From assembly GCF_016599855.1 (NCBI RefSeq), contig NZ_CP067041.1:930001-994000 (forward strand): a stretch of 64,000 nt of DNA, given 5' to 3'. A program made the position numbers and the translations under genes. The notes beneath the pieces are model-generated. The model saw only the letters and a program-made list of their open reading frames with translations, did no database searches and was not told the origin of the DNA. Below are positions 1-64,000 of this stretch, piece by piece. Every line of letters starts with the position of its first letter. Position 1 is the stretch's first letter. The DNA comes from Bradyrhizobium diazoefficiens. Its GTDB lineage: Bacteria; Pseudomonadota; Alphaproteobacteria; Rhizobiales; Xanthobacteraceae.

Positions 1-784
1 TCTCGCGATTGACATTCAGCGTCGCAAGGCCGGAGCCGAAGAAGGCGTTGTGATCGCCGGTGCCGACATGACCGACGGCGCGGACGTTTTCCGGGGTTAT
101 CTTGGTGGCCCAACCGGAGCCGCCGAGCACAAAGGTCTTCGCAGGCAACCGGCTTGCGACGTCGAGGAAGAACGCCTCCACGCGCTGCTCGCGGTCGGGG
201 AGCCGGTTGGCGAGCAGGCTCAGATCGCATTCGAATGCTGGCCGCGCTGGCGCTGGGAAGTGCGTGGCCGGGTCGAGGGCGTTGTAGATCGGCACGCAGT
301 CCCTCGCACCCATGGTCCGATAGGCCGACACGACGCCGTCGCCCCCACCATAGGTCAGCACCATGTCGTAGGACGAAATGACGTTACGCAGGTGGTGATT
401 CGGCTCGTGCGCCATCGCATCCAGCGTGGCGGGCGCATCGACATCCCAGTAGACCCGGATCGCACGGGTTGGAACGCTGGCGACTGCCCGCTCCAGCTCC
501 GTGTCGAACACGCCGACCCCACTGGCCTTCACCAGGATATTTGCGGATCGTGCGGCCACCTCGAGAGATCGCTGCCAACCTTCCGGCGTTGCCGGGTAGA
601 CCACGACCCTGGCCCAGTCCGGCTCCTCGATGTCACGATGCGCCTGCCGTTCGAAGGCATCGGGCTCGAAAAAGGTGATGTCGTATCCGAGCGCCGCGAT
701 TTCCTTCAGCATGCCGCGGTAGTAGGTGGCAGCGCCATTCCAGTAAGACGACACGAGGCTTGAGCCGAAGAAGCAGATTTTCAT
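1..784 (-). CDS. CgeB-type glycosyltransferase, partial (C-terminus outside window)
   Basis: 261 residues are readable from ATG at 784 down to the window edge without a stop. The N-terminus (MKICFFGSSLVSSYWNGAAT) has the S-x-W-x-N-G-x-A pattern shared with the products at 781-1914 and 10384-11487, so the three are probably paralogous. The body has the Rossmann-like alternation of a GT-B glycosyltransferase of the CgeB/DUF3880 kind (spore-coat or cell-surface glycosylation enzymes). The start overlaps the stop of the preceding gene by 4 bases (ATGA), indicating translational coupling at the end of the large leftward operon. Donor and acceptor cannot be read from the sequence. The family call is by resemblance. 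Confidence 0.75.
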   Translation of the reverse strand, partial: MKICFFGSSLVSSYWNGAATYYRGMLKEIAALGYDITFFEPDAFERQAHRDIEEPDWARVVVYPATPEGWQRSLEVAARSANILVKASGVGVFDTELERAVASVPTRAIRVYWDVDAPATLDAMAHEPNHHLRNVISSYDMVLTYGGGDGVVSAYRTMGARDCVPIYNALDPATHFPAPARPAFECDLSLLANRLPDREQRVEAFFLDVASRLPAKTFVLGGSGWATKITPENVRAVGHVGTGDHNAFFGSGLATLNVNRE

Positions 785-1914
785 GCTACGGCTCCTTCGT
801 GTGCGTTTGGCTGCTGCAATGATGGTCGTCGGCCGCAAACCTCCGCCACGATCTCCAGAAGCTGGAGCACGCGATGACGGCAGGTGTGGCGGTCGGAGAC
901 GGCGCGGAGCCCGCGCGCAGCGGTCGCCAAGGCGAGCTCGGGATCGTGCAGCAGCGATCGAAGGGCCTGCTTCATTTGCCCGCGATCTGCGGCTCGGAGA
1001 TAAGAGCCCTCCGGAAATATCCGCTCGGCGTCGTCCCAGGGGGCAGAGACGATCGGAATGCCGCACGCCATGGCCTCGAACATCCGGATAGTCGGAATGC
1101 CCCGGAGCGAGCGGACATACGGTCCGCGCGGAACGTGAACGGTCGTGCGTGCGCGAGCAAAGGCGCTGGGGGCCTGGTGGGCGGGCAGCCAGCCGCAATA
1201 GGCGATCCCGGCCGCGTCGATGGTGCGTAGCGCAGTATCGGAATAGCGCACGCCGTATATTTTCGCGCGGAGTGCCAGCTCGGACACAGGCCGAACCAGA
1301 AATTCGTCGAGCTCGGCGGCCCGCTCGCCGTCGCCCCAATTGCCGATCCAGACCACGTCATCGGTGCGCGCGATCTCCGGCAGCAGCCGGTAGAGCGCCA
1401 CGTCCGCAGCCTCATGCCAGGTGAAGGCCCGGTTCGCCCAGCCGAGCTTCAGGTAGATTTGGCGAAGCACTTCGCCGAACGCCAGCACGCCGTCGAAACC
1501 ATCAAGGTCGAATTGCTCAAGCTCCGCAGGCGCGGTGACGGCGCGGTGATGGGTGTCGTGGAACAGGAGAGTGAATGACGCGCCTTGGGCGCGACGACGG
1601 CCGATCTCTGCGATCAGCTCCGGGGAATTCCATTCGTGGACGATGACAAGGCCCGCGCCGTCGAGCGCTCGGTCGAGATCGAGAAAAGTGTCGTACCGGC
1701 GAATATCAAGTCCCGAGAACAGCGTCTGCACCTCGTTCAGAACCTGCTCGCCGCGGTCACGGATCGCGTTGAGCCGGCTCCAGCCGTCGATCGGCTCGAA
1801 CACGACGACCTCGTGACCCAACGCATGGAGTTCGCGCGCAACACCGCGGAGAAAATGCGCGTTGCCGTTGTTCCAGCAGGAGGTAAAGGCATGGCAGAAC
1901 AGAACGCACCTCAT
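781..1914 (-). CDS. CgeB-type glycosyltransferase
   Basis: 377 residues. It begins MRCVLFCHAFTSCWNNGNAH, with the N-terminal pattern shared by the other two CgeB-like proteins of the cluster. The C-terminal half contains VWIGNWGDGERA (start of the second GT-B domain) and RMFEAMACGIPIVSAPWDD, the typical nucleotide-sugar-binding segment with an acidic pair, as in CgeB/glyco_trans_1_2 proteins. It likely transfers a sugar during assembly of a surface or lipid-linked glycan in the cytoplasm. It overlaps both neighbours by 4 bases, so it belongs to the leftward operon. The substrate is unknown. Confidence 0.8.
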   Translation of the reverse strand: MRCVLFCHAFTSCWNNGNAHFLRGVARELHALGHEVVVFEPIDGWSRLNAIRDRGEQVLNEVQTLFSGLDIRRYDTFLDLDRALDGAGLVIVHEWNSPELIAEIGRRRAQGASFTLLFHDTHHRAVTAPAELEQFDLDGFDGVLAFGEVLRQIYLKLGWANRAFTWHEAADVALYRLLPEIARTDDVVWIGNWGDGERAAELDEFLVRPVSELALRAKIYGVRYSDTALRTIDAAGIAYCGWLPAHQAPSAFARARTTVHVPRGPYVRSLRGIPTIRMFEAMACGIPIVSAPWDDAERIFPEGSYLRAADRGQMKQALRSLLHDPELALATAARGLRAVSDRHTCRHRVLQLLEIVAEVCGRRPSLQQPNAHEGAVA

Positions 1915-3023
1915 GCCTGCACCTCGATCCGTTCGGATGTGACACCGGGTGGGCCCGATGCCAGCAGTTCTTTGTAGAGCCGAAGATAGGCGCCGGTCAT
2001 CCGCGCCAGCGAATAGTCGAGAGAGCGCTCATAGGCTGCGCGCTGCAGCTCTGCGCGCTTGCTGTCGTCGGTGCTGAGATCCGCCAGCGCCCGCCTGAGC
2101 GCCGCTGCATCGCAGGGATCCACGAACACAGCGGCCCCGGACCAGAGCTCGCGGAAGGTCGGAATGTCGGACAGCACGAGCGCGCAGCCGCTGGCAGCGG
2201 CTTCGAGAACCGAAAGGCCAAACGGTTCGTACAAGGCCGGGCTTGCGAAAATGGCCGCGCGCTGCAGTCGCGCGCGCAGAGCACGATGCGGCAGTTCGCC
2301 CAGCGAGGTTAGGCCGGAGGCCGTGGAGCGCTCGGCCGGCCCTGCGACAAGCAGCGGCCATTTCAATCCCTGTGCGGCTTCTGCCAGCGCCGCAATGTTC
2401 TTGGCACGGTCCCACAGCCGGCCCGCCGCAAATATGAAGCTTTGCTTGCGCGTGCCGGGAGCCTGGGGCGCGATTCCATTCCAGATCACACTGCCATGCG
2501 CGCCGGGCTGATACAGCTCCTCGATGACGTCATGGAAGGCGCGGCTGGGGCTGACCCAGGCTTGCGTCCTGCTCAGCCCGGCAGCGACTGCCTCGGTATA
2601 GTTGCGCCACCTGGGCTCGCCCAGCCAATCCATGTCATGGCAGGCGAGCCCCCAGGAATTCACGCAGGAATGGGCGACGACAAGGGTTGGCGCCCGCCAG
2701 TCGAAGGTCGCCTCGCGGAAGCTGTTGAGATGGATGAGGTCGGGCCCGAGTTCGGCTTCAAGCCCGGAGAGAACATGTCGCGCATTGGCAAGGTCGCATC
2801 CTTCCGGGTCCTGCCATTCGAGCGTGAGATCGGTCTCGATCAGGCGGACACGGTGGTCGCGCAGCATGGTGCGTTGATAGGAGCGCGCGCGAGGTCCCAT
2901 GGTGACCAGGTCGACCTCGGCGCCGGACGCGACGAGCGCCGAAGCCAGGGCGCACGAATAAGTCCATACGCCACCGACGGTGTCGGTCGTCATCAGGATG
3001 CGCATGTCCGCCCGTGCGTTCAT
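1911..3023 (-). CDS. GT4-family glycosyltransferase
   Basis: 370 residues. The N-terminal Rossmann domain starts MRILMTTDTVGGVWTY (residues 7-22), and the C-terminal domain carries FAAGRLWDRAKN, PALYEPFGLSVLEAAASG and a following ALVLSD, the EPFGL...E-x7-E layout of retaining GT4 enzymes. It is probably a cytoplasmic sugar transferase of the same pathway as its neighbours. The ATG at 3023 overlaps the stop of the radical SAM gene (ATGA), which supports this start; an internal ATG at 3005 would remove only NARAD. Sugar specificity is not visible. Confidence 0.85.
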   Translation of the reverse strand: MNARADMRILMTTDTVGGVWTYSCALASALVASGAEVDLVTMGPRARSYQRTMLRDHRVRLIETDLTLEWQDPEGCDLANARHVLSGLEAELGPDLIHLNSFREATFDWRAPTLVVAHSCVNSWGLACHDMDWLGEPRWRNYTEAVAAGLSRTQAWVSPSRAFHDVIEELYQPGAHGSVIWNGIAPQAPGTRKQSFIFAAGRLWDRAKNIAALAEAAQGLKWPLLVAGPAERSTASGLTSLGELPHRALRARLQRAAIFASPALYEPFGLSVLEAAASGCALVLSDIPTFRELWSGAAVFVDPCDAAALRRALADLSTDDSKRAELQRAAYERSLDYSLARMTGAYLRLYKELLASGPPGVTSERIEVQA

Positions 3024-4306
3024 GGCGCAACCTCGAGCTCGAGCTCGCGGAGCGGAACGGGACGGGAGTCCTGGACGTCGCTGAATTGATCGAACAAGGC
3101 GAGGTAATGCTGGTGCGCACGCTCCCAGGCGAAATCATCCGGCTCGCCCCAGAGCTTTCGATAATCGGGCGAACCGGGATAGGGATAGAGTGGAACGGGA
3201 TCGTTCGCCCACACTCCGGCGTCCTGCATCCGCCGGCGCCAGCGCTGCACCACGGGGTCATCGTCCTCGGGTACCTCGATCAAATTTGCCTGGACGAAGG
3301 GCACGTGCCGCCGCGCTTCGACCAGCCGGTCGGCAAGCTGATCCGTGCTCATCTTGCAGTTCTTGGCCAGCGCCGCCCGACCCTCAACGGTCAGGCTCTC
3401 GATGCCAGCCTCGATGGACACGCAGCCGGCGCGGCCGAGCAATTTCAGCATTTCCGGCTTCCACAGGTCGATGCGGGTCTGCACGCCGAACTTCAGGCCA
3501 CGTGTGGTGAGGCCTTGCAGCAATTCGGGATTTGGCAGGAAGATTTCATCGATGAAGTAGAGATATTCGATGCCCTGTGCACGCAGATCATCGATCTCCT
3601 CCAGGATGATCGCAGCGGGACGCCTGCGATAGGCGTTGCGAAAATTGTCCTTGGCGCAGAATGTGCAGTGATACGGGCAACCCCGTGACGCCTCGACCTC
3701 GGCACCCGGACCCTTCGGCTCGGCCTCAAAGCGGTGATGGTGGTGATCGTGGCGCCTGATCATCTCGTACGGCCATTGCAGCGGCGGCTGATCTGTGAAG
3801 CTCACCGCCTGCGGACCGCCGTTGACCCGGACCGAGCTGCCGTCGGCGAAGCAAAGTCCGGCGAAGTCACGCTCGCCGTTGGCAAGACGTAACAGTGATT
3901 GCTCGCACTCGCCCATCACGACGATGTCGGCGCCAAGCTTCCTGAGCGTCGTCCTCGGTGTCGTGGAGCCGTGCGGGCCGACCGCGATCAGGGTCGGCGC
4001 AAGGTCGCGCACCGCAATGGCAAGCTCCTGGGGGACGCGGAGCTCCGGCGGCGCGCAGCGCCAGAACAGATAGGTGGGCGCGGTCGTCAACACGATCAAA
4101 TCGGGCTGGAAGGCGCGAAGCTCGACCTCGATCTCGGCGAGCGAAAGATCGAACATGTGTGCGTCGAGCAGCAGCGTCTTGTGACCGGCCGCCTTCAGGT
4201 AATGTTCGCTGATGCCGAGCTCGAGCGGAAGGTGCGGCGAGCGGCAGCCGAAATAGATGCTGCCGTCAAAATTCCAGTTGGGGTTGATCAGGGCAATGCG
4301 CGTCAT
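3020..4306 (-). CDS. B12-binding-domain radical SAM enzyme
   Basis: 428 residues when started at the ATG at 4306, which overlaps the upstream stop (ATGA). The open frame runs a further 54 codons upstream, but that stretch lies over the epimerase gene and looks non-coding. Residues 1-150 form a cobalamin-binding-like alpha/beta domain. The radical SAM motif C210-P-Y-H-C214-T-F-C217 follows, introduced by EASRG, and further on are IEAGIES and PYPGSPDY. A histidine run (HDHHHHHR, about residues 186-192) precedes the radical SAM domain. From memory this resembles NCBI model TIGR04295, found beside TIGR04290 methyltransferases; an HMM search should confirm that. Such enzymes often methylate or rearrange unactivated carbons. 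The substrate here is probably the sugar or polyol made by this operon (inference). Confidence 0.85.
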   Translation of the reverse strand: MTRIALINPNWNFDGSIYFGCRSPHLPLELGISEHYLKAAGHKTLLLDAHMFDLSLAEIEVELRAFQPDLIVLTTAPTYLFWRCAPPELRVPQELAIAVRDLAPTLIAVGPHGSTTPRTTLRKLGADIVVMGECEQSLLRLANGERDFAGLCFADGSSVRVNGGPQAVSFTDQPPLQWPYEMIRRHDHHHHRFEAEPKGPGAEVEASRGCPYHCTFCAKDNFRNAYRRRPAAIILEEIDDLRAQGIEYLYFIDEIFLPNPELLQGLTTRGLKFGVQTRIDLWKPEMLKLLGRAGCVSIEAGIESLTVEGRAALAKNCKMSTDQLADRLVEARRHVPFVQANLIEVPEDDDPVVQRWRRRMQDAGVWANDPVPLYPYPGSPDYRKLWGEPDDFAWERAHQHYLALFDQFSDVQDSRPVPLRELELEVAP

Positions 4307-5367
4307 GCCAAGGCCCCGCGATTGCCAAGCGATGACCCGAAGCGGCCATCCAGCCACGTGTAGAGCGAACGCAGTCCCTCCTGCAACGGCACGCCCGGCT
4401 TCCAGCCTAATGTCGTGGAGAGCGCCCGTGTATCGGTGACGTACCAGGGCTGATCGCCGGGGCGCCAATCGGCGAAGCTGTATTTGACTTCCCGGCCGGT
4501 CAACGCCGTGATGTGCTCGATCAATTCCAACAAGCTCACCGAATTGCCCGGGCCGCCGCCGAGATTGAACACGCGCCCGCGTGCAAGCGCGACATGGTCG
4601 AGCGCTGCGAGCCAGGCAGCGGCGGCGTCCGACACATGAAGCGCATCCCGCACCTGGTAGCCGTCGCCGTAGATCGTCAACGGCTGAGCGCGGATGGCGC
4701 TGAGCAGGAAATGCGCGATCCAGCCCTGGTCCTCGGTGCCGAACTGCCGCGGTCCGTAGATACAGCTCATTCGCATCACGGCGGTTTGCAGCCCGAAGAC
4801 GCGCGCGTAGTCGTGGACATACTGGTCCGCAGTCCCCTTCGAGCAGCCATACGGGCTGTAGAAATCGAGCGGCGCGTTCTCGGAGATCCCGTCGGCGAGC
4901 ACAGCACTTGTGGGGACGTAGCGGCGGCCGGCGCGCGCGATCTGCGTGTCGTCGATCAGCCGCCCGTAGACCTTGTTCGTCGAGGCAAACAGCACGGGTG
5001 CCGATGGGTTGTGAAGACGAACAGCCTCCAGCACGTTAATCGTGCCGCGCGCGTTGATCTCAAAATCGGCGAGGGGATCCGTGACGCTGTCGGTCACGGC
5101 GACCTGCGCCGCGAGATGCAACACGGCGCGGGAATCGCGAACCGCGTCGATCACCGGGATGGGATCGCGCACGTCTGCAACCGCGATGTTGATCCGGTCG
5201 CCATGCCTTGACTTGAGCCACTGCGCATTCTCGCGGACGCCGTCGCGGACCAGATTGTCCAGCACGAGCACATTGTCGCCGCGTTCGGCGAGGCGGTCGG
5301 CGAGGTTGCAGCCGATGAAGCCGCAGCCGCCGGTGATTAGGACAGGTCTGTTGTCTCGCTCGCTCAT
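4303..5367 (-). CDS. NAD-dependent sugar epimerase/dehydratase (CDP-paratose 2-epimerase-like)
   Basis: 354 residues from ATG 5367; a GTG at 5370 would add one residue. It is an extended SDR with N-terminal VLITGGCGFIGCNLA (NAD-binding GxxGxxG), HLAAQVAV, the catalytic pair in YGCSKG (YxxxK), and RMSCIYGPRQFG and DQGWIAHFL, which are reminiscent of CDP-paratose/tyvelose 2-epimerases. It probably interconverts or reduces a nucleotide-sugar for the glycosyltransferases of the cluster. It overlaps both neighbours by one to four bases. The exact nucleotide-sugar cannot be decided by eye. Confidence 0.85.
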   Translation of the reverse strand: MSERDNRPVLITGGCGFIGCNLADRLAERGDNVLVLDNLVRDGVRENAQWLKSRHGDRINIAVADVRDPIPVIDAVRDSRAVLHLAAQVAVTDSVTDPLADFEINARGTINVLEAVRLHNPSAPVLFASTNKVYGRLIDDTQIARAGRRYVPTSAVLADGISENAPLDFYSPYGCSKGTADQYVHDYARVFGLQTAVMRMSCIYGPRQFGTEDQGWIAHFLLSAIRAQPLTIYGDGYQVRDALHVSDAAAAWLAALDHVALARGRVFNLGGGPGNSVSLLELIEHITALTGREVKYSFADWRPGDQPWYVTDTRALSTTLGWKPGVPLQEGLRSLYTWLDGRFGSSLGNRGALA

Positions 5368-6479
5368 CACGCGACAAGTCCTCGCTGCAGCAATTCTCGT
5401 GTCGCCTTCTCGGCCTGATCGTCGGCTATCTGGTCCGCCAGATATTCGGCCAGCTCATTGAGCCCGTCTTCGAACACCACGCGCGGCTCGAAGCCGAGCA
5501 GATCGCGGCTCCTGGCGATATCGGCAAAACAATGCCGGATATCGCCCGCACGGTACTTTCCGGTGATTTCGGGCTCGATCTCCGAGCGGCCCATCACGGC
5601 AGCCAGATCTCGCGCGACCGAAGCAATCGTGCGGCACTGTCCCGACCCGACATTGAACACGTCGTTCGCGTGCGTGCTTTCGAGGGTGAGCCGGCAGGCG
5701 CGGGCAACGTCCGTGACGTGGACGAAGTCACGTCTCTGCAGCCCGTCCTCGAACACCAGGGGCGGGCGGCCGTTGAGCAGGCGCGCCGCGAAGATCGCGA
5801 GCACGCCCGTATAAGGGTTGGACAGCGCCTGCCGTGGTCCGAACACGTTGAAGAAACGCAGCGCCACGGTCGGAATGCCGTAGGCGTTGCCGGTGATCAG
5901 GCACATGCGCTCCTGGGCGTATTTGTTGAGCGCGTAGATCGAGCTCAGGGAGGCCGTCTTGGTCTCCGGGGTCGGCAGCGGATCGAGATTGCGGCCGTTC
6001 GCATCGCGCAACTCCCAATCCCCGTTCCGCAGCTGCTGGATCGGTCGCTCGGGCGGCGCGAATTCGGCGCCATCGGCGGTCAGGCACAGGCCCTCGCCAT
6101 AGATGCTCATGGATGAGGCCACGACCAGGCGCGCGACGGGCCGCTTCGAGATCGCCTGCATCAAGATGCCGGTGCCGAGCTCGTTGGTCCGCACATAGGG
6201 GGCGATGTCATACATGCTCTGGCCGACGCCAACGGCAGAGGCGAGATGCAGGACCATATCGGCGCCGCGAAGCGCGCGCTCGACCGAAAGCTCGTCGGTG
6301 ACGTCGCCGACGATGAGTTCCGCGTCTTCGCTGAGATAGGAGGGCCGCTTCCGGTCGGGGCCATGAATTTGCGGCGAGAGATTGTCGAGTACCCTGACCT
6401 CGTATCCGGCGGCGAGCAGCGCGTCAGCGGCGTGAGACCCGATGAACCCTGCGCCTCCGGTGATCAATACTCGCGTCAT
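5367..6479 (-). CDS. NAD-dependent nucleotide-sugar epimerase
   Basis: 370 residues. It starts MTRVLITGGAGFIGSHAADA (extended SDR NAD-binding motif), has YALNKYAQE (YxxxK) and RFFNVFGPRQALSNPYTGV, typical of UDP-glucose 4-epimerase and dTDP-rhamnose 4-epimerase relatives. An insertion of about 25 residues before the active-site tyrosine (residues 150-180) also fits the dTDP-L-rhamnose epimerase branch. It is the first gene after a 200-bp gap in the leftward run and is coupled to the next epimerase by overlap. It likely supplies one of the activated sugars used downstream. Confidence 0.85.
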   Translation of the reverse strand: MTRVLITGGAGFIGSHAADALLAAGYEVRVLDNLSPQIHGPDRKRPSYLSEDAELIVGDVTDELSVERALRGADMVLHLASAVGVGQSMYDIAPYVRTNELGTGILMQAISKRPVARLVVASSMSIYGEGLCLTADGAEFAPPERPIQQLRNGDWELRDANGRNLDPLPTPETKTASLSSIYALNKYAQERMCLITGNAYGIPTVALRFFNVFGPRQALSNPYTGVLAIFAARLLNGRPPLVFEDGLQRRDFVHVTDVARACRLTLESTHANDVFNVGSGQCRTIASVARDLAAVMGRSEIEPEITGKYRAGDIRHCFADIARSRDLLGFEPRVVFEDGLNELAEYLADQIADDQAEKATRELLQRGLVA

Positions 6480-6680
6480 CGCCGCCTCGCCAGTACGCGA
6501 CCGGCGTTCCGACCGGTCAGGATTGAAAGTGGAAGCGCGCTATGCAGATGGCTTGATCGACTGCGCGCCGGTCACCTCTGGAGAAGCGGTGCAAGGAATG
6601 TTGGTTCCTCGAAAATGTACAAACGAAAATTTCTCTAACCTGGATCAATAACGTTTGTGAATCGGCGACTGGCGATGGCG
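6480..6680 (-). other. Intergenic gap inside the glycan cluster
   Basis: This is the only real gap in the leftward gene run. On the minus strand it has GGAAC at 6604-6608 followed after 16 bases by GCTT, a poor match to the stress-sigma consensus GGAAC-N16-CGTT that stands clearly at 13230-13254. It could carry a second, weaker promoter for the epimerase-to-glycosyltransferase half. I see no gene and no hairpin with a T-tract. Confidence 0.3.
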
Positions 6681-7880
6681 TCAGAACGGGATGCCATGCG
6701 GCAGCGGGGGTAGGTCCAGATGCCGGGCGACCGTTGCACCGGTGTCGGCAAAGCCGACACGCCGGCCGACAGCAGATGAATGTTCCCCGTTCCGAAGCAG
6801 GATGGGCACCTGCTCCCGTGTATGATCCGTACCAGGCCAAGTCGGGTCGCAACCATGATCGGCGGTGATCACCAGGAGGTCATCGCCCTTCAATCGCATC
6901 AGCAGCTCCGGAATGCGGCTATCGAAGGCCTCAAGCGCCGCAGCATAGCCGGCGACGTCGCGCCGATGCCCGTAGACGGTATCGAAATCGACAAAATTTG
7001 CGAATAGGAGGCCGCCGTCGGCCAGACCGGACAGGCCGTCGAGCATGCAATCGAACAGCGCATCGTTTCCATCGCCGCGGAGGTTACGGCCTGTGGCGCG
7101 ATGGGCAAAGATGTCGTCGATCTTGCCGATCGTCACGATGTCGCGGCCGAGGTCCGCCGCAAAATCCAGCATGGTTTGCTCCGGTGGCGGAACGGAAAAG
7201 TCCCGCCGGTGCGCAGTCCGCCGGAACCCCTGCTGAGAAGATCCGATAAAGGGCCGGGCGATAACGCGGCCGATATTGAGAGGATCGACCAGCCGACGCG
7301 CCACCGCGCAGATCTCATACAGTCGGTCCAGGCCGAAGGCTTCTTCGTGAGAGGCAATCTGAAATACGCTGTCGGCGGAGGTGTAGCAGATCGGCTCGCC
7401 GCTCCGCATGTGACGCTCGCCAAGTTCATCGATAATGGCCGTGCCCGACGCGTGGCAGTTTCCGATGATGCCGGGGAGACCTGCCTCGCGACATAGGGCA
7501 GCTGTGAGCTCTTGCGGAAAGCAGGGAACCGTCTTCGGGAAGTAGCCCCAATCGAACGCGACGGGGACACCGGCGATCTCCCAATGACCGGATGGCGTAT
7601 CCTTTCCTCTCGACAGTTCGCTGGCGCAGCCGGCGTGCGCATGCGAACAGGCACCCTCTAGTCCGGGTGGCACCCGGCCGGTGGCCAGCCGACAGGCTTC
7701 GCCGAGGCCCATCGCGACAAGATTCGGGAGACGAAGCGGTCCGCGGTCGTTGTCGGTCTGGCCACGCAGGCAGGCCTCTGCAATATGGCCGACCGTGTCC
7801 GCTCCCTCGTCGCCATAGCGGCTCGCATCGGGGGCTCCACCGATGCCGACGGAATCCATCACCACGATCAGGGCACGCAT
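6681..7880 (-). CDS. deoB: Phosphopentomutase
   Basis: 399 residues, normal length for DeoB. It has [21 protein letters not shown] (N-terminal metal ligand region), [11 protein letters not shown] (the segment holding the phospho-threonine in this alkaline-phosphatase-superfamily mutase; many homologues have T where this has S) and [17 protein letters not shown] (metal-binding Asp and His). It interconverts ribose or deoxyribose 1-phosphate and 5-phosphate. It sits among sugar-modifying genes rather than with nucleoside salvage genes and its start overlaps the GH-A gene by 13 bases, so it may provide pentose 1-phosphate, or a related sugar phosphate, to this pathway (inference). Confidence 0.95.
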
Positions 7881-8815
7881 GTCGTTTCCTTGCTGGGCTC
7901 GTGGCCAAGCGAGGCGGAGAAACCGGTCTTATCGCAATACCGCTCCACCATCCGGGCGCAGAAATCGGCGAACTCGTTCACGTCCAGCGGCGGGCTGGTA
8001 TGGTGAGGTGCGATGCCCCGATGTTCCGGCGTGAAGCAGAACGTCACCGTCACGTCAAATTCAGCGAGGGCGTCCATCTGGCGATCGAACCAGTCGAGCG
8101 CATTCGGGCGAAAGCTGTCGGCCCAGGACAGGCCGGTGCGAAGATGCCGGCATCCGACGCGGCGCAACCACAGTACCGCATCGTGCAGGCGATGATCCTC
8201 GAAATGAAACCATTGGCACAGCCCCATGGCTGGCGCATGGTCCGCAAAAGTTCTTAGCGCAGCCTTGGGCGTTCCGTCTTCGCGCAGCAAGCCCATGTGA
8301 AAGTGCCGGTAATAGGAGGAGCCTTCCGCCTCCTTGTGCCGCGTTGTCGCCTCCCAGGTCGAGGGAAGATCGTAGAGGCTGTACCAGTGAATGCGCGGGG
8401 CGCGCCCGTTCAGGAGCTCCGCGGTGCGTTGGAGTCCCCAGTCCTGCACCTCTTCGGCGCCGAACGAGGAGACGCCGACCTCCGTGACCCAGACCGGCAG
8501 CGAGGTTACGGCGGCGATCTCTGCGAGCTTACCCGGCCATTCCTGGATCTGCCACAGGTTCCAGTCGAGCGGGAATCCGTGTACGGCCACGGCATCTACG
8601 TGATCGAGTACGCCGCGCATCTGCATGTTGCGAACGAAGGACGGATCGATCGGCGAGATGCCGCCGAGCACGCGGGGCAAGCTCGGATGCGCGCTCCGGA
8701 TCGCCTTGCCGGCGGCGATCGCAAGCTCGGCGAACTTCGCCCAGTCGGGATCGATCAGGATATCCCAATGCGACTTGTTGTTCGGCTCGTTCCAGATTTT
8801 TGCAGCTTCGATCAT
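7868..8815 (-). CDS. GH-A clan (beta-xylosidase-like) protein with apparently permuted TIM barrel
   Basis: 315 residues. The protein opens directly with [13 protein letters not shown], where E10 is the clan GH-A acid/base glutamate normally found after barrel strand 4. VWVTEVG (E112) matches the nucleophile on strand 7. The C-terminal part (about 205-293: [51 protein letters not shown]) looks like the segment that normally precedes WNEPN, strands 1 to 3. The order therefore appears circularly permuted. The start is fixed by ATGA overlap with the methyltransferase stop, so the beginning is not simply mis-called. It probably cleaves or remodels a glycoside of the pathway; no signal peptide is seen. 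Confidence 0.7.
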
Positions 8816-9573
8816 TTCACAGCACCCGCTGGATAGACTGCTCCGTCAGCCTGCGGGCGCGCCGTTCTCGTACAGAGATAGACCTCGTCCTCGGGATGGG
8901 CCGTAATGGCGAAACCGGAGCTGCGCAGCATGGCCTCGACGCAGGCGCGGTTGGGCACCCACCAATTGGTGGGATCGTCTGCGTATTTATTCTCGATGAA
9001 GTGCAGCTTTGGATAGCCCGGAGAATCGAACTGGTCCGTGGTCCAGAAATCATAGTTCTTGTCGACGGGATCGATTCGGCTGTCGCCGCGCAGCATGGAT
9101 TGGAACAGCAGCAGGTCGCGCGCGACATGCTCATGGATCAGGTCGAGCGCGAGCAGGGGATGGCGGAGGTGGTAGAGAACGCCCATGAAGATCACGAGGT
9201 CAAATTGCTCCCGCAGCTGCCCGACGTCATAGGCCGACATTTTGCGGAATTCGATCCTGAGACCGTTCACCTCGGCGGCAAAGCGCGCCTGGGCGAGATA
9301 GTCCTCGTCGGTGTCAAGGCCGAGCACGCGCTCGGCACCGCGCCGCTTCATCTCCATCGCGTAGAAGCCGGCATTGCAGCCGATATCGAGCACCGTCTTA
9401 CCTTCGAGACGATCGGGGATGATGCCGGAGAAGCGGCGCCACTTGACGTTGGGATAGTCGCCGAGAAAGTGTGACGGCGCGGTCGGGACGCCGTTCAGGT
9501 CGAGATTGTGGAACCACGGCCCGAGTGCATCGACGCGCCGGCGGATTTCCTCCTGCGAAAGCGCGTTTTTCAT
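8812..9573 (-). CDS. SAM-dependent methyltransferase, CmoB-like (TIGR04290-like)
   Basis: 253 residues. A class I methyltransferase: motif I is VLDIGCNAGFYAMEM, followed by RVLGLDTDEDYLAQA and LREQFDLVIFMGVLYHLRHP, which resembles the tRNA U34 carboxymethyltransferase CmoB. The N-terminal WFHNLDLNGV segment is also CmoB-like. I recall a family TIGR04290 described as CmoB-related and linked to glycan clusters; this should be checked by HMM. Position inside the sugar operon suggests methylation of a sugar or cyclitol rather than tRNA (inference). It overlaps both neighbours by 4 bases. Confidence 0.85.
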   Translation of the reverse strand: MKNALSQEEIRRRVDALGPWFHNLDLNGVPTAPSHFLGDYPNVKWRRFSGIIPDRLEGKTVLDIGCNAGFYAMEMKRRGAERVLGLDTDEDYLAQARFAAEVNGLRIEFRKMSAYDVGQLREQFDLVIFMGVLYHLRHPLLALDLIHEHVARDLLLFQSMLRGDSRIDPVDKNYDFWTTDQFDSPGYPKLHFIENKYADDPTNWWVPNRACVEAMLRSSGFAITAHPEDEVYLCTRTARPQADGAVYPAGAVK

Positions 9574-10382
9574 CCTGCTGTCCTTCCGTCATCCGCCTTC
9601 GCCGCAGCGGAGGTGCCAGCGGATGGCGAGCCCGCCCACAGCTTCGACCGGCCGTCGCTATCGGTGCTCTCGGCGAGCAGCGCCATCGCCGTCCGGTAGC
9701 CGTTGACGGTGCCGACATCGACATAGGACTCGCCCGCCTTGACGCCGACGCCGCGGCCGCCGGCCTCGAGATAGGCATTCACCAAGGTGCCGAAATATTC
9801 GTCGCGGCAGTCTCGCTGCCGCCAGAGCAGCTGCAAATCGCGAAACGCGGCGGCCGACATCCGGAAGGCGCCCCAGATCCATCGCGACGCGGGGTTGGCC
9901 TGTTTGACCTGGATTTCCCTTATAGACTCGCCGTCGAGCACCACCGCATCGAAGAATTCGGGGTGCTCAACGGGAAACAGCAGGAACGACAAATCGGCGT
10001 CGGGCAGTGCTTGCAAGGCCGCCTTGGGAAACCACACTGTATCCGGAAGGCCGACCATGACGTCCTCGCGGTCTCCGATGACCGTACCGGCTCGAAACAC
10101 CGCATCGCACAGTCCGGCCGCGTGCGGCTGCACGACGTAGGCGAGCTGCGCGCTGCCGTAGTGATCGCCAAAATATTCGAGGATGTCGGACTTGCCGGGT
10201 GAGATGACGAAGCAGATCTTGTCGGTGCCGCCAAGGATCAGGCGCTCGATCAGATATTCCGACACCGCGCAGGGCCGCTCGATTCCGTTGTCGCGCCGAC
10301 TGCCGACCGGCAGCAGCTCCTTGGAAAACGCCAGTGGCTGAATGCGGCTGCCGCGGCCCGCGGCTGGAACGATGCCCCACAT
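9570..10382 (-). CDS. Sugar-phosphate nucleotidyltransferase
   Basis: 270 residues from ATG 10382. The longer open frame upstream lies over the next gene and is discarded; this start leaves a 1-base gap to that gene. The N-terminus MWGIVPAAGRGSRIQPLAF with SKELLPV is the glucose-1-phosphate thymidylyl/uridylyltransferase signature (GxGxR...K-ELLPV). Later MVGLPDTVWFP gives the metal-binding Asp and YVDVGTVNGYRTAM is the C-terminal DvGT segment. It activates a sugar 1-phosphate with an NTP to make the nucleotide-sugar used by the epimerases and glycosyltransferases. Confidence 0.88.
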   Translation of the reverse strand: MWGIVPAAGRGSRIQPLAFSKELLPVGSRRDNGIERPCAVSEYLIERLILGGTDKICFVISPGKSDILEYFGDHYGSAQLAYVVQPHAAGLCDAVFRAGTVIGDREDVMVGLPDTVWFPKAALQALPDADLSFLLFPVEHPEFFDAVVLDGESIREIQVKQANPASRWIWGAFRMSAAAFRDLQLLWRQRDCRDEYFGTLVNAYLEAGGRGVGVKAGESYVDVGTVNGYRTAMALLAESTDSDGRSKLWAGSPSAGTSAAAKADDGRTAG

Positions 10383-10383
10383 C

Positions 10384-11487
10384 TTAGGCCTCCTCGGCTT
10401 CGGGTTGGCGGAGGTCTTGCCGCGAGGCTTGCTCCAGAAGCGAAACGAGCTCGCTCGCGCGCCGAGCGGAACTATGCTGATCAAGGATTCGCTCGCGCGC
10501 CCGCTGCGCCATGCGCGACAGGTCCGTCTCGTCCATATCGAGAGCGGCAAGGGTATCGCACGTGTCATGAGCCAGCAGGATTTCCTCGCCGGCGGTGAAG
10601 AACTCGCCGATGCCGGGCCAGCTGTCACTGAGCAGCGGTACGCCGCAGGCGGCCGCCTCAAACAGGCGGCCCGAAGGACACCAGCCCATCTCCGCCATGG
10701 CGCGGCGGGTCACATTGAGCGTCAGCCGGGACGATGCAAAGAATGGCGCGTGCTCCGAGGGCGGCAGGTGGCGGACGAAGTAGATGTTGGGCGACCATGG
10801 AAAATCGTCGGGATATTGCGCGCCGCCGATCAGAAACCGCAGGTCTCGCCTCGCACGTGCCGGCTCGACGAACAGGCTCTCCAGCGCGCCTTGCCGATCC
10901 TGCGAATAGGTGCCGAGATAGGAGAGCGCCGAGCGATAGTGCGGCTGCGGCGGCACTGGCCGGTGTACGTCGGGATCGACGTGGCCATAGAGCGGGCGGA
11001 CGTCGCGAGCGCCGAGCCTGTTGCGAAATTCATCCTGGATATGCGGACCGCCGGTGAAGCTCAGGACGAGCTCGAAATCACGCAAACCCCGCACGCCGAT
11101 ATAGGGGACCGGCTCGCCTGCTCTCAGCTTGGCGAGCGTCACGGGCGTATCGAGATCGTAGAACACGGGCGTGGCGCATCCGGCCTCGGCGATCAGCTCA
11201 GTCGCAGCAACCGCATCGGGGCAATAGGACGTCACGATCCCGGCGTCGGCATCATGCAGTTCGGCCGCGGCCTTGTCGCGGATATCCGTCCAGGACGCGA
11301 ACAGCTCGAGCTGGCCCCCAGGGAGCTCGAATAGGTCCCTGGCCCCGGCATAATAGGGGACGTCACGCTCGAAGAAAACGATCCTATGCCCCGACTGCAC
11401 GAGATGCTTGCAGAGGCCGCGCCACAGCGTGGCGTGGCCGTTGCCCCAGGACGACGAGATCGTCAGCCCGAAAATTACGATCTTCAC
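10384..11487 (-). CDS. CgeB-type glycosyltransferase
   Basis: 367 residues. It starts MKIVIFGLTISSSWGNGHAT, with the N-terminal pattern shared by the products at 1-784 and 781-1914. The second domain begins SALSYLGTYSQDRQGALESL and ends with GRLFEAAACGVPLLSDSW, as in CgeB/DUF3880 glycosyltransferases. It is likely a cytoplasmic GT-B enzyme acting early, as its gene is third in the leftward operon and overlaps the histidine phosphatase gene by 4 bases. Acceptor unknown. Confidence 0.82.
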   Translation of the reverse strand: MKIVIFGLTISSSWGNGHATLWRGLCKHLVQSGHRIVFFERDVPYYAGARDLFELPGGQLELFASWTDIRDKAAAELHDADAGIVTSYCPDAVAATELIAEAGCATPVFYDLDTPVTLAKLRAGEPVPYIGVRGLRDFELVLSFTGGPHIQDEFRNRLGARDVRPLYGHVDPDVHRPVPPQPHYRSALSYLGTYSQDRQGALESLFVEPARARRDLRFLIGGAQYPDDFPWSPNIYFVRHLPPSEHAPFFASSRLTLNVTRRAMAEMGWCPSGRLFEAAACGVPLLSDSWPGIGEFFTAGEEILLAHDTCDTLAALDMDETDLSRMAQRARERILDQHSSARRASELVSLLEQASRQDLRQPEAEEA

Positions 11488-12080
11488 GCCGGCATCCTTT
11501 GATTGATGTTCGCTATGCGAATTCTCGCTCTGTCGACCGATAGCGTGCTGACGCTCGCCGGATCGACCTCGACTGAGAGAAACTGATCGAGGTCGACGCC
11601 CGAATAGTGCAGCAGGGCCGCGCGGATCGGTTCGGCATGGCTGACAACCGCAATCGTGCCGTCGTCATAATCGCTGCGGAGCCGTTCGAGATGATCGACC
11701 ACCCGGCGCTGCAAGGCGCGCATGCTTTCGCCGCCGGGTGGGCGATGGCTTCCGCGGGCCGCATTCCAGGCCGACCAGAGTGGATCATCTTGCAATGCTG
11801 CGAAAGACCGCCCTGTCCACTCGCCATAGTCGAGCTCCGCGAACGCCGGAACGATCTCGATGGCGAGGCCGAAGCGGTCAGCCAGGATGGATGCCGATTG
11901 CAGCGCCCGACGCTGCGGACTGGCGTGGATCAGCGTGGGCGGAGGCTGGATGAGACCGGCGCAGCGCGCCATTTGTCGGCAGCCGAGATCGTCGAGCTCG
12001 ACGCCGGTCATCCGGCCGCAGAGCACCTCGCCGAGCAGTGCGTGATGGCCATGCCGGACGAGATGAATGGTCTTCACCAT
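11484..12080 (-). CDS. Histidine phosphatase (phosphoglycerate-mutase superfamily)
   Basis: 198 residues. LVRHGHH near the N-terminus carries the catalytic RHG histidine (H10). ASPQRRALQSASILA, ELDYGEWTGRSF and VSHAEPIRAAL complete the superfamily pattern (second catalytic His in VSHAEP). Family members dephosphorylate small molecules such as cobalamin precursors and sugar phosphates. Placed immediately after inositol-phosphate synthase with a 6-base gap, it could dephosphorylate inositol phosphate or a sugar phosphate of this pathway (inference). Confidence 0.85.
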   Translation of the reverse strand: MVKTIHLVRHGHHALLGEVLCGRMTGVELDDLGCRQMARCAGLIQPPPTLIHASPQRRALQSASILADRFGLAIEIVPAFAELDYGEWTGRSFAALQDDPLWSAWNAARGSHRPPGGESMRALQRRVVDHLERLRSDYDDGTIAVVSHAEPIRAALLHYSGVDLDQFLSVEVDPASVSTLSVDRARIRIANINQRMPA

Positions 12081-12086
12081 GGCATA

Positions 12087-13181
12087 TCACGCCTTGTCCT
12101 CGATGAAGGCGCGCGTCCTGCGGCGTGCCTCCTCGTCAGTGAACTGTTGCGGCGGGGACTTCATGAAGTAGCTTGAGGGCCCGGTCAGCGCGCCGGACAG
12201 TCCGCGATCCATCGCGAGCTTGGCGCAGCGCACCGCATCGATCACGACGCCTGCCGAGTTCGGCGAATCCCAGACTTCGAGCTTCACCTCGGCGCTCAGG
12301 GGAACGCCACCGAAGGTTGTGCCCTCCAGCCGGATGAAGGCGAGCTTGCGGTCGGTGAGCCAGGGCACGTGATCGCTCGGGCCGACATGGATATTGTCCG
12401 CGTCCATGGGAACCTCGAACTGACTCGTGACTGCCTGGGTTTTTGATATCTTCTTCGACGCCAGGCGCTCGCGCTCGAGCATGTTCTTGAAGTCGGTATT
12501 GCCACCAACATTGAGCTGATAGGTCCGATCGAGCCGCACGCCGCGCTCGCGAAACAGATTTGCGAGCACCCGGTGCAGGATGGTGGCTCCGACCTGGCTC
12601 TTGATATCGTCGCCAATGATGGGCACTCCCGCCTCCTCAAATCGGCGCCGCCAGCCGGGATCGGAGGCTATGAACACCGGGATGCAGTTCACGAAGCCGC
12701 AGCCGGCCTCGATCGCGCGCGCGGCGTACCACTCGCTGGCCCTTTGGGAGCCGACCGGAAGATAGGAGACCACCACATCCGTTCGCGACTTCGTCAGGAC
12801 ATCCCCGACATGGGCCTCGGGTGCATCGGCGATCGGAATATCGTCTTCGAGATAGCGGCCGACTCCATCGAGAACGGGACCGCGCTGCACGATCACTCCG
12901 GTTTCGGCAACTTCCGCAAAGCGATGTGTATTGTTGGGGCTCGCCCAGATTGCCGCGGCGACGTCGCGTCCGACCTTGTTGGCATTGACGTCGAAGGCCG
13001 AGGCGATCTCGATGTCGCTGATATGATAGCCCCCGACTTCCGCGTTCATCAATCCAGGGACCGGCTCGTTGGCGGTGGCATCGCGGTAGTAGGTGAGTCC
13101 CTGGACGAAGGAGCTTGCGCAATTTCCCACTCCAACGATACCGACGCGCACGCGCCGCCTGTCTTGAAGACGTGAATGCAT
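12087..13181 (-). CDS. ino1: Inositol-3-phosphate synthase (myo-inositol-1-phosphate synthase)
   Basis: 364 residues from ATG 13181, preceded by GGAGG at a good distance; frames reaching farther upstream have no support. [18 protein letters not shown] is the NAD-binding start, [17 protein letters not shown] and [13 protein letters not shown] are hallmark MIPS segments, and [19 protein letters not shown] with [11 protein letters not shown] form the C-terminal part. The size and sequence fit the short actinobacterial/archaeal-type synthase. It converts glucose 6-phosphate to inositol phosphate. It is the first gene of the leftward operon, with a stress-sigma promoter 49 bases upstream of its start, so the whole cluster is probably induced in stress or stationary phase. 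Confidence 0.93.
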
Positions 13182-13229
13182 CGAGCGTGATCCTCCGGGA
13201 GCGAGACGGCGCGAATGTAAGTAGGTCGG

Positions 13230-13254
13230 CGAACGTGTGAAAGGTATGTTCGTT
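13230..13254 (-). promoter_or_regulatory. EcfG-type general stress promoter for the ino1 operon
   Basis: Read on the minus strand: GGAAC (13254-13250), 16 bases, then CGTT (13233-13230). This is an exact match to the alphaproteobacterial general stress sigma-factor (EcfG) consensus GGAAC-N16/17-CGTT. The -10 element lies 49 bases before the ino1 ATG with GGAGG in between, a normal leader length. Seen directly; function inferred. Confidence 0.82.
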
Positions 13255-13356
13255 CCTGCGCCGGCGACACGCGTGGGACAAGCGGGGCGAATCCGACGGA
13301 CAAACTGCAAAAAACTTAACGCAGGATAGAATTGGAAAAGTTCATTGAGGAACGAA

Positions 13357-13382
13357 CATCTTCTTCCTTGATGAAGAAGATG
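13357..13382. repeat. Perfect 10-bp inverted repeat in the ino1 divergent region
   Basis: CATCTTCTTC, a 6-base loop CTTGAT, then GAAGAAGATG: a perfect 10-bp stem between the divergent leftward ino1 operon and the rightward gene at 13523. There is no T-tract on either side, so an operator or mRNA hairpin is as likely as a terminator. Confidence 0.5.
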
Positions 13383-13461
13383 AAGATGCTGCTTCGCCCT
13401 GTCGCGCGTGCCGAGGTCCTGAGAACCAATCCTGGATCGCGGCGTTTCATGGCAGAGCCGT

Positions 13462-13487
13462 GGAACGAATAACGGGGGCCATCCGTC
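13462..13487 (+). promoter_or_regulatory. Possible EcfG-type promoter for the gene at 13523
   Basis: GGAAC (13462-13466), 17 bases, CGTC (13484-13487): one base off the CGTT -10 consensus. It faces rightward and lies 35 bases before the ATG at 13523. If real, the divergent genes share stress control with the ino1 operon. Confidence 0.4.
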
Positions 13488-13522
13488 CTGCGACACAGCA
13501 TCAGTTTCGAGTGAGGATTCCG

Positions 13523-13819
13523 ATGACCAAGCGCCAAACCAGGACCAGCGACAGCGAAGCGCACACAACGACAGATCACGATATCATCCGCAAATGGGCG
13601 GAGGAGCGGGGCGGCAAGCCTGCAACCGTCAAGGCGACCGAAGACGACGATCACGCCGGTATTCTGCGTATCGATTTCGATCCGGCGGACAAAGGCCTCG
13701 ACCGGATCAGCTGGGACGAGTTCTTCGAAAAATTCGACGAGTCCGGAATTGCGTTCCTTCATCAGGACCACACCAAGGACGGCAAGCTGAGCCGATTCCA
13801 CAAATTCGTGCGCGGCTAG
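13523..13819 (+). CDS. Small conserved protein, rhizobial stress-type
   Basis: 98 residues from ATG 13523, preceded by GAGGA at a proper distance; an in-frame extension to 13460 has no ribosome site. The protein contains [20 protein letters not shown] and later [20 protein letters not shown], a pattern I know from many small Bradyrhizobium proteins of unknown function. It is highly charged, with no signal or membrane segment. It lies 15 bases ahead of the GT9-like gene and may be co-transcribed with it. No biochemical role is known to me. Confidence 0.85.
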
Positions 13820-13834
13820 CCGGGCGGGACGCCG

Positions 13835-14818
13835 ATGTCGATGCGCATGGGGCTGGTGCCGGTGCCGCTCAAGTCCCCGGAGGGCGACTGGGTGGAGGCG
13901 ATGCGGGCCGGGGATTTCGAGCGGGCCTGGTCCATTAGCGACCGCGATCTTGCAGCACTGTGCCGGACCGGCCCGGCCAAGCATGTCGGTCCGCGCCATT
14001 TGCAGCGGATCTGGCGGGGCGAGGAACTCTGCGGGAAGCGCGTGCTCGTTCGCTGTTATCACGGCCTCGGCGACACGATCCAGTTCCTTCGATTCATGCC
14101 CGCGCTGCGCAGGATCGCGCGCGAGGTGACCGTCTGGTGCCAACCGGAGCTGTTGTGTCTGGTCGAACGTGTCGAGGGCGTCGACCGGGCGCTGCCGCTC
14201 AATGATGGCACGCCGGAGGTGGCATTCGACGCCGACATCGAGATCATGGAAATTCCGCACGCCATCAAGGCAACGCGCGACACTGTCGAGATGCAGCATC
14301 CCTACCTGTCGCTCCCGCCCGTAGAGGCAGACGTGCTGCCGGAACACGCCGGAGCACTCGCGGTCGGCGTGGTTTGGGAAGTGGGCGATTGGGACAAGCG
14401 CCGCGCCATTCCGGCGGCTCTGCTGCGCATGCTCGGAGGTGAGGGCATAGACCTCTATTCCCTCCAACGGGGACCGGCATCGCGGCAGCTGGGCGAGTTT
14501 GGAGCGAAGGACTTCAGCACGTCGGACATCTGTCAGCTCGGCCAGCGGATTCGGCGGCTCGACCTTGTGATTTGTGTCGATACCATGGTTGCGCACCTGG
14601 CGGGCGCGCTGGGTATTGAAGCGTGGGTATTGCTGCACGCCGGCTGCGATTGGCGCTGGCCTGCCTCAGGCGACAGATCCTTCTGGTATCCGAGCCTTCG
14701 ACTGTTCCACCAAGGAATGCCTGGAGGGTGGGCCGGCGTCGTTGAAGAAGTGCGGATTGCGCTTTGCGAGCGTGCGCGCGGCCGCTATCCGAGCGCCGCT
14801 CCGACGGGAGGTGGCTGA
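13835..14818 (+). CDS. GT9/heptosyltransferase-like glycosyltransferase
   Basis: 327 residues. HGLGDTIQFLRFMPAL (residues around 75-90), RLDLVICVDTMVAHLAGALG and CDWRWPASGDRSFWYPSLRL are the signature of the GT9-like domain found at the C-terminus of many rhizobial TPR glycosyltransferases, here without the TPR half. It likely transfers a sugar to a surface glycan. It lies next to the divergent ino1 glycan operon and could take part in the same pathway (inference). Its 3' end overlaps the convergent Crp/Fnr gene by 34 bases. Confidence 0.78.
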   Translation: MSMRMGLVPVPLKSPEGDWVEAMRAGDFERAWSISDRDLAALCRTGPAKHVGPRHLQRIWRGEELCGKRVLVRCYHGLGDTIQFLRFMPALRRIAREVTVWCQPELLCLVERVEGVDRALPLNDGTPEVAFDADIEIMEIPHAIKATRDTVEMQHPYLSLPPVEADVLPEHAGALAVGVVWEVGDWDKRRAIPAALLRMLGGEGIDLYSLQRGPASRQLGEFGAKDFSTSDICQLGQRIRRLDLVICVDTMVAHLAGALGIEAWVLLHAGCDWRWPASGDRSFWYPSLRLFHQGMPGGWAGVVEEVRIALCERARGRYPSAAPTGGG

Positions 14819-15582
14819 GTCGCGACCGCCGCCGCTCTGGACGGCGCAGTCCGATCTCTTTCGCGCAATCGTAGATAGCGCGGATCGAAGCCTGCCAAGC
14901 GAACCAGCCCAGCCCAGTTCGCGATCTCGATCGTTCGTGATTGCCAGCTCAGGAGGCCGCTGCGGCGCAGCTCCTGAACGGTTCTGTTGGCGTGGACTGG
15001 AGAGATGCCGCATGCGGTGGCCAAATCGGACTGGGTGAACGGCGAAGCGATCCGAAAATCCCGGGCAAGACCGACAGCCTGTAAACGAATCGTGATCTCG
15101 CATAGCAGATGGGCCACCCGGCCCAGAGCATCCCGGCTGCCCAGGTTCACGGACCAGTTGCGCAGCATCGCGGCGTCGGCCAGCAGCATGAGCTGCAAGG
15201 CGCGCGTCATCGACGCAGACAGCGTAACAGCCTCGCGAAAGTACGCGTGCGGAACGAATGCGACCACGGCCGGACCGAGCGTGATCAGATCGGAATCCAC
15301 CGTGGAATGATGAAAGGTCTGGAGGTCGGGAATATCGCCGGCGACGTGGATCGATGTGATCTGGCCATGGGGGCTTTCGGCATCCTGCCAGGCAAGATAG
15401 CCCTGCAACAATACGCAGCACTGCTCGGGTTCGTCGCCCTTGCGCAGGATGTGATGGCGAGCACCATAATGGCCAATCGTGCTCGGCATTTTCGCAAGAA
15501 GATCGAGATCGAAGGCCGACAAGTTGGCAATACTCGTCAAGCGGTCAGCCAATTTGGAGAAGACAAATCCGGCTTGCATCAC
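14785..15582 (-). CDS. Crp/Fnr-family transcription regulator
   Basis: 265 residues. An N-terminal cyclic-nucleotide-binding-like beta barrel (about residues 30-120, including HHILRKGDEPEQCCVLLQGY) is followed by a long dimer helix and a C-terminal winged helix-turn-helix with PFTQSDLATACGISPVHANR (about 181-200). FNR-type iron-sulfur cysteines are not arranged at the N-terminus, so it is probably not an oxygen sensor. Such rhizobial regulators commonly answer to stress or unknown ligands. It is transcribed convergently to the GT9-like gene. Confidence 0.88.
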   Translation of the reverse strand: MMQAGFVFSKLADRLTSIANLSAFDLDLLAKMPSTIGHYGARHHILRKGDEPEQCCVLLQGYLAWQDAESPHGQITSIHVAGDIPDLQTFHHSTVDSDLITLGPAVVAFVPHAYFREAVTLSASMTRALQLMLLADAAMLRNWSVNLGSRDALGRVAHLLCEITIRLQAVGLARDFRIASPFTQSDLATACGISPVHANRTVQELRRSGLLSWQSRTIEIANWAGLVRLAGFDPRYLRLRERDRTAPSRAAAVATQPPPVGAALG

Positions 15583-16109
15583 TTACACGCCACCCGGCAA
15601 TGCTTTGCGGTCCACCCTAGTGGTGAGAGCAGGCGGCGTCATTAACCTGTGATGAACTCGCTGCCTCCAGCGGAACCAAAGTTCCGACACGTCGAACCTG
15701 TTTCAGTTGCTTATGCCATGTTCCCGGGCCGCGACGTCAGCTTTCGCAAGCAAAAAAGCCGCCCGGGGGCGGCCAAGTTGGAAGCACTGATCTTCAAGTC
15801 TGCGTACTGAAATGATGGTCGGCAGCGCAGGCGCTGCCGCCAGCCCCGGGTCACAATAGCTTGGGATTGCAACTTCTTCGCCCCGGTCCATTCGGATGGT
15901 TGCACATTGCCAAGATGCTGCCCATGACTTTTCGGAACGGCATCGGGGTGAATCGGCAACAACATTAACATGGATGATTCGGCGTTCCACTGAGGAACAG
16001 GTCTTATCGAAGGCCGCTTTCATCTCGCGCCGTCTGTTGCTCAGGATACCAAGCCGAGGGCGTGTTTGCCAGTTTCGACGTGCGAAAAGCCCAGCCGCGA
16101 ACGCGAGCG
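15583..16109 (-). other. Non-coding stretch, possible small RNA gene
   Basis: I find no convincing protein gene in this 527-base stretch. On the minus strand a perfect 8-bp hairpin (GGCAGCGC-CT-GCGCTGCC) near 15825 is followed by the terminator at 15752-15773, which together look like the 3' half of a small structured RNA. Short open frames cross the terminator and have coding-unlike composition. Confidence 0.4.
15752..15773 (-). terminator. Rho-independent terminator on the minus strand
   Basis: On the minus strand: GCCGCC, loop CCCG, GGCGGC, then TTTTTT (plus-strand A-run 15752-15757). No convincing protein gene ends here. It may end a small RNA transcribed leftward from about 15900, which would include a second strong hairpin (GGCAGCGC-CT-GCGCTGCC) near 15825. 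Confidence 0.7.
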
Positions 16110-17238
16110 CTACATGCGCTGCCGGCTGCCGGTCTCGTTCACGTTGTCGACGAACATGTTTCTAAACGCCGTCGCGACCGCGGAGATGCCATGGGCACCT
16201 TGCATCAAAGCGATCTCACCTTGCTGCTCGTGACGGATGGCGTGGGCCATGATGCGCAGCCGCGGGTCGCCACGGCCGCGCCAGGCTTCGTCGGCCATCT
16301 TTACCGCGCCCTTGTGGTGCAAGGTCATCATCTCGACGAACATACGGTCAAATTGCTCGGGGGGAGGCATCGCGGACTTGCTGCATCTGCACCGGTGTCA
16401 GATAGCCTGGCATGGTGTCGCGTTCCTCCGCGGTGCAGTCCGGCATTGTTATGCCGAACCAGCTTTGCCACCAATTCTGGAAAATCCTGTTCTCGCCACG
16501 CTGGCTTGCGATCATCAGCATCGCAAGTTTCTGCAGGTGCGGATCGCGGGCGTGTTCGGCGCCGAGCAGCGCGAGTTCGATGCCCTGGGCGTGATGCGCG
16601 GTCATATGCCGGATGTATGTCTCGTCAGTGTCCTTGTCGTGTCCGATCCAGGCTGGCTGGCGCCCGGTGGCGCCAACGACAGCGAAACAGGCGAGCAGAC
16701 CGATCACGACAAGCGATCCGGCTCCCCACGCGGCCGCGAAGCGAACGTCACGTGCCGGCGCCTCGTTCTGTGCCCAGCGCAGCCAGACAAACAGCGGATA
16801 CATCAAGGCCGAGGAGCCGTGCACGAGAAAGCCGATCCAGTACGGCTGCTGAAGCGTGAACAGCGGCTGCCAGAACGGAAACAGCAGCACCAGCACGAAC
16901 CACTCTGTTGCCGATGAGACGACCGCCCAGGGCACAGCGAGCGCCAGAATGGTCAACGGCCGCAGATCGACCGTCCAGCGCCCGAGCACGCCGAAGAAGA
17001 CGACCGCCCAGGAGAAATCGGCCCATTGATGAAAGGCGATGCCGCCGATAATCGCACCCCATGTGGGTTCGGCGCTGATCGCCCAATCTCGCGCGGGAAT
17101 CGCGGCCACCGTCATCCAGTCGACCGCGGCATCGCGGCCGATCCGCGCGGCAAACAACTGGCTGACGATGGTTGAGAAGGTGCTGCTGATCAGGCCGAGT
17201 TCAACCGCCGCTATCCAGCGCGATCGTGATCGCCTCAC
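16110..17238 (-). pseudogene. DUF305 membrane protein gene with a frameshift
   Basis: The first part (GTG 17238 to 16348) has four or five hydrophobic segments and then a first DUF305 block (YIRHMTAHHAQGIELALLG). The second block, in another frame (16370-16110: MMTLHHKGAVKMADEAWRG), is exactly what should follow. The shift falls at a run of six G at 16359-16364. DUF305 proteins have paired HH-containing halves, so the two frames belong together. It may be a true pseudogene, phase variation at the G-run, or a sequencing error. The intact protein would be about 370 residues, a membrane domain fused to DUF305. Confidence 0.75.
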
Positions 17239-17249
17239 GCGAGCCTCAT

Positions 17250-17804
17250 CTACGATGAGACACCAGCCGTTGCATGATTCGCGAGCTTCTTGGCGCGGTC
17301 ACGCGCGGCCGGAAGACCTTTCGGGAAGCCGCTGCGGTTTGGATACAGCTTGCGCCTTGCGTCTCGCGGCGGGCGTTTTGGCTTGGTATCCTGTGCCGCC
17401 CTGTAATCGAGCATGGCGATGCCCCCGACCATCAGCAGCGCCAGCGCGATATTGCCCTTTCTGGGATTGTCCGATGTCAGCCCCGAGAGGAGAGCAGCGG
17501 CATCGAGACCATCACCGCCGACGCGGGCCCACAGGCCAGCATTCTTGTCGACCGACAGCGACATGATTCCGCTGAGAATCTCCCGCACCCCGAAGGCGCG
17601 GACGAGCCTCTCGCGACCCTCCATTCCCAAGGTTTCCGTGACGCGCCGGGGCGCCAGCAGCTCCATCGCACCGAGACCGATACTGAACCAGCCGAGGGCT
17701 CGGGCGAGCTGGTCTTCGGGGCGCTTCAGGCTCCGACCGCCTTCGATGATCTGCGGGTCGCCTTTGGTACGGACAATGTTGGAGAAGTGAAACATGGCGA
17801 TCAC
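17250..17804 (-). CDS. Conserved membrane protein linked to alcohol dehydrogenase
   Basis: 184 residues. It has hydrophobic stretches ALGWFSIGLGAMELLA and IALALLMVGGIAML and a basic C-terminal tail (KPKRPPRDARRKLYP). In other rhizobia I recall the same N-terminal domain in proteins annotated as cyclase/dehydrase; the cyclase domain is absent here. The gene begins 6 bases after the stop of the zinc alcohol dehydrogenase and is probably co-transcribed with it. The start could be MFHFSNIV (4 codons in) or the upstream ATG. Function unknown. Confidence 0.7.
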   Translation of the reverse strand: MIAMFHFSNIVRTKGDPQIIEGGRSLKRPEDQLARALGWFSIGLGAMELLAPRRVTETLGMEGRERLVRAFGVREILSGIMSLSVDKNAGLWARVGGDGLDAAALLSGLTSDNPRKGNIALALLMVGGIAMLDYRAAQDTKPKRPPRDARRKLYPNRSGFPKGLPAARDRAKKLANHATAGVSS

Positions 17805-17810
17805 GCTCCT

Positions 17811-18986
17811 TTAGGGCTTCAGCACGACCTTGACGCAGGAGTCCCGCTTGTCGCGGAACACCTGGTACATCTCGGGGCCTTGCTCCAGCGGCACGGTATG
17901 GGTGATGACAAAGGACGGATCGATCTCGCCCTGCTCGATGCGGCGGAGCAGGTCGTCGGTCCAGCGGTTGACGTGGGTCTGCCCGGTCCGCATCGTCAGC
18001 CCCTTGTTCATGAAGGCGCCCATCGGCATCTTGTCGGAGAAGCCGCTGTAGACGCCTGGTACCGAGATCACGCCGCCGGGCCGGCAGACATAGATCATTT
18101 CGCGCAGGACGTGCGGCCGATCACTTTCCAGCATCACCATCTGCTTGGCACGGTCGAGCACGGTATCGGGCTGCGAGGCCATGACGTGCGCCTCCATGCC
18201 GGCGCAATCGATGCACTTCTCGGGTCCCTTGCCGTCGGTGAGCTCGTTCAGCCGCTCGACCACGCTTTCAGTCTCGAAATTGATGGTCGTTGCTCCGCCT
18301 GCTTCCGCCATGCTGAGCCGTTCGGGCAGGCAATCGATGGCGATCACCTGATTGGCCCCGAGCAGGATAGCGCTGCGGATCGCCATCTGGCCGACGGGGC
18401 CGCAGCCCCAGATCGCGACCGTGTCGGTCGGCACGATGTCGCACTGGACCGCGGCCTGCCAGCCGGTCGGGAAGATGTCGCTGAGAAACAGAAGCTGCTC
18501 GTCCGGAATCCCGTCGGGCACCTTGATATGGGTGGCATCGGCAAAGGGCACGCGAAGATATTCGGCTTGCCCGCCGGGATAGCCGCCGGTCAGATGGGTG
18601 TAGCCGAACAGGCCCGCGGTGGTGTGGCCGAAGACCTTGTCCGCGAGATGCTTCTTGCGGTTCGTCGTCTCGCAAACCGAGAAATTTCCGCGCTTGCACT
18701 GGTCACATTCGCCGCAGATGATGGTGAAGGGCACGACGATGCGGTCGCCTTTCTTCAGCTTGCCGTCGACTGCCCCGCCGACCTCGACGACTTCTCCCAT
18801 CGTCTCGTGGCCCATGATGTCCCCGGGCAGCATGCCGGGGATGAAGTTGTGGAAGAGGTGAAGATCCGAGCCGCAGATCGCGCAGCTCGTCACCTTGATG
18901 ATGGCGTCGCGCGGATCCTGGATCTCGGGATCGGTGACGGTGTCGCAGCGAATGTCCTCCTTGCCGTGCCAGACCAGCGCCTTCAT
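17811..18986 (-). CDS. Zinc-dependent alcohol dehydrogenase, glutathione-dependent formaldehyde dehydrogenase-like
   Basis: 391 residues from ATG 18986, which follows CCGGAGGAAGG; the longer frame to 19004 would put this ribosome site inside the gene. Catalytic zinc ligands appear in CAICGSDLHLFH and GHETMGEVV, the structural zinc cluster is CGECDQCKRGNFSVC, and the NAD-binding turn is GCGPVGQMAIRSA. It is an MDR-family dehydrogenase of the type often annotated as formaldehyde or glutathione-dependent alcohol dehydrogenase. It oxidises alcohols or S-hydroxymethyl adducts with NAD in the cytoplasm. First gene of a two-gene leftward unit. Confidence 0.9.
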   Translation of the reverse strand: MKALVWHGKEDIRCDTVTDPEIQDPRDAIIKVTSCAICGSDLHLFHNFIPGMLPGDIMGHETMGEVVEVGGAVDGKLKKGDRIVVPFTIICGECDQCKRGNFSVCETTNRKKHLADKVFGHTTAGLFGYTHLTGGYPGGQAEYLRVPFADATHIKVPDGIPDEQLLFLSDIFPTGWQAAVQCDIVPTDTVAIWGCGPVGQMAIRSAILLGANQVIAIDCLPERLSMAEAGGATTINFETESVVERLNELTDGKGPEKCIDCAGMEAHVMASQPDTVLDRAKQMVMLESDRPHVLREMIYVCRPGGVISVPGVYSGFSDKMPMGAFMNKGLTMRTGQTHVNRWTDDLLRRIEQGEIDPSFVITHTVPLEQGPEMYQVFRDKRDSCVKVVLKP

Positions 18987-19159
18987 GTCCTTCCTCCGGC
19001 TCAAACTACGAAGCTTCTAAGTCCAAGGTTTTGCGATGGTTGCTAGGTTCATCCCAAAATCTTCGGAGGCCGCCGGAGAGGCCGGCCCCGAGCGCGTGTG
19101 GTGGCGAGATGGACACAAAGCGCGGCCAGAGCAAAGACCAGAAAGACACCCGGCGCTGA

Positions 19160-19360
19160 TTTCGCGTCGTGGTCGCTTCTATCTCGCCGGCTGAAGCCAA
19201 AGGCTGCGTCAAGGGTGCCATCGTCGGCGGCGCCGCCGGCCACATGGCTGGGCACGCAAGCTCGGGGCCGCGCCGGATGCGCCATCGGCTACAGCGAGGC
19301 CAACAAGCAGAACCTGAATAACTCCAACGCCCAGGCGCCAACGCTCCAGGGGCGCACGCC
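19160..19360 (+). pseudogene. Glycine-zipper small secreted protein, decayed
   Basis: From 19166 one frame reads ...SISPAEAKGCVKGAIVGG, then AAGHMAGHA. The continuation GCAIGYSEANKQNLNNSN lies in another frame near 19280. This matches the small rhizobial glycine-zipper proteins of pattern CVKGAxVGGxAGHxxGH...GAAAGCxIGH. Two single-base losses near 19254 and 19270 would restore one frame. No intact start is seen. Confidence 0.6.
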
Positions 19361-19363
19361 TCG

Positions 19364-20450
19364 CTATATCGATGCCTGCTTGATTCGCTCGCGGCTAAGC
19401 GGCAGGTCCCTTATCCCTTTGCCGATCGCGTCCGCAACCGCGTTGGCGACCGCCCCGGCCGCAGGGCCTTGGCCGGTTTCGCCTGCACCAAGGAAAGGCA
19501 GCCCCGGCCGATCGATGAGGTGGACTTCGACGCTGTCCGGCACCTGCGCGAACCGCATGATCGGATAGGTGGACCAGTCGATGCTGGTGATGCGCGTGTC
19601 GTCGAAACTGACACTTTCGTACAGAGTCCAGCTCGCCGATTGCAGGATCGCTCCCTCGACCTGGTTGACCAACCCGTCGGGATTGACGATCTGCCCGCTG
19701 TCGACGGCCGCAACAGCGCGCGCGAGCCGCGCCTGGCCGGAGTCGCGATCGACCTCGACTTCAGCCGCAATCGCGCAATAGGCCGCGAGGTTCTTGTACC
19801 TGGCGAACGCGAAGCCGCGGCCGCGGCCGGTATTCCTTTGATAGCTGCTCCAACCGAATTTCTCCGCGGCAGCTGTGACGACGTCCCGCGCGCGCGAATC
19901 CTCCAGGTGCCTCAGGCGGAATTCGACGGGATCTTGGCCCGCGGCCTTGGCAAGCTCGTCCATGAAACTCTCGATCGAGAACACGTTCATGTAGGCGCCG
20001 AGTGCCCGCAACGCGGAGACACGGAGCGGCATCGTCGGCAAAAAGTGATGCGCCACGCGTGCATTCGGAAAATTGTACAGCGGGATCGCATTGCGATCGC
20101 CGCCTCCCTCGGGCAACGGCAGCGGCTTCGGTGCGGGGGCGGCAAACGCATCGGTGATGTGCTGGGCCGCCAGCAGCGAACCGGCGCCGCCCGGCCGCAT
20201 CGAATGCGTGTTGCTCCAGACTTCATGATGCCAGTCGCGGATCGCTCCGTCTTCTCCGAGGCTGGCCGCCAGATGTGTGACCATCGCAGGGCCGTAAGGC
20301 TCCCAGCCATGCTCCTGCTCGCGCATCCACTGAACACGCACCGGCACACCGGGATAGGCGCGCGCGATCAGCGCGGCGTCCGCGGCTGCATCATCGGCGC
20401 CGTTGTGCCCGTAGCAGCCGGAGCCTTCAATACGGAGCTTTTTCCGAAGG
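19364..20450 (-). pseudogene. Molybdopterin-binding oxidoreductase subunit, C-terminal fragment
   Basis: The frame ends at 19364 and from about residue KLRIEGSGCYGHNGADD onward matches the C-terminal half of xanthine-dehydrogenase-family molybdopterin subunits (isoquinoline 1-oxidoreductase/aldehyde dehydrogenase beta type): VRVQWMREQEHGWEPYGPAM, FSIESFMDELAKAAGQDPVEFR, LPFLGAGETGQGPAAGAV with the catalytic Glu. Family members are roughly twice as long. Upstream of about 20450 the open frame continues into unrelated coding debris, so the N-terminal domains are lost and the frame is chimeric. I consider it non-functional. Confidence 0.75.
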
Positions 20451-20689
20451 TGCGCAGCATCGTCTCCGCGCACGAGTTCGATGCCATGGCGGAGGACTTC
20501 GGGCGTGACGAACGGCGCAAGTTCGGAGAGGACGGATTTGAGAGGTTTGTCGCGCGGGTGACGGCGATCGAGGAGGCGCTCGGGATCCATGATCTTGCCC
20601 GGTTCACGCCCGCCTGAGCCTGGCTCACCCGACCTAAAAGTTTCGGCAGGTCTCGCTTCGTGCGCGCATAGCGACTTATGTCTTGCGGT

Positions 20690-21060
20690 GGCACATAGGC
20701 GCGTGCCGTCACCGGTGTGAACCATGCAATTTGTATATCCGAGCATATCCAGCCGCTCTGCGGCCATCCGTGCGAGGGGTTCTGGCGAGTCGGGATGCGA
20801 TTGCCGCGGCATAGCCCGACCTGGTGCCAATCTCGAGCACCTTATCGGTCGATTTCAGCTCGGCCGCATCGAGCATCGCTGCGACGATATAGGGCTGCGA
20901 GATGGTTTGATCGTGGCGATCGGCAGCGCGCTGTCCTCATACGCGAACTCTTTGAAGCCGACTTCCACAAACCGTTCTCGTGGGACCCGTCGCATGGCAT
21001 CCAACACGCGATGGTCGCGAATTCCGCGGCCGTCGTTGCAGCGCTCCACCGCAACATCAG
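20690..21060 (-). pseudogene. pcm: Protein-L-isoaspartate O-methyltransferase, decayed
   Basis: Minus-strand pieces in successive frames read VLDAMRRVPRERFVEVGFKE and [11 protein letters not shown], then after a shift near 20925 [20 protein letters not shown] and [13 protein letters not shown], then [19 protein letters not shown]. This is the order of PIMT (SAM motif LEIGTGSGY with G changed to R). At least two frameshifts and an internal deletion are present and the C-terminal third is missing. Clearly a relic. Confidence 0.8.
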
Positions 21061-21135
21061 TCCGAATTCGGGGAATTGCGATTCCAACAAGGCTGGCATC
21101 CCGTGAGCCTCACGGCATCAACAGCTTCGGATCAG

Positions 21136-22164
21136 CTAACATGACAGCAACTGTTCATAGACCCGGCAGTAATCATTAGCCATTCGCCGCGCGGTGAACC
21201 GTTCTTCAAAGCGCTGTCGTATGGTTCGGCGGTCAAGCGACAGCAGTCGAGGAATTGCTGCAACAGCTTCGTCAACCGTGTCGACAAGCAGGCCCGTTAC
21301 GCCTGGTTCGACGATCTCCGAAGTCGAACCTCGCCTGAACGCGAGGACAGGCGTTCCACAGGCCATGGCTTCAATCAACACCAGGCCGAAGGGCTCCGGC
21401 CAGTCAATAGGGAACAGTAACGCAGCGGCCTCGCCGAGGAACGGCGCTTTTGCCTCTTCTCCGATCTCGCCAACAAAGTCGACGCTGGAATCGCGCAGCA
21501 ACGGCTGGATGGCCTCGTTAAAGTAGGTTTCGTCCACCGGATCTATTTTTGCCGCGATTCTCAGCCGCAAGCCGGCGCGCCTCGCAATCTCGATCGCCAA
21601 GTCGGGCCGCTTCTCCGGGCAAATCCGACCCAGGAATACGAGATGGTCTTTGTGGGCTGCAAAACTCGGACGAAGCAGATCTTTCGGCAGTCCATGGTAG
21701 ATGGTCGAAACGAAATTGGCGCAAGAGATGGGTTTGCGCTGCTCCTCGGAAATGGAGATCAATGGCATGTCGTTGAATGTCGAATACAAGGTCTTGAGAT
21801 CAGGCAGGTCCTGGCGACCATGCAAGGTGGTCAAAGTCTTGCGGGCAATTCCGCGAAAGATCGGAAAATGAAACTGATCTATATGGAAGTGTAGGAGATC
21901 AAATTCCTCGGCACGCTGTCGGACACGTTCAAGCATCACCAAATGGTAGGGAATGACGTCGGTCACGTCCGTCTTAAGCCGAAGCGGATCATCTGTGCAG
22001 GGAGACAGATCGGCCCGCGTCTTGGAATTTCCGCTCGCAAAGAGCGTGACCTTGTGACCCAGAGCGACAAGCTCCTCCGTGAGATAGCTGACGATGCGCT
22101 CAGAGCCGCCATAGCTTTGCGGAGGTACACTTTCCATCAGAGGTGCGATCTGAGCAATCTTCAC
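21136..22164 (-). CDS. GT4-family glycosyltransferase
   Basis: 342 residues. The N-terminus MKIAQIAPLMESVPPQSYGG and SERIVSYLTEEL is typical of the GT4 donor-independent start. LVFLGRICPEKRPDLAIEIA begins the second domain and FPIDWPEPFGLVLIEAMACG with TPVLAFRRGST is the E-x7-E nucleotide-sugar site. AGAGGTGAGAT upstream of the ATG provides a ribosome site. It stands alone between the decayed region and a divergent cation efflux gene. The C-terminus is somewhat short but complete. Substrate unknown. Confidence 0.88.
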   Translation of the reverse strand: MKIAQIAPLMESVPPQSYGGSERIVSYLTEELVALGHKVTLFASGNSKTRADLSPCTDDPLRLKTDVTDVIPYHLVMLERVRQRAEEFDLLHFHIDQFHFPIFRGIARKTLTTLHGRQDLPDLKTLYSTFNDMPLISISEEQRKPISCANFVSTIYHGLPKDLLRPSFAAHKDHLVFLGRICPEKRPDLAIEIARRAGLRLRIAAKIDPVDETYFNEAIQPLLRDSSVDFVGEIGEEAKAPFLGEAAALLFPIDWPEPFGLVLIEAMACGTPVLAFRRGSTSEIVEPGVTGLLVDTVDEAVAAIPRLLSLDRRTIRQRFEERFTARRMANDYCRVYEQLLSC

Positions 22165-22553
22165 GGCATCTCACCTCTTTAAGAAGTTCTGAAAGGGAAG
22201 GGATCGCGGTTCCCGTACGCTCAGCGCTTCGACTGCATGCGCAGTGATAATTTGAGGCCATTGTGTCCGTTCCATTCTCTCCGAGCCATTCGACGAACCC
22301 CGGTTTCGAGAATTGAAGATGACCGTCGGCCTCCTGCTTCAGGCCGGGGCGCAGATCGTGCTCTTCTGCGGTTCGGACTTCCGGTCATTGCCGCACCTTC
22401 CTGACCGGACATGGAGTCTGACTTCTTTGCAAAGTCCCTGGTCGGCGCGCAGAACGCTCCGGCTGGATAATTCTTGCTTGGCGACTTTAGCGAGCGGCTG
22501 AAACACAGGTCCGGAATCTCAGGAACCGGGCGCACGCGAGCCCGTTCGATCCA
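22165..22553. other. Divergent intergenic region, no gene seen
   Basis: About 390 bases between the leftward GT4 gene and the rightward CDF gene. It must hold both promoters. I did not find an exact stress-sigma motif, palindromic operator or coding frame that I trust. Confidence 0.4.
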
Positions 22554-23513
22554 ATGATGACCATGGCCGCCAGCGCATCTGCAAAATCCAAGAAAGTCGT
22601 CTATGCCGCCGTCCTCGGCAACTTCCTGGTGGCCGTCAGCAAGCTGGTGGTAGCCCTGCTCTCCGGCAGCTCTTCCATGCTCAGCGAAAGCGCGCATTCA
22701 TTTGTCGATACCGGCAATGAGGGATTGCTGCTTTACGGCTATTACCGCTCGCGCCGCGCGCCGGACCGAACGCACCCCTTGGGCTACGGCCGGGAACTCT
22801 ATTTCTGGAGTTTTGTCGTCGCGCTGTTGCTGTTTGCCCTGGGAGCGGGGATTTCTGTCTACGAAGGGATCTCGCATCTCGCAGACCCTTCCCCGATCGA
22901 GAACGTCACGGCGAACTATCTCGTCCTTGCATTGTCGGCCCTGTTCGAAGGCGCCTCATGGTGGCTGGCGCTTGCCACGTTCCGGACGGTCAAGGGCGAA
23001 CTCAGCTATTGGGAGGCTATCAGACGCAGCAAAGACCCGCCCTCATTCATGGTGCTTCTGGAAGATACCGCCGCCCTGATCGGTATTTCGATCGCGGCCC
23101 TTGGCATTTATCTGGCAGACCGCCTAGCGAGCCCTGCCTTTGACGGCGTTGCTTCGATCCTGATCGGCACCATGCTCGGCGCCATGGCCCTGATCCTTGC
23201 CAGAGAGAACAAGGAACTGCTGATCGGCGAGCGCGCCCATGAGGCGATCAGCGATTCGATCCTTGCGCTGGCCTCGAGCCAACCGGGTGTCGAAAAGGCA
23301 AATGGTGCGCTTACCGTTCATCTTGCGCCGGATCAGATCGTCGTCACGCTCAGCCTCGAATTTTCCGACAGCCTGCGCACACCCGAACTCGAACAATGTG
23401 TGGAAGCGCTCGAGCGGCGCATTCGCGCCAAGCATCCCGAGGTTGTTTCGCTGTTCGTCAAGCCGCAGACCGCCCGGACCTTTCATGCCGCCCGCCAACG
23501 CAGATTCGGCTAG
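22554..23513 (+). CDS. Cation diffusion facilitator family transporter
   Basis: 319 residues, with ATG codons at 22554, 22557 and 22563 as alternative starts. Hydrophobic segments alternate through residues 15-220. SESAHSFVDTGNEGLLL holds the HxxxD metal site of helix II; the helix V site is LLEDTAALIGI, the ED variant of the ZnT9-like subgroup rather than the usual HxxxD. A cytoplasmic ferredoxin-like C-terminal domain follows (ANGALTVHLAPDQIVVTLSL). Likely exports divalent metal, perhaps Zn, Mn or Fe, in exchange for protons. Single-gene unit. Confidence 0.9.
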   Translation: MMTMAASASAKSKKVVYAAVLGNFLVAVSKLVVALLSGSSSMLSESAHSFVDTGNEGLLLYGYYRSRRAPDRTHPLGYGRELYFWSFVVALLLFALGAGISVYEGISHLADPSPIENVTANYLVLALSALFEGASWWLALATFRTVKGELSYWEAIRRSKDPPSFMVLLEDTAALIGISIAALGIYLADRLASPAFDGVASILIGTMLGAMALILARENKELLIGERAHEAISDSILALASSQPGVEKANGALTVHLAPDQIVVTLSLEFSDSLRTPELEQCVEALERRIRAKHPEVVSLFVKPQTARTFHAARQRRFG

Positions 23514-23879
23514 CGCCTCGACGAGACTGTACCGTGACCGGCGACGGTTGCGGACGCTTAAGAACGGGCTTGAACAGCCTAGTTGGTGCCCCCCGGCCGG
23601 CAATCGCCTTGCACCACGACAAATTGAATTTAAACGATTTTTCGTCACTATTTGCTTCCAATGCCAACACGATGACGCGCGGCATTAACTCGCGAAAATA
23701 AGGCAGCAAACTCCTCGGGAGCGGACGCGGCCCATGCCGTTCTGGTCTCCACAATCGCCCCGATCGGAATCGAACCCGGCTCTGACTCGAAGTACTGGCG
23801 GCGGGGTCGACCTAACGTAATATCGCGGTCAAGGTAAGGGTCTTCTCATGCCTACCCCATCTTCGTGCCCCAACGATGC

Positions 23880-24180
23880 CTAGCCAAACACTTACCTCGT
23901 GCTGGATGACTTCGGGGATCGACTCGGTTGCGATTGGCGCGAGACCGACGTCTAAAGCGTTGACCGCGCGACACTGATCCGCGATCTGATCGAGGTCCAG
24001 TGACGATGGCGGGCAATGTCCGACGACACCCTGAAGGGGCTGCGGATCATGGGCTGCGATACTGGCCGCGGCTGCGACCATACGCGCAGCCTGCCGCCTG
24101 ACCGCGTTGACCCTGCTCAACGAGGAGGGCGCGCTCGGCGGCAATGGAGCGGAAGCCCAGCTCGCGCGCGACACCTAGAA
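23880..24180 (+). pseudogene. Decayed small conserved protein
   Basis: The plus frame reads TYLVLDDFGDRLGCDWRETDV, a stop, then SVDRATLIRDLIEVQ and another stop. I recall small rhizobial proteins starting this way, but in-frame stops interrupt it. The remainder up to 24180 is coding-like but unassigned. The flanks at 23514-23880 show no gene. Confidence 0.4.
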
Positions 24181-24353
24181 AAATGTTCGGCGGTGCGACG
24201 AGGTGGTGCGGTGCCAGCTTGGCAAAGCCAATCGTCCTGATTTGGCATTGTCGCTCGATTCCGCCGCCGCACGGGCTATGGAGCTGACCGACCGGGCGAC
24301 GCTATGAAATGGTCTCGCGAAGCGACGGAGCTCTTCGTCACGACGAAGACCGG

Positions 24354-25481
24354 TCATCCGAACCGGAAAGCCGAAGCCTTGCTGAGGCAGTAATTGATTG
24401 CCTTGGTCGTGTCGTTGTTCCTGGAGAGCTCGGCGCGCCGCTCGCGCAGCCAGCTCTGCAGCTCGTTAATCAATGGGCGGCTGCGCTCCTGGCGCACGCG
24501 CAGGCGCTCTTGTGGCGCAAGACCGTAGATCTCGCGCTCGATGGCGAACAGGACATCGACGCGCTTGACTGCCTCGGCCGCAATCGGCGCCTTGCTGAGC
24601 CGCGCGAGATCAAAGAACTTGCGCCTGCAGTGTGCCCAGCACGCGGCCTCGATGATCGCGCCGCCTTTACGATTGGCCTCGTAGAGCCTGCCAAAGCCAG
24701 CGTAGGCGTCGGCCTGCATCAGACCGGCATAGCCCGTCAGATGCTGCTCCGGATGCGCACCGCCACGACGGGCGAATAGAAGAACACGGCCGCCGGCGGA
24801 TCGGGCCCGGCAAACGGACGGTCGTCACGGACGTAGGTCCAGAGCCGGCCGGTCCGGGTCTTGCCCTTTGCCAGGACCGGCACCGTGGTGTTGTCGTCGG
24901 CGTGGATGCGCTCGGCCGCGAAGACATTGACTCTGGATTGCATCGACCAGCGGCATCAGGGTTGCCGCCGCAGCGCCTACCCAGTCGGCGAGCGTTGAGA
25001 CATCGAGATCGATGCCTTCACGCTGGTAGACTTCGCTCTAACGATGGAGCGGCAGGTGCAGGCCGTACTTAGCAAAGAGGACATGGGCCAGCAGCTTGAG
25101 TCCTGCACGCCCGCAAAGCATCTTGATCAGCTTGCCGCTTTTGTCACGGAACACATAGAGGTCGCCGCCGTGCGGGTCTCGCGTGAACGCTTCCTGCACC
25201 AGCAAGATCCAGCGAGTGCATGCCGCGATGCATGTCGGTGTGGCCAGTCGCAATCCATACCCGAACGCCCGACGCAATGGGGATCACCAAGGCGTCCATC
25301 TGCCAACGCCGCCACGGCGGCCTTCAGCGTCGCCGCGTCGACCGTACCCGTGATCCGCATCCGAGCCCCGGCCGCAAACTCGATCTCGATCGCGCCGCCG
25401 CCGACTCGTATCCACCACTTCAAGCCGTTCGAGTTGGACACTGCGCCTATCGCTGTCCATAGGGACAGTTCTCAACAACAC
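24354..25481 (-). mobile_element. IS66-family element, degraded remnant
   Basis: In minus-strand order: a TnpA tail (GARMRITGTVDAATLKAAVA, about 25441-25300), a TnpB piece (LLVQEAFTRDPHGGDLYVFR and KSGKLIKMLCG, about 25277-25038), then TnpC pieces in different frames (REGIDLDVSTLADWVGAAAA; AAERIHADDNTTVPVLAKGK; TGRLWTYVRDDRPFAG; and from 24719 to 24354 QADAYAGFGRLYEANRKGGA and INYCLSKASA). The gene order tnpA-tnpB-tnpC is that of IS66. Several frameshifts and deletions make it inactive. Terminal inverted repeats were not recognised. Confidence 0.85.
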
Positions 25482-26113
25482 GGCTATTCTGCAAGGCGGC
25501 CTTCACCGGAGCGATACAGATTTGGACGGTCTCGTGTTCTTGCTACTGCAAGGGAGCGGTTTTGCGGGCGGCCGCCTCAAGGGGCAGCGAGCCAGATCCG
25601 TCCAATGATGGACTGGAGCGAGAGTTCAAGTTTTCAATCGATTAGAAGGCGCCGTGTGGCGATGTGTGCGCCGGCAGATCAAGAAAAATCACACCACAGC
25701 CAACGTGAACGGACCGCTAACGCACCCCCGTGAGCAGCAAGCAATCTCCCGCTCCTCTTTCGTTTGCTGGTTGACTTGTAAGGCAGCGCACTTTCGTACA
25801 TCATTACGCATGCCAGTCTGAGATCAAACGATCACAGACATGATGTGGCTTCGCACCACCGTTTTCCAACTCTTCGACATGACCGCGCGGCAGCCAGCGC
25901 TCGGCTAAGGTGACGAGATCGGGCCCCATTTCGCGGATACTTCTTGCGAAGCCCGCGGCCGTCCTCGCGAGTGGCGCCTTGCCAACACGGTGAGCGTCAC
26001 GACGGATCGGCCTTCCCCGGAGGTACTCCCGAATTCCCGGCGCATCGCCGCGGCCTGAGATTATAAATCATCCCGTTGGCATCGCCAGATTCATCTCGAG
26101 GAAGGAATTTCCC
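25482..26113. other. Intergenic region before the Tad locus
   Basis: About 630 bases without a trustworthy gene. The last 100 bases should carry the promoter of the pilin genes; TATAAT occurs near 26060 on the plus strand (TTATAAATCA nearby), and a purine-rich GAGGAAGGAA lies just before the first Flp ATG. The rest is IS flank or decayed sequence. Confidence 0.35.
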
Positions 26114-26323
26114 ATGTTGAAGCGCTACATCAAGACCACGGAAGCGTTGAAGCGTCTGCGCACGGACCAGGACGGCGTGGTGTCGTTCGAGTACATCATC
26201 GTCGCGGCTTGCATCATCGGGGCAGTGACCGCTGCGTTCGGTACGGGAGCAGGTGGTGCTATCGCGACGGCTCTGACTGGCGGGATCACCGCTATCACCG
26301 CAGCTTTCACCGCGGCGGTATAA
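26114..26323 (+). CDS. flp: Flp-family type IVb pilin
   Basis: 69 residues. A short basic leader (residues 1-21, ending DQDG) precedes VVSFEYIIVAACIIGAV, so processing after G21 leaves a mature protein with Glu at +5 and Tyr at +6, the Flp hallmark. One long hydrophobic helix and a small Ala/Thr/Gly-rich tail follow. This is the structural subunit of the Tad pilus. GAGGAAGG lies 8 bases before the ATG. It is duplicated by the next gene, which is nearly the same in the leader (ALKRLRTDQDG is identical). Confidence 0.95.
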   Translation: MLKRYIKTTEALKRLRTDQDGVVSFEYIIVAACIIGAVTAAFGTGAGGAIATALTGGITAITAAFTAAV

Positions 26324-26449
26324 TACAGCATCTCGCCCCAGAGGGGGGCATCGGAATCTGGCCCCCCTCAGCATTTATCCATGAATTGGATTGCTCTCAC
26401 AGCCTCGCTTCTGAAAGGCTTGGCTTCGGGCCAAAGAACGTGTCTTCCC

Positions 26450-26653
26450 ATGTTGAGGCATCGCGTTAAGTCCACGGACGCGTTGAAGCGTCTGCGCACC
26501 GATCAGGACGGCGTGATGTCTTTCGAATACGTAATGGTTGCGGCTTGTGTCGTTGGCTCAGTGAGTGCCGCGTTCGGCACTAACGCTGGTGGAGCTGTCG
26601 GGACGGCTCTGACGGGCGCGTTTGGCGCTATCAGCGCGGCCGTCGCAAGCTAA
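26450..26653 (+). CDS. flp: Flp-family type IVb pilin, second copy
   Basis: 67 residues from ATG 26450. An upstream in-frame ATG at 26381 would add 23 residues and break the similarity with the first pilin. The leader ends LKRLRTDQDG and the mature part begins VMSFEYVMVAACVVGSV, again with Glu +5 and Tyr +6. The tail is GTNAGGAVGTALTGAFGA. The tandem arrangement indicates a recent local duplication. The longer start would give an unusual hydrophobic N-extension and is less likely. Confidence 0.9.
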   Translation: MLRHRVKSTDALKRLRTDQDGVMSFEYVMVAACVVGSVSAAFGTNAGGAVGTALTGAFGAISAAVAS

Positions 26654-26717
26654 TACCGCCGTCTGGGTCCATGGAGGCACAGGAGATCTGGTTACCACAT
26701 TGTTAAGGCGTGCGTCG

Positions 26718-27224
26718 ATGAGTTGGATTGTTTCCATAGCCTCGTTTCTCGAAATCCTTTTGTTGCTCTATGTCGCAACGATCGATGTCGCGACACGATT
26801 GATCAGCAACGAAATCTGTCTGGCGCTGGCGCTGTTGGGGATCGCTGGTCAATTGGACAGCCCGATGCAACTCGTCGAATCCCTGATCGCCGCGGCGATC
26901 CTGTTCCTGCTGCTGTTCGTCATCTACCAGAGGGGACTGATTGGCGGCGGCGACGTCAAGCTGCTGGTTGCTTTGGCGATTGGTCTCCCGCTGACGAGCG
27001 TGATTCAGTTGTTGACAATTACCGCGCTGGCCGGCGGCGTTGTTGCGCTGGTGCATCTGATGATGCGCTTCCTGCCATATCCCAGACCAGCGCCCGCTGG
27101 ATCGTCGCTCGTACGCCGCGTCTACGCGATCGAGCGTTGGCGCCATTTGCGACATGCGCCGCTACCTTACGGGGTTGCCATAGCGTGCGGCGGCATCTGG
27201 ACGGTGTTCAGCAAAGGACTTTGA
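26718..27224 (+). CDS. cpaA: Prepilin peptidase CpaA/TadV
   Basis: 168 residues from ATG 26718. A24-type aspartyl protease of the short, methylase-free Tad type: the first Asp lies in VATIDVATRLISN (D23) and the second in LIGGGDVKLL (D79). Five or six hydrophobic segments place it in the inner membrane. It cleaves the leaders of the Flp pilins and probably of the TadE-type pseudopilins. It follows the pilins and ends 1 base before cpaB. Confidence 0.92.
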   Translation: MSWIVSIASFLEILLLLYVATIDVATRLISNEICLALALLGIAGQLDSPMQLVESLIAAAILFLLLFVIYQRGLIGGGDVKLLVALAIGLPLTSVIQLLTITALAGGVVALVHLMMRFLPYPRPAPAGSSLVRRVYAIERWRHLRHAPLPYGVAIACGGIWTVFSKGL

Positions 27225-27225
27225 C

Positions 27226-28131
27226 ATGTCATCAGTTTTGCGCCTCTCGATCATCATGGTGTTTTTCTTCGCAACCGTCGCGCTTGGGCTTATCGCCTAC
27301 AGCATGAACCTGCCGAAAGCACAGATCCCGGTCGTGCAAGTCACGGAGAGCACGCCGGCGCCTCCCACCGTCGGGTACTTTGTCGCGGTACACCCGCTAC
27401 CGAGAGGGACACTCGCCCGAGATGAAGATTTCGAGGTACGCTCGGTGCCGCCGGAACGTGTTCCCGCAGGCGCGATCCTTGATACGCCCGACGCCAAGAT
27501 CGGACTTCGCGGATCTTTGGTACGCAACTTCCTCGACACCGCCAGTCCCGTCACATCAAAAGACATATTGCGCCCCCGCGAACGAGGTTTTCTCGCGAGC
27601 GTCCTGGCACCGGATACCCGTGCCGTCAGCATCAACGTCGACGCCGCGTCTGGTGTCTCGGGCCTGATCTGGCCGGGTGACTATGTGGATCTCGTGTTGA
27701 CCCAGGAGTCGACGACGGTGGCCGAGAAGCCAAATCCAGACTACCAGCATGGCACCCTGAGCGAAACCGTTGTTCACAATGTTCGAATCGTCGCGGTTGA
27801 CCAGGAGATTGTGCAAGGTGGCTCAGCCAGCAACGCCACGGCCGGTAAGCTAGCGCACACCGTATCGTTGGAGCTTGCGCCAGAGCAGGTCAAGAGAGTC
27901 ACAGTCGCAGCACAGCTCGGAAAGCTCTCCTTGGCTGTACGGGCAGCGGTCGATCGACAGGACCTGGGGGATACGGACGCGACGGTGGTGGTCTATGCAC
28001 GCAATAGCGGCACGAAATACTCAGTCAAGAGAGACGATACAGGGAACACGCGCACGCTGCTGAGCGGCGATGTGTTGCCGGCAATTGGCCGATCAACGCC
28101 GGTCGCTTCGGCCGTATCGTCACCTCGGTAA
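27226..28131 (+). CDS. cpaB: Pilus assembly protein CpaB/RcpC
   Basis: 301 residues. One N-terminal membrane segment (LSIIMVFFFATVALGLIAYS) is followed by a SAF domain (PLPRGTLARDEDFEVRSVP, about residues 60-120) and the RcpC beta domain (VSINVDAASGVSGLIWPGDY and VDLVLTQES). It is periplasmic and thought to act at the peptidoglycan or secretin of the Tad system. Translationally close to cpaA (1-base gap) and 9 bases before cpaE. Usual length for CpaB. Confidence 0.93.
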   Translation: MSSVLRLSIIMVFFFATVALGLIAYSMNLPKAQIPVVQVTESTPAPPTVGYFVAVHPLPRGTLARDEDFEVRSVPPERVPAGAILDTPDAKIGLRGSLVRNFLDTASPVTSKDILRPRERGFLASVLAPDTRAVSINVDAASGVSGLIWPGDYVDLVLTQESTTVAEKPNPDYQHGTLSETVVHNVRIVAVDQEIVQGGSASNATAGKLAHTVSLELAPEQVKRVTVAAQLGKLSLAVRAAVDRQDLGDTDATVVVYARNSGTKYSVKRDDTGNTRTLLSGDVLPAIGRSTPVASAVSSPR

Positions 28132-28140
28132 AGGGAGGCA

Positions 28141-29346
28141 GTGGTGATCGCTAACATAGCCGTAGTCAGTCCGCCTGAAGCACCTGCGTCTGTTGTAACG
28201 CGCGACCGTATCGTCTGTTTCGTAAACGACGAGCTTAGTGCGGCGGCTCTGCGCAAAGGCCTCGAAGGTAGCAATTTATCGATCCGGCGTGGCACGATCC
28301 GCAATGCCATACGGATGCTCGAAACCGATACCGATTTAGCCGCTTTGGTGACGGACATCAGCGGGATCGATGATCCATTTACCGAGCTGGAAAGGTTGGC
28401 CGGCGTCTGCCCACCCGATGTTCGAGTGGCTCTGATCGGGGAGAGCAGGGAGATCACCTTCTACCGCGAGCTTATGGAAATCGGCCTGACGGAGTATCTG
28501 CCGAGGCCGCTGACGCGCGATATGGTGCTGGACAAGCTGCGCCCGAAGCTGCTTGGCGACGTGGTGCCAGGTCCGACCGATCGTGGCGGGCATGTGATCT
28601 CGATCTGTGGTGCGCAGGGGGGCGCCGGAGCAACGAGTATAGCGATCAATCTCGCACTCCAGCTGGCCGAAACCACCAAGGCCAAGGTCGCGCTGCTCGA
28701 CCTTCATCTCCAAGGTGGCGAAACGGCAGTGATGCTGGGTGTTCAGCCCGGGCCAGGACTGCGCATCGCGCTGGAAAATCCGATGCGGGCCGACACGTTG
28801 TTCCTCGAACGCGCGGCAATTGATGTCAACGAGCGAGTTTGCCTGATTTCCGCCGATGAGGAATTGGATGCGCAGCTGAACATCACCGAAGCGGGAGTGA
28901 GACACGTGCTGGGTCTGCTCCGTCAACGGTTCAATTACATCGTCGTCGATGTCCCGGTGCCATTTCCGCCATCCATCTATCCGGTAATCACTCTTTCTCG
29001 GCACGTGATGGTGTTGCTGGAAGCAGAAGTGACCGGACTTCGTAACGCTCATGCACTACGCGCCGCCGTCACCAACATCGCCGGCAAGGATCGGGTCTTT
29101 ACCTTGCTCAACCGTGCCGATCGTGCCGGAGGCCTTCCGAGGGCCACGATTGTCAAGGCCCTGGGCGCAGAGCCAGACATGGTGATTCCCGATCTCGGGA
29201 AGGGGATGACCCAGGCGGTCAATCTCGGAATTCCAGCTCTCAAGCACGTGTCAGGACTGCGCCGTCACCTCGCTCCGATTGTACGGGAGATCACGGGTGT
29301 CGGCGCCGAGCGGAAGGGACGGTTGAGGAGGCTGCTCGGGCTATGA
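28141..29346 (+). CDS. cpaE: Pilus localisation ATPase CpaE/TadZ
   Basis: 401 residues with GTG start at 28141. An N-terminal receiver-like domain (about 22-140, including DLAALVTDISGIDDP and TEYLPRPLTRDMV) precedes a MinD/ParA-type domain. The P-loop region HVISICGAQGGAGATS (151-166) lacks the usual Walker lysine position of KGGxGKT, which fits the atypical TadZ branch. LLDLHLQGGETAVMLG is the ParA-like DxD region. It positions the Tad machine at the pole or membrane. It overlaps cpaF by 4 bases. cpaC, usually between cpaB and cpaE, is absent here and found at 35955. Confidence 0.92.
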   Translation: MVIANIAVVSPPEAPASVVTRDRIVCFVNDELSAAALRKGLEGSNLSIRRGTIRNAIRMLETDTDLAALVTDISGIDDPFTELERLAGVCPPDVRVALIGESREITFYRELMEIGLTEYLPRPLTRDMVLDKLRPKLLGDVVPGPTDRGGHVISICGAQGGAGATSIAINLALQLAETTKAKVALLDLHLQGGETAVMLGVQPGPGLRIALENPMRADTLFLERAAIDVNERVCLISADEELDAQLNITEAGVRHVLGLLRQRFNYIVVDVPVPFPPSIYPVITLSRHVMVLLEAEVTGLRNAHALRAAVTNIAGKDRVFTLLNRADRAGGLPRATIVKALGAEPDMVIPDLGKGMTQAVNLGIPALKHVSGLRRHLAPIVREITGVGAERKGRLRRLLGL

Positions 29347-30743
29347 AAAAGTTTGGTAGGCGCGAAGACGACACGCCGGCTCGTTTGCCCGCATTGACGC
29401 CAAGCTTGCCTGCGTCGATGCCGAGCTCGCCGGCATCTGCGCCAAGCTTGCCTGCATCTCCAAGGCGCGACGAACCTTCTACCCAGCGGCCGGTGATGCC
29501 GGCTTCGCTGCGCGAACGGGTCATCGAGCAGATTGAACCGTCGGTGGCCGGAACTGTTTCTCGCGATGTCCTTCGGCGGCAGATCGAGGAAATCATCCAC
29601 GGAATCGCTAACGAGGAACGGCTCGAACTGTCAGGCCGCGAGCAGTTTCAGCTGGCGGACGAGATCGCGGACGACATGACCGGCTACGGGCCTCTGCGTC
29701 CGCTTCTGCTGGATCAATCGATCAACGACATCATGGTCAACGGACCGAATAACATTTATGTCGAGCGAAACGGCAAGCTGGAACGGATCGCGGTACGATT
29801 CCGCGACAATGATCACATCGCATCGGTGGCGCAGAAAATTGCAGCGCAAGTCGGGCGCCGAATTGACGAATCCAGCCCGATGGTGGATTGCCGTTTGCCG
29901 GACGGCAGCCGGGTCAACATCATCTTCCCGCCGCTGGCGATTCATAGCCCCTGCATTTCGATCCGAAAATTTCCGAGCCGCCGCTTGGATACGGCCGGCA
30001 TGATCGCGAACGGTTCGATGACCGCGGCCGTTGGACAGTTGCTGGAAATTGCCGCCCGATCCCGACTCAATGTTCTGGTCTCCGGCGGTACCGGTTCCGG
30101 CAAGACGACGCTGCTCAACGCCATGAGCCAATTCATCGATCACAGTGAGCGGATTGTCACCATCGAGGATGCAGCAGAGTTGCAGCTTCAACAGCCCCAC
30201 GTGATCAGCCTGGAGACCCGACCTCCGAGCCTGGAAGGTACGGGGCAGGTGACACAACGCGATCTGGTGTGGAACGCGCTGCGGATGCGTCCTGACCGGA
30301 TCGTCGTAGGCGAGGTGCGTGGCGCTGAGGCGTTCGATATGCTGCAAGCGATGAACACCGGCCATGATGGTTCGATCTCCACGGTGCATGCCAACAGCGC
30401 CCGCGACGCAATGACCCGTATTGAAAACATGGTGCAGATGGGACAGCCAAATCTGCCGCTGCGGGCGATCAGGTCTCAGATTGTCGCTGCGCTGGATCTC
30501 ATCGTGCAAGTCGAGCGCATGCGGGATGGACAGCGTCGCGTTATCCAGATCAGCGAGGTGATCGGGCTGGAAGGCGAGGTGATCACCACCAATGACATCG
30601 CGGTGTTCGAGTACGAACACGAGGATGTTCACGGGCGGTTATCGGGCACCTACAGGTCCACCAACGCAGTCCCAAAATTCAAGAGCCGTCTCAACTATTA
30701 TGGGCTCGATCGAGCCTGGGCTGAGGCTATGAGGCAGCTATGA
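29343..30743 (+). CDS. cpaF: Type II/IV secretion ATPase CpaF/TadA
   Basis: 466 residues. An N-terminal low-complexity stretch rich in Pro, Ser and Ala (about 12-40; repeated [13 protein letters not shown] units that are also a DNA-level repeat at 29395-29460) precedes the TadA core. Walker A is GGTGSGKTT (249-257), with the Asp box [15 protein letters not shown], and [20 protein letters not shown] gives Walker B and the His box. It powers pilus assembly at the inner membrane with TadB and TadC. It overlaps both neighbours by 4 bases. Confidence 0.95.
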
Positions 30744-31672
30744 TGCTGGAGTTTTTGACCACCAGTGACCTTGTGCTCCTGGTATGCGCAGCAGCCATGA
30801 CGTTGTGGCTCGACGCACGACAACGACGCATCGATCGTCAGGTAACGATAGCTCTGCCAGTTTCAGATTCGGCGAACCTGCCCTCCATTCGTCGGTTGGA
30901 GACCGGGTCCCGCTGGCAGGTTCTCTTCCGCATAGTCAGTTACGAGGCCGGGGTGGCTTACGCTTGGCACCCCGCGTATGTGTTATTTGCCGGTGTGATC
31001 GCAGCAGCCGCAATCCTTTATGCCAACAGCGTGCTGAAAGTTTCTGACCTCTACGCGTTTGCGGCGGCTGTAATCGTAGCGATCATGGTGGTGCGAGGTC
31101 TGTTTGGATGGCAGCGACATCGCCTCGCCAGCCAACTGTTTCGACAGCTACCCGACACGATCCAGCTGGTGACAAGTACTGTTCGATCCGGGCTGCCGGT
31201 GACCGAGGCATTTCGCACCATTGCTCGCGAGATGCCGCAACCAACAGCTGGGCAGTTTGCCATCGTGTGCAGCGAGGTGAGTATGGGGAGACCTCCAGAG
31301 GAGACCATCGAAGCTGTCTATCGGCGAACGCAAGTGGCAGAGTATGGGATCTTTGCGGTCACACTTGCAGTCCAGCTGAAGTCAGGTGGCAGTTTGACCG
31401 AAACCTTACAAACTCTGGGAGATACTGTGAGGCAGCGTGTTGCGCTCGCTGCTCGCGCGAAGGCGCTGGCTGGAGAAGTGATTTTTTCCTCACGAGCGCT
31501 TTCACTGTCGCCCATCATTGTAGGTGGGCTGCTATACGCGATCAATCCGGTAACAGTCGATCTGCTGATCTATGATCCGACGGGAAACAGGCTCCTGGCT
31601 TACGCAGCAGCCTCAGTGATTATCGGGTCTCTTGTGATACGTTGGATGGTCAGAAGGGAAACAGAACTATGA
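30740..31672 (+). CDS. tadB: Tad inner-membrane platform protein TadB
   Basis: 310 residues. A membrane segment at the N-terminus, two near 75-120, then a T2SSF domain (about 130-260: LVTSTVRSGLPVTEAFRTIA and GGSLTETLQTLGDTVRQRV) and two C-terminal helices (LSPIIVGGLLYAINPVT; LLAYAAASVIIGSLVI). This is the GspF-like platform of the Tad pilus, paired with TadC. Coupled to cpaF and tadC by 4-base overlaps. Confidence 0.92.
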   Translation: MMLEFLTTSDLVLLVCAAAMTLWLDARQRRIDRQVTIALPVSDSANLPSIRRLETGSRWQVLFRIVSYEAGVAYAWHPAYVLFAGVIAAAAILYANSVLKVSDLYAFAAAVIVAIMVVRGLFGWQRHRLASQLFRQLPDTIQLVTSTVRSGLPVTEAFRTIAREMPQPTAGQFAIVCSEVSMGRPPEETIEAVYRRTQVAEYGIFAVTLAVQLKSGGSLTETLQTLGDTVRQRVALAARAKALAGEVIFSSRALSLSPIIVGGLLYAINPVTVDLLIYDPTGNRLLAYAAASVIIGSLVIRWMVRRETEL

Positions 31673-32580
31673 CCTTTGGTCTCAGTTTGGTGGCCCTCGC
31701 CATAGCTCTTGCGACTGTGACCTTCGTGTTGATTATCCACGAACTACACATTCGTGCGTTGAACATACGGGTGTCAAACGCCGTGTTGGGCCTGCCTGGT
31801 CGGTCAGCGTCCCTCCAGGACATGACCGGTTGGCTTTCGTCGCTCGGCATGCGGTATCGGCGGTTCTACACTGCGGAAAATCTGGACCAGCTCCGAACCA
31901 TCGTTCAATCGTCGGGATTGAATCCTCATCGAACCTTGTCGATCTGGATCGGTGTCAAAACTGTCAGCATGTTCTTGTTTCCGATCATTGCCTTGCTTGT
32001 TGCGCAGCTTCTCGGGAAGCCACTGACTGATGCGCTGATCTTCGGTCTCATTGGCGTGGTGATCGGAATTATGGGACCGCGGTTGATCCTGTTGGTGCTG
32101 AGGCGGCGCTTTAATGCTGCCATTCGGCTTGGCACGCCGGATATGATCGACTTGCTCGTTGTCTGCAGCGAAGCGGGAATGGGTTTGGAGAGTGCGCTGG
32201 AACGAGTAGCGCAAGAAATGAACCAGACCAATCCCGCCATGGCCCGGGTTTTGTACGGCCTTCTTGATGATCTGCGGATATTGCCAAATCGCAGCGAGGC
32301 ATTCGAGAAAGTGGGATTGACGTCGGAAGGACTTCGCCGGTTCGGCACCATGGTTAGTCAAAGCATGCAATACGGAACGCCACTCAGCCAGGCTCTGCGC
32401 AGTATCGCTATCGACCTCCGGCGAGAACGCATTACCAATTTGGAGGAAAGGGCGCACAAGCTGGGTGCCAAGCTGACTATTCCGATGGTGCTGTTCTTGC
32501 TTCCAGCCATGTTCGTCATCTTGGGTGGAAGCCCGTTTCTGCACCTCGTGCGTACATTCTCCAGCATCGGGGTGAAGTAA
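31669..32580 (+). CDS. tadC: Tad inner-membrane platform protein TadC
   Basis: 303 residues from ATG 31669, which overlaps the tadB stop (ATGA); a longer frame from 31642 would read through the tadB end. It has an N-terminal membrane segment, a pair at about 100-145, a T2SSF domain with DLLVVCSEAGMGLESALERV and SLSQALRS-type sequence (TPLSQALRSIAIDLRRERI), and a last hydrophobic helix. Partner of TadB. The end is 3 bases before the methyltransferase-like gene. Confidence 0.92.
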   Translation: MTFGLSLVALAIALATVTFVLIIHELHIRALNIRVSNAVLGLPGRSASLQDMTGWLSSLGMRYRRFYTAENLDQLRTIVQSSGLNPHRTLSIWIGVKTVSMFLFPIIALLVAQLLGKPLTDALIFGLIGVVIGIMGPRLILLVLRRRFNAAIRLGTPDMIDLLVVCSEAGMGLESALERVAQEMNQTNPAMARVLYGLLDDLRILPNRSEAFEKVGLTSEGLRRFGTMVSQSMQYGTPLSQALRSIAIDLRRERITNLEERAHKLGAKLTIPMVLFLLPAMFVILGGSPFLHLVRTFSSIGVK

Positions 32581-32583
32581 GCC

Positions 32584-33228
32584 ATGAGCACGGTTACCCT
32601 GTCGAAGAATCGGTCTTACGAGTGGATGATGCAGGTGCTCGGAAGCCTGTGGTTCATGCTGTTGGCACTTTGCGTGGCCACCAGAATTGGGTCGTTTACC
32701 GATCCCTGGCCATCGCTTCTGTCGAGCTTTTGCCTTGCCATCTTTTACATGCTCCTGGCCGTGTTGATCATGACGAGGTCACCGGCAAAGGCGCATGCGG
32801 ATGGGCTACTGCCCAGGATAGCTGCGTTCGTCGGCTCCTATTTGCCGTGGACGATCTCCTTCTTCGGCAAAACGGACCAAGCGCTGCCGAACTTGCTCTC
32901 CACGGCCTGCGTGCTGATGGGCATGATGATGATGCTTGTCACCATCCGACATCTGGGGCGGTCGTTCAGCCTGATGCCGCAAGCGCGTTCGGTGGTGCAG
33001 TCTGGTCCCTATCGATGCATCAAGCATCCGCTCTACTTCGCGGAAGAGATCGTGATCGTGGGCGTGGTGCTGCAGTATCTGACACCGCTCACGGTGATCG
33101 TGCTGGTCCTGCATATCGGCGTCCAGCTCTGCCGAATTCTTTATGAAGAAGACCTGCTTCGGCGCACTTGCCCGGAGTATTCCAGTTACGAAGCATCGCG
33201 TTGGAGATTGGTCCCTTATGTTTGGTGA
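32584..33228 (+). CDS. Isoprenylcysteine carboxyl methyltransferase-like membrane protein
   Basis: 214 residues with about five membrane helices. The C-terminal ICMT/PEMT-type catalytic region is clear: SGPYRCIKHPLYFAEEIVIV (SAM-binding GPYR...HPxYxxE) and EEDLLRRTCPEYSSYEAS. Its family transfers methyl from SAM to small membrane substrates or carboxyl ends. It lies inside the pilus operon (3 bases after tadC, 6 before the TadE-like gene), so it is probably co-expressed. Because CpaA lacks the N-methylase of long prepilin peptidases, this enzyme might methylate pilin or another component (inference). Confidence 0.82.
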   Translation: MSTVTLSKNRSYEWMMQVLGSLWFMLLALCVATRIGSFTDPWPSLLSSFCLAIFYMLLAVLIMTRSPAKAHADGLLPRIAAFVGSYLPWTISFFGKTDQALPNLLSTACVLMGMMMMLVTIRHLGRSFSLMPQARSVVQSGPYRCIKHPLYFAEEIVIVGVVLQYLTPLTVIVLVLHIGVQLCRILYEEDLLRRTCPEYSSYEASRWRLVPYVW

Positions 33229-33234
33229 GCGGCT

Positions 33235-33768
33235 ATGCGTGGGCGAATTGTCATGGGAATCGTTCAAATCGCTCGTGCTCGGAGTCGGCCCCCGAGCCCG
33301 GTGAGTGTCAGTCAGGGCAAAGGCGGGAGCCGGCGAAAATCGCTCGTCGCGGATCAGCGCGGTGCCGCTGCGCTCGAGATGATGTTCGTTTACGTTATCC
33401 TGGTGTCAAGCCTGCTCATGCCACTCGCCGACCTGGCTGGCGCTGGTTTTCGGTTTGTATCCGCATGGGAGGCATTGCGCGCCTTCGGGCAAAGTATCCA
33501 GTACAACCCGCCACAGGACGTGACCTCTTGGGCAAGCTGGAAATCGGCGCTCCCCACTTCCGTGTCGGGTTATCCCATCAACAATCTCCAGGTCGCTTGC
33601 AGCGATACCATGGCTGCCTGCTCCGCATCCAACTCTGGTTCGCCCAAGCACTATACGTACACGACGACCGTCACCGTGGCGCCCATCGTGCTGAGATCGG
33701 TGATCTGTCGGAGCGGCAACGCCAATCCTTGTTCGTTCACACTCGCTTACGCAGAACGGTTTCAATAG
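33235..33768 (+). CDS. TadE-like pseudopilin
   Basis: 177 residues. A long basic N-region (1-43) ends in a prepilin-like cleavage sequence DQRG, then AAALEMMFVYVILVSSLLMP, so the mature protein would have Glu at +5 in front of one hydrophobic helix. The remainder is a Ser/Asn-rich periplasmic domain with four Cys. Leader and +5 Glu mark a substrate of CpaA. Six bases after the ICMT-like gene and 9 before the TadG-type gene. The first Met (MRGRIVMG) could instead be the second, at 33253. Confidence 0.82.
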   Translation: MRGRIVMGIVQIARARSRPPSPVSVSQGKGGSRRKSLVADQRGAAALEMMFVYVILVSSLLMPLADLAGAGFRFVSAWEALRAFGQSIQYNPPQDVTSWASWKSALPTSVSGYPINNLQVACSDTMAACSASNSGSPKHYTYTTTVTVAPIVLRSVICRSGNANPCSFTLAYAERFQ

Positions 33769-33777
33769 GAGTGTTCC

Positions 33778-35160
33778 ATGCGTGGCTTGCTTCGCTCTCG
33801 TCGTGGTGCCGCCGCGTTCGCGACCGTCATCGCCCTGGTGCCGCTGATAGGGGTAGTCGCACTCGGAGGCGAAGCGGGATCGTGGTACGTCACCCATCAA
33901 CACGCGCAAAATGCCGCTGATGCGGCTGCTTATTCGGGTGCCACGCAACAATTGTGCTTATCGGATCCATCATCGTGCACGGTTACGCAAACAGTGGACT
34001 ATCGCGGAAAGCAGGCCGCGGCCCAGAACTCGTTCTGCAACACAGGCGGCACCTCCTATCCTGGGTCCCAGTGTAGCAGCAGCCTTCAGTCAGGAATTTC
34101 GCAGACTGTCCAGATCGCTTCCCTCACGTCATGGAAGGGGACGGCCGGAACTTACGTTCAGGCCACTGTCAGCCAGCAACAGCCGGCATACCTTGCAAGA
34201 GTGCTCGGCTTGTCCACTGTCAATATTGGCGCGATAGCCGTGGCCAAAGTGCAGATCGTGGCGGCGCCGCCCTGCGTCCTGGCATTGACAGGCTCCATCA
34301 GTTTCCAGGGCAGCCCGAGAATAGATGCGCCGAATTGCGGCATGGCCTCTAACGCCAGGGCAGCGAATGCAATCAACTTCACCGGCGGCGGGATGACCAT
34401 GAATCTCGGCTCGCTGTCGACTGTCGGCGGCTGCACGGGTGCTGCATCGTTCTGTGATAAGGCTTTGAAGTACTTACCAACCCCGACCCTCAATCCTTTC
34501 TCTGCGCTCGACGGCGTCCTCACTACGTTGTGCGGAGCGAACCCCACGCTTCCCGCCACTTGCGGCCTCCCAAATTGCGGAGGGTCGACGCTCGTCGCTT
34601 ACACGGCTGCAACCCCATGTACGAATGGTGTGGGTGGTGGGAGCAACAATGGCCTCCACATCACAAGCAATACCCCCGAAAATCTTTGCGGGGTATACTT
34701 CATCTCGAATATTCTAAAAATCACAGGAACCCCCCAGATCCAGAACTCAAGTACGTGTACGACGGGAGTGACCTTCATTCTGTTGCCGGGGGCTTCGATA
34801 AGCAACCAAGGGAATGCGCTAATCAACATTACGGGGCCGACAACTGCCCCTACTACGTCGTCGCTTCCCCCGGCCCTACGGTCTCAAGCTAGCTTATTCC
34901 AAGGTATGGCTATTTACGATGCCTCGGCGACCGATGTGACCTTCGGTGGAAACACTAACATCAACTTGAAAGGGAACATCTACGCTCCGAACGCAGCAGT
35001 GACATTCCAGGGCAATCCGACTATGAGCTTTTCCGGGGGCAGCTGTGGCCAGTTGATCGCCAAGTCAGTCTCGTTCAACGGCAATGCCACCTTCGACACG
35101 ACAGGGTGCCCGTGGCAAACGAAGCTGCCTAAAAGCCAGTATGTCCAGTTGGTGCAGTGA
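33778..35160 (+). CDS. TadG-like pilus-associated protein with asparagine-rich beta-structured tail
   Basis: 460 residues. The N-terminal Tad helix reads GAAAFATVIALVPLIGVVAL, followed by HAQNAADAAAYSG, the TadG/Tad-domain hallmark. From about 165 on the protein is rich in Gly, Thr, Asn, Ser and paired cysteines with short repeats such as GSISFQGSPRIDAP, GNTNINLKGNIYAPNAAVTF and FQGNPTMSFSGG, suggesting a repeated beta-strand (beta-helix-like) outer domain. It probably sits at the cell surface or periplasm of the Tad system. Overlaps the next TadE gene by 4 bases. Confidence 0.82.
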   Translation: MRGLLRSRRGAAAFATVIALVPLIGVVALGGEAGSWYVTHQHAQNAADAAAYSGATQQLCLSDPSSCTVTQTVDYRGKQAAAQNSFCNTGGTSYPGSQCSSSLQSGISQTVQIASLTSWKGTAGTYVQATVSQQQPAYLARVLGLSTVNIGAIAVAKVQIVAAPPCVLALTGSISFQGSPRIDAPNCGMASNARAANAINFTGGGMTMNLGSLSTVGGCTGAASFCDKALKYLPTPTLNPFSALDGVLTTLCGANPTLPATCGLPNCGGSTLVAYTAATPCTNGVGGGSNNGLHITSNTPENLCGVYFISNILKITGTPQIQNSSTCTTGVTFILLPGASISNQGNALINITGPTTAPTTSSLPPALRSQASLFQGMAIYDASATDVTFGGNTNINLKGNIYAPNAAVTFQGNPTMSFSGGSCGQLIAKSVSFNGNATFDTTGCPWQTKLPKSQYVQLVQ

Positions 35161-35567
35161 TGAGAAAGCTCGATCAGCGTGGCATCGGGGCGATGGAATT
35201 CTGCCTTGTCGCTCTGCCGCTTTTCATATTGATGTTCACCATCTTCGATCTGGGGCGTTACGCAATCACCATGCAGTCGTTGCGGACGCTCGCGAATGCC
35301 GGTGCTCGGACGTGGATGATCAACGACTGCTATGTCAACAGCTCAATGGCCAGAACTTCGCCGACATGTAGCGGCGACCCGCTGCCATCCGTTGCGGCCA
35401 AAAAAGCCGTTGCACCAATGCTCGGCGGTCTCTCGCCAACGCTGAGTACGACGACGGGAGCTTCCGCACTTACGGTTACGGCATCTGTACCAAGCTTCAA
35501 GATGCTGATGCCGATATGGGGCGCGTCCTTGAACGCACCGAGCGCATCAACTGCCATCCCGTTCTAG
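35157..35567 (+). CDS. tadE: TadE-family pseudopilin
   Basis: 136 residues. The short leader ends KLDQRG and the mature start is IGAMEFCLVALPLFILMFTI, with Glu +5 and Phe +6 and one hydrophobic helix, typical TadE. The periplasmic part has ANAGARTWMINDC and a second Cys. It overlaps the TadG-like gene by 4 bases. The stop lies inside a perfect inverted repeat (35562-35583), so transcript ending or mRNA stabilisation occurs here. Confidence 0.88.
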   Translation: MMRKLDQRGIGAMEFCLVALPLFILMFTIFDLGRYAITMQSLRTLANAGARTWMINDCYVNSSMARTSPTCSGDPLPSVAAKKAVAPMLGGLSPTLSTTTGASALTVTASVPSFKMLMPIWGASLNAPSASTAIPF

Positions 35568-35583
35568 GAATATTATCCTAGAA
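35562..35583 (+). terminator. Inverted repeat at the end of the Tad operon
   Basis: TTCTAGGA, loop ATATTA, TCCTAGAA: a perfect 8-bp stem including the tadE stop codon. No T-run follows, so it may be a weak terminator or an mRNA 3' stabiliser. It separates the main Tad operon from the secretin gene 370 bases downstream. Confidence 0.5.
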
Positions 35584-35954
35584 TCTCGCGACCCGTCCGA
35601 GCCGGCAAACTCCGGAAATCGCTTGGAACTCGCCAAGCGGCGGGCCGCTAGGCAACTATGCTGCAAGATCGTTTCTAGCCAGGTCGAACGAGTGATGCCC
35701 GCTGGCAACATTGAGAAACTTTCTCCGGCGCTGCGGTAAGGTGGCGAGGGTCTCGTCTTGCAAGGAGGCCGCACGAAGGAAATGATCTTGAGTCTTATTT
35801 GATGGGCGTTGGTTGCGCGCCGAAGAATGCGAAGTAACGGATTTGTAGTGGGACAGACATAAACTCTACGACGTGGTGTACGAAGGAGAGTTGTTGGGAA
35901 GTCGACCACGTGGATTTTACGGGACAGCCGCGGGTCGCGGCGAGGGGGGTCGAA
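35584..35954 (+). other. Intergenic region before the secretin gene
   Basis: About 370 bases without a trustworthy gene. The distance and the preceding hairpin suggest a separate promoter for cpaC, the lipoprotein and tadD. I see no consensus stress-sigma motif here. Confidence 0.4.
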
Positions 35955-37586
35955 ATGGGTGGCCGTCGCATTTCGAGGAGGGCGGGAGCGGGGCTTCTCG
36001 CCTTGAGCGCGTTGGCACTGGGATCTACGCTTGTGCCACTTGACTTCGTTGATCGCGCGTCGGCTGCGGAGCGGCGGACTTCGGGCGGCGGCGTCTTCGT
36101 CAGCGAAATGAACGACGTCCAGCGCGTCAAGGTCACCGTCAACAAGTCGCGTACCTTCAAGGTCGACACGGCTTTTGCGACGATTGTCGCCGGCTCACCT
36201 GACATCGTGGACGTGAAGTCGCTGAGCGATCACCTGATCTATGTCCAGGGCAAGCAGACCGGCACCACAAACGTCATATTATTTGACTCTTCGATGAAGC
36301 AGATCGGGATACTCGACGTCGAGGTCGTGATCGACACCGGCAATCTGCAGCAGAACATCCGGACCAGCACCGGCGGGCAGGGAATTCGCGTCTCGGCCTC
36401 CGAGGGGCAGGTGGTGCTCAGCGGCACCGCCGCCGACGCGGTTGTGGCTGAGCGGGCCATGGCGATCGCCACCAGCACCGTTGCGAAAGGCGGCGTCGTC
36501 GTCAACGCGATGAACGTCGCGGCGCCGCAACAGGTGATGCTGGAGGTGCGCTTTGTCGAGGTGAATCGGGATGCCGGCCGCGACCTGGGCGTCAATCTTT
36601 ATGCGGCGAATGCCAATGGCACCAATGTTGGGAATACGGGGCTTGGAGCGGCGACAGCGGGCCGGGTGCCTATCGGAGGCGTCAATGGCGCTGTCGGTGC
36701 TCCTCCTACTGGCAGTCTTCCCGTACTCGGAACAATAGGTACGCTGATTGGCACTGCGGGCGGTGTAACTCCGGCCCCGTTCGGGAGCTTGTTGACCAGC
36801 ATCGTCCGAACCAGCAATGGCGGTTCGGTGGACTTGTTGATCTCGGCGCTGGAAACCAAGGGATTGGCTCGCCGGTTGGCGGAGCCAAATTTGACCACGC
36901 TTTCCGGCGAGGCCGCTCGTTTTCTGGCCGGCGGTGAATTCCCGGTGCCGGTGGCTTCTACGGCGGGGACTGCTGGATTGGTTCCGACGGTGACGATCGA
37001 ATTCAAGAAGTTCGGCGTCGAGCTGGCTTTCGTGCCCACCGTTCTCTCGCGCGGCGTGATCAACCTTCGGGTCGAGCCTTCGGTCAGCGAGCTTGATTTT
37101 TCCAATGCGGTGCAGATTGCGGGGACGGTCATTCCCGCGCTGACCCGCCGCGACGCGCGGACTACGGTCGAGCTGCGCGACGGCCAGAGCTTTGCGATCG
37201 CCGGTCTGCTCCAGACCCGCAACCGGCAGGACGTTTCGCAATTGCCATGGATTGGCTCGGTGCCGGTAATTGGAACGTTGTTTAGCAGCAAGTCGTACCA
37301 GCAGCAGGAAACCGATCTGGTGATCATCGTCACGCCGCGCCTGGTTGCGCCGGCAGTGCCCGGTCAGCAACTGGCGTCTCCGCTCGACTCCCGCCTGCCG
37401 GCCAACGACGTCGATTTCTTCCTCAACGGCCAGATGGAAGTCCGCAAGCGTTACGACGACTACGTCAATTCCGGCGGCGATGTGAAGGGCCCGTATGGCC
37501 ATATCATCGCGCCTGAGGTCAGAGCGCGCGTTCCGGTGCCGCCCGCCGTTGTTACCGACCAGCCGGTCATAAAGACTCTCAACTAG
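35955..37586 (+). CDS. cpaC: Tad secretin CpaC/RcpA
   Basis: 543 residues from ATG 35955, preceded by GAGGGGGG; the frame is open to a GTG at 35910, which would add 15 residues before the signal peptide. A signal sequence (LLALSALALGSTLVP) precedes the pilus-assembly N-domain (KVTVNKSRTFKVDTAFATIV and VQGKQTGTTNVILFD), a BON-like segment (EGQVVLSGTAADAVVAERAM) and the secretin core (ALTRRDARTTVELRDGQSFA; TDLVIIVTPRLV). It forms the outer-membrane channel. Its position downstream of tadE rather than between cpaB and cpaE is unusual. Confidence 0.93.
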   Translation: MGGRRISRRAGAGLLALSALALGSTLVPLDFVDRASAAERRTSGGGVFVSEMNDVQRVKVTVNKSRTFKVDTAFATIVAGSPDIVDVKSLSDHLIYVQGKQTGTTNVILFDSSMKQIGILDVEVVIDTGNLQQNIRTSTGGQGIRVSASEGQVVLSGTAADAVVAERAMAIATSTVAKGGVVVNAMNVAAPQQVMLEVRFVEVNRDAGRDLGVNLYAANANGTNVGNTGLGAATAGRVPIGGVNGAVGAPPTGSLPVLGTIGTLIGTAGGVTPAPFGSLLTSIVRTSNGGSVDLLISALETKGLARRLAEPNLTTLSGEAARFLAGGEFPVPVASTAGTAGLVPTVTIEFKKFGVELAFVPTVLSRGVINLRVEPSVSELDFSNAVQIAGTVIPALTRRDARTTVELRDGQSFAIAGLLQTRNRQDVSQLPWIGSVPVIGTLFSSKSYQQQETDLVIIVTPRLVAPAVPGQQLASPLDSRLPANDVDFFLNGQMEVRKRYDDYVNSGGDVKGPYGHIIAPEVRARVPVPPAVVTDQPVIKTLN

Positions 37587-37597
37587 CGGAGCGAAAG

Positions 37598-37996
37598 ATG
37601 ACCATAAGATATCTGGTTCTGTTCGCGCCTTTCCTGCTCGGGGGATGTTACGGCCTCGCCGGTCATGACGAGGTGGACCGCTACTTCCAGCGTTCAGATA
37701 CCATCACCATGAGCGCCGGCGATGCCAAACAGGTGAATGCCGTCACCCACACCATCCATCCCTGGCCGAGATACGTGGGTGATCGCAGGATCGCGTACGA
37801 CGCGCGGCGCGTGGGCGCTGCCGTTACGCGCTATGGCAACACGACACGGCCGGTGGATCAACTTCCAGATAACGGAAATCCGACGGAAGCAATGGGCCAG
37901 CGGCCTCCCGTCACACAGAATGTCAACATAGAAGGATTGCCGCCCGGAGCGGCCGCTGGAGTATCGGTGCCGGTCGGTGGGACACCGAATAGGTAG
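37598..37996 (+). CDS. Small lipoprotein of the Tad locus
   Basis: 132 residues. The N-terminus MTIRYLVLFAPFLLGGCYGL is a lipoprotein signal with lipobox LGGC. The rest is hydrophilic and contains RYFQRSDTITMSAGDAKQ and HTIHPWPRYVGDRRI. It lies 11 bases after cpaC and 45 bases before tadD, so it is probably an outer-membrane partner of the secretin in the place where CpaD would be expected. No recognisable CpaD similarity by eye. GGAGCGAAAG provides the ribosome site. Confidence 0.8.
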   Translation: MTIRYLVLFAPFLLGGCYGLAGHDEVDRYFQRSDTITMSAGDAKQVNAVTHTIHPWPRYVGDRRIAYDARRVGAAVTRYGNTTRPVDQLPDNGNPTEAMGQRPPVTQNVNIEGLPPGAAAGVSVPVGGTPNR

Positions 37997-38041
37997 GGAG
38001 CCAAGGGCGTTAGCTTTGGGTAATTTAAAGATGACATTTCA

Positions 38042-38611
38042 ATGAGTGCGCTGATCCAGTGGGGGACAAGAGTTATCCGGCGCACCGTCCTCGTGCTGAC
38101 GTGTTGCGGGCTGGGGACAGCCCTTGCTGGGTGCGACCAAACATTGAGGGAGGCAGCAATCGTCGCCCCCGTGGATCCGCCGGGTGGGGACCCCGTGCAG
38201 GAGCCGACCGACGTCAAATATTATCCTTCGGACGAGCCCGTGCGGCTGGGGCTGGAGCATTTCAACCGCGGCAATTTCGGCCTCGCCCAGCGCTATTTCA
38301 AGGACGCCGTCGAGAAATCACCGAAGGACGTGACGGCCTGGGTTGGGCTGGCGGCGAGCTATGATCGGATTCGTCGGTTTGACCTGGCTGATCAGGCCTA
38401 TGCCCAGGCAATCCGGCTGGGAGGCGAAACCGTTCAAATCCTGAACGACCAGGGATATTCGTACATGCTGCGCGGCAATCTGGGTGCGGCGCGGCGCAAG
38501 TTCGAGAAGGCCTATTCGCTCGATCCGGGTAACCCGGTCATCGCCAATAACCTCGAACTTCTTAATGGCAGCCGGAGGTTCATTGAGAGGCCGCCGAATA
38601 ATCAGCCTTGA
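38042..38611 (+). CDS. tadD: TPR lipoprotein TadD
   Basis: 189 residues. Signal and lipobox VLTCCGLGTALAGC near residue 30. TPR units follow at about 65-175 (ALEHFNRG-type: LGLEHFNRGNFGLAQRYFKD; AWVGLAASYDRIRRFDLADQ; LNDQGYSYMLRGNLGAARRK). TadD proteins are outer-membrane-associated pilotins or assembly factors for the secretin. Last gene of the cpaC unit. Confidence 0.88.
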   Translation: MSALIQWGTRVIRRTVLVLTCCGLGTALAGCDQTLREAAIVAPVDPPGGDPVQEPTDVKYYPSDEPVRLGLEHFNRGNFGLAQRYFKDAVEKSPKDVTAWVGLAASYDRIRRFDLADQAYAQAIRLGGETVQILNDQGYSYMLRGNLGAARRKFEKAYSLDPGNPVIANNLELLNGSRRFIERPPNNQP

Positions 38612-38799
38612 AACGCGGTCGATTGATTCTACCGATGTGGGCTGAAAAGCGCGGCTCGCTCCGATCGAAGATAGCAGACCTGGCTCGGAGCTGACTTGCA
38701 ACCGCTTGGCAATTTGGTCGCGAGTCCCCTCGATTTCTAATACGGCAGCAACACAGCGTCGACCTTGTGACTGTTGCCCCTAACCATGATGATCGCCTC

Positions 38800-38935
38800 G
38801 TTTCGGATGGCGAATCGCGCGCCGACCAATTTGGGCACCTTTTATCGCGACGGATGCCGACGGCTAGGTTTATGTCGCCGATCGCGAGAACCATCGCATC
38901 CAGGTGTTCGGTAAGCGTCGTTCCGCTCCCCCGTT
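38800..38935 (+). pseudogene. NHL-repeat (beta-propeller) protein fragment
   Basis: A plus frame reads APFIATDADG, a stop, then VYVADRENHRIQVFGKR. The sequence G-x-VYVADxxNHRIQVF is the NHL-repeat hallmark. Only one repeat remains, with a stop in it, and no start. It lies between tadD and the IS66 TnpB, so the insertion region has destroyed a larger gene. The surrounding 38612-39004 shows nothing else. Confidence 0.65.
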
Positions 38936-39004
38936 CTCGCGACACATGGGATAGGCGAGTTTCACGATGATTGCGGCCATCGTCCATGCGCCGAAGGCAA
39001 GCCG

Positions 39005-39363
39005 ATGATCGGCCCGTCCGGAACTGTCCCGGTGATGGTGGCAACCAAGCCAGTCGACTTCCGCAAGGGAATGGAGAGGCTCGCTATGCTGGTGCGCGAA
39101 CACATGAAGGGCGATCCGTTCTCGGCGGCCGTTTATGTGTTCCGTGCCAAGCGGGCGGACCGGATCAAGCGGATCTTGTGGGATCGTACGGCTTTTTGTG
39201 CCTGTTCGCCAAGCGGCTCGAGGACGGTGTCTTCCGCTGGCCGAAGATCGAGGATGGTGTGATGCGTTTGTCGGCGGCGGAATTGGCGGCGCTGCTCGAA
39301 GGGCTTGATTGGCGGCGTGTTCACGCGGCACGGGAGACGGTCGTCCCGACGCAAGCCGGATAA
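39005..39363 (+). mobile_element. IS66-family TnpB gene, frameshifted
   Basis: MIGPSGTVPVMVATKPVDFR, then KGMERLAMLVREHMKGDPFS and AVYVFRAKRADRIKRILWD is IS66 TnpB (Orf2). After about 39183 the continuation LCLFAKRLEDGVFRWPKIED, LSAAELAALLEGLDW and RRVHAARETVVPTQAG lies in another frame, so one base is lost or gained. The last residues are complete. No TnpA or TnpC accompanies it and no terminal repeats are recognised, so this is a relic of a different IS66 copy from that at 24-25.5 kb. Confidence 0.85.
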
Positions 39364-39515
39364 TTGTGGGCCGCGCTGCGGCGAAGTGAATCAGGGGCAT
39401 CGAGCACGTCGTCAGGCGGGCGCGAATAGCCGTCGGGTTTGATCGCGCCGACGGGGCAGGCGACGACACAAAGCTTGCACTCGAAACACAGATTGTAGTC
39501 GAGCGGTGTTCCGGG
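39364..39515 (-). pseudogene. 4Fe-4S ferredoxin domain fragment
   Basis: The minus strand reads GTPLDYNLCFECKLCVVACP followed by VGAIKPDGY, with cysteine spacing C-x2-C-x2-C-x3-CP for a [4Fe-4S] cluster. It runs into unrelated sequence on both sides and directly abuts the RND fragment, on the opposite strand, near 39512. It is a piece of a larger iron-sulfur protein left by rearrangement. Confidence 0.65.
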
Positions 39516-41308
39516 AGCTTCCTGCCGGTCGGCTTCGCGCGCTCGACGGCCGGCGAATGCGCCGGCAACATTTTCTGGGTCGTGGGGTTCGCGCTCATCG
39601 TCTCCTGGATCGTCGCGGTGGTCTTCACGCCCTATCTGGGCGTCAAGATGCTGCCTGCGATCAAGCCGATCGAAGGTGGTCACCACGCGATTTACGGCAC
39701 GCCAAACTATCGGCGCCTGCGCGCGCTCATTACCCTCGCCGTGCGCCACAAGTTCGTAACCAGCGGCATCGTCGCCATTGCTTTCGCGCTGTCGGTCGTC
39801 GGCATGGGCGGCATCAAGCAACAGTTCTTCCCGACCTCCGACCGCCCAGAAGTGCTGGTTGAGGTTCTTCTGCCGGAAGGCACCAGCATCGAGACGACCA
39901 CCGCCGCAGCCGAGAAGCTCGAGCGCTGGCTGCACGATCAGCCCGAGGCCAAGATCGTCACGAGCTATATCGGTCAGGGCGCGCCGCGCTTCTTCTTCGC
40001 GATGGCGCCGGAATTGCCTGATCCGGCCTTCGCGAAGATCGTCGTGCTGACCCCGGATGCGGAGGCGCGCGAAGATCTGAAGCACCGGCTCCGACAGGCG
40101 GTATCACAGGGGCTTGCACCTGAGGCCAATGTGCGCGTCACACAGCTAGTCTTCGGACCTTACACGCCGTTTCCGGTCGAGTTTCGGGTCATGGGCCTGA
40201 TCCGGCGCAATTGTACGCGATCTCCGAAAAAGCGCTCGGTATCATGCGTGGCGTTCCCGACGTGCGCCAGGCGAACCGCGATTGGGGCAATCGCACGCCC
40301 GTGCTTCGCTTCATCCCGGATCAGAATCGATTGAACCTCATCGGCCTTTCGCCAGCGGAGGTCGGTCGGCAACTCCAGTTCCTCCTCACCGGCATCACCG
40401 TTACGCAGGTTCGCGAGGACATTCGCAATGTCCCGATCGTGGCGCGCAGCGCCGGCGGTGAGCGGCTGGATCCGACGCGTCTGTCGGATTTTTCACTGAT
40501 GAGCAGGGACGGTCGCGCGGTTCCGCTCGACCAGGTCGGCCATTCGGAAGTCCAACTTGAAGAGCCGATTCTGAAGCGTCGCGATCGCACCCCCCTTATC
40601 ACCATCAGGTCGGACCTCAATGAGGTGACACAGCCGCCTGAGGTCTCCAAGGAGATCAAGACGGCACTTCAGCCGCTGATCGCGTCGCTACCGGCCGGCT
40701 ATCGTATCGAATTGGGCGGATCGATCGAGGAGCCAACCAAAGCCAACGATGCGTTGGCGACGATCTTTCCCGCCATGATTGCCGCCATGCTGATCGTCAT
40801 CATGTTGCAGGTGCGATCCTTCTCGACGATGGCCATGGTCGTGCTGACGGGACCGCTTGGCCTCGTCGGCGTCGTGCCGATGTTGCTCACCTTTCACCAG
40901 CCCTTCGGGTTCAACGCCATTCTGGGCCTGATAGGACTGGCGGGCATCCTGACGCGCAACACGCTAATCTTGACCGAACAGATCAACGAGAACCTTGCCG
41001 CCGGCCTTGATGACTATCACGCTGTCATCGAAGCCACGGTGCAGCGTACCAGGCCTGTGATCCTGACCGCACTCGCTGCCGTGCTGGCCTTCATTCCGCT
41101 TACGCATTCCGTGTTCTGGGGATCGATGGCCTATACGCTGATCGGCGGCACGGCGGTTGGTACCGTGCTGATCCTGCTGTTCCTGCCTGCGCTCTATGCC
41201 GCGTGGTTTCGAATCAAACCGCCTGCCGATGAAATTCATGAAGGCTCGACGGAGGAACCGAAGTTGCGAACCGCATGGCCGCCGAGTAGGGCTCAGTTGT
41301 ATCTATGA
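39515..41308 (+). pseudogene. RND efflux permease, 5'-truncated and frameshifted
   Basis: In-frame sequence begins near 39515 as FLPVGFARSTAGECAGNIFW and continues VGFALIVSWIVAVVFTPYLG. About the first half of an RND (AcrB/CusA-like) transporter of usual length near 1000 residues is missing. At about 40197 (FRVMG|) one base is lost; the following frame resumes with QLYAISEKALGIMRG, and the last membrane domain is intact (NAILGLIGLAGILTRNTLIL; GTAVGTVLILLFLPALYAAW). Non-functional. Confidence 0.88.
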
Positions 41309-42006
41309 ATCGTCGGGTACGAACAGAAGCTGAGAGCGGCGAGGCACTCTGCCTTGGCCGGACCTGATGCACTCGCTCGCCGCACACCGCCTCTTGCATT
41401 TATGAGTCATCCTGCGGCACGCCGGTGCGTCTACGACGGAAAAACCAGCGAGGCCTTCGATGCTCACCTAACCGATGCTCCCATCCAGAAAGCGCGATTC
41501 CGCCGGTCTGCAAGCGGGCGTCAGCGTCGTGCTTTGTGATCTGGGCAAATGAGCGGCTATGAGTCCGCCTCGAACTATGCCCCCTTCGCGTCATCTGGAT
41601 CGAAGACTTTAGCGTGCCGATGGCCGTCGGCATAAGTTCGAAAATGGAATTTACGAGCTGACCAGAAAGGCGGCCCCATTTTCTCTTCCAGGTCGATATC
41701 CCGCCTTAGTGAGACATCCCTGAACGCGGCACAGTTACGGTTCATCTTAGGGATCAGCAACTTTCACCGGGCGCAGCAGCGCACGTTCGCGAGTGGCTCG
41801 GCGTCTAATCGCTTGACTAGTTCTAAAAAAGAACTTTATTATCGCCACAAGACGGTCGACCTCAACGACCGCAAGGCTTGCAGCGCGCTGGGCCACTCGA
41901 TGTTGGAGCGAGATTCGATTTGGCTCGTATGACGCCGCGCGAGCAGCAGGCGAGGCAACAAACACAATGACGTACCCGGAAAGGTGCGCATTAGGGAGGA
42001 CTAGCA
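41309..42006 (+). promoter_or_regulatory. Long intergenic region with a controlled promoter for the binding-protein gene
   Basis: About 700 bases without a trustworthy gene. Near its right part is TTGACT (41813-41818), a 17-base spacer, and TTATTA (41836-41841), a sigma70-like promoter facing the ABC substrate-binding protein 165 bases away. The spacer is exactly the palindrome described at 41819-41835. AGGGAGGA precedes the ATG at 42007. Confidence 0.6.
41819..41835. promoter_or_regulatory. Palindromic operator, copy 1
   Basis: AGTTCT-AAAAA-AGAACT, perfect 6-bp half-sites with a 5-base centre, filling the 17-base spacer of the promoter in front of the substrate-binding protein. Two similar sites lie at 45872-45888 and 49569-49585. 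The local HxlR regulator (45222-45734) is the most likely binder (inference). Confidence 0.75.
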
Positions 42007-43209
42007 ATGTTGGTGAATCCGAAGATCGTCGCTGCTGTGGCGATGCTTTTGAGTGGACCCGCGGCATTCGCAGCCGACGAGCCCGGGATCACCGCGACCG
42101 AGATCAAGATCGGCGGGGTATTTCCGTTCAGCGGCCCGGCGTCATCGATTGGTCTCGTGGGCAAGGGACTGATCGGCTACATTCAATTGCTGAACGACCG
42201 CGGCGGCATTAACGGCCGCAAGATCAACTACATTGCCTATGACGACGCGTACAGCCCGCCCAAAGCGGTGGAGCAGGTCCGCAAGCTCGTCGAGAGCGAC
42301 GAAGTGGCTTTCATGTTCGGACAGCTCGGCACGCCCGGCCTTTCGGCGACAGCGAAGTACCTGAAGGCGAAAGGGGTGCCTAGTATCGCAATCGTCAGCG
42401 GATCATCCAAGTTCACTGACATTGCGAGTTACCCGCTCACCACGACGGGCCTTGTCAGCTACGACACCGAAGGAAGAATCTACGCCAAGTATCTAACCAG
42501 GACGCTGCCCAACGCCAAATATGCGATCCTCTATCAGAACGACGACCTCGGCAAAGATTACGTCAATGCCTTCAAAGGTTTTATCGGCAAGGAGTACGAT
42601 CGTAAGGTCGTGAGCGCGTCCTATGAGGTCACCGAACCGACCGTCGATTCACAGATCACCAATCTGAAGAGCTCCGGTGCCGATGCCCTGGTGATCGCAG
42701 GAACGCCGAAGTTCGCTGCGCAGGCGATCCGCCAGGCTTCGCTGATCGGCTGGAAGGCGACCGTCATTATCAACTTTCCGTCCGGTTCGGTTGGAGGCAC
42801 GCTCGCGCCGGCCGGACTGGACAAATCAGTCGGCGTGATCGTCGGGACCATCAACAAGGATGTCGTCGATCCGACGTGGAAAGACGATCCCGCGATGCGG
42901 GCCTATCGGGCATTTCTCGACAAATATTTGCCGGGCGTCGATATCACCAACGGCAGCTATCTGACCGGCTATCAGCAGGGCGTCCTGCTCGAGCAAATCC
43001 TGAAGCAATGCGGAAATGATCTGTCGCGCAAGAATATCCTGGCGCAAGCCAAGAACCTCAGGGATTTGGTCGTGCCGACTGCGCTGCCGGGGATCAAGGT
43101 CAACACCAGCAAATCTGAGAACATGATCTGGACGCAGATGCGCCTGCAGCGATGGACCGGCGCCACGTGGGAGGCCTTCGGGGACGTGCTGGACGCCAGG
43201 TCCGACTGA
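42007..43209 (+). CDS. ABC transporter substrate-binding protein, branched-chain-amino-acid/aromatic type
   Basis: 400 residues. A signal peptide (about 1-22, ending AAFA) is followed by the periplasmic-binding fold of the LivJ/type I family: ITATEIKIGGVFPFSGPAS, RGGINGRKINYIAYDDAYSP, FMFGQLGTPGLSATAKYL. No permease or ATPase genes are adjacent, so it either uses a distant transporter or its partners lie elsewhere. Together with the downstream CoA ligase it suggests uptake of an aromatic or acyl acid. It stands behind operator copy 1. Confidence 0.9.
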   Translation: MLVNPKIVAAVAMLLSGPAAFAADEPGITATEIKIGGVFPFSGPASSIGLVGKGLIGYIQLLNDRGGINGRKINYIAYDDAYSPPKAVEQVRKLVESDEVAFMFGQLGTPGLSATAKYLKAKGVPSIAIVSGSSKFTDIASYPLTTTGLVSYDTEGRIYAKYLTRTLPNAKYAILYQNDDLGKDYVNAFKGFIGKEYDRKVVSASYEVTEPTVDSQITNLKSSGADALVIAGTPKFAAQAIRQASLIGWKATVIINFPSGSVGGTLAPAGLDKSVGVIVGTINKDVVDPTWKDDPAMRAYRAFLDKYLPGVDITNGSYLTGYQQGVLLEQILKQCGNDLSRKNILAQAKNLRDLVVPTALPGIKVNTSKSENMIWTQMRLQRWTGATWEAFGDVLDARSD

Positions 43210-43313
43210 GCGCGCAACAGGCAATGTGGCAGACGGGTCAATAACCGGGCCACTTTGAGAATGGTGCGTGCAGGCGCGGGACCGGCTCTCCGGCAATTCA
43301 GGAGTTCATTTCG

Positions 43314-45116
43314 ATGTCGATGACGGCACTGACGTTTGCGCCAAGGGAGCTCTGCATCGAGCGCCGCTCCGACGGCGTGCTCATACTGACCTCGCCGCTT
43401 GAATGGAAACCGTGTGACTGGCGCATCACCGATTTTCTGCCGAGGTGGGCAGACGCCGCTCCGGACCGGGTTTTCCTCGCGCAACGCAATGTGAAGGGCG
43501 GATGGGACGAGATCAGTTATGTCGAGGCATGGTCGCAGGTTCAGGCGCTCGGTCAAAGCCTGATCGATATGGGCGCCAAACCGGCTGACAAGCTGGCAGT
43601 CTTGTCAGGTAACTCGATCGAAAACGCGGTGATCTCGTTTGCGGCCATGTCGATCGGGGTCATCCTCGCGCCGATATCGCCGAACTATACGCTGATGCCC
43701 GGTGGGATCGCCCGTCTCAAAGACGTCGCTGAAGTGCTGCGGCCTGACTTCGTGTTTGTTCAAAGCGGACGCGACTTTTCCGCTGGTCGCTCCATTCCTG
43801 AATTGGCGGCCGCGACCTGGATCAGCGTCGACGGTGCGCCGGACACGGTGTCTTTCCGCGCCCTGACTGACAGAACCGGGACTGAAGGATTTGCCAAGGC
43901 GTCACGCGCAGTCTCCTGCGATGATGTGGCCAAGATTCTTTTCACGTCGGGTTCGACCGGCTTTCCGAAGGGAGTGCTCAACACCCACCGCATGATGGCA
44001 AGCTCGCTGCAGATGGGGAGTCTGCTGGTGTCACCTCCGGCGGCGCCGATCCAGGTGGAGTGGCTGCCCTGGCACCACACCATGGGCAGCAACGTCATCC
44101 TCCACGGCATCCTCAAGAACGGCGGGACACTCTATATCGACGATGGGCGGCCGATGCCGCAGCTATTTCACAAGACGCTTGCCAATCTCAAGGAAATTTC
44201 GCCGACCGCCATGTTCAACGTACCCGCCGGCTATAACCTGCTCTGCGACGCAATCGAGAAGGACTCCGAGCTTGGCGCCAGCGTGTTCAAGCGGATGGAT
44301 CGCCTGAGCTACGCCGGGGCTGCAATCTCGCAAGGAACCCTCGAGAAACTGTATCGGTTGACGTCATCGATCACGGGGCGGCGGATTCCGGTGATGTCGG
44401 GCTACGGTACGACCGAAACTGCGCCGACGATCAGTACGACCCATTGGGCGACGGATCAGCCGGGGGAGATCGGCCTTCCGGCGCCGGGGCTTCAGCTCAA
44501 GCTGATCCCCGTCTCGGATACTTACGAGGCCAGGGTCAAGGGACCCAACGTTACGCCCGGTTATCTTGGCCGGCCCGATTTGACCGAAAAGGCCTTCGAT
44601 GAAGAAGGCTTCTATCGCATCGGCGATATGGTCTCGTTTCTGGATCCGCAGAAGCCGGAGTTGGGGCTGCGCTTTACCGGACGAATTTCCGAGAATTTCA
44701 AGCTCGCGAACGGCACCTGGGTCTCGATCGGAAACATGCGCGCGGCGATCCTGGCGGCGACGCGCGGGGTCCTGCTGGATATTGTCATTGCCGGCGAGAA
44801 TCGCGAAGCGTGTGCGCTGCTCTGCTGGTTGAACCCCACCGAGGCGGCCCGGATCTCAGCGGCTCCGGCCGAGGATTTGGCTTGCGACTCTCTCGTCATT
44901 CAGTTCCTGAAGGATCGGTTTCGGGACTACAACGAGACCGTCGGAAGCAGCGAAAAGATCTGTTCCTTCGTGCTGGTAAAAGATCCGCCGTCAATGGCGG
45001 CAGGAGAGATCACCGACAAGGCCTACGTCAACCAGCGCGCCGTGCTGAAAGTCCGCTCCGAGCAGGTTGAAGGCCTTTTCGCGAATGAACCGGGTCAGGA
45101 TGTGGTCCGGGTTTAG
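43314..45116 (+). CDS. Acyl/aryl-CoA synthetase, feruloyl-CoA synthase-like
   Basis: 600 residues, ANL superfamily. The AMP-binding P-loop is LFTSGSTGFPKGV (210-221), followed by WLPWHHTMGSNVILHG and MSGYGTTETAPTIS (ATP/adenylate motif), RFTGRISENFKLANGTWVS and a C-terminal domain. The N-terminal CIERRSDGVLILTSPLEW and WLPWHHTMGSN segments are typical of feruloyl-CoA synthases. It activates a carboxylic acid, probably aromatic or side-chain acid, with ATP and CoA as the first step of the catabolic cluster. 104 bases after the binding-protein gene. Confidence 0.88.
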   Translation: MSMTALTFAPRELCIERRSDGVLILTSPLEWKPCDWRITDFLPRWADAAPDRVFLAQRNVKGGWDEISYVEAWSQVQALGQSLIDMGAKPADKLAVLSGNSIENAVISFAAMSIGVILAPISPNYTLMPGGIARLKDVAEVLRPDFVFVQSGRDFSAGRSIPELAAATWISVDGAPDTVSFRALTDRTGTEGFAKASRAVSCDDVAKILFTSGSTGFPKGVLNTHRMMASSLQMGSLLVSPPAAPIQVEWLPWHHTMGSNVILHGILKNGGTLYIDDGRPMPQLFHKTLANLKEISPTAMFNVPAGYNLLCDAIEKDSELGASVFKRMDRLSYAGAAISQGTLEKLYRLTSSITGRRIPVMSGYGTTETAPTISTTHWATDQPGEIGLPAPGLQLKLIPVSDTYEARVKGPNVTPGYLGRPDLTEKAFDEEGFYRIGDMVSFLDPQKPELGLRFTGRISENFKLANGTWVSIGNMRAAILAATRGVLLDIVIAGENREACALLCWLNPTEAARISAAPAEDLACDSLVIQFLKDRFRDYNETVGSSEKICSFVLVKDPPSMAAGEITDKAYVNQRAVLKVRSEQVEGLFANEPGQDVVRV

Positions 45117-45221
45117 GAGCGGGATTGGTTGGCCGGCCTTCGCAGACATCTCCTGCCGACCAGATCTCGCGAGTTCGTAGTCCCTATGCTGTCGCTTGCG
45201 CGGGACCGCGCTGCTCACAGC

Positions 45222-45734
45222 TCAAGCGGCACGGGAGCGCGCCTTGGTCTTCGAGGCCGCGGGCGCCTGTTTCGCCGGAATGCTGCGGGCGCCCGGCCCC
45301 GGGTGAGTATGGACCTCCTTGGCCGACAGCGGCTCGCCGCATTCGGAGCACACCATGACCGGATCGAAGTCCTTTCCGCAATTGCGGTGTTGGTGCAGCA
45401 ACGGCCGACCACGCTCGTCGACCATGTGGGTGTCGCCCCAATGCACGATTGCCATCATGATCGGATAGAGATCGAGGCCCTTTTGGGTCAGGATATATTC
45501 GTGCCGCTTGGGCGATTCCTGGTAGGGAATGCGGCGCAGGATGCCCTGCCGGACCAGCTTTTTCAGCCGTTCAGCGAGCAGGTGCCGCGTGATTCCGAGC
45601 GCCGATTGAAATCCTTCGAAGCGGCGCGTGCGCAGAAAGCATTCGCGCAGGATCAGAAGAGTCCAGCGGTCACCGATGACGCCGATGGTTCGGGCCATCG
45701 AACAGGGCTCTTCCTCGAGTTCTTTCCACTTCAT
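45222..45734 (-). CDS. HxlR-family transcription regulator
   Basis: 170 residues. The winged helix-turn-helix of HxlR type (CSMARTIGVIGDRWTLLILR; RRFEGFQSALGITRHLLAER; LTQKGLDLYPIM) occupies residues 10-100. A C-terminal extension has HQHRNCGKDFDPVMVCSECG, a cysteine cluster that may bind zinc, and a basic tail. It is transcribed divergently from the isomerase gene. The palindromic operator at 45872-45888 lies between them, so it may repress its neighbours and possibly itself. The inducer is unknown. Confidence 0.9.
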   Translation of the reverse strand: MKWKELEEEPCSMARTIGVIGDRWTLLILRECFLRTRRFEGFQSALGITRHLLAERLKKLVRQGILRRIPYQESPKRHEYILTQKGLDLYPIMMAIVHWGDTHMVDERGRPLLHQHRNCGKDFDPVMVCSECGEPLSAKEVHTHPGPGARSIPAKQAPAASKTKARSRAA

Positions 45735-45871
45735 TCACACGCTCCAGCCAGTCCCCGCACGGGCCTCTCAAATCCAAATGCCGGTGCGGTATCTTGCATT
45801 CTAGATAGGTACTAAATTCCAAACAATACCCCTCCAGACAGTGAAAACCGGTACATCGGGGTGTATTTGAC

Positions 45872-45888
45872 AGTTCTATTTTAGAACT
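45872..45888. promoter_or_regulatory. Palindromic operator, copy 2, in the isomerase promoter
   Basis: AGTTCT-ATTTT-AGAACT; extended to 8-bp half-sites it is ACAGTTCT-N5-AGAACTGT. It overlaps a promoter facing right: TTGACA (45867-45872), 17 bases, TAGGCT (45890-45895), 65 bases before the isomerase ATG. It is also 138 bases upstream of the hxlR-like start. The best-preserved of the three copies. Confidence 0.78.
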
Positions 45889-45959
45889 GTAGGCTAAGCA
45901 AATCGGGCCTGGCGATGAGATCGCCGGTGCCGGCATGTACTCTCTGGAGAAAAGCCGAC

Positions 45960-46592
45960 ATGACTTTGAAGGTTGAGTTCCAGTTCGATTTCGGCAGCCC
46001 CAACGCCTATCTGGCGGAGGTCGCCATCCCCGGCATCGAGCAGCGCACTGGCGTCAAGTTTGAATACGTCCCGGTTCTGCTCGGCGGCATCTACAAGGCG
46101 ACCGGCAACATGTCGCCGTTCGATTCCCTTCGCGGGATCAGGAACAAGCCGGAATATCAGGCGCTGGAGACCCAGCGGTTTATCCGCCGCCACAACATCA
46201 CAAAATTTCGCCAGAATCCGTTCTTTCCGGTCAATACGCTGATGCTGATGCGCGGCGCCGTCGCCGCGCAGTTCGAAGGCGTGTTCGAGCCCTATTTCAG
46301 GGCTGCGTACCACCATATGTGGGAAGAGCCGAAGAAGATGGACGACCTCGACATCTTCCGCAACGCGTTCATCTCGTCAGGCATTGCCATCGAACAGCTG
46401 ATCGCGCGTGCGCAGCAGGACGACGTCAAGAAGAGATTGATCGATCTGACCAACGATGCCGTCAGCCGCGGTGCGTTCGGCTCGCCAACCTTCTTCGTTG
46501 GTAAGGAGATGTTCTTCGGTAAGGATCAGCTTCGTAATGTCGAGGAGTCGATCCTCGAGCAGACCAAGGTGCCTGTCGGCGAGACGGCATAG
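45960..46592 (+). CDS. 2-hydroxychromene-2-carboxylate isomerase-like DsbA-family protein
   Basis: 210 residues from ATG 45960, preceded by CTGGAGAAA; an upstream in-frame start at 45915 would fall behind the likely transcription start but lacks a good ribosome site. FQFDFGSPNAYLAEVAIPGI is the GST-kappa/HCCA-isomerase start with the active Ser, and GAFGSPTFFVGKEMFFGKDQ carries the cis-proline segment. Family members isomerise ring-cleavage products with glutathione. Likely acts in aromatic breakdown. It starts the second rightward unit of the cluster and is under operator copy 2. Confidence 0.88.
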   Translation: MTLKVEFQFDFGSPNAYLAEVAIPGIEQRTGVKFEYVPVLLGGIYKATGNMSPFDSLRGIRNKPEYQALETQRFIRRHNITKFRQNPFFPVNTLMLMRGAVAAQFEGVFEPYFRAAYHHMWEEPKKMDDLDIFRNAFISSGIAIEQLIARAQQDDVKKRLIDLTNDAVSRGAFGSPTFFVGKEMFFGKDQLRNVEESILEQTKVPVGETA

Positions 46593-46666
46593 AGCGACGA
46601 CCCGAGCCCGAATTCATGGGTGCGCGCCCGAAGAGGCTCGTACACTCCAAACAAGAAGGTGCACGA

Positions 46667-46759
46667 ATGAGCCGAGTTCGCGAAGAAGTCGTCACTGCCC
46701 TGGCGCTCGGGACGGCGAGCGGCGTGTTGCTGATCACCGTCACCCTCATCCTCCGCTGA
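46667..46759 (+). CDS. Predicted 30-residue membrane microprotein
   Basis: ATG 46667 follows AAGAAGGTG. The product has a charged start (MSRVREEV) and one hydrophobic helix (ALALGTASGVLLITVTLIL), and ends 12 bases before the CoA-transferase ATG. It lies inside the isomerase to CoA-transferase unit and would be co-transcribed. I do not recognise it. It may be coding or chance; composition and placement favour coding moderately. Confidence 0.4.
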   Translation: MSRVREEVVTALALGTASGVLLITVTLILR

Positions 46760-46771
46760 CGGGAGACCCCC

Positions 46772-47971
46772 ATGCCCGGACCACTTGACGGCGTTCGTGT
46801 GCTCGATCTGACCGGCGTGGTGTCGGGCCCGTTCGCGACTATGTTTCTGGCCGATCAGGGTGCCGATGTCCTCAAGATCGAGCCGATCAGCGGAGATATC
46901 ACCCGCCGCAGCCGCGCTACCATCGACAAGGACGGCGAGTTCAGCGCGCTCTTCATCTCCTCCAACCGCGGCAAGCGTTCGCTGTCGATCGACGTCAAGA
47001 GCGCGGCCGGGCGCGAGGTGCTCACCCGGCTGGTCGCGCAGGCCGACGTCCTGGTGCAAAACTTCCGGCCCGGTACCATGGAGCGCCTGGGGCTCGGCGT
47101 CGAGGGATTGCGTCAGCGCCATCCGCGCCTGATCTACGTCTCGATCAGCGGTGTCGGTGATACCGGCCCTTACGTGAAGAAGCGGGTCTATGATCCCATC
47201 ATTCAGGGCCTTTCCGGCTTTGCCGATATCCAGTCCCAGCCGATCACCAATAGGCCGCAGATGATCAGGACCATCGTCTGTGACAAGACCACCGCGGTGT
47301 TTACTGCGCAAGCGGTGGCGGCGGCCCTCTATGCGCGTGAGAAAACGGGGCAGGGTGATCATATCCAGGTTGCGATGCTGGATGCGATGATCTCCTATCT
47401 TTGGCCGGAAGGCATGATGCAGTACACGGTGGTCGGCGCCGAGGCGGCCGCAGCCGATCCGAACGATCGGCCGGACCTCGTGTTCAAGACCAGCGATGGC
47501 TACATCACGGCGGGAACTATCTCCGATTCCGAATGGCAGGGTTTCTGCCGCGCCTCCGGCGATCCCGAGCTCGCCAATGATCAGCGCTTTGCGACCCCAG
47601 CGGCGCGTTCGGTCAATGCCACGGCGCGCATCAATAAAATGGCAGAATACATCAGCCAGCACACCACAGCCGAATGGCTCGAGCGCCTGGATGCCGCGGA
47701 CGTGCCTTGTGCGCCGATCTTGCGCAGGAGCGAGATTATTCAAAACGAACAGGTGGTGGCGCGCGGCATCATAGCAGAGTTTGATCAGCCGAAGGTCGGC
47801 CGGGTGCGGCAGCCGAAGCCGGCGGCCCGCTTCGAGGTCAACCAGGCTGGGATCGGCGGGCCGGCTCCCAGGGTCGGCGAGCATTCGCGTGAGGTGCTGG
47901 CCGAACTGGGATACGACGACCGCGCCATCGACAAGATGATCGCAGAACGGAGCGTGCGCGTGGCCGTATGA
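46772..47971 (+). CDS. CaiB/BaiF type III CoA-transferase
   Basis: 399 residues. MPGPLDGVRVLDLTGVVSGP and DVLKIEPISGDITRR are the N-terminal family signature; RPGTMERLGLGVEGLRQRHP and IYVSISGVGDTGPY continue it, and LVFKTSDGYITAGTISDSEW and VPCAPILRRSEI belong to the small domain. It moves CoA between acids, for example from a product to the incoming substrate, saving ATP. GGGAGA lies just upstream of the ATG. Part of the catabolic unit that follows the isomerase. Confidence 0.92.
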   Translation: MPGPLDGVRVLDLTGVVSGPFATMFLADQGADVLKIEPISGDITRRSRATIDKDGEFSALFISSNRGKRSLSIDVKSAAGREVLTRLVAQADVLVQNFRPGTMERLGLGVEGLRQRHPRLIYVSISGVGDTGPYVKKRVYDPIIQGLSGFADIQSQPITNRPQMIRTIVCDKTTAVFTAQAVAAALYAREKTGQGDHIQVAMLDAMISYLWPEGMMQYTVVGAEAAAADPNDRPDLVFKTSDGYITAGTISDSEWQGFCRASGDPELANDQRFATPAARSVNATARINKMAEYISQHTTAEWLERLDAADVPCAPILRRSEIIQNEQVVARGIIAEFDQPKVGRVRQPKPAARFEVNQAGIGGPAPRVGEHSREVLAELGYDDRAIDKMIAERSVRVAV

Positions 47972-48005
47972 AGCGCGAAGCCGGACCGTATCGGCGGAGC
48001 GTATG

Positions 48006-48689
48006 TCAGGCACTCGCCGGCGCAGGTGTGATTGGTGTAGCCGGAGCGTTCGCTGCGACCGCACGCTGATACGCCTCTCGCTTATGGATGTGTTCAAGGT
48101 AGGGCTGCGCATTTTCGCAAATGCCGACGCCATAGGCGATGGCCCAGTCGAGACAGGTTGTCAGCAGGATATCTGCGCTGCTGAAGCGTTCGCCCATGAG
48201 AAACTGACGGCCATCGGCAAGAGCGACTTCAACGTGGCGCAACTGCCCGCGGAAATATTCCGCGGCTTGAGCCACGACCTCGGGCGCAACACCATAGATG
48301 TGTCCCAGCGCATCGGCGCGGTGGCGCCGCATGACATAGAGGCTCGTGGAATCAAGCTCGGCCACGATAAAGAAGCACCATTCGAGCCATGCGGCATACT
48401 CGCGCGGCGCTTCCGGAATCAAGGAGCGCTCCAGCGTCGAGTACATGCGCGATAGATAGGCAACGATCGCGGCGCTTTCGCCGATGCAGAAGTCCCCGTC
48501 CTGAAGCAGCGGAATTTTCTGGCGAGGATTGAGCCGGGTGTATTCAGCGGTCTTGGTCTCGCCTGTTCGCGGCCCGATCGGCTTCAGTGTATAGGGCAAA
48601 TCAAGTTCGTGCATGGCCCAGTGGGCGCGAATGGTGCGGCTTGTACCGGCGCCCCACAGGGTGAGATCGGGTGTCGGGCTCATCACCAT
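48006..48689 (-). CDS. Glutathione S-transferase
   Basis: 227 residues. A thioredoxin-like N-domain (LTLWGAGTSRTIRAHWAMHE; NPRQKIPLLQDGDFCIGESA, with the ES pair that binds glutathione's gamma-glutamyl) precedes an all-helical C-domain (SSADILLTTCLDWAIAYGVG). It may detoxify or isomerise intermediates, as GST-dependent isomerases do in aromatic breakdown. It overlaps the SDR gene to its right by 7 bases and is read leftward with it. Confidence 0.9.
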   Translation of the reverse strand: MVMSPTPDLTLWGAGTSRTIRAHWAMHELDLPYTLKPIGPRTGETKTAEYTRLNPRQKIPLLQDGDFCIGESAAIVAYLSRMYSTLERSLIPEAPREYAAWLEWCFFIVAELDSTSLYVMRRHRADALGHIYGVAPEVVAQAAEYFRGQLRHVEVALADGRQFLMGERFSSADILLTTCLDWAIAYGVGICENAQPYLEHIHKREAYQRAVAANAPATPITPAPASA

Positions 48690-49423
48690 TTCTCCACCGA
48701 CGGACGAAGATCGAGTTCATGAGTCCAGCCGTCGCGGCTCTGCTGGTGGGTGAACCAGTACGCCTCGGCAATTGAGGAGGTCTTCGTCAGGCTGTCTGGC
48801 GGGACCTCGCTTGCCTCGATCCCCCTTGCCTTCATGCGTTGATGGATGGCGTCGCTATCGACGCCGGCGTCGATGAGGAGATGGACGACATGGATGTTCT
48901 TCGGTCCGAGCTCGCGCGCCATGGCCTGGGCGACCGCGCGAAGCCCGAATTTCGCCGATGCAAACGCAGCAAACCCCGGGCCGCCGCGGATGCTCGCAGT
49001 CGCGCCGGTGAAGAAGATGGTGCCGTGCCTGCGCGGCAGCATGACACGCGCGGCCTCCCGCCCCACGAGGAATCCGGCGTAGCAAGCCAGCTCCCAGGCC
49101 TTGAAGAAGAGCTTTTCCGTCGTGTCCAGCAGAGGCTTGTTGACATTGGATCCGGCGTTGAAAAGGCAGACCTCGATCGGTCCAATACTACTTTCGATGT
49201 CCGAGAAGAGCTTCTGGACCTCGGCCTCTTGACGCGCATCGACGCTGAAGGCGTGGATGCGATGGCCGGCAGCACTTAGTTCGTCCACGAGTCCCTGGGA
49301 CTTGGCTGCATCGCGCCGGCAGATGCAAACCGTGTAGCCCCCGCTGGCGAAACGCCGCGCGACGGCTGCACCGATCGCGTCCCCGGCGCCCACCAGGATC
49401 GCCACCCCGTGACCTTCCACCAT
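48683..49423 (-). CDS. SDR-family protein lacking the catalytic tyrosine, copy A
   Basis: 246 residues. The NAD(P)-binding start is LVGAGDAIGAAVARRF and the N-A-G motif is LFNAGSNVN. At the active site the usual YxxxK is FASAK (F154 to K158): lysine kept, tyrosine replaced by Phe. The protein is clearly paralogous to that at 49782-50519 (identical GREAAR, FASAKFGLRAVAQAMARELG). It may bind rather than reduce, or use another group. First gene of a leftward pair with the GST. Confidence 0.85.
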   Translation of the reverse strand: MVEGHGVAILVGAGDAIGAAVARRFASGGYTVCICRRDAAKSQGLVDELSAAGHRIHAFSVDARQEAEVQKLFSDIESSIGPIEVCLFNAGSNVNKPLLDTTEKLFFKAWELACYAGFLVGREAARVMLPRRHGTIFFTGATASIRGGPGFAAFASAKFGLRAVAQAMARELGPKNIHVVHLLIDAGVDSDAIHQRMKARGIEASEVPPDSLTKTSSIAEAYWFTHQQSRDGWTHELDLRPSVEKW

Positions 49424-49568
49424 GGTCGTCTTTCCGTTATAAGTTCTTATTTGATACTTATTGATAGCTGGTCCCCGCGATGCTGTAAATGGAATTCATT
49501 GAGCTCGGAAGTGACATGCCCGTTGCCGCTTCTCCCATCGGATGCCGGACAGCAAATTAGCAATTGAC

Positions 49569-49585
49569 GAGTTCTAAAAAAGAAC
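49569..49585. promoter_or_regulatory. Palindromic operator, copy 3, between the two SDR genes
   Basis: AGTTCT-AAAAA-AGAACG, one base off the perfect palindrome. Rightward promoter elements TTGACG (49563-49568) and TTAAAT (49586-49591) flank it, so it again fills a 17-base spacer. It is about 200 bases before the GTG of the SDR at 49782 and 146 before the leftward SDR start. Confidence 0.7.
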
Positions 49586-49781
49586 GTTAAATCCGGATCG
49601 GACGCGCCGTCGCAAAGGATCGGGCGCTCCGTAGTCGGGAGGTTGGCAATGGCGGCTCTTTCACCCGCAGCCCGCATCGCAGGCGATCGGCTAATCATGG
49701 TTCGCGCATGCCGTATTGGATCGTGCGCGCCGGCACCGACACAACAGCTTCAACAGATCTAACCCAACCGGGAGACGACCC

Positions 49782-50519
49782 GTGCAAAAGAGAAACGCAA
49801 CCGTGGCCGTGATCGGAGCCGGCGATTATATCGGCGGCGAGATCGCCAAGAAGTTCGCCTCAGAGGGTTTCATGGTGTTCGCCGGCCGCCGCAACGGCGC
49901 CAAGCTCGAGCCACTCGTCAAGGAGATCGAGGCGGCGGGCGGTGAAATCCACGCGCGCTCGCTCGATGCGCGCAAAGAGGAGGAAATCATCTCCTTCCTC
50001 GATGATGCCGACAAGCATGCGCCGCTCGAGGTGTGCATCTTCAACATCGGTGCGAACGTCAATTTCCCGATCCTCGACACCGCCGAGCGCGTGTTCCGCA
50101 AGGTCTGGGAGATGGCCTGCTATTCCGGCTTCCTGGCTGGCCGCGAGGCGGCGCGGCTGATGCTCGCGCGCGGCGGTGGCAACATCTTCTTCACCGGCGC
50201 GACGGCCTCGCTCCGCGGCGGCAGCGGCTATGCCGCCTTTGCCAGCGCCAAATTCGGCCTGCGTGCCGTGGCGCAGGCCATGGCGCGCGAGCTCGGTCCG
50301 AAGAACATCCACGTTGCCCATCTCATCATCGATTCCGGTGTCGACACCGAATGGGTGCGGCAGCGCCGGCTCGAGGCGCTCGGTCCCGATGCGCTCGACG
50401 ATCCCGATCTCCTGATGCCGCCCTCGTCCGTCGCGGCGTCCTACTGGCAGCTCTATCAGCAGCCGAAGAGCGCATGGACTTTCGAGCTGGAAATCCGTCC
50501 TTTCGGCGAGAAGTGGTAG
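49782..50519 (+). CDS. SDR-family protein lacking the catalytic tyrosine, copy B
   Basis: 245 residues from GTG 49782, chosen because GGGAGA lies 9 bases upstream and the protein then aligns end to end with its paralogue at 48683-49423; a longer frame from 49716 has no such site. The nucleotide-binding start is VIGAGDYIGGEIAKKF. The active site is again FASAK instead of YxxxK. LGPKNIHVAHLIIDSGVD follows. Start of the longest rightward unit: SDR, two acyl-CoA dehydrogenases, thiolase, nitronate-monooxygenase-like enzyme. Under operator copy 3. Confidence 0.85.
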   Translation: MQKRNATVAVIGAGDYIGGEIAKKFASEGFMVFAGRRNGAKLEPLVKEIEAAGGEIHARSLDARKEEEIISFLDDADKHAPLEVCIFNIGANVNFPILDTAERVFRKVWEMACYSGFLAGREAARLMLARGGGNIFFTGATASLRGGSGYAAFASAKFGLRAVAQAMARELGPKNIHVAHLIIDSGVDTEWVRQRRLEALGPDALDDPDLLMPPSSVAASYWQLYQQPKSAWTFELEIRPFGEKW

Positions 50520-50532
50520 GGAGTTCGTTGCC

Positions 50533-51714
50533 ATGGAGCTCGCGCTGTCGGCCGAGGACGCGGCTTTCCGCGATGAAGTGCGCGCCTTCATCGCGGACAA
50601 TTATCCGGCGGAGATGCGCGTTCCAAACCCCGAGACCGATCTGACCAAGGAGCAGTCGCTGCTCTGGCATCGCACTCTCTACAAGAAGGGCTGGATCGCG
50701 CCACTGTGGCCCAAGGAGTACGGCGGTCCGGGCTGGTCGATCACGCAACGCTTCATCTTCGAGCAGGAGACCTCCCGGGCCGGGACGCTGCCGCCGCTGG
50801 CGTTCAGCGTCACCATGGTCGGTCCCGTCATCTACACGTTCGGCAACGAGGCACAGAAGAAGCGTTTCCTGCCGCGGATTCTGTCCGGCGAGGATTGGTG
50901 GTGCCAGGGCTATTCCGAGCCGGGCTCCGGCTCGGACCTTGCGACCGTCAGAACCAAGGCGGTGCGTGACGGCGACCACTACATCGTCAACGGCCACAAG
51001 ACCTGGACCACGCTGGCGCAGCACGCCGACTGGATCTTTTGCCTGGTGCGGACCGATCCGCACGCGAAGCCGCAATCGGGCATCTCCTTCCTGCTGATCG
51101 ACATGAAGTCGCCCGGTGTCACCGTGCGGCCGATCATCACGATCGACGGCAGCCATGAGGTCAACGACGTCTTCCTGGAAAACGTCCGCGTGCCCGTCGA
51201 GAACCTGGTCGGCGAGGAGAACAAGGGCTGGACCTACGCCAAGTTCCTGCTGGGCAACGAGCGCACCAGCATGGCCGGCATCGGCCGCTCCACCCGCTAC
51301 ATTCGCAAACTGAAGCAGATCATGAAGGCCGAGATACCGGCCGACGATCCGGCGCATCTCGAATTCCTGCGCGACATCGCTCGTATCGAGCTCGATGTGC
51401 TGGCGCTGGAAGCGACGGAATTGCGGGTCGTCGCCCAGATGGCGCGCGGCATCGATCCGGGTCCGGCGGCCTCGCTGTTCAAGATCCGCGGCACCGAAAT
51501 ATTCCAGGACATCACCGAACTCACCCATCGCGCGATCGGCAATTATGGCCTCGCCATCCGCGAGCATCCGGTCAGTGCCAACCGCTTCATGCCCGGCCCC
51601 GAATACGGCCACACCGCGTCGGAGAAATATCTGAACGCGCGAAAGCTCAGCATCTACGGCGGATCCAACGAGATCCAGCGAAACATCATCGCCAAGGCCG
51701 TGCTCGGGCTCTAG
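50533..51714 (+). CDS. Acyl-CoA dehydrogenase, first of pair
   Basis: 393 residues. Contains EEYGG-type KEYGGPGWSITQRFIFEQE, CQGYSEPGSGSDLATVRTKA (FAD contact), NGHKTWTTLAQHADWIFCLV and the C-terminal YGGSNEIQRNIIAKAVLG. It introduces a double bond alpha-beta into an acyl-CoA with FAD. The neighbour at 51738 is a second, shorter ACAD; in several steroid and aromatic-side-chain pathways such pairs form a heteromeric enzyme. Starts 13 bases after the SDR stop. Confidence 0.94.
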   Translation: MELALSAEDAAFRDEVRAFIADNYPAEMRVPNPETDLTKEQSLLWHRTLYKKGWIAPLWPKEYGGPGWSITQRFIFEQETSRAGTLPPLAFSVTMVGPVIYTFGNEAQKKRFLPRILSGEDWWCQGYSEPGSGSDLATVRTKAVRDGDHYIVNGHKTWTTLAQHADWIFCLVRTDPHAKPQSGISFLLIDMKSPGVTVRPIITIDGSHEVNDVFLENVRVPVENLVGEENKGWTYAKFLLGNERTSMAGIGRSTRYIRKLKQIMKAEIPADDPAHLEFLRDIARIELDVLALEATELRVVAQMARGIDPGPAASLFKIRGTEIFQDITELTHRAIGNYGLAIREHPVSANRFMPGPEYGHTASEKYLNARKLSIYGGSNEIQRNIIAKAVLGL

Positions 51715-51737
51715 CCACGGCGGATCGGGAGGAGCGG

Positions 51738-52868
51738 ATGGATATTCAATTCACGGAAGAGCAGGAGTTGCTGCGCTCCAGCGTGCAGCGCCTGCTGCGC
51801 GACCAGTATGATTTCGAGGCGCGGCGCAAGATCGTCGCGAGCGAGGACGGCTTCAGCCGAAAGCAATGGGACGCCTTCGCCGAGCTCGGCCTGCTCGCTG
51901 CGCCGTTCTCGGAAGGCGCCGGCGGTCTCGGCGGCGGTCCGTTGTCGACCATGATCATCATGCACGAGTTCGGCCGTCACCTTGTCGTCGAGCCCTTCAT
52001 CGAGTCGGTGGTGCTGGCCGGCGGTCTGATCGAGCACGCCGGGACGCCGGAGCAGCAGCAGGCCTTCATCCCTGGCGTCATCGACGGCAGCAAGATATGG
52101 ACGCTGGCGTGGACCGAGAAGGCATCCCGGTTCGATTTCGCTCATGTCACGACCAGCGCGTGGCGCGAGGGCGACGATTACGTTCTGAGCGGCACGAAGA
52201 CCATGGTGATCGCCGCGCCCTGGGCCGACCATCTGATTATCTCGGCGCGGACCTCGGGCAACGACCGTGATCGCGACGGCGTCAGCCTGTTCGTGGTCGA
52301 CCGCCGCGCCACCGGTCTCGATCTTCAGAGCTTCAAGACGATCGATGGCCGCCACGCCGCCGAGATCAGCCTGCGCGAGGTTCGCGGGGAATTGCTGGGG
52401 CGGGAAGGCGAGGGCGTTGCCGCACTGGAAGGCGGCCGCGAGCGCGCCATCGGCGCGCTCTGCGCCGAAGCCGTCGGCGCAATCGGTGAGCTGAACTCGG
52501 CGACGCTCGAGTATTCGAAAACGCGCAAGCAGTTCGGCACCACTATCGGCTCCTTCCAGGTGCTTCAGCATCGCATGGTCGACATGTTCATCGCCCATCA
52601 GGAAGCACTTTCACTGATGCAACATCTGAGCCTCAGCCTCAGCACCGGCGAGTCCGGCCTGTCGCGACTCGCCTCCGGCGCCAAATCGAAGATCGGCTAT
52701 GCCGGCAGGTTCGTCGCCGATCAGGCAGTGCAGCTTCACGGGGGCATGGGAATGACCGACGAGCTCAACGTCGGGCACTATTTCAAGCGTATCTCCGCCA
52801 TCAACATCCAGTTCGGCGATCCCGCGTTCCACGTGCTGCGCTACGCGCAGCTGGACACGGCCGCATAA
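51738..52868 (+). CDS. Acyl-CoA dehydrogenase, second of pair
   Basis: 376 residues. MDIQFTEEQELLRSSVQRLL begins a typical ACAD N-domain; LAWTEKASRFDFAHVTTSAW replaces the strongly conserved E-P-G-x-G-S-D segment, and NAxx C-terminal sequence is LHGGMGMTDELNVGHYFKRI (FAD-binding QLHGGxG). The altered middle motif suggests that it may be the non-catalytic partner of the 50533 product. 23 bases downstream of that gene, with GGGAGGAGC before the ATG. Confidence 0.92.
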   Translation: MDIQFTEEQELLRSSVQRLLRDQYDFEARRKIVASEDGFSRKQWDAFAELGLLAAPFSEGAGGLGGGPLSTMIIMHEFGRHLVVEPFIESVVLAGGLIEHAGTPEQQQAFIPGVIDGSKIWTLAWTEKASRFDFAHVTTSAWREGDDYVLSGTKTMVIAAPWADHLIISARTSGNDRDRDGVSLFVVDRRATGLDLQSFKTIDGRHAAEISLREVRGELLGREGEGVAALEGGRERAIGALCAEAVGAIGELNSATLEYSKTRKQFGTTIGSFQVLQHRMVDMFIAHQEALSLMQHLSLSLSTGESGLSRLASGAKSKIGYAGRFVADQAVQLHGGMGMTDELNVGHYFKRISAINIQFGDPAFHVLRYAQLDTAA

Positions 52869-52883
52869 GCAGAAGAGGCCAGC

Positions 52884-54071
52884 ATGACGACTGAAGCAGT
52901 CATCGTTTCCACCGCAAGGACGGCCGTCGGCAAGGCCTATCGCGGCGCGCTCAACAACGCGGACGGCCCGACCATGGCCGGTCATGTGATAGCCGAGGCG
53001 GTGAAGCGTGCCGGCATCGCGCCGCACGAAGTGGAAGACGTGGTGATGGGCTGCGCCATGCAGCAGGGCACCATGGTGATGAACGTGGCGCGCAAGGGCG
53101 CGATCCGCGCCGGCCTGCCGGTTACGGTGGCCGGCACCACCATCGACCGGCAATGCGCGTCCGGCCTCCAGGCCATCGCGGTGGCCGCACGTTCGGTGAT
53201 GCTCGACGGCGTCGAGGTCGCGATCGGCGGCGGAATCGAATCGATCAGCCTCGTGCAGAACGAGCACATCAACCGGTTTCACGCCGTCGACGACGAGCTG
53301 ATGGCGATGAAGCCCGAAATGTACATGTCGATGCTCGATACCGCTGAGGTCGTCGCCGAGCGCTACCATATCGGCCGCGACAAGCAGGACGAATACAGCC
53401 TGGAGTGCCAGCGCCGCGTCGGCGCTGCGTTGCAGGCCGGCCGCTTCAACGACGAGATCGTGCCGTTCACGACCAAAATGGCGCTCCTCAACAAGGACAC
53501 CAAGGAAGTCACCTACGAGCAGGTGACGCTCACCAAGGACGAAGGCCCGCGTCCGGAAACCACCGCGGAGGGCCTCGCGAAGATCAAGCCGGTATTCGAG
53601 GGCAAAACCATCAGCGCTGGCAATGCCAGCCAGCTCTCGGACGGAGCTTCGGCCTGCGTGATCATGAGCGACAAGATCGCGGCCAGGAAGGGCCTCAAGC
53701 CGCTCGGCATCTTCCGCGGCTTCGTCGCCGCCGGCGTCGAGCCGGATGAGATGGGCGTCGGGCCGGTCGCCGCGATTCCGCGCCTGCTCAAGCGCCACAA
53801 TCTGAAGATCGACGATATCGACCTCTGGGAGCTCAACGAAGCCTATGCGGTGCAGGTGATCTATTGCCGCGACAAGCTCGGCATCGATCCCGACAAGCTC
53901 AACGTCAATGGCGGCTCGATCGCGATCGGTCATCCCTACGGCATGACCGGCTCGCGCCTCACCGGTCATCTCCTGATCGAGGGCCGGCGGCGCAAGGCGA
54001 AATACGGCGTCGTCACCATGTGCATCGGCGGCGGCATGGGCGCGGCCGGCCTGTTTGAAATCATCCACTGA
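52884..54071 (+). CDS. Thiolase (acetyl-CoA acyltransferase)
   Basis: 395 residues. The nucleophilic Cys is C91 in [18 protein letters not shown]; the His of [18 protein letters not shown] and the second Cys of [14 protein letters not shown] complete the thiolase active site. It cleaves a beta-ketoacyl-CoA, releasing acetyl- or propionyl-CoA, the last beta-oxidation step. 15 bases after the second ACAD. No enoyl-CoA hydratase is encoded in this unit, so it must be supplied elsewhere or by another enzyme. Confidence 0.95.
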
Positions 54072-54094
54072 GCGGCAACGCGGGGAGATCATTC

Positions 54095-55099
54095 GTGAAG
54101 ACAGCGATCACTGAACTGTTCGGCATCCAACATCCGATCATACAGGGGGGAATGCATTATGTCGGCTTTTCCGAGATGGCGGCCGCCGTATCCAACGCGG
54201 GCGGACTCGGCTTGATCACGGGCCTGACGCAACGGACGCCGGAGCTTCTCGCCAAGGAGATCGCGCGCTGCCGCGATATGACGGACAAGCCGTTCGGCGT
54301 GAACCTGACGTTCCTGCCGACCTTCAGCGCGCCGCCTTATCCGGAATACATTGCTGCCATCAGAGAGGGCGGCGTGAGGATCGTCGAGACAGCCGGGCGC
54401 AGCCCCGAACAGTACATGCCGGCCCTGAAGGCGGGCGGTATCAAGGTGATCCACAAATGCACCTCGGTACGGCATTCGCTGAAAGCCGAGCAGATCGGCT
54501 GCGATGCGGTCAGCGTCGACGGCTTCGAGTGCGGTGGTCATCCGGGCGAGGATGACATGCCGAACATGATCCTATTGCCGCGCGCGGCCGAGGAGCTGAA
54601 GATCCCGTTCGTGGCCTCCGGCGGCATGGCCGACGCCCGCAGCCTGGTTGCGGCGCTGGCGATGGGAGCCGCGGGAATGAACATGGGCACGCGCTTCATC
54701 GCCACCAAGGAGGCGCCGGTGCACGAGAACGTCAAAAAGGCGCTGGTCGCGGCATCGGAACTCGACACCAGGCTCGTTATGCGCGCGCTCCGCAATACCG
54801 AGCGGGTCCTCAATAACAAGGGCGTCGAGCGTCTGCTCGAGATCGAGCGCGAGAGGGGCAAGAGCCTCAAGATCGACGACATCCATGATCAAGTGGCAGG
54901 CGTCTATCCTAAGGTGATGATCGACGGCGACATGGACGCGGGCGCCTGGAGCTGCGGCATGGTCGTCGGACTCATTCACGATATTCCAACCGTGAAGGAG
55001 TTGATCGACCGCATTATGGTGGACGCCGAGCGATTGATCAGAGGTAGGCTGACGGGATTCCTCGATGCCGACATCGATCCCGCCCTAAAGGTAGCGTAA
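54095..55099 (+). CDS. Nitronate monooxygenase-like FMN enzyme
   Basis: 334 residues. The FMN-binding TIM barrel starts FGIQHPIIQGGMHYVGFSEM, and contains ITGLTQRTPELLAKEIARC, DKPFGVNLTFLP, DGFECGGHPGEDDMPNMILL (catalytic-type GGH) and PFVASGGMADARSLVAALAM with AAGMNMGTRFI. This is the 2-nitropropane dioxygenase family. In catabolic clusters, homologues act as enoyl or dienoyl-CoA reductases or ring-opening accessory enzymes rather than on nitronates, so its natural substrate here is probably a CoA ester (inference). Last gene of the unit. Confidence 0.9.
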   Translation: MKTAITELFGIQHPIIQGGMHYVGFSEMAAAVSNAGGLGLITGLTQRTPELLAKEIARCRDMTDKPFGVNLTFLPTFSAPPYPEYIAAIREGGVRIVETAGRSPEQYMPALKAGGIKVIHKCTSVRHSLKAEQIGCDAVSVDGFECGGHPGEDDMPNMILLPRAAEELKIPFVASGGMADARSLVAALAMGAAGMNMGTRFIATKEAPVHENVKKALVAASELDTRLVMRALRNTERVLNNKGVERLLEIERERGKSLKIDDIHDQVAGVYPKVMIDGDMDAGAWSCGMVVGLIHDIPTVKELIDRIMVDAERLIRGRLTGFLDADIDPALKVA

Positions 55100-56389
55100 A
55101 GGCACGAAGGGGAGCGCGACTGGCCCAAGATCGGCATTGAGGTCAAGCCGCAAGGGTCAGCTGCGGGGTGAACCGGAGCCGCGTCGCGATTATCCCGCTG
55201 AGCCCGCCTGAGGCGCGCAACGCTGTCCGAGCAAAGCTAGCAACATCGGCGCACCTCCGACGAGATCAAGGGGAGCCGTCAGCAATACCATGGCCGTGAT
55301 TGAGAAGGATTGCATCTGAAGCATGACGACGATCAGCATGGCGGAAAGAGTTTGGCTCGTACAAAAGTGTCAGCTTCCAGCCTTGATCGTGCAGGCAGAT
55401 GTACATCGAATGCCTCGGCATATAGCCTCAGCAAGCTTGGCTGTTTTCACTCGTGCTCAACCCGATGATATTTAAACGCGCGCATGAGTGGTTCATCGGA
55501 CAGGCAGAATAGAAGTGCATCTTGCGCTGCCTGACGGCTAAAGGTGGTCGGGACAGCAAATGTGTTACCTCGCGTTCGCGCAAAAGCTTTGCTGGCCTAG
55601 TCCCGGAGGCGATGCCCTCCATCGCCCTGATCGTTCGCAGTCATGGCGTGATACGCAAACCCTTTTGGCTAGAAAACAACATTGCAGCCTCTAAGACTTA
55701 CCCAGCACCGGCTCGTCGCCCAACAGCCAGGGGCGGCCCGAAGTATTCAGAAGTGTCTGATTGTTCACGGCCGAGCGCCCAAGGATCGTGCTTTCCGACG
55801 CGAGTATTTGCCAGGTCGATCACAGGTGGGCTCGAGCAGATCGATCAGGCCGCGACCTTTATTGCTCGCGCTTCGGCAGAGATCCGGAGAGAACGATGCC
55901 AAGGATTTGACCTGAGGTCAGTGGGAATGCAGCTGATATGGCTGGTGTCTGTTCGTTGAGCTTCGATGCAACATATCGGCAACCTGCTAGGCCGGCATGG
56001 CTAAGTTCGAACTAACCCGGCGGTGAGACCGGCCGTCTATGTATGACGGAGTAGTCGCCTCGATTATTCGTTCGCCGTTGCACCTCGAAATACAGCAGGC
56101 GATCACCTTCCCAAACGTGAACGCCGTGCTCGCCAGACATTGTTCGACTCGACGCCTCGCCGCCTGCTCGTCAATGCAGTCGGGTTGCAGCGCAAACCAC
56201 TTGCCGGCTTGCCGTCCCTCAGGAACGCCTTGTAGCGCATGATGGAGTCCCATCCCAAAGGGGGACTGTCGTCGTAATTAAATGTCCGTTTAAGGCAGCG
56301 CCAACTCAATGAATGAATTCGGCTATACCAACGCGCTAGATCTCATCGACCGCGCGGCGGCGCCGTCAGGTAAGCCTGACTAGTGCGCT
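55100..56389. other. Long sparse region, no reliable gene
   Basis: About 1.3 kb after the catabolic unit. I find only short frames with unlikely composition. A minus-strand stretch at about 56240-56000 reads MRYKAFLRDG and, in a shifted frame, GKWFALQPDCIDEQAARRR and VEQCLASTAFTFGKV, which may be a frameshifted small gene I do not recognise. The rest looks decayed. Confidence 0.35.
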
Positions 56390-57121
56390 TCAGTCGCGCA
56401 ATCTCACCGCGTGCCGAAGCGAGCGGCTCGAGCTTAAGATGGAGAGCATCCCCAACATCATCAGTAGTACGCCAAGCCAAGTTGCCGTCCGGCTCGGCGC
56501 CTCGTTACGAGCCTCTGCAGTGAGCACAACCGCACCGATCGGGATTGTCGGAGGTTCGGACGAAGTCACCACATCTTTGGGCGGCGCGGCCGCGAGAGGT
56601 TGCTCAACATCTACTTGGCTCGGCACAGAGTGCGTGGGCGAGCGGCCGTTCTCAGCGATGGGGGCCCCCGACATCAGAGTCGTGCCCGTATCGAGATCGG
56701 AGGCAGCATCAGCTACCTTGACTTCGGGGTGAGGCGGCCGAGACGGCTCGATCGGTGCAGAACGCAGCAACTCCGCGCGCGCATCAACGACCCCGCTCTG
56801 CCTGGGCCGCGTGGTCCCGTTCTCGTCCAAACTGGCGGTGTTATCTTTCGCCACGCGCCGACGAACGATCTTCTTCACCTTCACACCCTCGGTCAGGAAC
56901 CAGCATTTGTGGTGCCCGTCCATCCGGTAAACCCAATGCTGGCTATCGGGGGTCGAGTTGCCGGGGCGTCCCAAGCATTCCGCTTGCGGCGGAGAGGTCA
57001 TCGTAGGCGGGGGTGCAGCAGTCGTGAAGATATCCGCAAGAGGATTGGAAGACGCAGGCCCCGTTGAAAGAGTTTCAACAAGAACCAAACTGACGAAGCA
57101 AATTCGCAAATAACCGGACAT
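56390..57121 (-). CDS. Exported membrane-anchored protein of unknown function
   Basis: 243 residues from ATG 57121 (an earlier ATG at 57172 would add 17 residues before the signal). An N-terminal hydrophobic signal (YLRICFVSLVLVETL) is followed by a conserved-looking block with two Cys (AECLGRPGNSTPDSQHWVYR and DGHHKCWFL), a long variable Ser/Pro/Ala-rich stretch, and a last membrane helix (WLGVLLMMLGMLSILSS). I recall the HWVYRxDxxHKCWF block in other rhizobial proteins of unknown role. It is divergent from the gene at 57433. Confidence 0.68.
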   Translation of the reverse strand: MSGYLRICFVSLVLVETLSTGPASSNPLADIFTTAAPPPTMTSPPQAECLGRPGNSTPDSQHWVYRMDGHHKCWFLTEGVKVKKIVRRRVAKDNTASLDENGTTRPRQSGVVDARAELLRSAPIEPSRPPHPEVKVADAASDLDTGTTLMSGAPIAENGRSPTHSVPSQVDVEQPLAAAPPKDVVTSSEPPTIPIGAVVLTAEARNEAPSRTATWLGVLLMMLGMLSILSSSRSLRHAVRLRD

Positions 57122-57432
57122 CGAAAACTCCCGGTGTTGCGCCCCGCCCGGCATGACCCTTCGTAACGACATAGGCGGCCATGCGGCTCAAATCTGGCGG
57201 GGCCATGGATTCATTGTGCCCCTGACGTGAGCCACGGGTCCGAATGCAAATGCGGTCCAGCCGCTCACGGTTGCAAAACACAGCACCACAGTCATGTGGT
57301 CGAGTCGCGGCGGCCGCGGGACCCACTCATCGGGCTTTCTGAACCGCTGTCTTATTCGTGCTGAGGTGCATCCGTCGTTAAGGGTTGGTTTAGTTCCCCG
57401 CATGATCATTGGGGACCACAAGGGACCCGAGC

Positions 57433-58170
57433 ATGCAATTGCACCATGCCAATACCTTGGAAATAATCGAGACGGTCGCGGATCAGGGTAGTGGCGAGGT
57501 CGCGGCGTGGCCCGTCACGCTCGGCCGATCGGATTTCTCGCCCTCCAATCGAGATGAGGTCCTGGCGCTATTGGCGCCAAGCGGTCATTCAAAGCCCACT
57601 ATTTGGCTCGTCGCGGTCGCATTGGCTGGAGGTTTTGGACTGGGATGGGCTGGTGCCTGGTATGCTCCGGCAACTATCTCGGCTCTCAATCCAAATGCTC
57701 GGATAGAACCGGCTTCGCGCCACATGCCGGACACAAAGTCAGGGGGTAAGGCCGAAAGCACCCGAAAGATAGCATCAGCAGCAAGCTCGCGAACACCGCC
57801 CGGTTTAGGTCAGCCCTCCACAGTCAGCGCGAGCCTCGCTCCGAAGCCTCTGGCCAAAGCGTCGGGTGGAGCGCAATCGGCGGAAGCTTCGAACCCAGCC
57901 TCTTCGGTTTTGGAGGCGGACATGTCTGTGACCGGCTCGCTCGAGCCTGCGGGGCCGCTCCTGTCGGTCCCGGAGACAAGACCAACGACTATTGGGGGGT
58001 GGGTAGTCCTTGACGTTCGCGGCGGAACGGCGGTGCTCGAAGGGCCCGATGGGATTCGAATGGCAGCACGGGGGGACGTGATCCCCGGCATCGGGCGAAT
58101 CGATTCTATCGTGCGTTGGGGCAACCGCTGGATAGTTGCAACAGCTCGTGGATTGATCTCGACGCCGTAG
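57433..58170 (+). CDS. Single-pass membrane protein of unknown function with GGW(V/A)V C-domain
   Basis: 245 residues from ATG 57433 (an earlier start at 57409 is possible). A cytoplasmic N-part, one membrane helix (PTIWLVAVALAGGFGLGWAGA), a Ser/Ala/Pro-rich linker, and a C-terminal domain with GGWVVLDVRGGTAVLEGPDG, RGDVIPGIGRIDSIVRWG and NRWIVATARGLIS. That last block recurs in rhizobial proteins and resembles the inner-membrane GspC-like periplasmic domain fold by eye only. Function unknown. Confidence 0.68.
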   Translation: MQLHHANTLEIIETVADQGSGEVAAWPVTLGRSDFSPSNRDEVLALLAPSGHSKPTIWLVAVALAGGFGLGWAGAWYAPATISALNPNARIEPASRHMPDTKSGGKAESTRKIASAASSRTPPGLGQPSTVSASLAPKPLAKASGGAQSAEASNPASSVLEADMSVTGSLEPAGPLLSVPETRPTTIGGWVVLDVRGGTAVLEGPDGIRMAARGDVIPGIGRIDSIVRWGNRWIVATARGLISTP

Positions 58171-58299
58171 GCGTAACCCTTCTGCAAAGCGTCGAAAAGA
58201 GGGTGAGAAAAGAGGAGACAACCTGCGCGAGATGCGTCCTAACTAAGCGGTTCATCGTCCGGCAACTGGCTTCGGATCACCCAATGACCAAGATCGGCA

Positions 58300-59241
58300 T
58301 TAAGCATTTGATACTGAATTGACGGCCTGCGCGATGGCGGCAGGATCTGCGTACGTGACCATATGCCCGGCATTCGGAATGAGGTGAAGATCGGACCGAG
58401 GTAGCACCTGATGTAAATCTCGCGCTTGTTTGGGTTCGATCACCTGGTCCTCTGTTCCATGGAATATCTGCACTGGGTTGCCCATCGTCGAATAATAAGC
58501 TTGGAATTGTGCCGCAGTTGGAATGAGGAGTGCACTCTCCTCCGCAGCCGCCCTCAACTGTCTGGGCCTGAGAACTAGAGAGGCTGGAAATTCATTCTTG
58601 AACGTCTGCGGGACCGAACGGGGCGCGAAGATCCTACGGAGGGCTCCCGGCAAGACGGCCCAGGAAATGATAGGCGCGACAGTGTAACTGACCAAGTCAC
58701 CCAGGACCGGTATGGCTGGACCTGACATCAGCCACATGTCCAATCGGCCGGTCGGGAAGTAGGACCCGGACGCAAGCACAAGGCCCCGGATCGGATAATC
58801 CTTCTGCACACCGAGAGCGATAGCGACCAAGGCGCCCCAAGAATGGCCCAGCACGACAGGATCATGGATCCCGATTTGGTTGAGCGCCTTCACCAACAGA
58901 GCCGCTTGAGCCGCTGCAGTCCATATTCGGAGCCGCGGCCGCTGACTATGGCCAAAGCCCGGGCGGTCGAAGCATACCACGCGATTGCTGCGGGCCAGAA
59001 GATCGACCAAGCCGCTGATTGTGAAGTCCTGGATCATGGATCCGTTGCCATGGAGCAGCACGACGCAAGGCGCGGCGGGATCACCCCGATCGATATAATG
59101 GAGTACTACGCCGTCGCACTCGAGGAACTTGCCGATTGGTGGATTCCTCCACTCGGCCAGTCTGGAGAAGCCGACGTTACAGATGATGAGAAGTACTACG
59201 AACAAGCCGGCGGCGAGCAATATGGTTTCAACTGTGGTCAT
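58300..59241 (-). CDS. Alpha/beta hydrolase with N-terminal membrane anchor
   Basis: 313 residues. Membrane helix at 5-26 (ETILLAAGLFVVLLIICNVG), oxyanion segment VLLHGNGSMIQDF, nucleophile elbow GHSWGA (Ser134), acid likely in FHGTEDQVIEP, and catalytic His in IPNAGHMVTYADP. It may hydrolyse lipid, ester or acyl substrates at the membrane. The gene stands alone; upstream, in opposite orientation, is the phasin. Confidence 0.9.
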   Translation of the reverse strand: MTTVETILLAAGLFVVLLIICNVGFSRLAEWRNPPIGKFLECDGVVLHYIDRGDPAAPCVVLLHGNGSMIQDFTISGLVDLLARSNRVVCFDRPGFGHSQRPRLRIWTAAAQAALLVKALNQIGIHDPVVLGHSWGALVAIALGVQKDYPIRGLVLASGSYFPTGRLDMWLMSGPAIPVLGDLVSYTVAPIISWAVLPGALRRIFAPRSVPQTFKNEFPASLVLRPRQLRAAAEESALLIPTAAQFQAYYSTMGNPVQIFHGTEDQVIEPKQARDLHQVLPRSDLHLIPNAGHMVTYADPAAIAQAVNSVSNA

Positions 59242-59381
59242 TTACTGAGCCTTGATGATCGAGGCCTAAAAACATCAGACCGGCAGTGCCGAGCAGATGA
59301 GCCAATTCACACGCTAATTGGAAGTTGAAGCGCTCGTTCCTGCGCGTAACCGCGGAGGATTGATTAAAATTCGCTGGCCCC

Positions 59382-59406
59382 GGAACGGTCGAAAAATGCC
59401 CACGTT
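59382..59406 (+). promoter_or_regulatory. EcfG-type general stress promoter for the phasin gene
   Basis: GGAAC (59382-59386), 16 bases, CGTT (59403-59406), identical in form to the promoter of the ino1 operon. It points at the phasin gene whose ATG lies at 59480. Seen directly; sigma assignment is by consensus. Confidence 0.82.
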
Positions 59407-59479
59407 TGCTCGCGTAGGATCGCCCCTCTGACGGAGAACATAGGATCCGACCTCACCAACAACAACGATGGAGCAACAA

Positions 59480-60076
59480 ATGGCCAATCCACGCCAGGAG
59501 GAAAAGTCTGCCCAAGGCCCTGAGGACACAATCCGCCGCGCCGCCGAGAGGACCGCCGAGCAGACCAGACGGATCGGCTTAGCTACCGCCGAGGCCGGCG
59601 AGGAGGTGGCCCAAGCCAGCAGCCATCTGCTGCGACAAAATACCGAGATGCTGCAAAACAGTTGGCGCTTCGGCGTCGATATGGCCACCGCGATGGTGGG
59701 ACGCTCGACTGATCAGCTTGGTCGCACGTTCGGTTTGACGGGCAATGAAGCGCAACGGGCAACAGAACGCTCGGTCCGCAACGCCGAAGCAATCATGTAC
59801 TCTGCAACCGCAGTTGCCAAAGGAATGAACGGCGTGTCACGCGAGTACTTCGATTTCGTTCGTCAGCAGATCGAGAGGGCCATGGACCGCATGAATGAAA
59901 TCTGGAGCTGCCGAACGCCTCACGATTTGGCGGCTGTGCAGACCGATCTGATGCGCGACACCATCAGCAGCGCCCTGGATACCAGCCGCCGGATGGCGGA
60001 CATGTCTTTGAAGGTGGCTGACGATGCCGGAAACCATATAACCCAGAGTATCGAACGCATGCGGCACGCTGCCTAG
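59480..60076 (+). CDS. Phasin-family protein
   Basis: 198 residues from ATG 59480 with GGAG 9 bases before it; an in-frame ATG at 59468 would add MEQQ. Highly helical with a phasin_2-type core: SHLLRQNTEMLQNSWRFGVD, AIMYSATAVAKGMNGVSREY and FDFVRQQIERAMDRMNEIWS. Phasins coat polyhydroxyalkanoate granules; the rhizobial short types also appear in stress response. Stress-sigma promoter upstream. Confidence 0.88.
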   Translation: MANPRQEEKSAQGPEDTIRRAAERTAEQTRRIGLATAEAGEEVAQASSHLLRQNTEMLQNSWRFGVDMATAMVGRSTDQLGRTFGLTGNEAQRATERSVRNAEAIMYSATAVAKGMNGVSREYFDFVRQQIERAMDRMNEIWSCRTPHDLAAVQTDLMRDTISSALDTSRRMADMSLKVADDAGNHITQSIERMRHAA

Positions 60077-60579
60077 CGCGCTGGCGACAGAGCGGCGGCG
60101 CGGTGCATGTGGAGGTCGTTGTGCCCGCTCCTGGCGCTTGTGAGGTTCTGCAGGATCTGCGTCTGCAGCGCCGCGCCGAGTCCTTTGGCTTTTTTTGCGA
60201 TCGTCCTTGGCGGCGGCATCCAGTTCGGCGAGCGAGGCAACGCCGAGGTCCTTGTAGAGGCGTAGCACCTCGTCGGGACGCAGGCTGTTAGCTTCTCGAG
60301 AGCGCCGGGCGGGACTTCCTTCCGGAGCTTCCCCAGGCTCGGATGGGTCCCGGTCCGGTGCAATTTGGTGACGACGTCCGCGATCGCATCTCCGACGCCA
60401 GGGATGTCCGTGATCCGGCCTTCTTCGATCAGGACGTGGAGCGGAATGGCGAGCAGCGCGAGACTGTCCGCAGCGCGGGAATACGCCTTGGCGCGATACG
60501 GATTGCCTCCGCGCAGCGCGGTTCGCTGCGCGTATTCTCGTAGGAGCTTAGCCACGGTTTGGGTGTCAGCGGCCGGCAC
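60073..60579 (-). pseudogene. DNA polymerase X family (PolX), N-terminal fragment with frameshifts
   Basis: From GTG 60579 the sequence TVAKLLREYAQRTALRGGNP, then RITDIPGVGDAIADVVTKLH (helix-hairpin-helix) is the N-terminus of bacterial PolX. The continuation LRLYKDLGVASLAELDAAAK is one frame off (about 60250), and KKAKGLGAALQTQILQNL returns to the first, so two compensating shifts occur. PolX proteins have about 570 residues; everything after about residue 165, including polymerase and PHP domains, is missing. Confidence 0.82.
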
Positions 60580-60700
60580 TCAATGCGCCTCCTCTCCGGG
60601 CTTGTTCTGTCGAGAGGCTTCTACGCGCGCAACAGTCGAGAAACCATCGCTGCGGCCGCCAAGCCATCGCGCGTCCACCGGTTGGTTCATCGCGCCGCCA

Positions 60701-60907
60701 TCAGTCGAGCGACTTCTCAAGCCTCTGCGCCGCCCGAAACTCATCCAAATGCTGCAGGTTCGGGCCGCATGCGGCCTCCTTGGCGAGCAGGTGGTACACT
60801 CGCCCTACCACGATCTGCAGGTGCTTCATCCTTCCGCGAGGCATCGCGCGAGCCTTGCAAATGGCTCGGATCGCGTGGGCACGAAGATAGTCAACAGCGT
60901 CCGACAT
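60701..60907 (-). CDS. Small conserved protein of unknown function
   Basis: 68 residues from ATG 60907. MSDAVDYLRAHAIRAICKAR, then MPRGRMKHLQIVVGRVYHLL and EAACGPNLQHLDEFRAAQRL. I recall near-identical small proteins in Bradyrhizobium; function is not known to me. GGAG precedes the start only weakly. No signal or membrane segment. Confidence 0.65.
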   Translation of the reverse strand: MSDAVDYLRAHAIRAICKARAMPRGRMKHLQIVVGRVYHLLAKEAACGPNLQHLDEFRAAQRLEKSLD

Positions 60908-60990
60908 CGGAGGCTCAACACCGCGCCTGAACATTGGTTCTTACCTTGCCATTCATCGGGAACACCGCTTCGCCAAATTTGTTGAACGGC

Positions 60991-61206
60991 ATGACCGCGA
61001 GAGTTCTGTACGAAAGCGCCAATGGTGACATTTGGCGGCTGGTCCGGGATCCGCAATCCGGTGTGCCGATGGTGGAGCACGAACCGAACCGCAGCTCCGG
61101 CGGCCGGACTTCGCTGACGGAGATCGGACAGTTCCTTCGCACGGGCGGAAGGGGCCCCGAGCACCAGGCATTGCTCCAACTGATCGGCACACTTCTTGGC
61201 GACTGA
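60991..61206 (+). CDS. Small conserved protein of unknown function
   Basis: 71 residues from ATG 60991. MTARVLYESANGDIWRLVRD, then GVPMVEHEPNRSSGGRTSLT and HQALLQLIGTLLGD. It matches my memory of a family of about 70 residues in rhizobia. A GGAAC (60959-60963) with GTTG 17 bases on is only a partial stress-sigma match. Confidence 0.68.
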   Translation: MTARVLYESANGDIWRLVRDPQSGVPMVEHEPNRSSGGRTSLTEIGQFLRTGGRGPEHQALLQLIGTLLGD

Positions 61207-61293
61207 TGAGGGCAGGAGCGCGATCCGCATTCCGGAACGCTCGTGGAGTATGGCTGGTTAGAGCGGCATCCAATCCTTCGCGACGCGCCGAAC

Positions 61294-61398
61294 ATGTTCT
61301 TCTTCTTTTCGAACCGCCTGGGTTGCTTTGGCTCTCTGCTGATCTCGGCCATCATCACGCTCGCGCTGCTTTTCATGTTCGGAATGCTGCGGTTCTGA
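61294..61398 (+). CDS. 34-residue hydrophobic microprotein
   Basis: MFFFFSNRLGCFGSLLISAI, then ITLALLFMFGMLRF: nearly all one membrane helix. I recall similar small proteins with NRLGCxGSLL at this length in Bradyrhizobium. GGAAC (61234-61238), 17 bases, GGTT (61256-61259) lies upstream, one base from the stress-sigma consensus. Too short for most gene callers. Confidence 0.6.
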   Translation: MFFFFSNRLGCFGSLLISAIITLALLFMFGMLRF

Positions 61399-61413
61399 AG
61401 GAAAATGTCTCCA

Positions 61414-61695
61414 ATGCACCTGGTTGAGATACTTCAGCGAAGGCCGGCCGTTCGATTCCGGGAATCTTTCGGGGCTCCGGGAGATACTGACTGAGCGCTT
61501 CGGCGGATTGACGGCATTCACCCGTTCTCCCGCCCAGGCCACGACGTGGGAGCGGGACAAGACGGTTCGTGACGAGATCATCGTGTTCGAACACTGGAGG
61601 AGGCTTGGTGGACCAGCTACCGACGACGATTGGAGACCGACCTCCAGCAGGCCAAGATCATCGTTCGTGCATCGGCCGTCACCTTGCTACCGCGC
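61414..61695 (+). pseudogene. Small conserved protein, frameshifted
   Basis: From ATG 61414 the first codons read MHLVEI, then one frame off GRPFDSGNLSGLREILTERF, GGLTAFTRSPAQ and DEIIVFEHW, and after a further shift near 61590 EEAWWTSYRRRLETDLQQAK and IIVRASAVTLL. The order matches a common rhizobial protein of about 100 residues. Two shifts and a short deletion make it a relic. Confidence 0.65.
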
Positions 61696-61699
61696 TGCG

Positions 61700-61990
61700 G
61701 AAGGTGGGTCCGCTTCGGGCGACTGGTACGAGGCCGCTCATCAACCGCGCGCAAGCTGGACGCTGAATTGAGCCGCTGTGGCAGGGGATCGGCGCAGCCC
61801 TCGACGTGTTCGATCATGAGCCGCTGCCGTCCAATCATCTCTTCCTGAAGCTGCAGGACATGCTGACAAAGCCTCACATCGGCTACGTAACCAAGATCTC
61901 TATCCAATGTTCTATGGCGATGCCGCGTCTAGTCTATGATCGGCCAGTCGTCTTGTCGCACTTGGTCCAGGTCGTCTCGCTCCTGACCTG
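61700..61990 (+). pseudogene. D-isomer-specific 2-hydroxyacid dehydrogenase, C-terminal fragment
   Basis: A plus frame reads GIGAALDVFDHEPLPSNHLF, then LKLQDMLTKPHIGYVTK. GAALDVFxxEPLP...L.N.l.TPHIGyvT is the C-terminal hallmark of this NAD-binding family. The catalytic and coenzyme domains are gone. Follows directly after the previous relic. Confidence 0.72.
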
Positions 61991-62149
61991 GCTGTGAAGC
62001 TGGGTACACGACGCAAGTAGTCAGCGATTGACCGCGGACCGACTCGGTTTCCGACGGACTCACGGACCGAAAGGAACGCGCGCCACATGCCCGAGTTGCT
62101 CGCCTGCGGCAGGATTACCTGCACAACAGAATGATCGGAGGAAAGCGCC

Positions 62150-62437
62150 ATGAAAATGATCGCAGGTACGGTTGCAATCGCATTCGCTCTCTCGATAAAC
62201 GCGGCGACTGCCCAAACGACCAAGCCCGACGTCTCCAGCGCGCCGAGCGCCCAGAACTCAGGTGCGGGGATAGCTGGCCAGCCGGGAAACAAAAACGGAC
62301 CCGCGGCCAAGCCCGGCGATACCGTCGGCTCGTCGAGCACGCAGCAGAATTCGACAACCTCGCAACAGGACACATCGAACATCAAAGGGTTGCCTGGGAA
62401 CAAGAGCGGGCCGGCAGTTAAGCAGCCGAGCAAGTGA
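62150..62437 (+). CDS. Small secreted protein of unknown function
   Basis: 95 residues. Signal peptide MKMIAGTVAIAFALSINAAT ending in a likely AxA-type site near residue 21, then a low-complexity, hydrophilic mature part with two similar blocks (AGQPGNKNGPAAKPG and IKGLPGNKSGPAVK). GGAGGAAAG 5 bases before the ATG. GGAAC (62073-62077), 16 bases, AGTT lies upstream, a near stress-sigma site. Common in Bradyrhizobium by memory; function unknown. Confidence 0.78.
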   Translation: MKMIAGTVAIAFALSINAATAQTTKPDVSSAPSAQNSGAGIAGQPGNKNGPAAKPGDTVGSSSTQQNSTTSQQDTSNIKGLPGNKSGPAVKQPSK

Positions 62438-62908
62438 CCTCCAGTTCGGGCGGTGCTGGGCGTGGGCGGTTTGCCTCTCCCTCGGCACGGCCTGAACGGG
62501 CTACCGCAGATCGCGCACCTTGCAGCCGAGAACCGTGCCTGCGAGCGCCGCACCGACCATGTTCGCGCAGACGATAACCCAGTCGCCTCGGATGAAACCG
62601 TAGGCTTTCAGCGTCTCAGCGGGGCTCGCGTTTCTGCCGGCCTTGCGGCAGGAGGCGCGTGACTATCGTGTCGGTCATATCGAGCTTCACGGGCGTTGCG
62701 GCGAGCGCTAACCTGGCGTCGGCGGCTCTGACCAGAATGGCGGGCGGCGGCGTTGTGGGAACTGCCGCGACCGATTCGCGTTGAGCCTGACGGTTGTGCC
62801 GCTTCTCCGGACCGATTGCGCCTCTCCGATGAACGAGAAGAGCCAGATCAGGGGAACGGCCTCTTTCGAGGCGGATAACGGCGGTTCGATTGAGCCACTT
62901 ACGTCCGG
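62438..62908 (-). other. Intergenic region with a short coding relic
   Basis: On the minus strand, ending at a stop at 62501, one frame reads NASPAETLKAYGFIRGDWV, then IVCANMVGAALAGTVLGCKV, hydrophobic and protein-like but closed by an upstream stop and without a start. I do not recognise it. Nothing else is seen. Confidence 0.3.
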
Positions 62909-64000
62909 TCATAAAACTTGCCCGTGCGGTGAGGTGGCCGGATCGTGAATCGCGCCGGTCAGATAGTCGGGCCAGTCGCGTTCAAAAAACGGACGGGAGT
63001 CCCGGTCTCGACGTCGGATGGGTCGCGCCTCGCAGACGACGGTCCCGCCATCCATACGAACGTGAATCCGCTCAGTCCTATCTTCGGCGCGTTCGGACAT
63101 GAACCTGACGTCCGGGAGGGGGCTGTTACGGGTCTGCGGAATGCGATCGCCTTCTGGTGAACAGACTGCGCGCGCGCCGCGGCTTCCGCCGCGACGCTCC
63201 AGATAGAAGAGCAATGCCGTCAGGACGGCTTCCGAAGCAATTGCGCTCTGGCGCCATTGCAGAGCGCGCAGGGCCTCGTTTGCCCCGTCGAAGGCGATAC
63301 CGTGCTGACGGATCATCTCGTTCAACGCATGGGCATCCCGTGCTGCGGCCCTTACGTCTGGCCCGTTGCAAAGAATGGAGGCGTAGTCGCTCATGCGGTC
63401 CTGCACGTCCTTGCGGATCGCGTCAGATTTCAGCGAGCTACCGCCTCGAAGCGAGCCGAGAATGACGCCAATGGCCTCATCCACGAGCGCCTGCTCACTA
63501 TCGATCGGTTCGTAGGACTTATGTCTTGCGGCGATGTGCTCGGCGCAACGCGTGCCGAACACCTGCCCAGCGTTTAGCGCCGCCCCGCCGGGCCGGGTCA
63601 CGCCGTGCGTGCCGGCGGCCTCGCCAACCGCATAGCAGGCGTCAAGACTGGTCGCGCCCCAGGTGTCGACGGCGAGGCCGCCGTTCATGTGCTGATTGTT
63701 GATCGCAAATTCGAGCGGATCGCGCGTGATGTCGTATTTGTAGCGCTTGTAAAGCTCGATCGAGAGCGGGTTCATTTTGCGCAGGCGTTCGATCGGCTGG
63801 GCGAGAAGTGCGCCGCTGTTCGCGAGGTAAGATCTCACATCGTCATCGAGCCGATCGAGGTTGAAGTCCACGTCTCCCGGCGCAGGAAGCGGATTGCGAT
63901 TGAAGTCCATGAAGACTTTTCGGCCCGCCTGCGTCTCGCGGAAGATCGCTAGGTCGAGCAGGCTCGAACCAAAATCGAGCATCCGGCTCGCATGGAAGGG
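62909..64000 (-). CDS. FAD-binding oxidoreductase of the fumarate reductase/succinate dehydrogenase type, partial
   Basis: At least 363 residues readable; the frame stays open to the right edge so the N-terminus, with the FAD Rossmann fold, is outside the window. The visible part has INNQHMNGGLAVDTWGATSL and YAVGEAAGTHGVTRPGGAAL (the FAD-binding GExxG...NaxxG segment of the family), then a long helical domain and the C-terminal VCEARPIRRRDRDSRPFFER. A soluble flavoprotein of this family oxidises or reduces small organic acids; the substrate is unknown. Confidence 0.8.
   Translation of the reverse strand, partial: PFHASRMLDFGSSLLDLAIFRETQAGRKVFMDFNRNPLPAPGDVDFNLDRLDDDVRSYLANSGALLAQPIERLRKMNPLSIELYKRYKYDITRDPLEFAINNQHMNGGLAVDTWGATSLDACYAVGEAAGTHGVTRPGGAALNAGQVFGTRCAEHIAARHKSYEPIDSEQALVDEAIGVILGSLRGGSSLKSDAIRKDVQDRMSDYASILCNGPDVRAAARDAHALNEMIRQHGIAFDGANEALRALQWRQSAIASEAVLTALLFYLERRGGSRGARAVCSPEGDRIPQTRNSPLPDVRFMSERAEDRTERIHVRMDGGTVVCEARPIRRRDRDSRPFFERDWPDYLTGAIHDPATSPHGQVL

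Follow-up and report, generated by a model that had tools for sequence, protein, structure and literature searches.

Several described systems share components with the locus reported here. TIGR04290 (meth_Rta_06860) and TIGR04295 (B12_rSAM_oligo) are hypothetical equivalog models with no assigned function. The mycobacterial MMP and MGLP clusters bring together cytosolic transferases, a methyltransferase and a hydrolase and contain, to our knowledge, no inositol-3-phosphate synthase (MIPS), UDP-glucuronate decarboxylase (UXS) or radical SAM enzyme. In Pseudomonas aeruginosa, PslG uses the catalytic glutamates E165 and E276, and for Psl to be produced in full its hydrolytic activity is important (PMC9075953). 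In the open-licence literature we found nothing on the system analyzed here, an operon of 15 co-directional genes (A to O) in Bradyrhizobium diazoefficiens (GCF_016599855.1, NZ_CP067041.1); the window, that is, the whole stretch of DNA analyzed, comprises 64,000 nt of the forward strand (930,001-994,000). Our tentative reading, to which we give somewhat less than an even chance, is that the operon is governed by EcfG, the general stress sigma factor of the Alphaproteobacteria, and directs the cytosolic assembly of a small hetero-oligosaccharide that carries methyl groups and is most likely built on inositol (phosphate) as the acceptor.

Organization of the operon

The preliminary description had recognized a leftward run of 13 genes, mostly with 4-base overlaps. 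This run (A to M) is real and co-directional, but the operon is 15 genes long, with N and O lying beyond the window edge. Among the 12 A to M junctions, eight are overlaps of 4 bases, one is an overlap of 13 bases and the other three leave 6, 1 and 201 bases between the genes. A (12087..13181; minus strand, as are all genes to M) encodes a MIPS, with PF01658 over its cut-off and INO1 (1gr0) matched at E 1.3e-141, and is the sole copy in the genome. B (11484..12080) codes for a branch 1 histidine phosphatase (MSMEG_4193/CobC-like; PF00300 8e-43, NCBIfam matches below cut-offs), D (9570..10382) for an RmlA/GlmU-like sugar nucleotidyltransferase (PF00483 2.7e-08; RmlA chains E 3e-06) and G (6681..7880) for the phosphopentomutase DeoB (NF003766 497 bits, cut-off 256), which is also the only genome copy. 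Membership of the CmoB-like methyltransferase E (8812..9573) in TIGR04290 and of the B12-binding radical SAM protein J (3020..4306) in TIGR04295 had been suggested, and the HMM search places both over the curated cut-offs (373.8 bits against 300, and 727.9 against 400 across profile positions 1-422 of 422, respectively). All of these assignments, first made from the sequence alone, are upheld by profile or structure-sequence matches.

The count of at least four glycosyltransferases also held, the exact number being five: C (10384..11487; PF13524 7.8e-38) and L (781..1914; PF13524 4.2e-31), both of the Glyco_trans_1_2 type, the GT4-type K (1911..3023; PF00534 1.1e-16, PF13439 1.2e-13), M, truncated at window base 1 (1..784 in the window, complete gene L001:11696-12784; PF13524 6.8e-39), and N (L001:10575-11699, outside the window; PF13524 6.9e-43). 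Instead of the two epimerases first described there are three SDRs, two of which can now be placed in precise families. H (5367..6479) is an extended SDR of the nucleotide-sugar epimerase type (PF01370 5e-51; best solved relative 6wjb, 165 bits). The extended SDR I (4303..5370) matches the TyvE-type 9rl0 and 1orr best and over its full length (281 and 268 bits; next family 127 bits), and O (L001:9499-10563, outside the window) matches UXS1 (4gll/2b69, E ~1e-109; 4gll 370 bits over the full length, next other family 144 bits); both are below all NCBIfam cut-offs listed. By these matches, I belongs to the CDP-tyvelose 2-epimerase family and O to the UXS family, with UDP-glucuronate decarboxylase as its predicted activity. 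None of the 15 proteins has a Kyte-Doolittle 19-residue window of at least 1.6, that is, a predicted membrane segment, and by family and hydropathy none is a Wzx/Wzy flippase, polymerase or ABC polysaccharide transporter; nor is there a ligase by family among the 15, in agreement with the earlier observation that flippase, polymerase and ligase are missing.

A circularly permuted GH-A protein

The protein encoded by F (7868..8815) had been described as a GH-A protein. In its native order it does give a weak GH-A match (PF11790 17.7 bits, cut-off 21), but its chain is circularly permuted, a feature missed in that reading, and departs from the canonical barrel strand order of PslG and GH39-like GH-A proteins. 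When residues 198-294 are shifted to the front, the match extends along most of the PslG barrel and both catalytic glutamates (residues 10 and 112) are aligned, with those of the PslG motifs NEPN and WSTEWG. Using the same six sequences with tails removed, native F aligned with PslG over 2-152 against 131-300 (27.8 bits) and rotated F over 3-249 against 25-300 (45.7 bits). Against Pfam GH39, rotated F scored 13.3 bits, below the cut-off of 26, and native F did not appear among the matches at E values up to 1. Both catalytic glutamates are kept in 49 of 49 F homologues longer than 270 aa, including two with WA[ST]E, which falls outside the searched pattern and was read directly. F has at least 8000 related proteins, 120 of them listed, with names such as 'beta-xylosidase' among the matches listed; chain order was checked within the fetched loci. 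Judged from these alignments, F is related to PslG by circular permutation, which is new here. The GH-A glycosidases form a large clan that has been studied intensively, and a permuted member would add a new arrangement to it.

A conserved promoter of the general stress type

An EcfG (general stress) type promoter, GGAAC-N16-CGTT (GGAACGAACATACCTTTCACACGTT; 13232..13256, minus strand), lies upstream of A at 50 bases from its ATG, which is preceded by GGAGGA; we take GGAAC-N16/17-CGTT to be the EcfG/PhyR general stress consensus. The general-stress promoter claimed ahead of the operon is present as an exact motif (13256-13232) and is kept in related loci: using called starts, the exact GGAAC-N16/17-CGTT was found upstream of A in 23 of the 26 Bradyrhizobium-group loci, and in 25 of 26 once tblastn had been used to set the start of A in the four loci where it was doubtful, while none of 359 permuted motifs attained 23 loci. 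Although the motif alone is not enriched genome-wide (159 sites versus 167 for the reversed pattern), the arrangement is more than chance: both the promoter and the gene order are conserved. In addition, seven near-identical Mesorhizobium loci carry GGAAC-N16-AGTT upstream of H. Two observations count against our reading: Rhodopseudomonas L022 has GGAAC-N16-GGTT and no exact promoter, and the exact promoter is missing from three of the four variants lacking J.

Gene order and co-inheritance

The neighbourhood had been taken for a conserved rhizobial one. It is conserved, but the core H to N is retained in order in Bradyrhizobium, Mesorhizobium, Acidobacteriota and Myxococcota and is therefore not only rhizobial (34 of the 78 loci compared are mostly Acidobacteriota and nine are Myxococcota). 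Among loci holding both genes, adjacency was found for H-I in 65/65, I-J in 68/68, J-K in 62/63, L-M in 69/71, E-F in 48/49 and C-D in 37/39, so that the genes do co-occur elsewhere with their order kept. In favour of our reading, three loci (L022, L093, L094) are without both D and G, and L025 is without G alone; outside the Bradyrhizobium group all 15 D-bearing loci are without G, which counts against it.

The product had been suggested to be possibly inositol-capped, and within the genus inositol as an integral component is supported. In a sample of 147 genomes, 42 had TIGR04290 over the cut-off; MIPS was encoded in all 42 of them versus one of the 105 others, phosphopentomutase in 40 versus none and TIGR04295 in 38 versus none. 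MIPS is also encoded in 35 of the 40 genomes examined that have a TIGR04295 locus. The remaining five, in which no MIPS was seen, count against our reading and are all acidobacterial assemblies, possibly incomplete; the fetched loci themselves also count against it, since MIPS was not seen in the 34 mostly acidobacterial ones, in four of nine from Myxococcota and in six of seven from Mesorhizobium. In five Sorangium-type loci a distinct, longer MIPS lies directly after O (Pfam checked in L045), and inositol synthesis is therefore linked to these genes twice.

Proposed pathway and alternative explanations

From the enzyme families we infer the substrates and the order of steps as follows. A would form inositol-3-phosphate, from which the phosphatase B may take off a phosphate. 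O would produce UDP-xylose, I would invert C2 of a nucleotide hexose, H could give a further epimer, and G with D would yield a nucleotide-activated pentose. These sugars would be attached by C, K, L, M and N, methyl groups would come from E and J, and F would trim or transglycosylate the product in the cytosol. The product is predicted to be soluble and protective, and the genes to be induced by stress. A broader proposal, which we consider unlikely, is that such compounds form a class of cytosolic stress protectants common to soil bacteria of several phyla: methylated xylose/pentose oligosaccharides on inositol, decorated by J and finished by F as an intracellular transglycosidase.

A glycolipid is a somewhat unlikely alternative that nevertheless deserves weight, in which the operon transferases would glycosylate an inner-leaflet lipid such as phosphatidylinositol or a hopanoid, with no need for a flippase. 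MIPS commonly supplies phosphatidylinositol, and hopanoid and ladderane-lipid enzymes are among the NCBIfam relatives of J, all of which score far under their thresholds. All five Sorangium-type loci, in which MIPS follows O, have a gene for a CDP-alcohol phosphatidyltransferase (cluster c11; PF01066 66.6 bits in L045) on the opposite strand at a distance of about 2 kb from H; this points to lipid and counts against a soluble oligosaccharide. Furthermore, in G326, the one sampled genome of the genus that has MIPS but not the operon, MIPS is close to ORFs that by eye resemble CDP-alcohol transferases and acyltransferases. Against this, none of the 15 operon proteins is a lipid synthase or an acyltransferase or has a predicted membrane segment, and apart from c11 no Pfam lipid synthase or acyltransferase was found among the 36 flanking clusters present in at least three loci (within 10 kb, one representative each, seven of them having no Pfam match).

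It is decidedly unlikely that the operon makes and assembles precursors of an exported polysaccharide or LPS, with flippase, polymerase and ligase elsewhere and F acting as PslG does in Psl synthesis. The kinship of F and PslG favours this, as does the presence within 10 kb of the operon of a GT9-like gene in 33 loci (cluster c0; 23 of the Bradyrhizobium group and 10 others), which is an association only; the divergent copy in the window (13835..14818, plus strand) scored 16.9 bits for GT9, below the cut-off of 22, and its relative in L030 scored 23.4. The operon, however, has no initiating membrane transferase, and by Pfam none of the same 36 clusters (seven without a Pfam match, reach 10 kb) is a glycan flippase, a polymerase, a ligase or an ABC exporter. 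The bradyrhizose/O-antigen cluster published for photosynthetic Bradyrhizobium is apparently a different locus; a 23-mer gdh primer of ORS285 was absent from 87 loci, a weak comparison resting on one strain and exact matches.

Two separate pathways sharing one stress operon, A to G for an inositol and pentose product and H to O for an unrelated glycan, are very unlikely: outside Bradyrhizobium the C-F module is in some loci separated from H-N or encoded on the other strand (L057, L060, L064, L069), and Mesorhizobium L049 and L052 have cytochrome oxidase genes after O and, by coordinates, MIPS 3.4-3.6 kb past the fetched end, but TIGR04295 was confined to TIGR04290 genomes (38/38 in the 147-genome sample) and the two modules adjoin each other in several loci of Acidobacteriota (e.g. 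L029-L031, L034, L038, L043).

If a cytosolic oligosaccharide pathway under EcfG is correct, two orphan NCBI families, TIGR04290 and TIGR04295, would gain a product and a stress role, and the presence of MIPS in 43 of 147 genomes of the genus, all but one with the operon, would be explained. Bradyrhizobium inoculants need to survive drying, and a dedicated stress glycan could be of practical interest for them.

Comparison with known systems

The locus resembles mycothiol synthesis (Ino1, MshA-D) in that a single operon combines an INO1-type MIPS with a GT4 transferase. It differs in that its MIPS reaches 523.4 bits against the NCBIfam model TIGR03450, under the cut-off of 638, in that K is only weakly like the inositol transferase MshA (28 bits, cut-off 462), which counts against our reading, and in the lack of a PIG-L deacetylase in the operon, two PIG-L genes being located elsewhere in the genome. 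PIG-L genes also occur in variants without J (confirmed by Pfam in L090) as well as close to L034, L043 and L060. With the MMP and MGLP clusters the operon shares clustered cytosolic transferases, methyltransferase and hydrolase, and it has in addition MIPS, UXS and a radical SAM enzyme, which those clusters are not known to contain. J and E are members of TIGR04295 and TIGR04290, but these models name two genes only and include neither the 15-gene operon nor its stress promoter, the linkage to MIPS and DeoB or the permuted GH-A protein. Among glycosidases, circular permutation that arose naturally is described for GH70 and MalS (GH13); F is instead GH-A like. Finally, F and PslG have in common a GH-A barrel, catalytic glutamates that align after rotation and a gene in a glycan biosynthesis cluster; F differs in its permuted order and in having no membrane segment, whereas PslG is found mainly at the inner membrane (PMC9075953).

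Operon organization and variants

The window covers positions 930001-994000 of a 7.1 Mb, one-contig genome. Gene J of the operon has its closest named relatives in Bradyrhizobium, which we take as the genus. Thirteen genes run leftward from 13181 to the left edge of the window and two further genes lie outside it, with 4-base overlaps at nine of the 14 junctions, a 13-base overlap at one and a sole large gap of 201 bases between G and H. By family profile searches and searches against solved structures, the leftward genes encode, in order of transcription, inositol-3-phosphate synthase (MIPS; A, matched to the solved structure 1gr0), a histidine phosphatase (B), a glycosyltransferase (C), a nucleotidyltransferase (D; RmlA in the solved-structure search), a TIGR04290 methyltransferase (E), a GH-A protein (F), a phosphopentomutase (G), two extended SDRs (H, which found epimerases in general among solved structures, and I, with 281 and 268 bits to CDP-tyvelose 2-epimerases versus 127 for the next), a TIGR04295 B12-binding radical SAM protein (J), four glycosyltransferases (K, L, M and N, the last outside the window) and, also outside it, a member of the UDP-glucuronate decarboxylase family (O; 370 bits to UXS1 versus 144 for the next other family). 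The five glycosyltransferases (C, K, L, M, N) and the lack of a polymerase in the operon argue for a short product chain. In addition, none of the 15 operon proteins has a 19-residue Kyte-Doolittle window of 1.6 or above, so glycan assembly looks cytosolic.

The J scan retained the best 80 places, which are 78 distinct loci: 28 in the Bradyrhizobium group, seven in Mesorhizobium and nine in Myxococcota. The remaining 34 were mostly from Acidobacteriota, plus one locus each from an alphaproteobacterial assembly, Thiohalomonas and Manganitrophaceae. A sample of 289 genomes of the same class, own genome counted, gave 13 with TIGR04295 over cut-off. In a tree of 57 of the 76 J proteins (19 Bradyrhizobium rows omitted), Bradyrhizobium, Mesorhizobium and Myxococcota were each confined to one side of a branch. 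Many loci stop at contig edges, and adjacency, counted in loci holding both genes, was found for H-I in 65/65, I-J in 68/68, J-K in 62/63, K-L in 56/60, L-M in 69/71, M-N in 64/67 and N-O in 40/41, as well as for E-F in 48/49, C-D in 37/39 and D-E in 35/39. By this conserved order the genes form two modules, one being the core H-N(O), the other A and B together with C-F. G was present in 26 of the 28 Bradyrhizobium-group loci and in no other group of the fetched loci.

In four loci of the genus without J (L088-L091), F and G are separated by 3.1-4.0 kb of different DNA, which in L090 encodes PIG-L, GT4, GNAT (Acetyltransf_6) and methyltransferase genes, with the same content, judged by eye, in L088 and in part in L089. 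These variants suggest a decorating role for J, one that other enzymes can take over. In one genome of the genus (G361, L095:4203-6592) J and K are apparently in pieces, either because this copy has decayed or through an error in the sequence.

Flanking genes

Among the 36 flanking gene clusters found in at least three loci, one representative of each scanned with Pfam, glycan flippases, polymerases, ligases and exporters were all absent; seven of the 36 representatives had no Pfam match. These clusters include the cytochrome oxidase parts COX1, COX2, COX3 and CtaG, as well as genes whose names, such as YflT and Ku, are of the stress or repair type. Near the cluster, cytochrome c oxidase genes occupy L001:1-1228 in the own genome (CoxB read by eye) and also lie in the flanks of L006, L009, L032, L035, L040, L049, L052, L054, L056 and L079, in Mesorhizobium, some Bradyrhizobium and Acidobacteriota, as assigned by cluster membership with Pfam run on representatives. 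A small divergent gene (window 13523-13819, plus strand; 98 aa, no family match) has relatives in 22 Bradyrhizobium-group loci, six Mesorhizobium loci and one other fetched locus, adjoining A or H in the loci inspected.

Probable inositol and pentose supply

Co-inheritance of four genes was followed in a sample of 147 genomes of the genus, 42 of which had TIGR04290 over cut-off; MIPS was found in all 42 plus G326, where it sits in another gene setting, phosphopentomutase in 40 of the 42 versus none of the 105 others, and TIGR04295 in 38 versus none (Fisher p 5e-31 to 4e-36, shared ancestry ignored). G350 holds the entire operon twice (L096, L097) and G375 two copies of each gene searched. Of 40 genomes checked from among those behind the 78 J loci, 35 had MIPS, a raw count uncorrected for the background rate in the phyla concerned; these include all eight Rhodopseudomonas and Mesorhizobium genomes, and the five in which MIPS was not found are all acidobacterial assemblies. 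Furthermore, in the Sorangium-type loci L045, L048, L059, L062 and L077, O is immediately followed by a MIPS gene that differs from A and is longer (Pfam check done in L045). These data support the view that inositol is a compound of the pathway; the case is firmest for Bradyrhizobium.

D and G are jointly absent from L022, L093 and L094, and G alone from L025. From this joint absence and the chemistry we infer that D and G act in series in Bradyrhizobium, where G and then D would convert pentose-5-phosphate to pentose-1-phosphate and NDP-pentose. Outside the Bradyrhizobium group all 15 loci with D were without G, so that D may use another sugar there, or the mutase may be encoded elsewhere.

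A conserved stress-type promoter

The sequence GGAACGAACATACCTTTCACACGTT stops 50 bases upstream of the ATG of A, which is preceded by GGAGGA; we take GGAAC-N16/17-CGTT to be the EcfG consensus. Since the genome-wide frequency of the motif equals that of the reversed control, with no enrichment, the evidence for the promoter is its conservation across loci. Of 26 Bradyrhizobium-group loci, 23 have the exact motif, with varying spacers, between -400 and +60 relative to the called start of A, a number reached by none of 359 permuted motifs (mean 0.27); the three nearest (21, 21 and 18 loci) overlapped the real motif, shifted by one or two bases. Placing the start of A by tblastn in four doubtful loci added L011 and L017, giving 25/26. 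Rhodopseudomonas L022 has GGAAC-N16-GGTT in place of the exact motif, and the seven near-identical Mesorhizobium loci all have GGAAC-N16-AGTT before H. Among ten further loci, the exact motif was present in all five with J (L093-L097) and in one of the four J-less variants, and absent from the operon-free L092. Three more exact GGAAC-N16-CGTT sites occur in the window, at 22522, 59382 and 62758 (plus strand).

A circularly permuted GH-A protein

In F the acid/base motif IWNEPNN lies at the start, the nucleophile motif WVTEVG lies mid-chain and the C-terminal end corresponds to the beginning of a normal GH-A barrel. The AlphaFold2 model has eight barrel strands (pLDDT 86.9, pTM 0.86). All 51 homologues in the fetched loci (two truncated) align end to end with F, and both catalytic Glu are kept in 49/49 longer than 270 aa. 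When residues 198-294 were moved to the front and the tail omitted, a profile of six homologues matched PslG, the GH-A protein of the Pseudomonas aeruginosa Psl cluster, with 45.7 bits (E 4.5e-11, 3-249 versus 25-300) and both catalytic Glu aligned; in native order the same six gave 27.8 bits (2-152 versus 131-300) and 31 homologues 30.5 bits. A published report gives E165 and E276 as the PslG catalytic residues (PMC9075953), which on our reading fit the Glu aligned to F with a constant numbering offset. Against Pfam, rotation gained only sub-threshold GH39 and GH53 matches. The protein collection has at least 8000 relatives of F, the permuted order having been checked in the fetched-loci homologues; among the 120 listed, most of the names given are beta-xylosidase and one is putative transglycosidase.

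In L032, L034, L043, L050 and L066, at about 7.9-8.9 kb, an F paralogue (~28-34% identity) fronts the reading frame of the tyvelose-epimerase-like I; L051, which is cut, is a further case. This paralogue has the normal order: its first part matches residues from about 156 to 295, at the end of F, and the part that follows matches those from about 1 to 192, at the beginning. In the five loci other residues stand in place of both catalytic Glu (Q, Q, H, R, R and Q, Q, Q, Q, A), and the fused domains look like inactive pseudo-glycosidases.

Proposed product and comparison with known systems

Our best, tentative reading is that under EcfG control the operon makes a cytosolic oligosaccharide, methylated by E and presumably also by J and most likely built on an inositol acceptor, with a probable protective role. 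The gene families, their order and co-inheritance, the promoter and the permutation of F are results; the substrates, J as a methylating enzyme, the inositol acceptor, the cytosolic fate and protection are inferences. A glycolipid product is a serious but less likely alternative: in the five Sorangium-type loci a gene for a CDP-alcohol phosphatidyltransferase lies close to H on the opposite strand, which makes the glycolipid more likely and the cytosolic oligosaccharide slightly less so. A fuller version of the oligosaccharide reading, which we regard as more doubtful still, is a stress protectant of several phyla, an inositol-based methylated xylose/pentose oligosaccharide with the permuted GH-A protein as intracellular transglycosidase.

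TIGR04295 and TIGR04290 are already defined by NCBI (NCBIfam) as hypothetical equivalogs, and beyond these two families the searchable open-licence literature held nothing on the system. The locus is, in our view, one for glycan biosynthesis whose unusual feature is a permuted enzyme: compared with PslG, F has the same GH-A barrel with its strand order circularly permuted.
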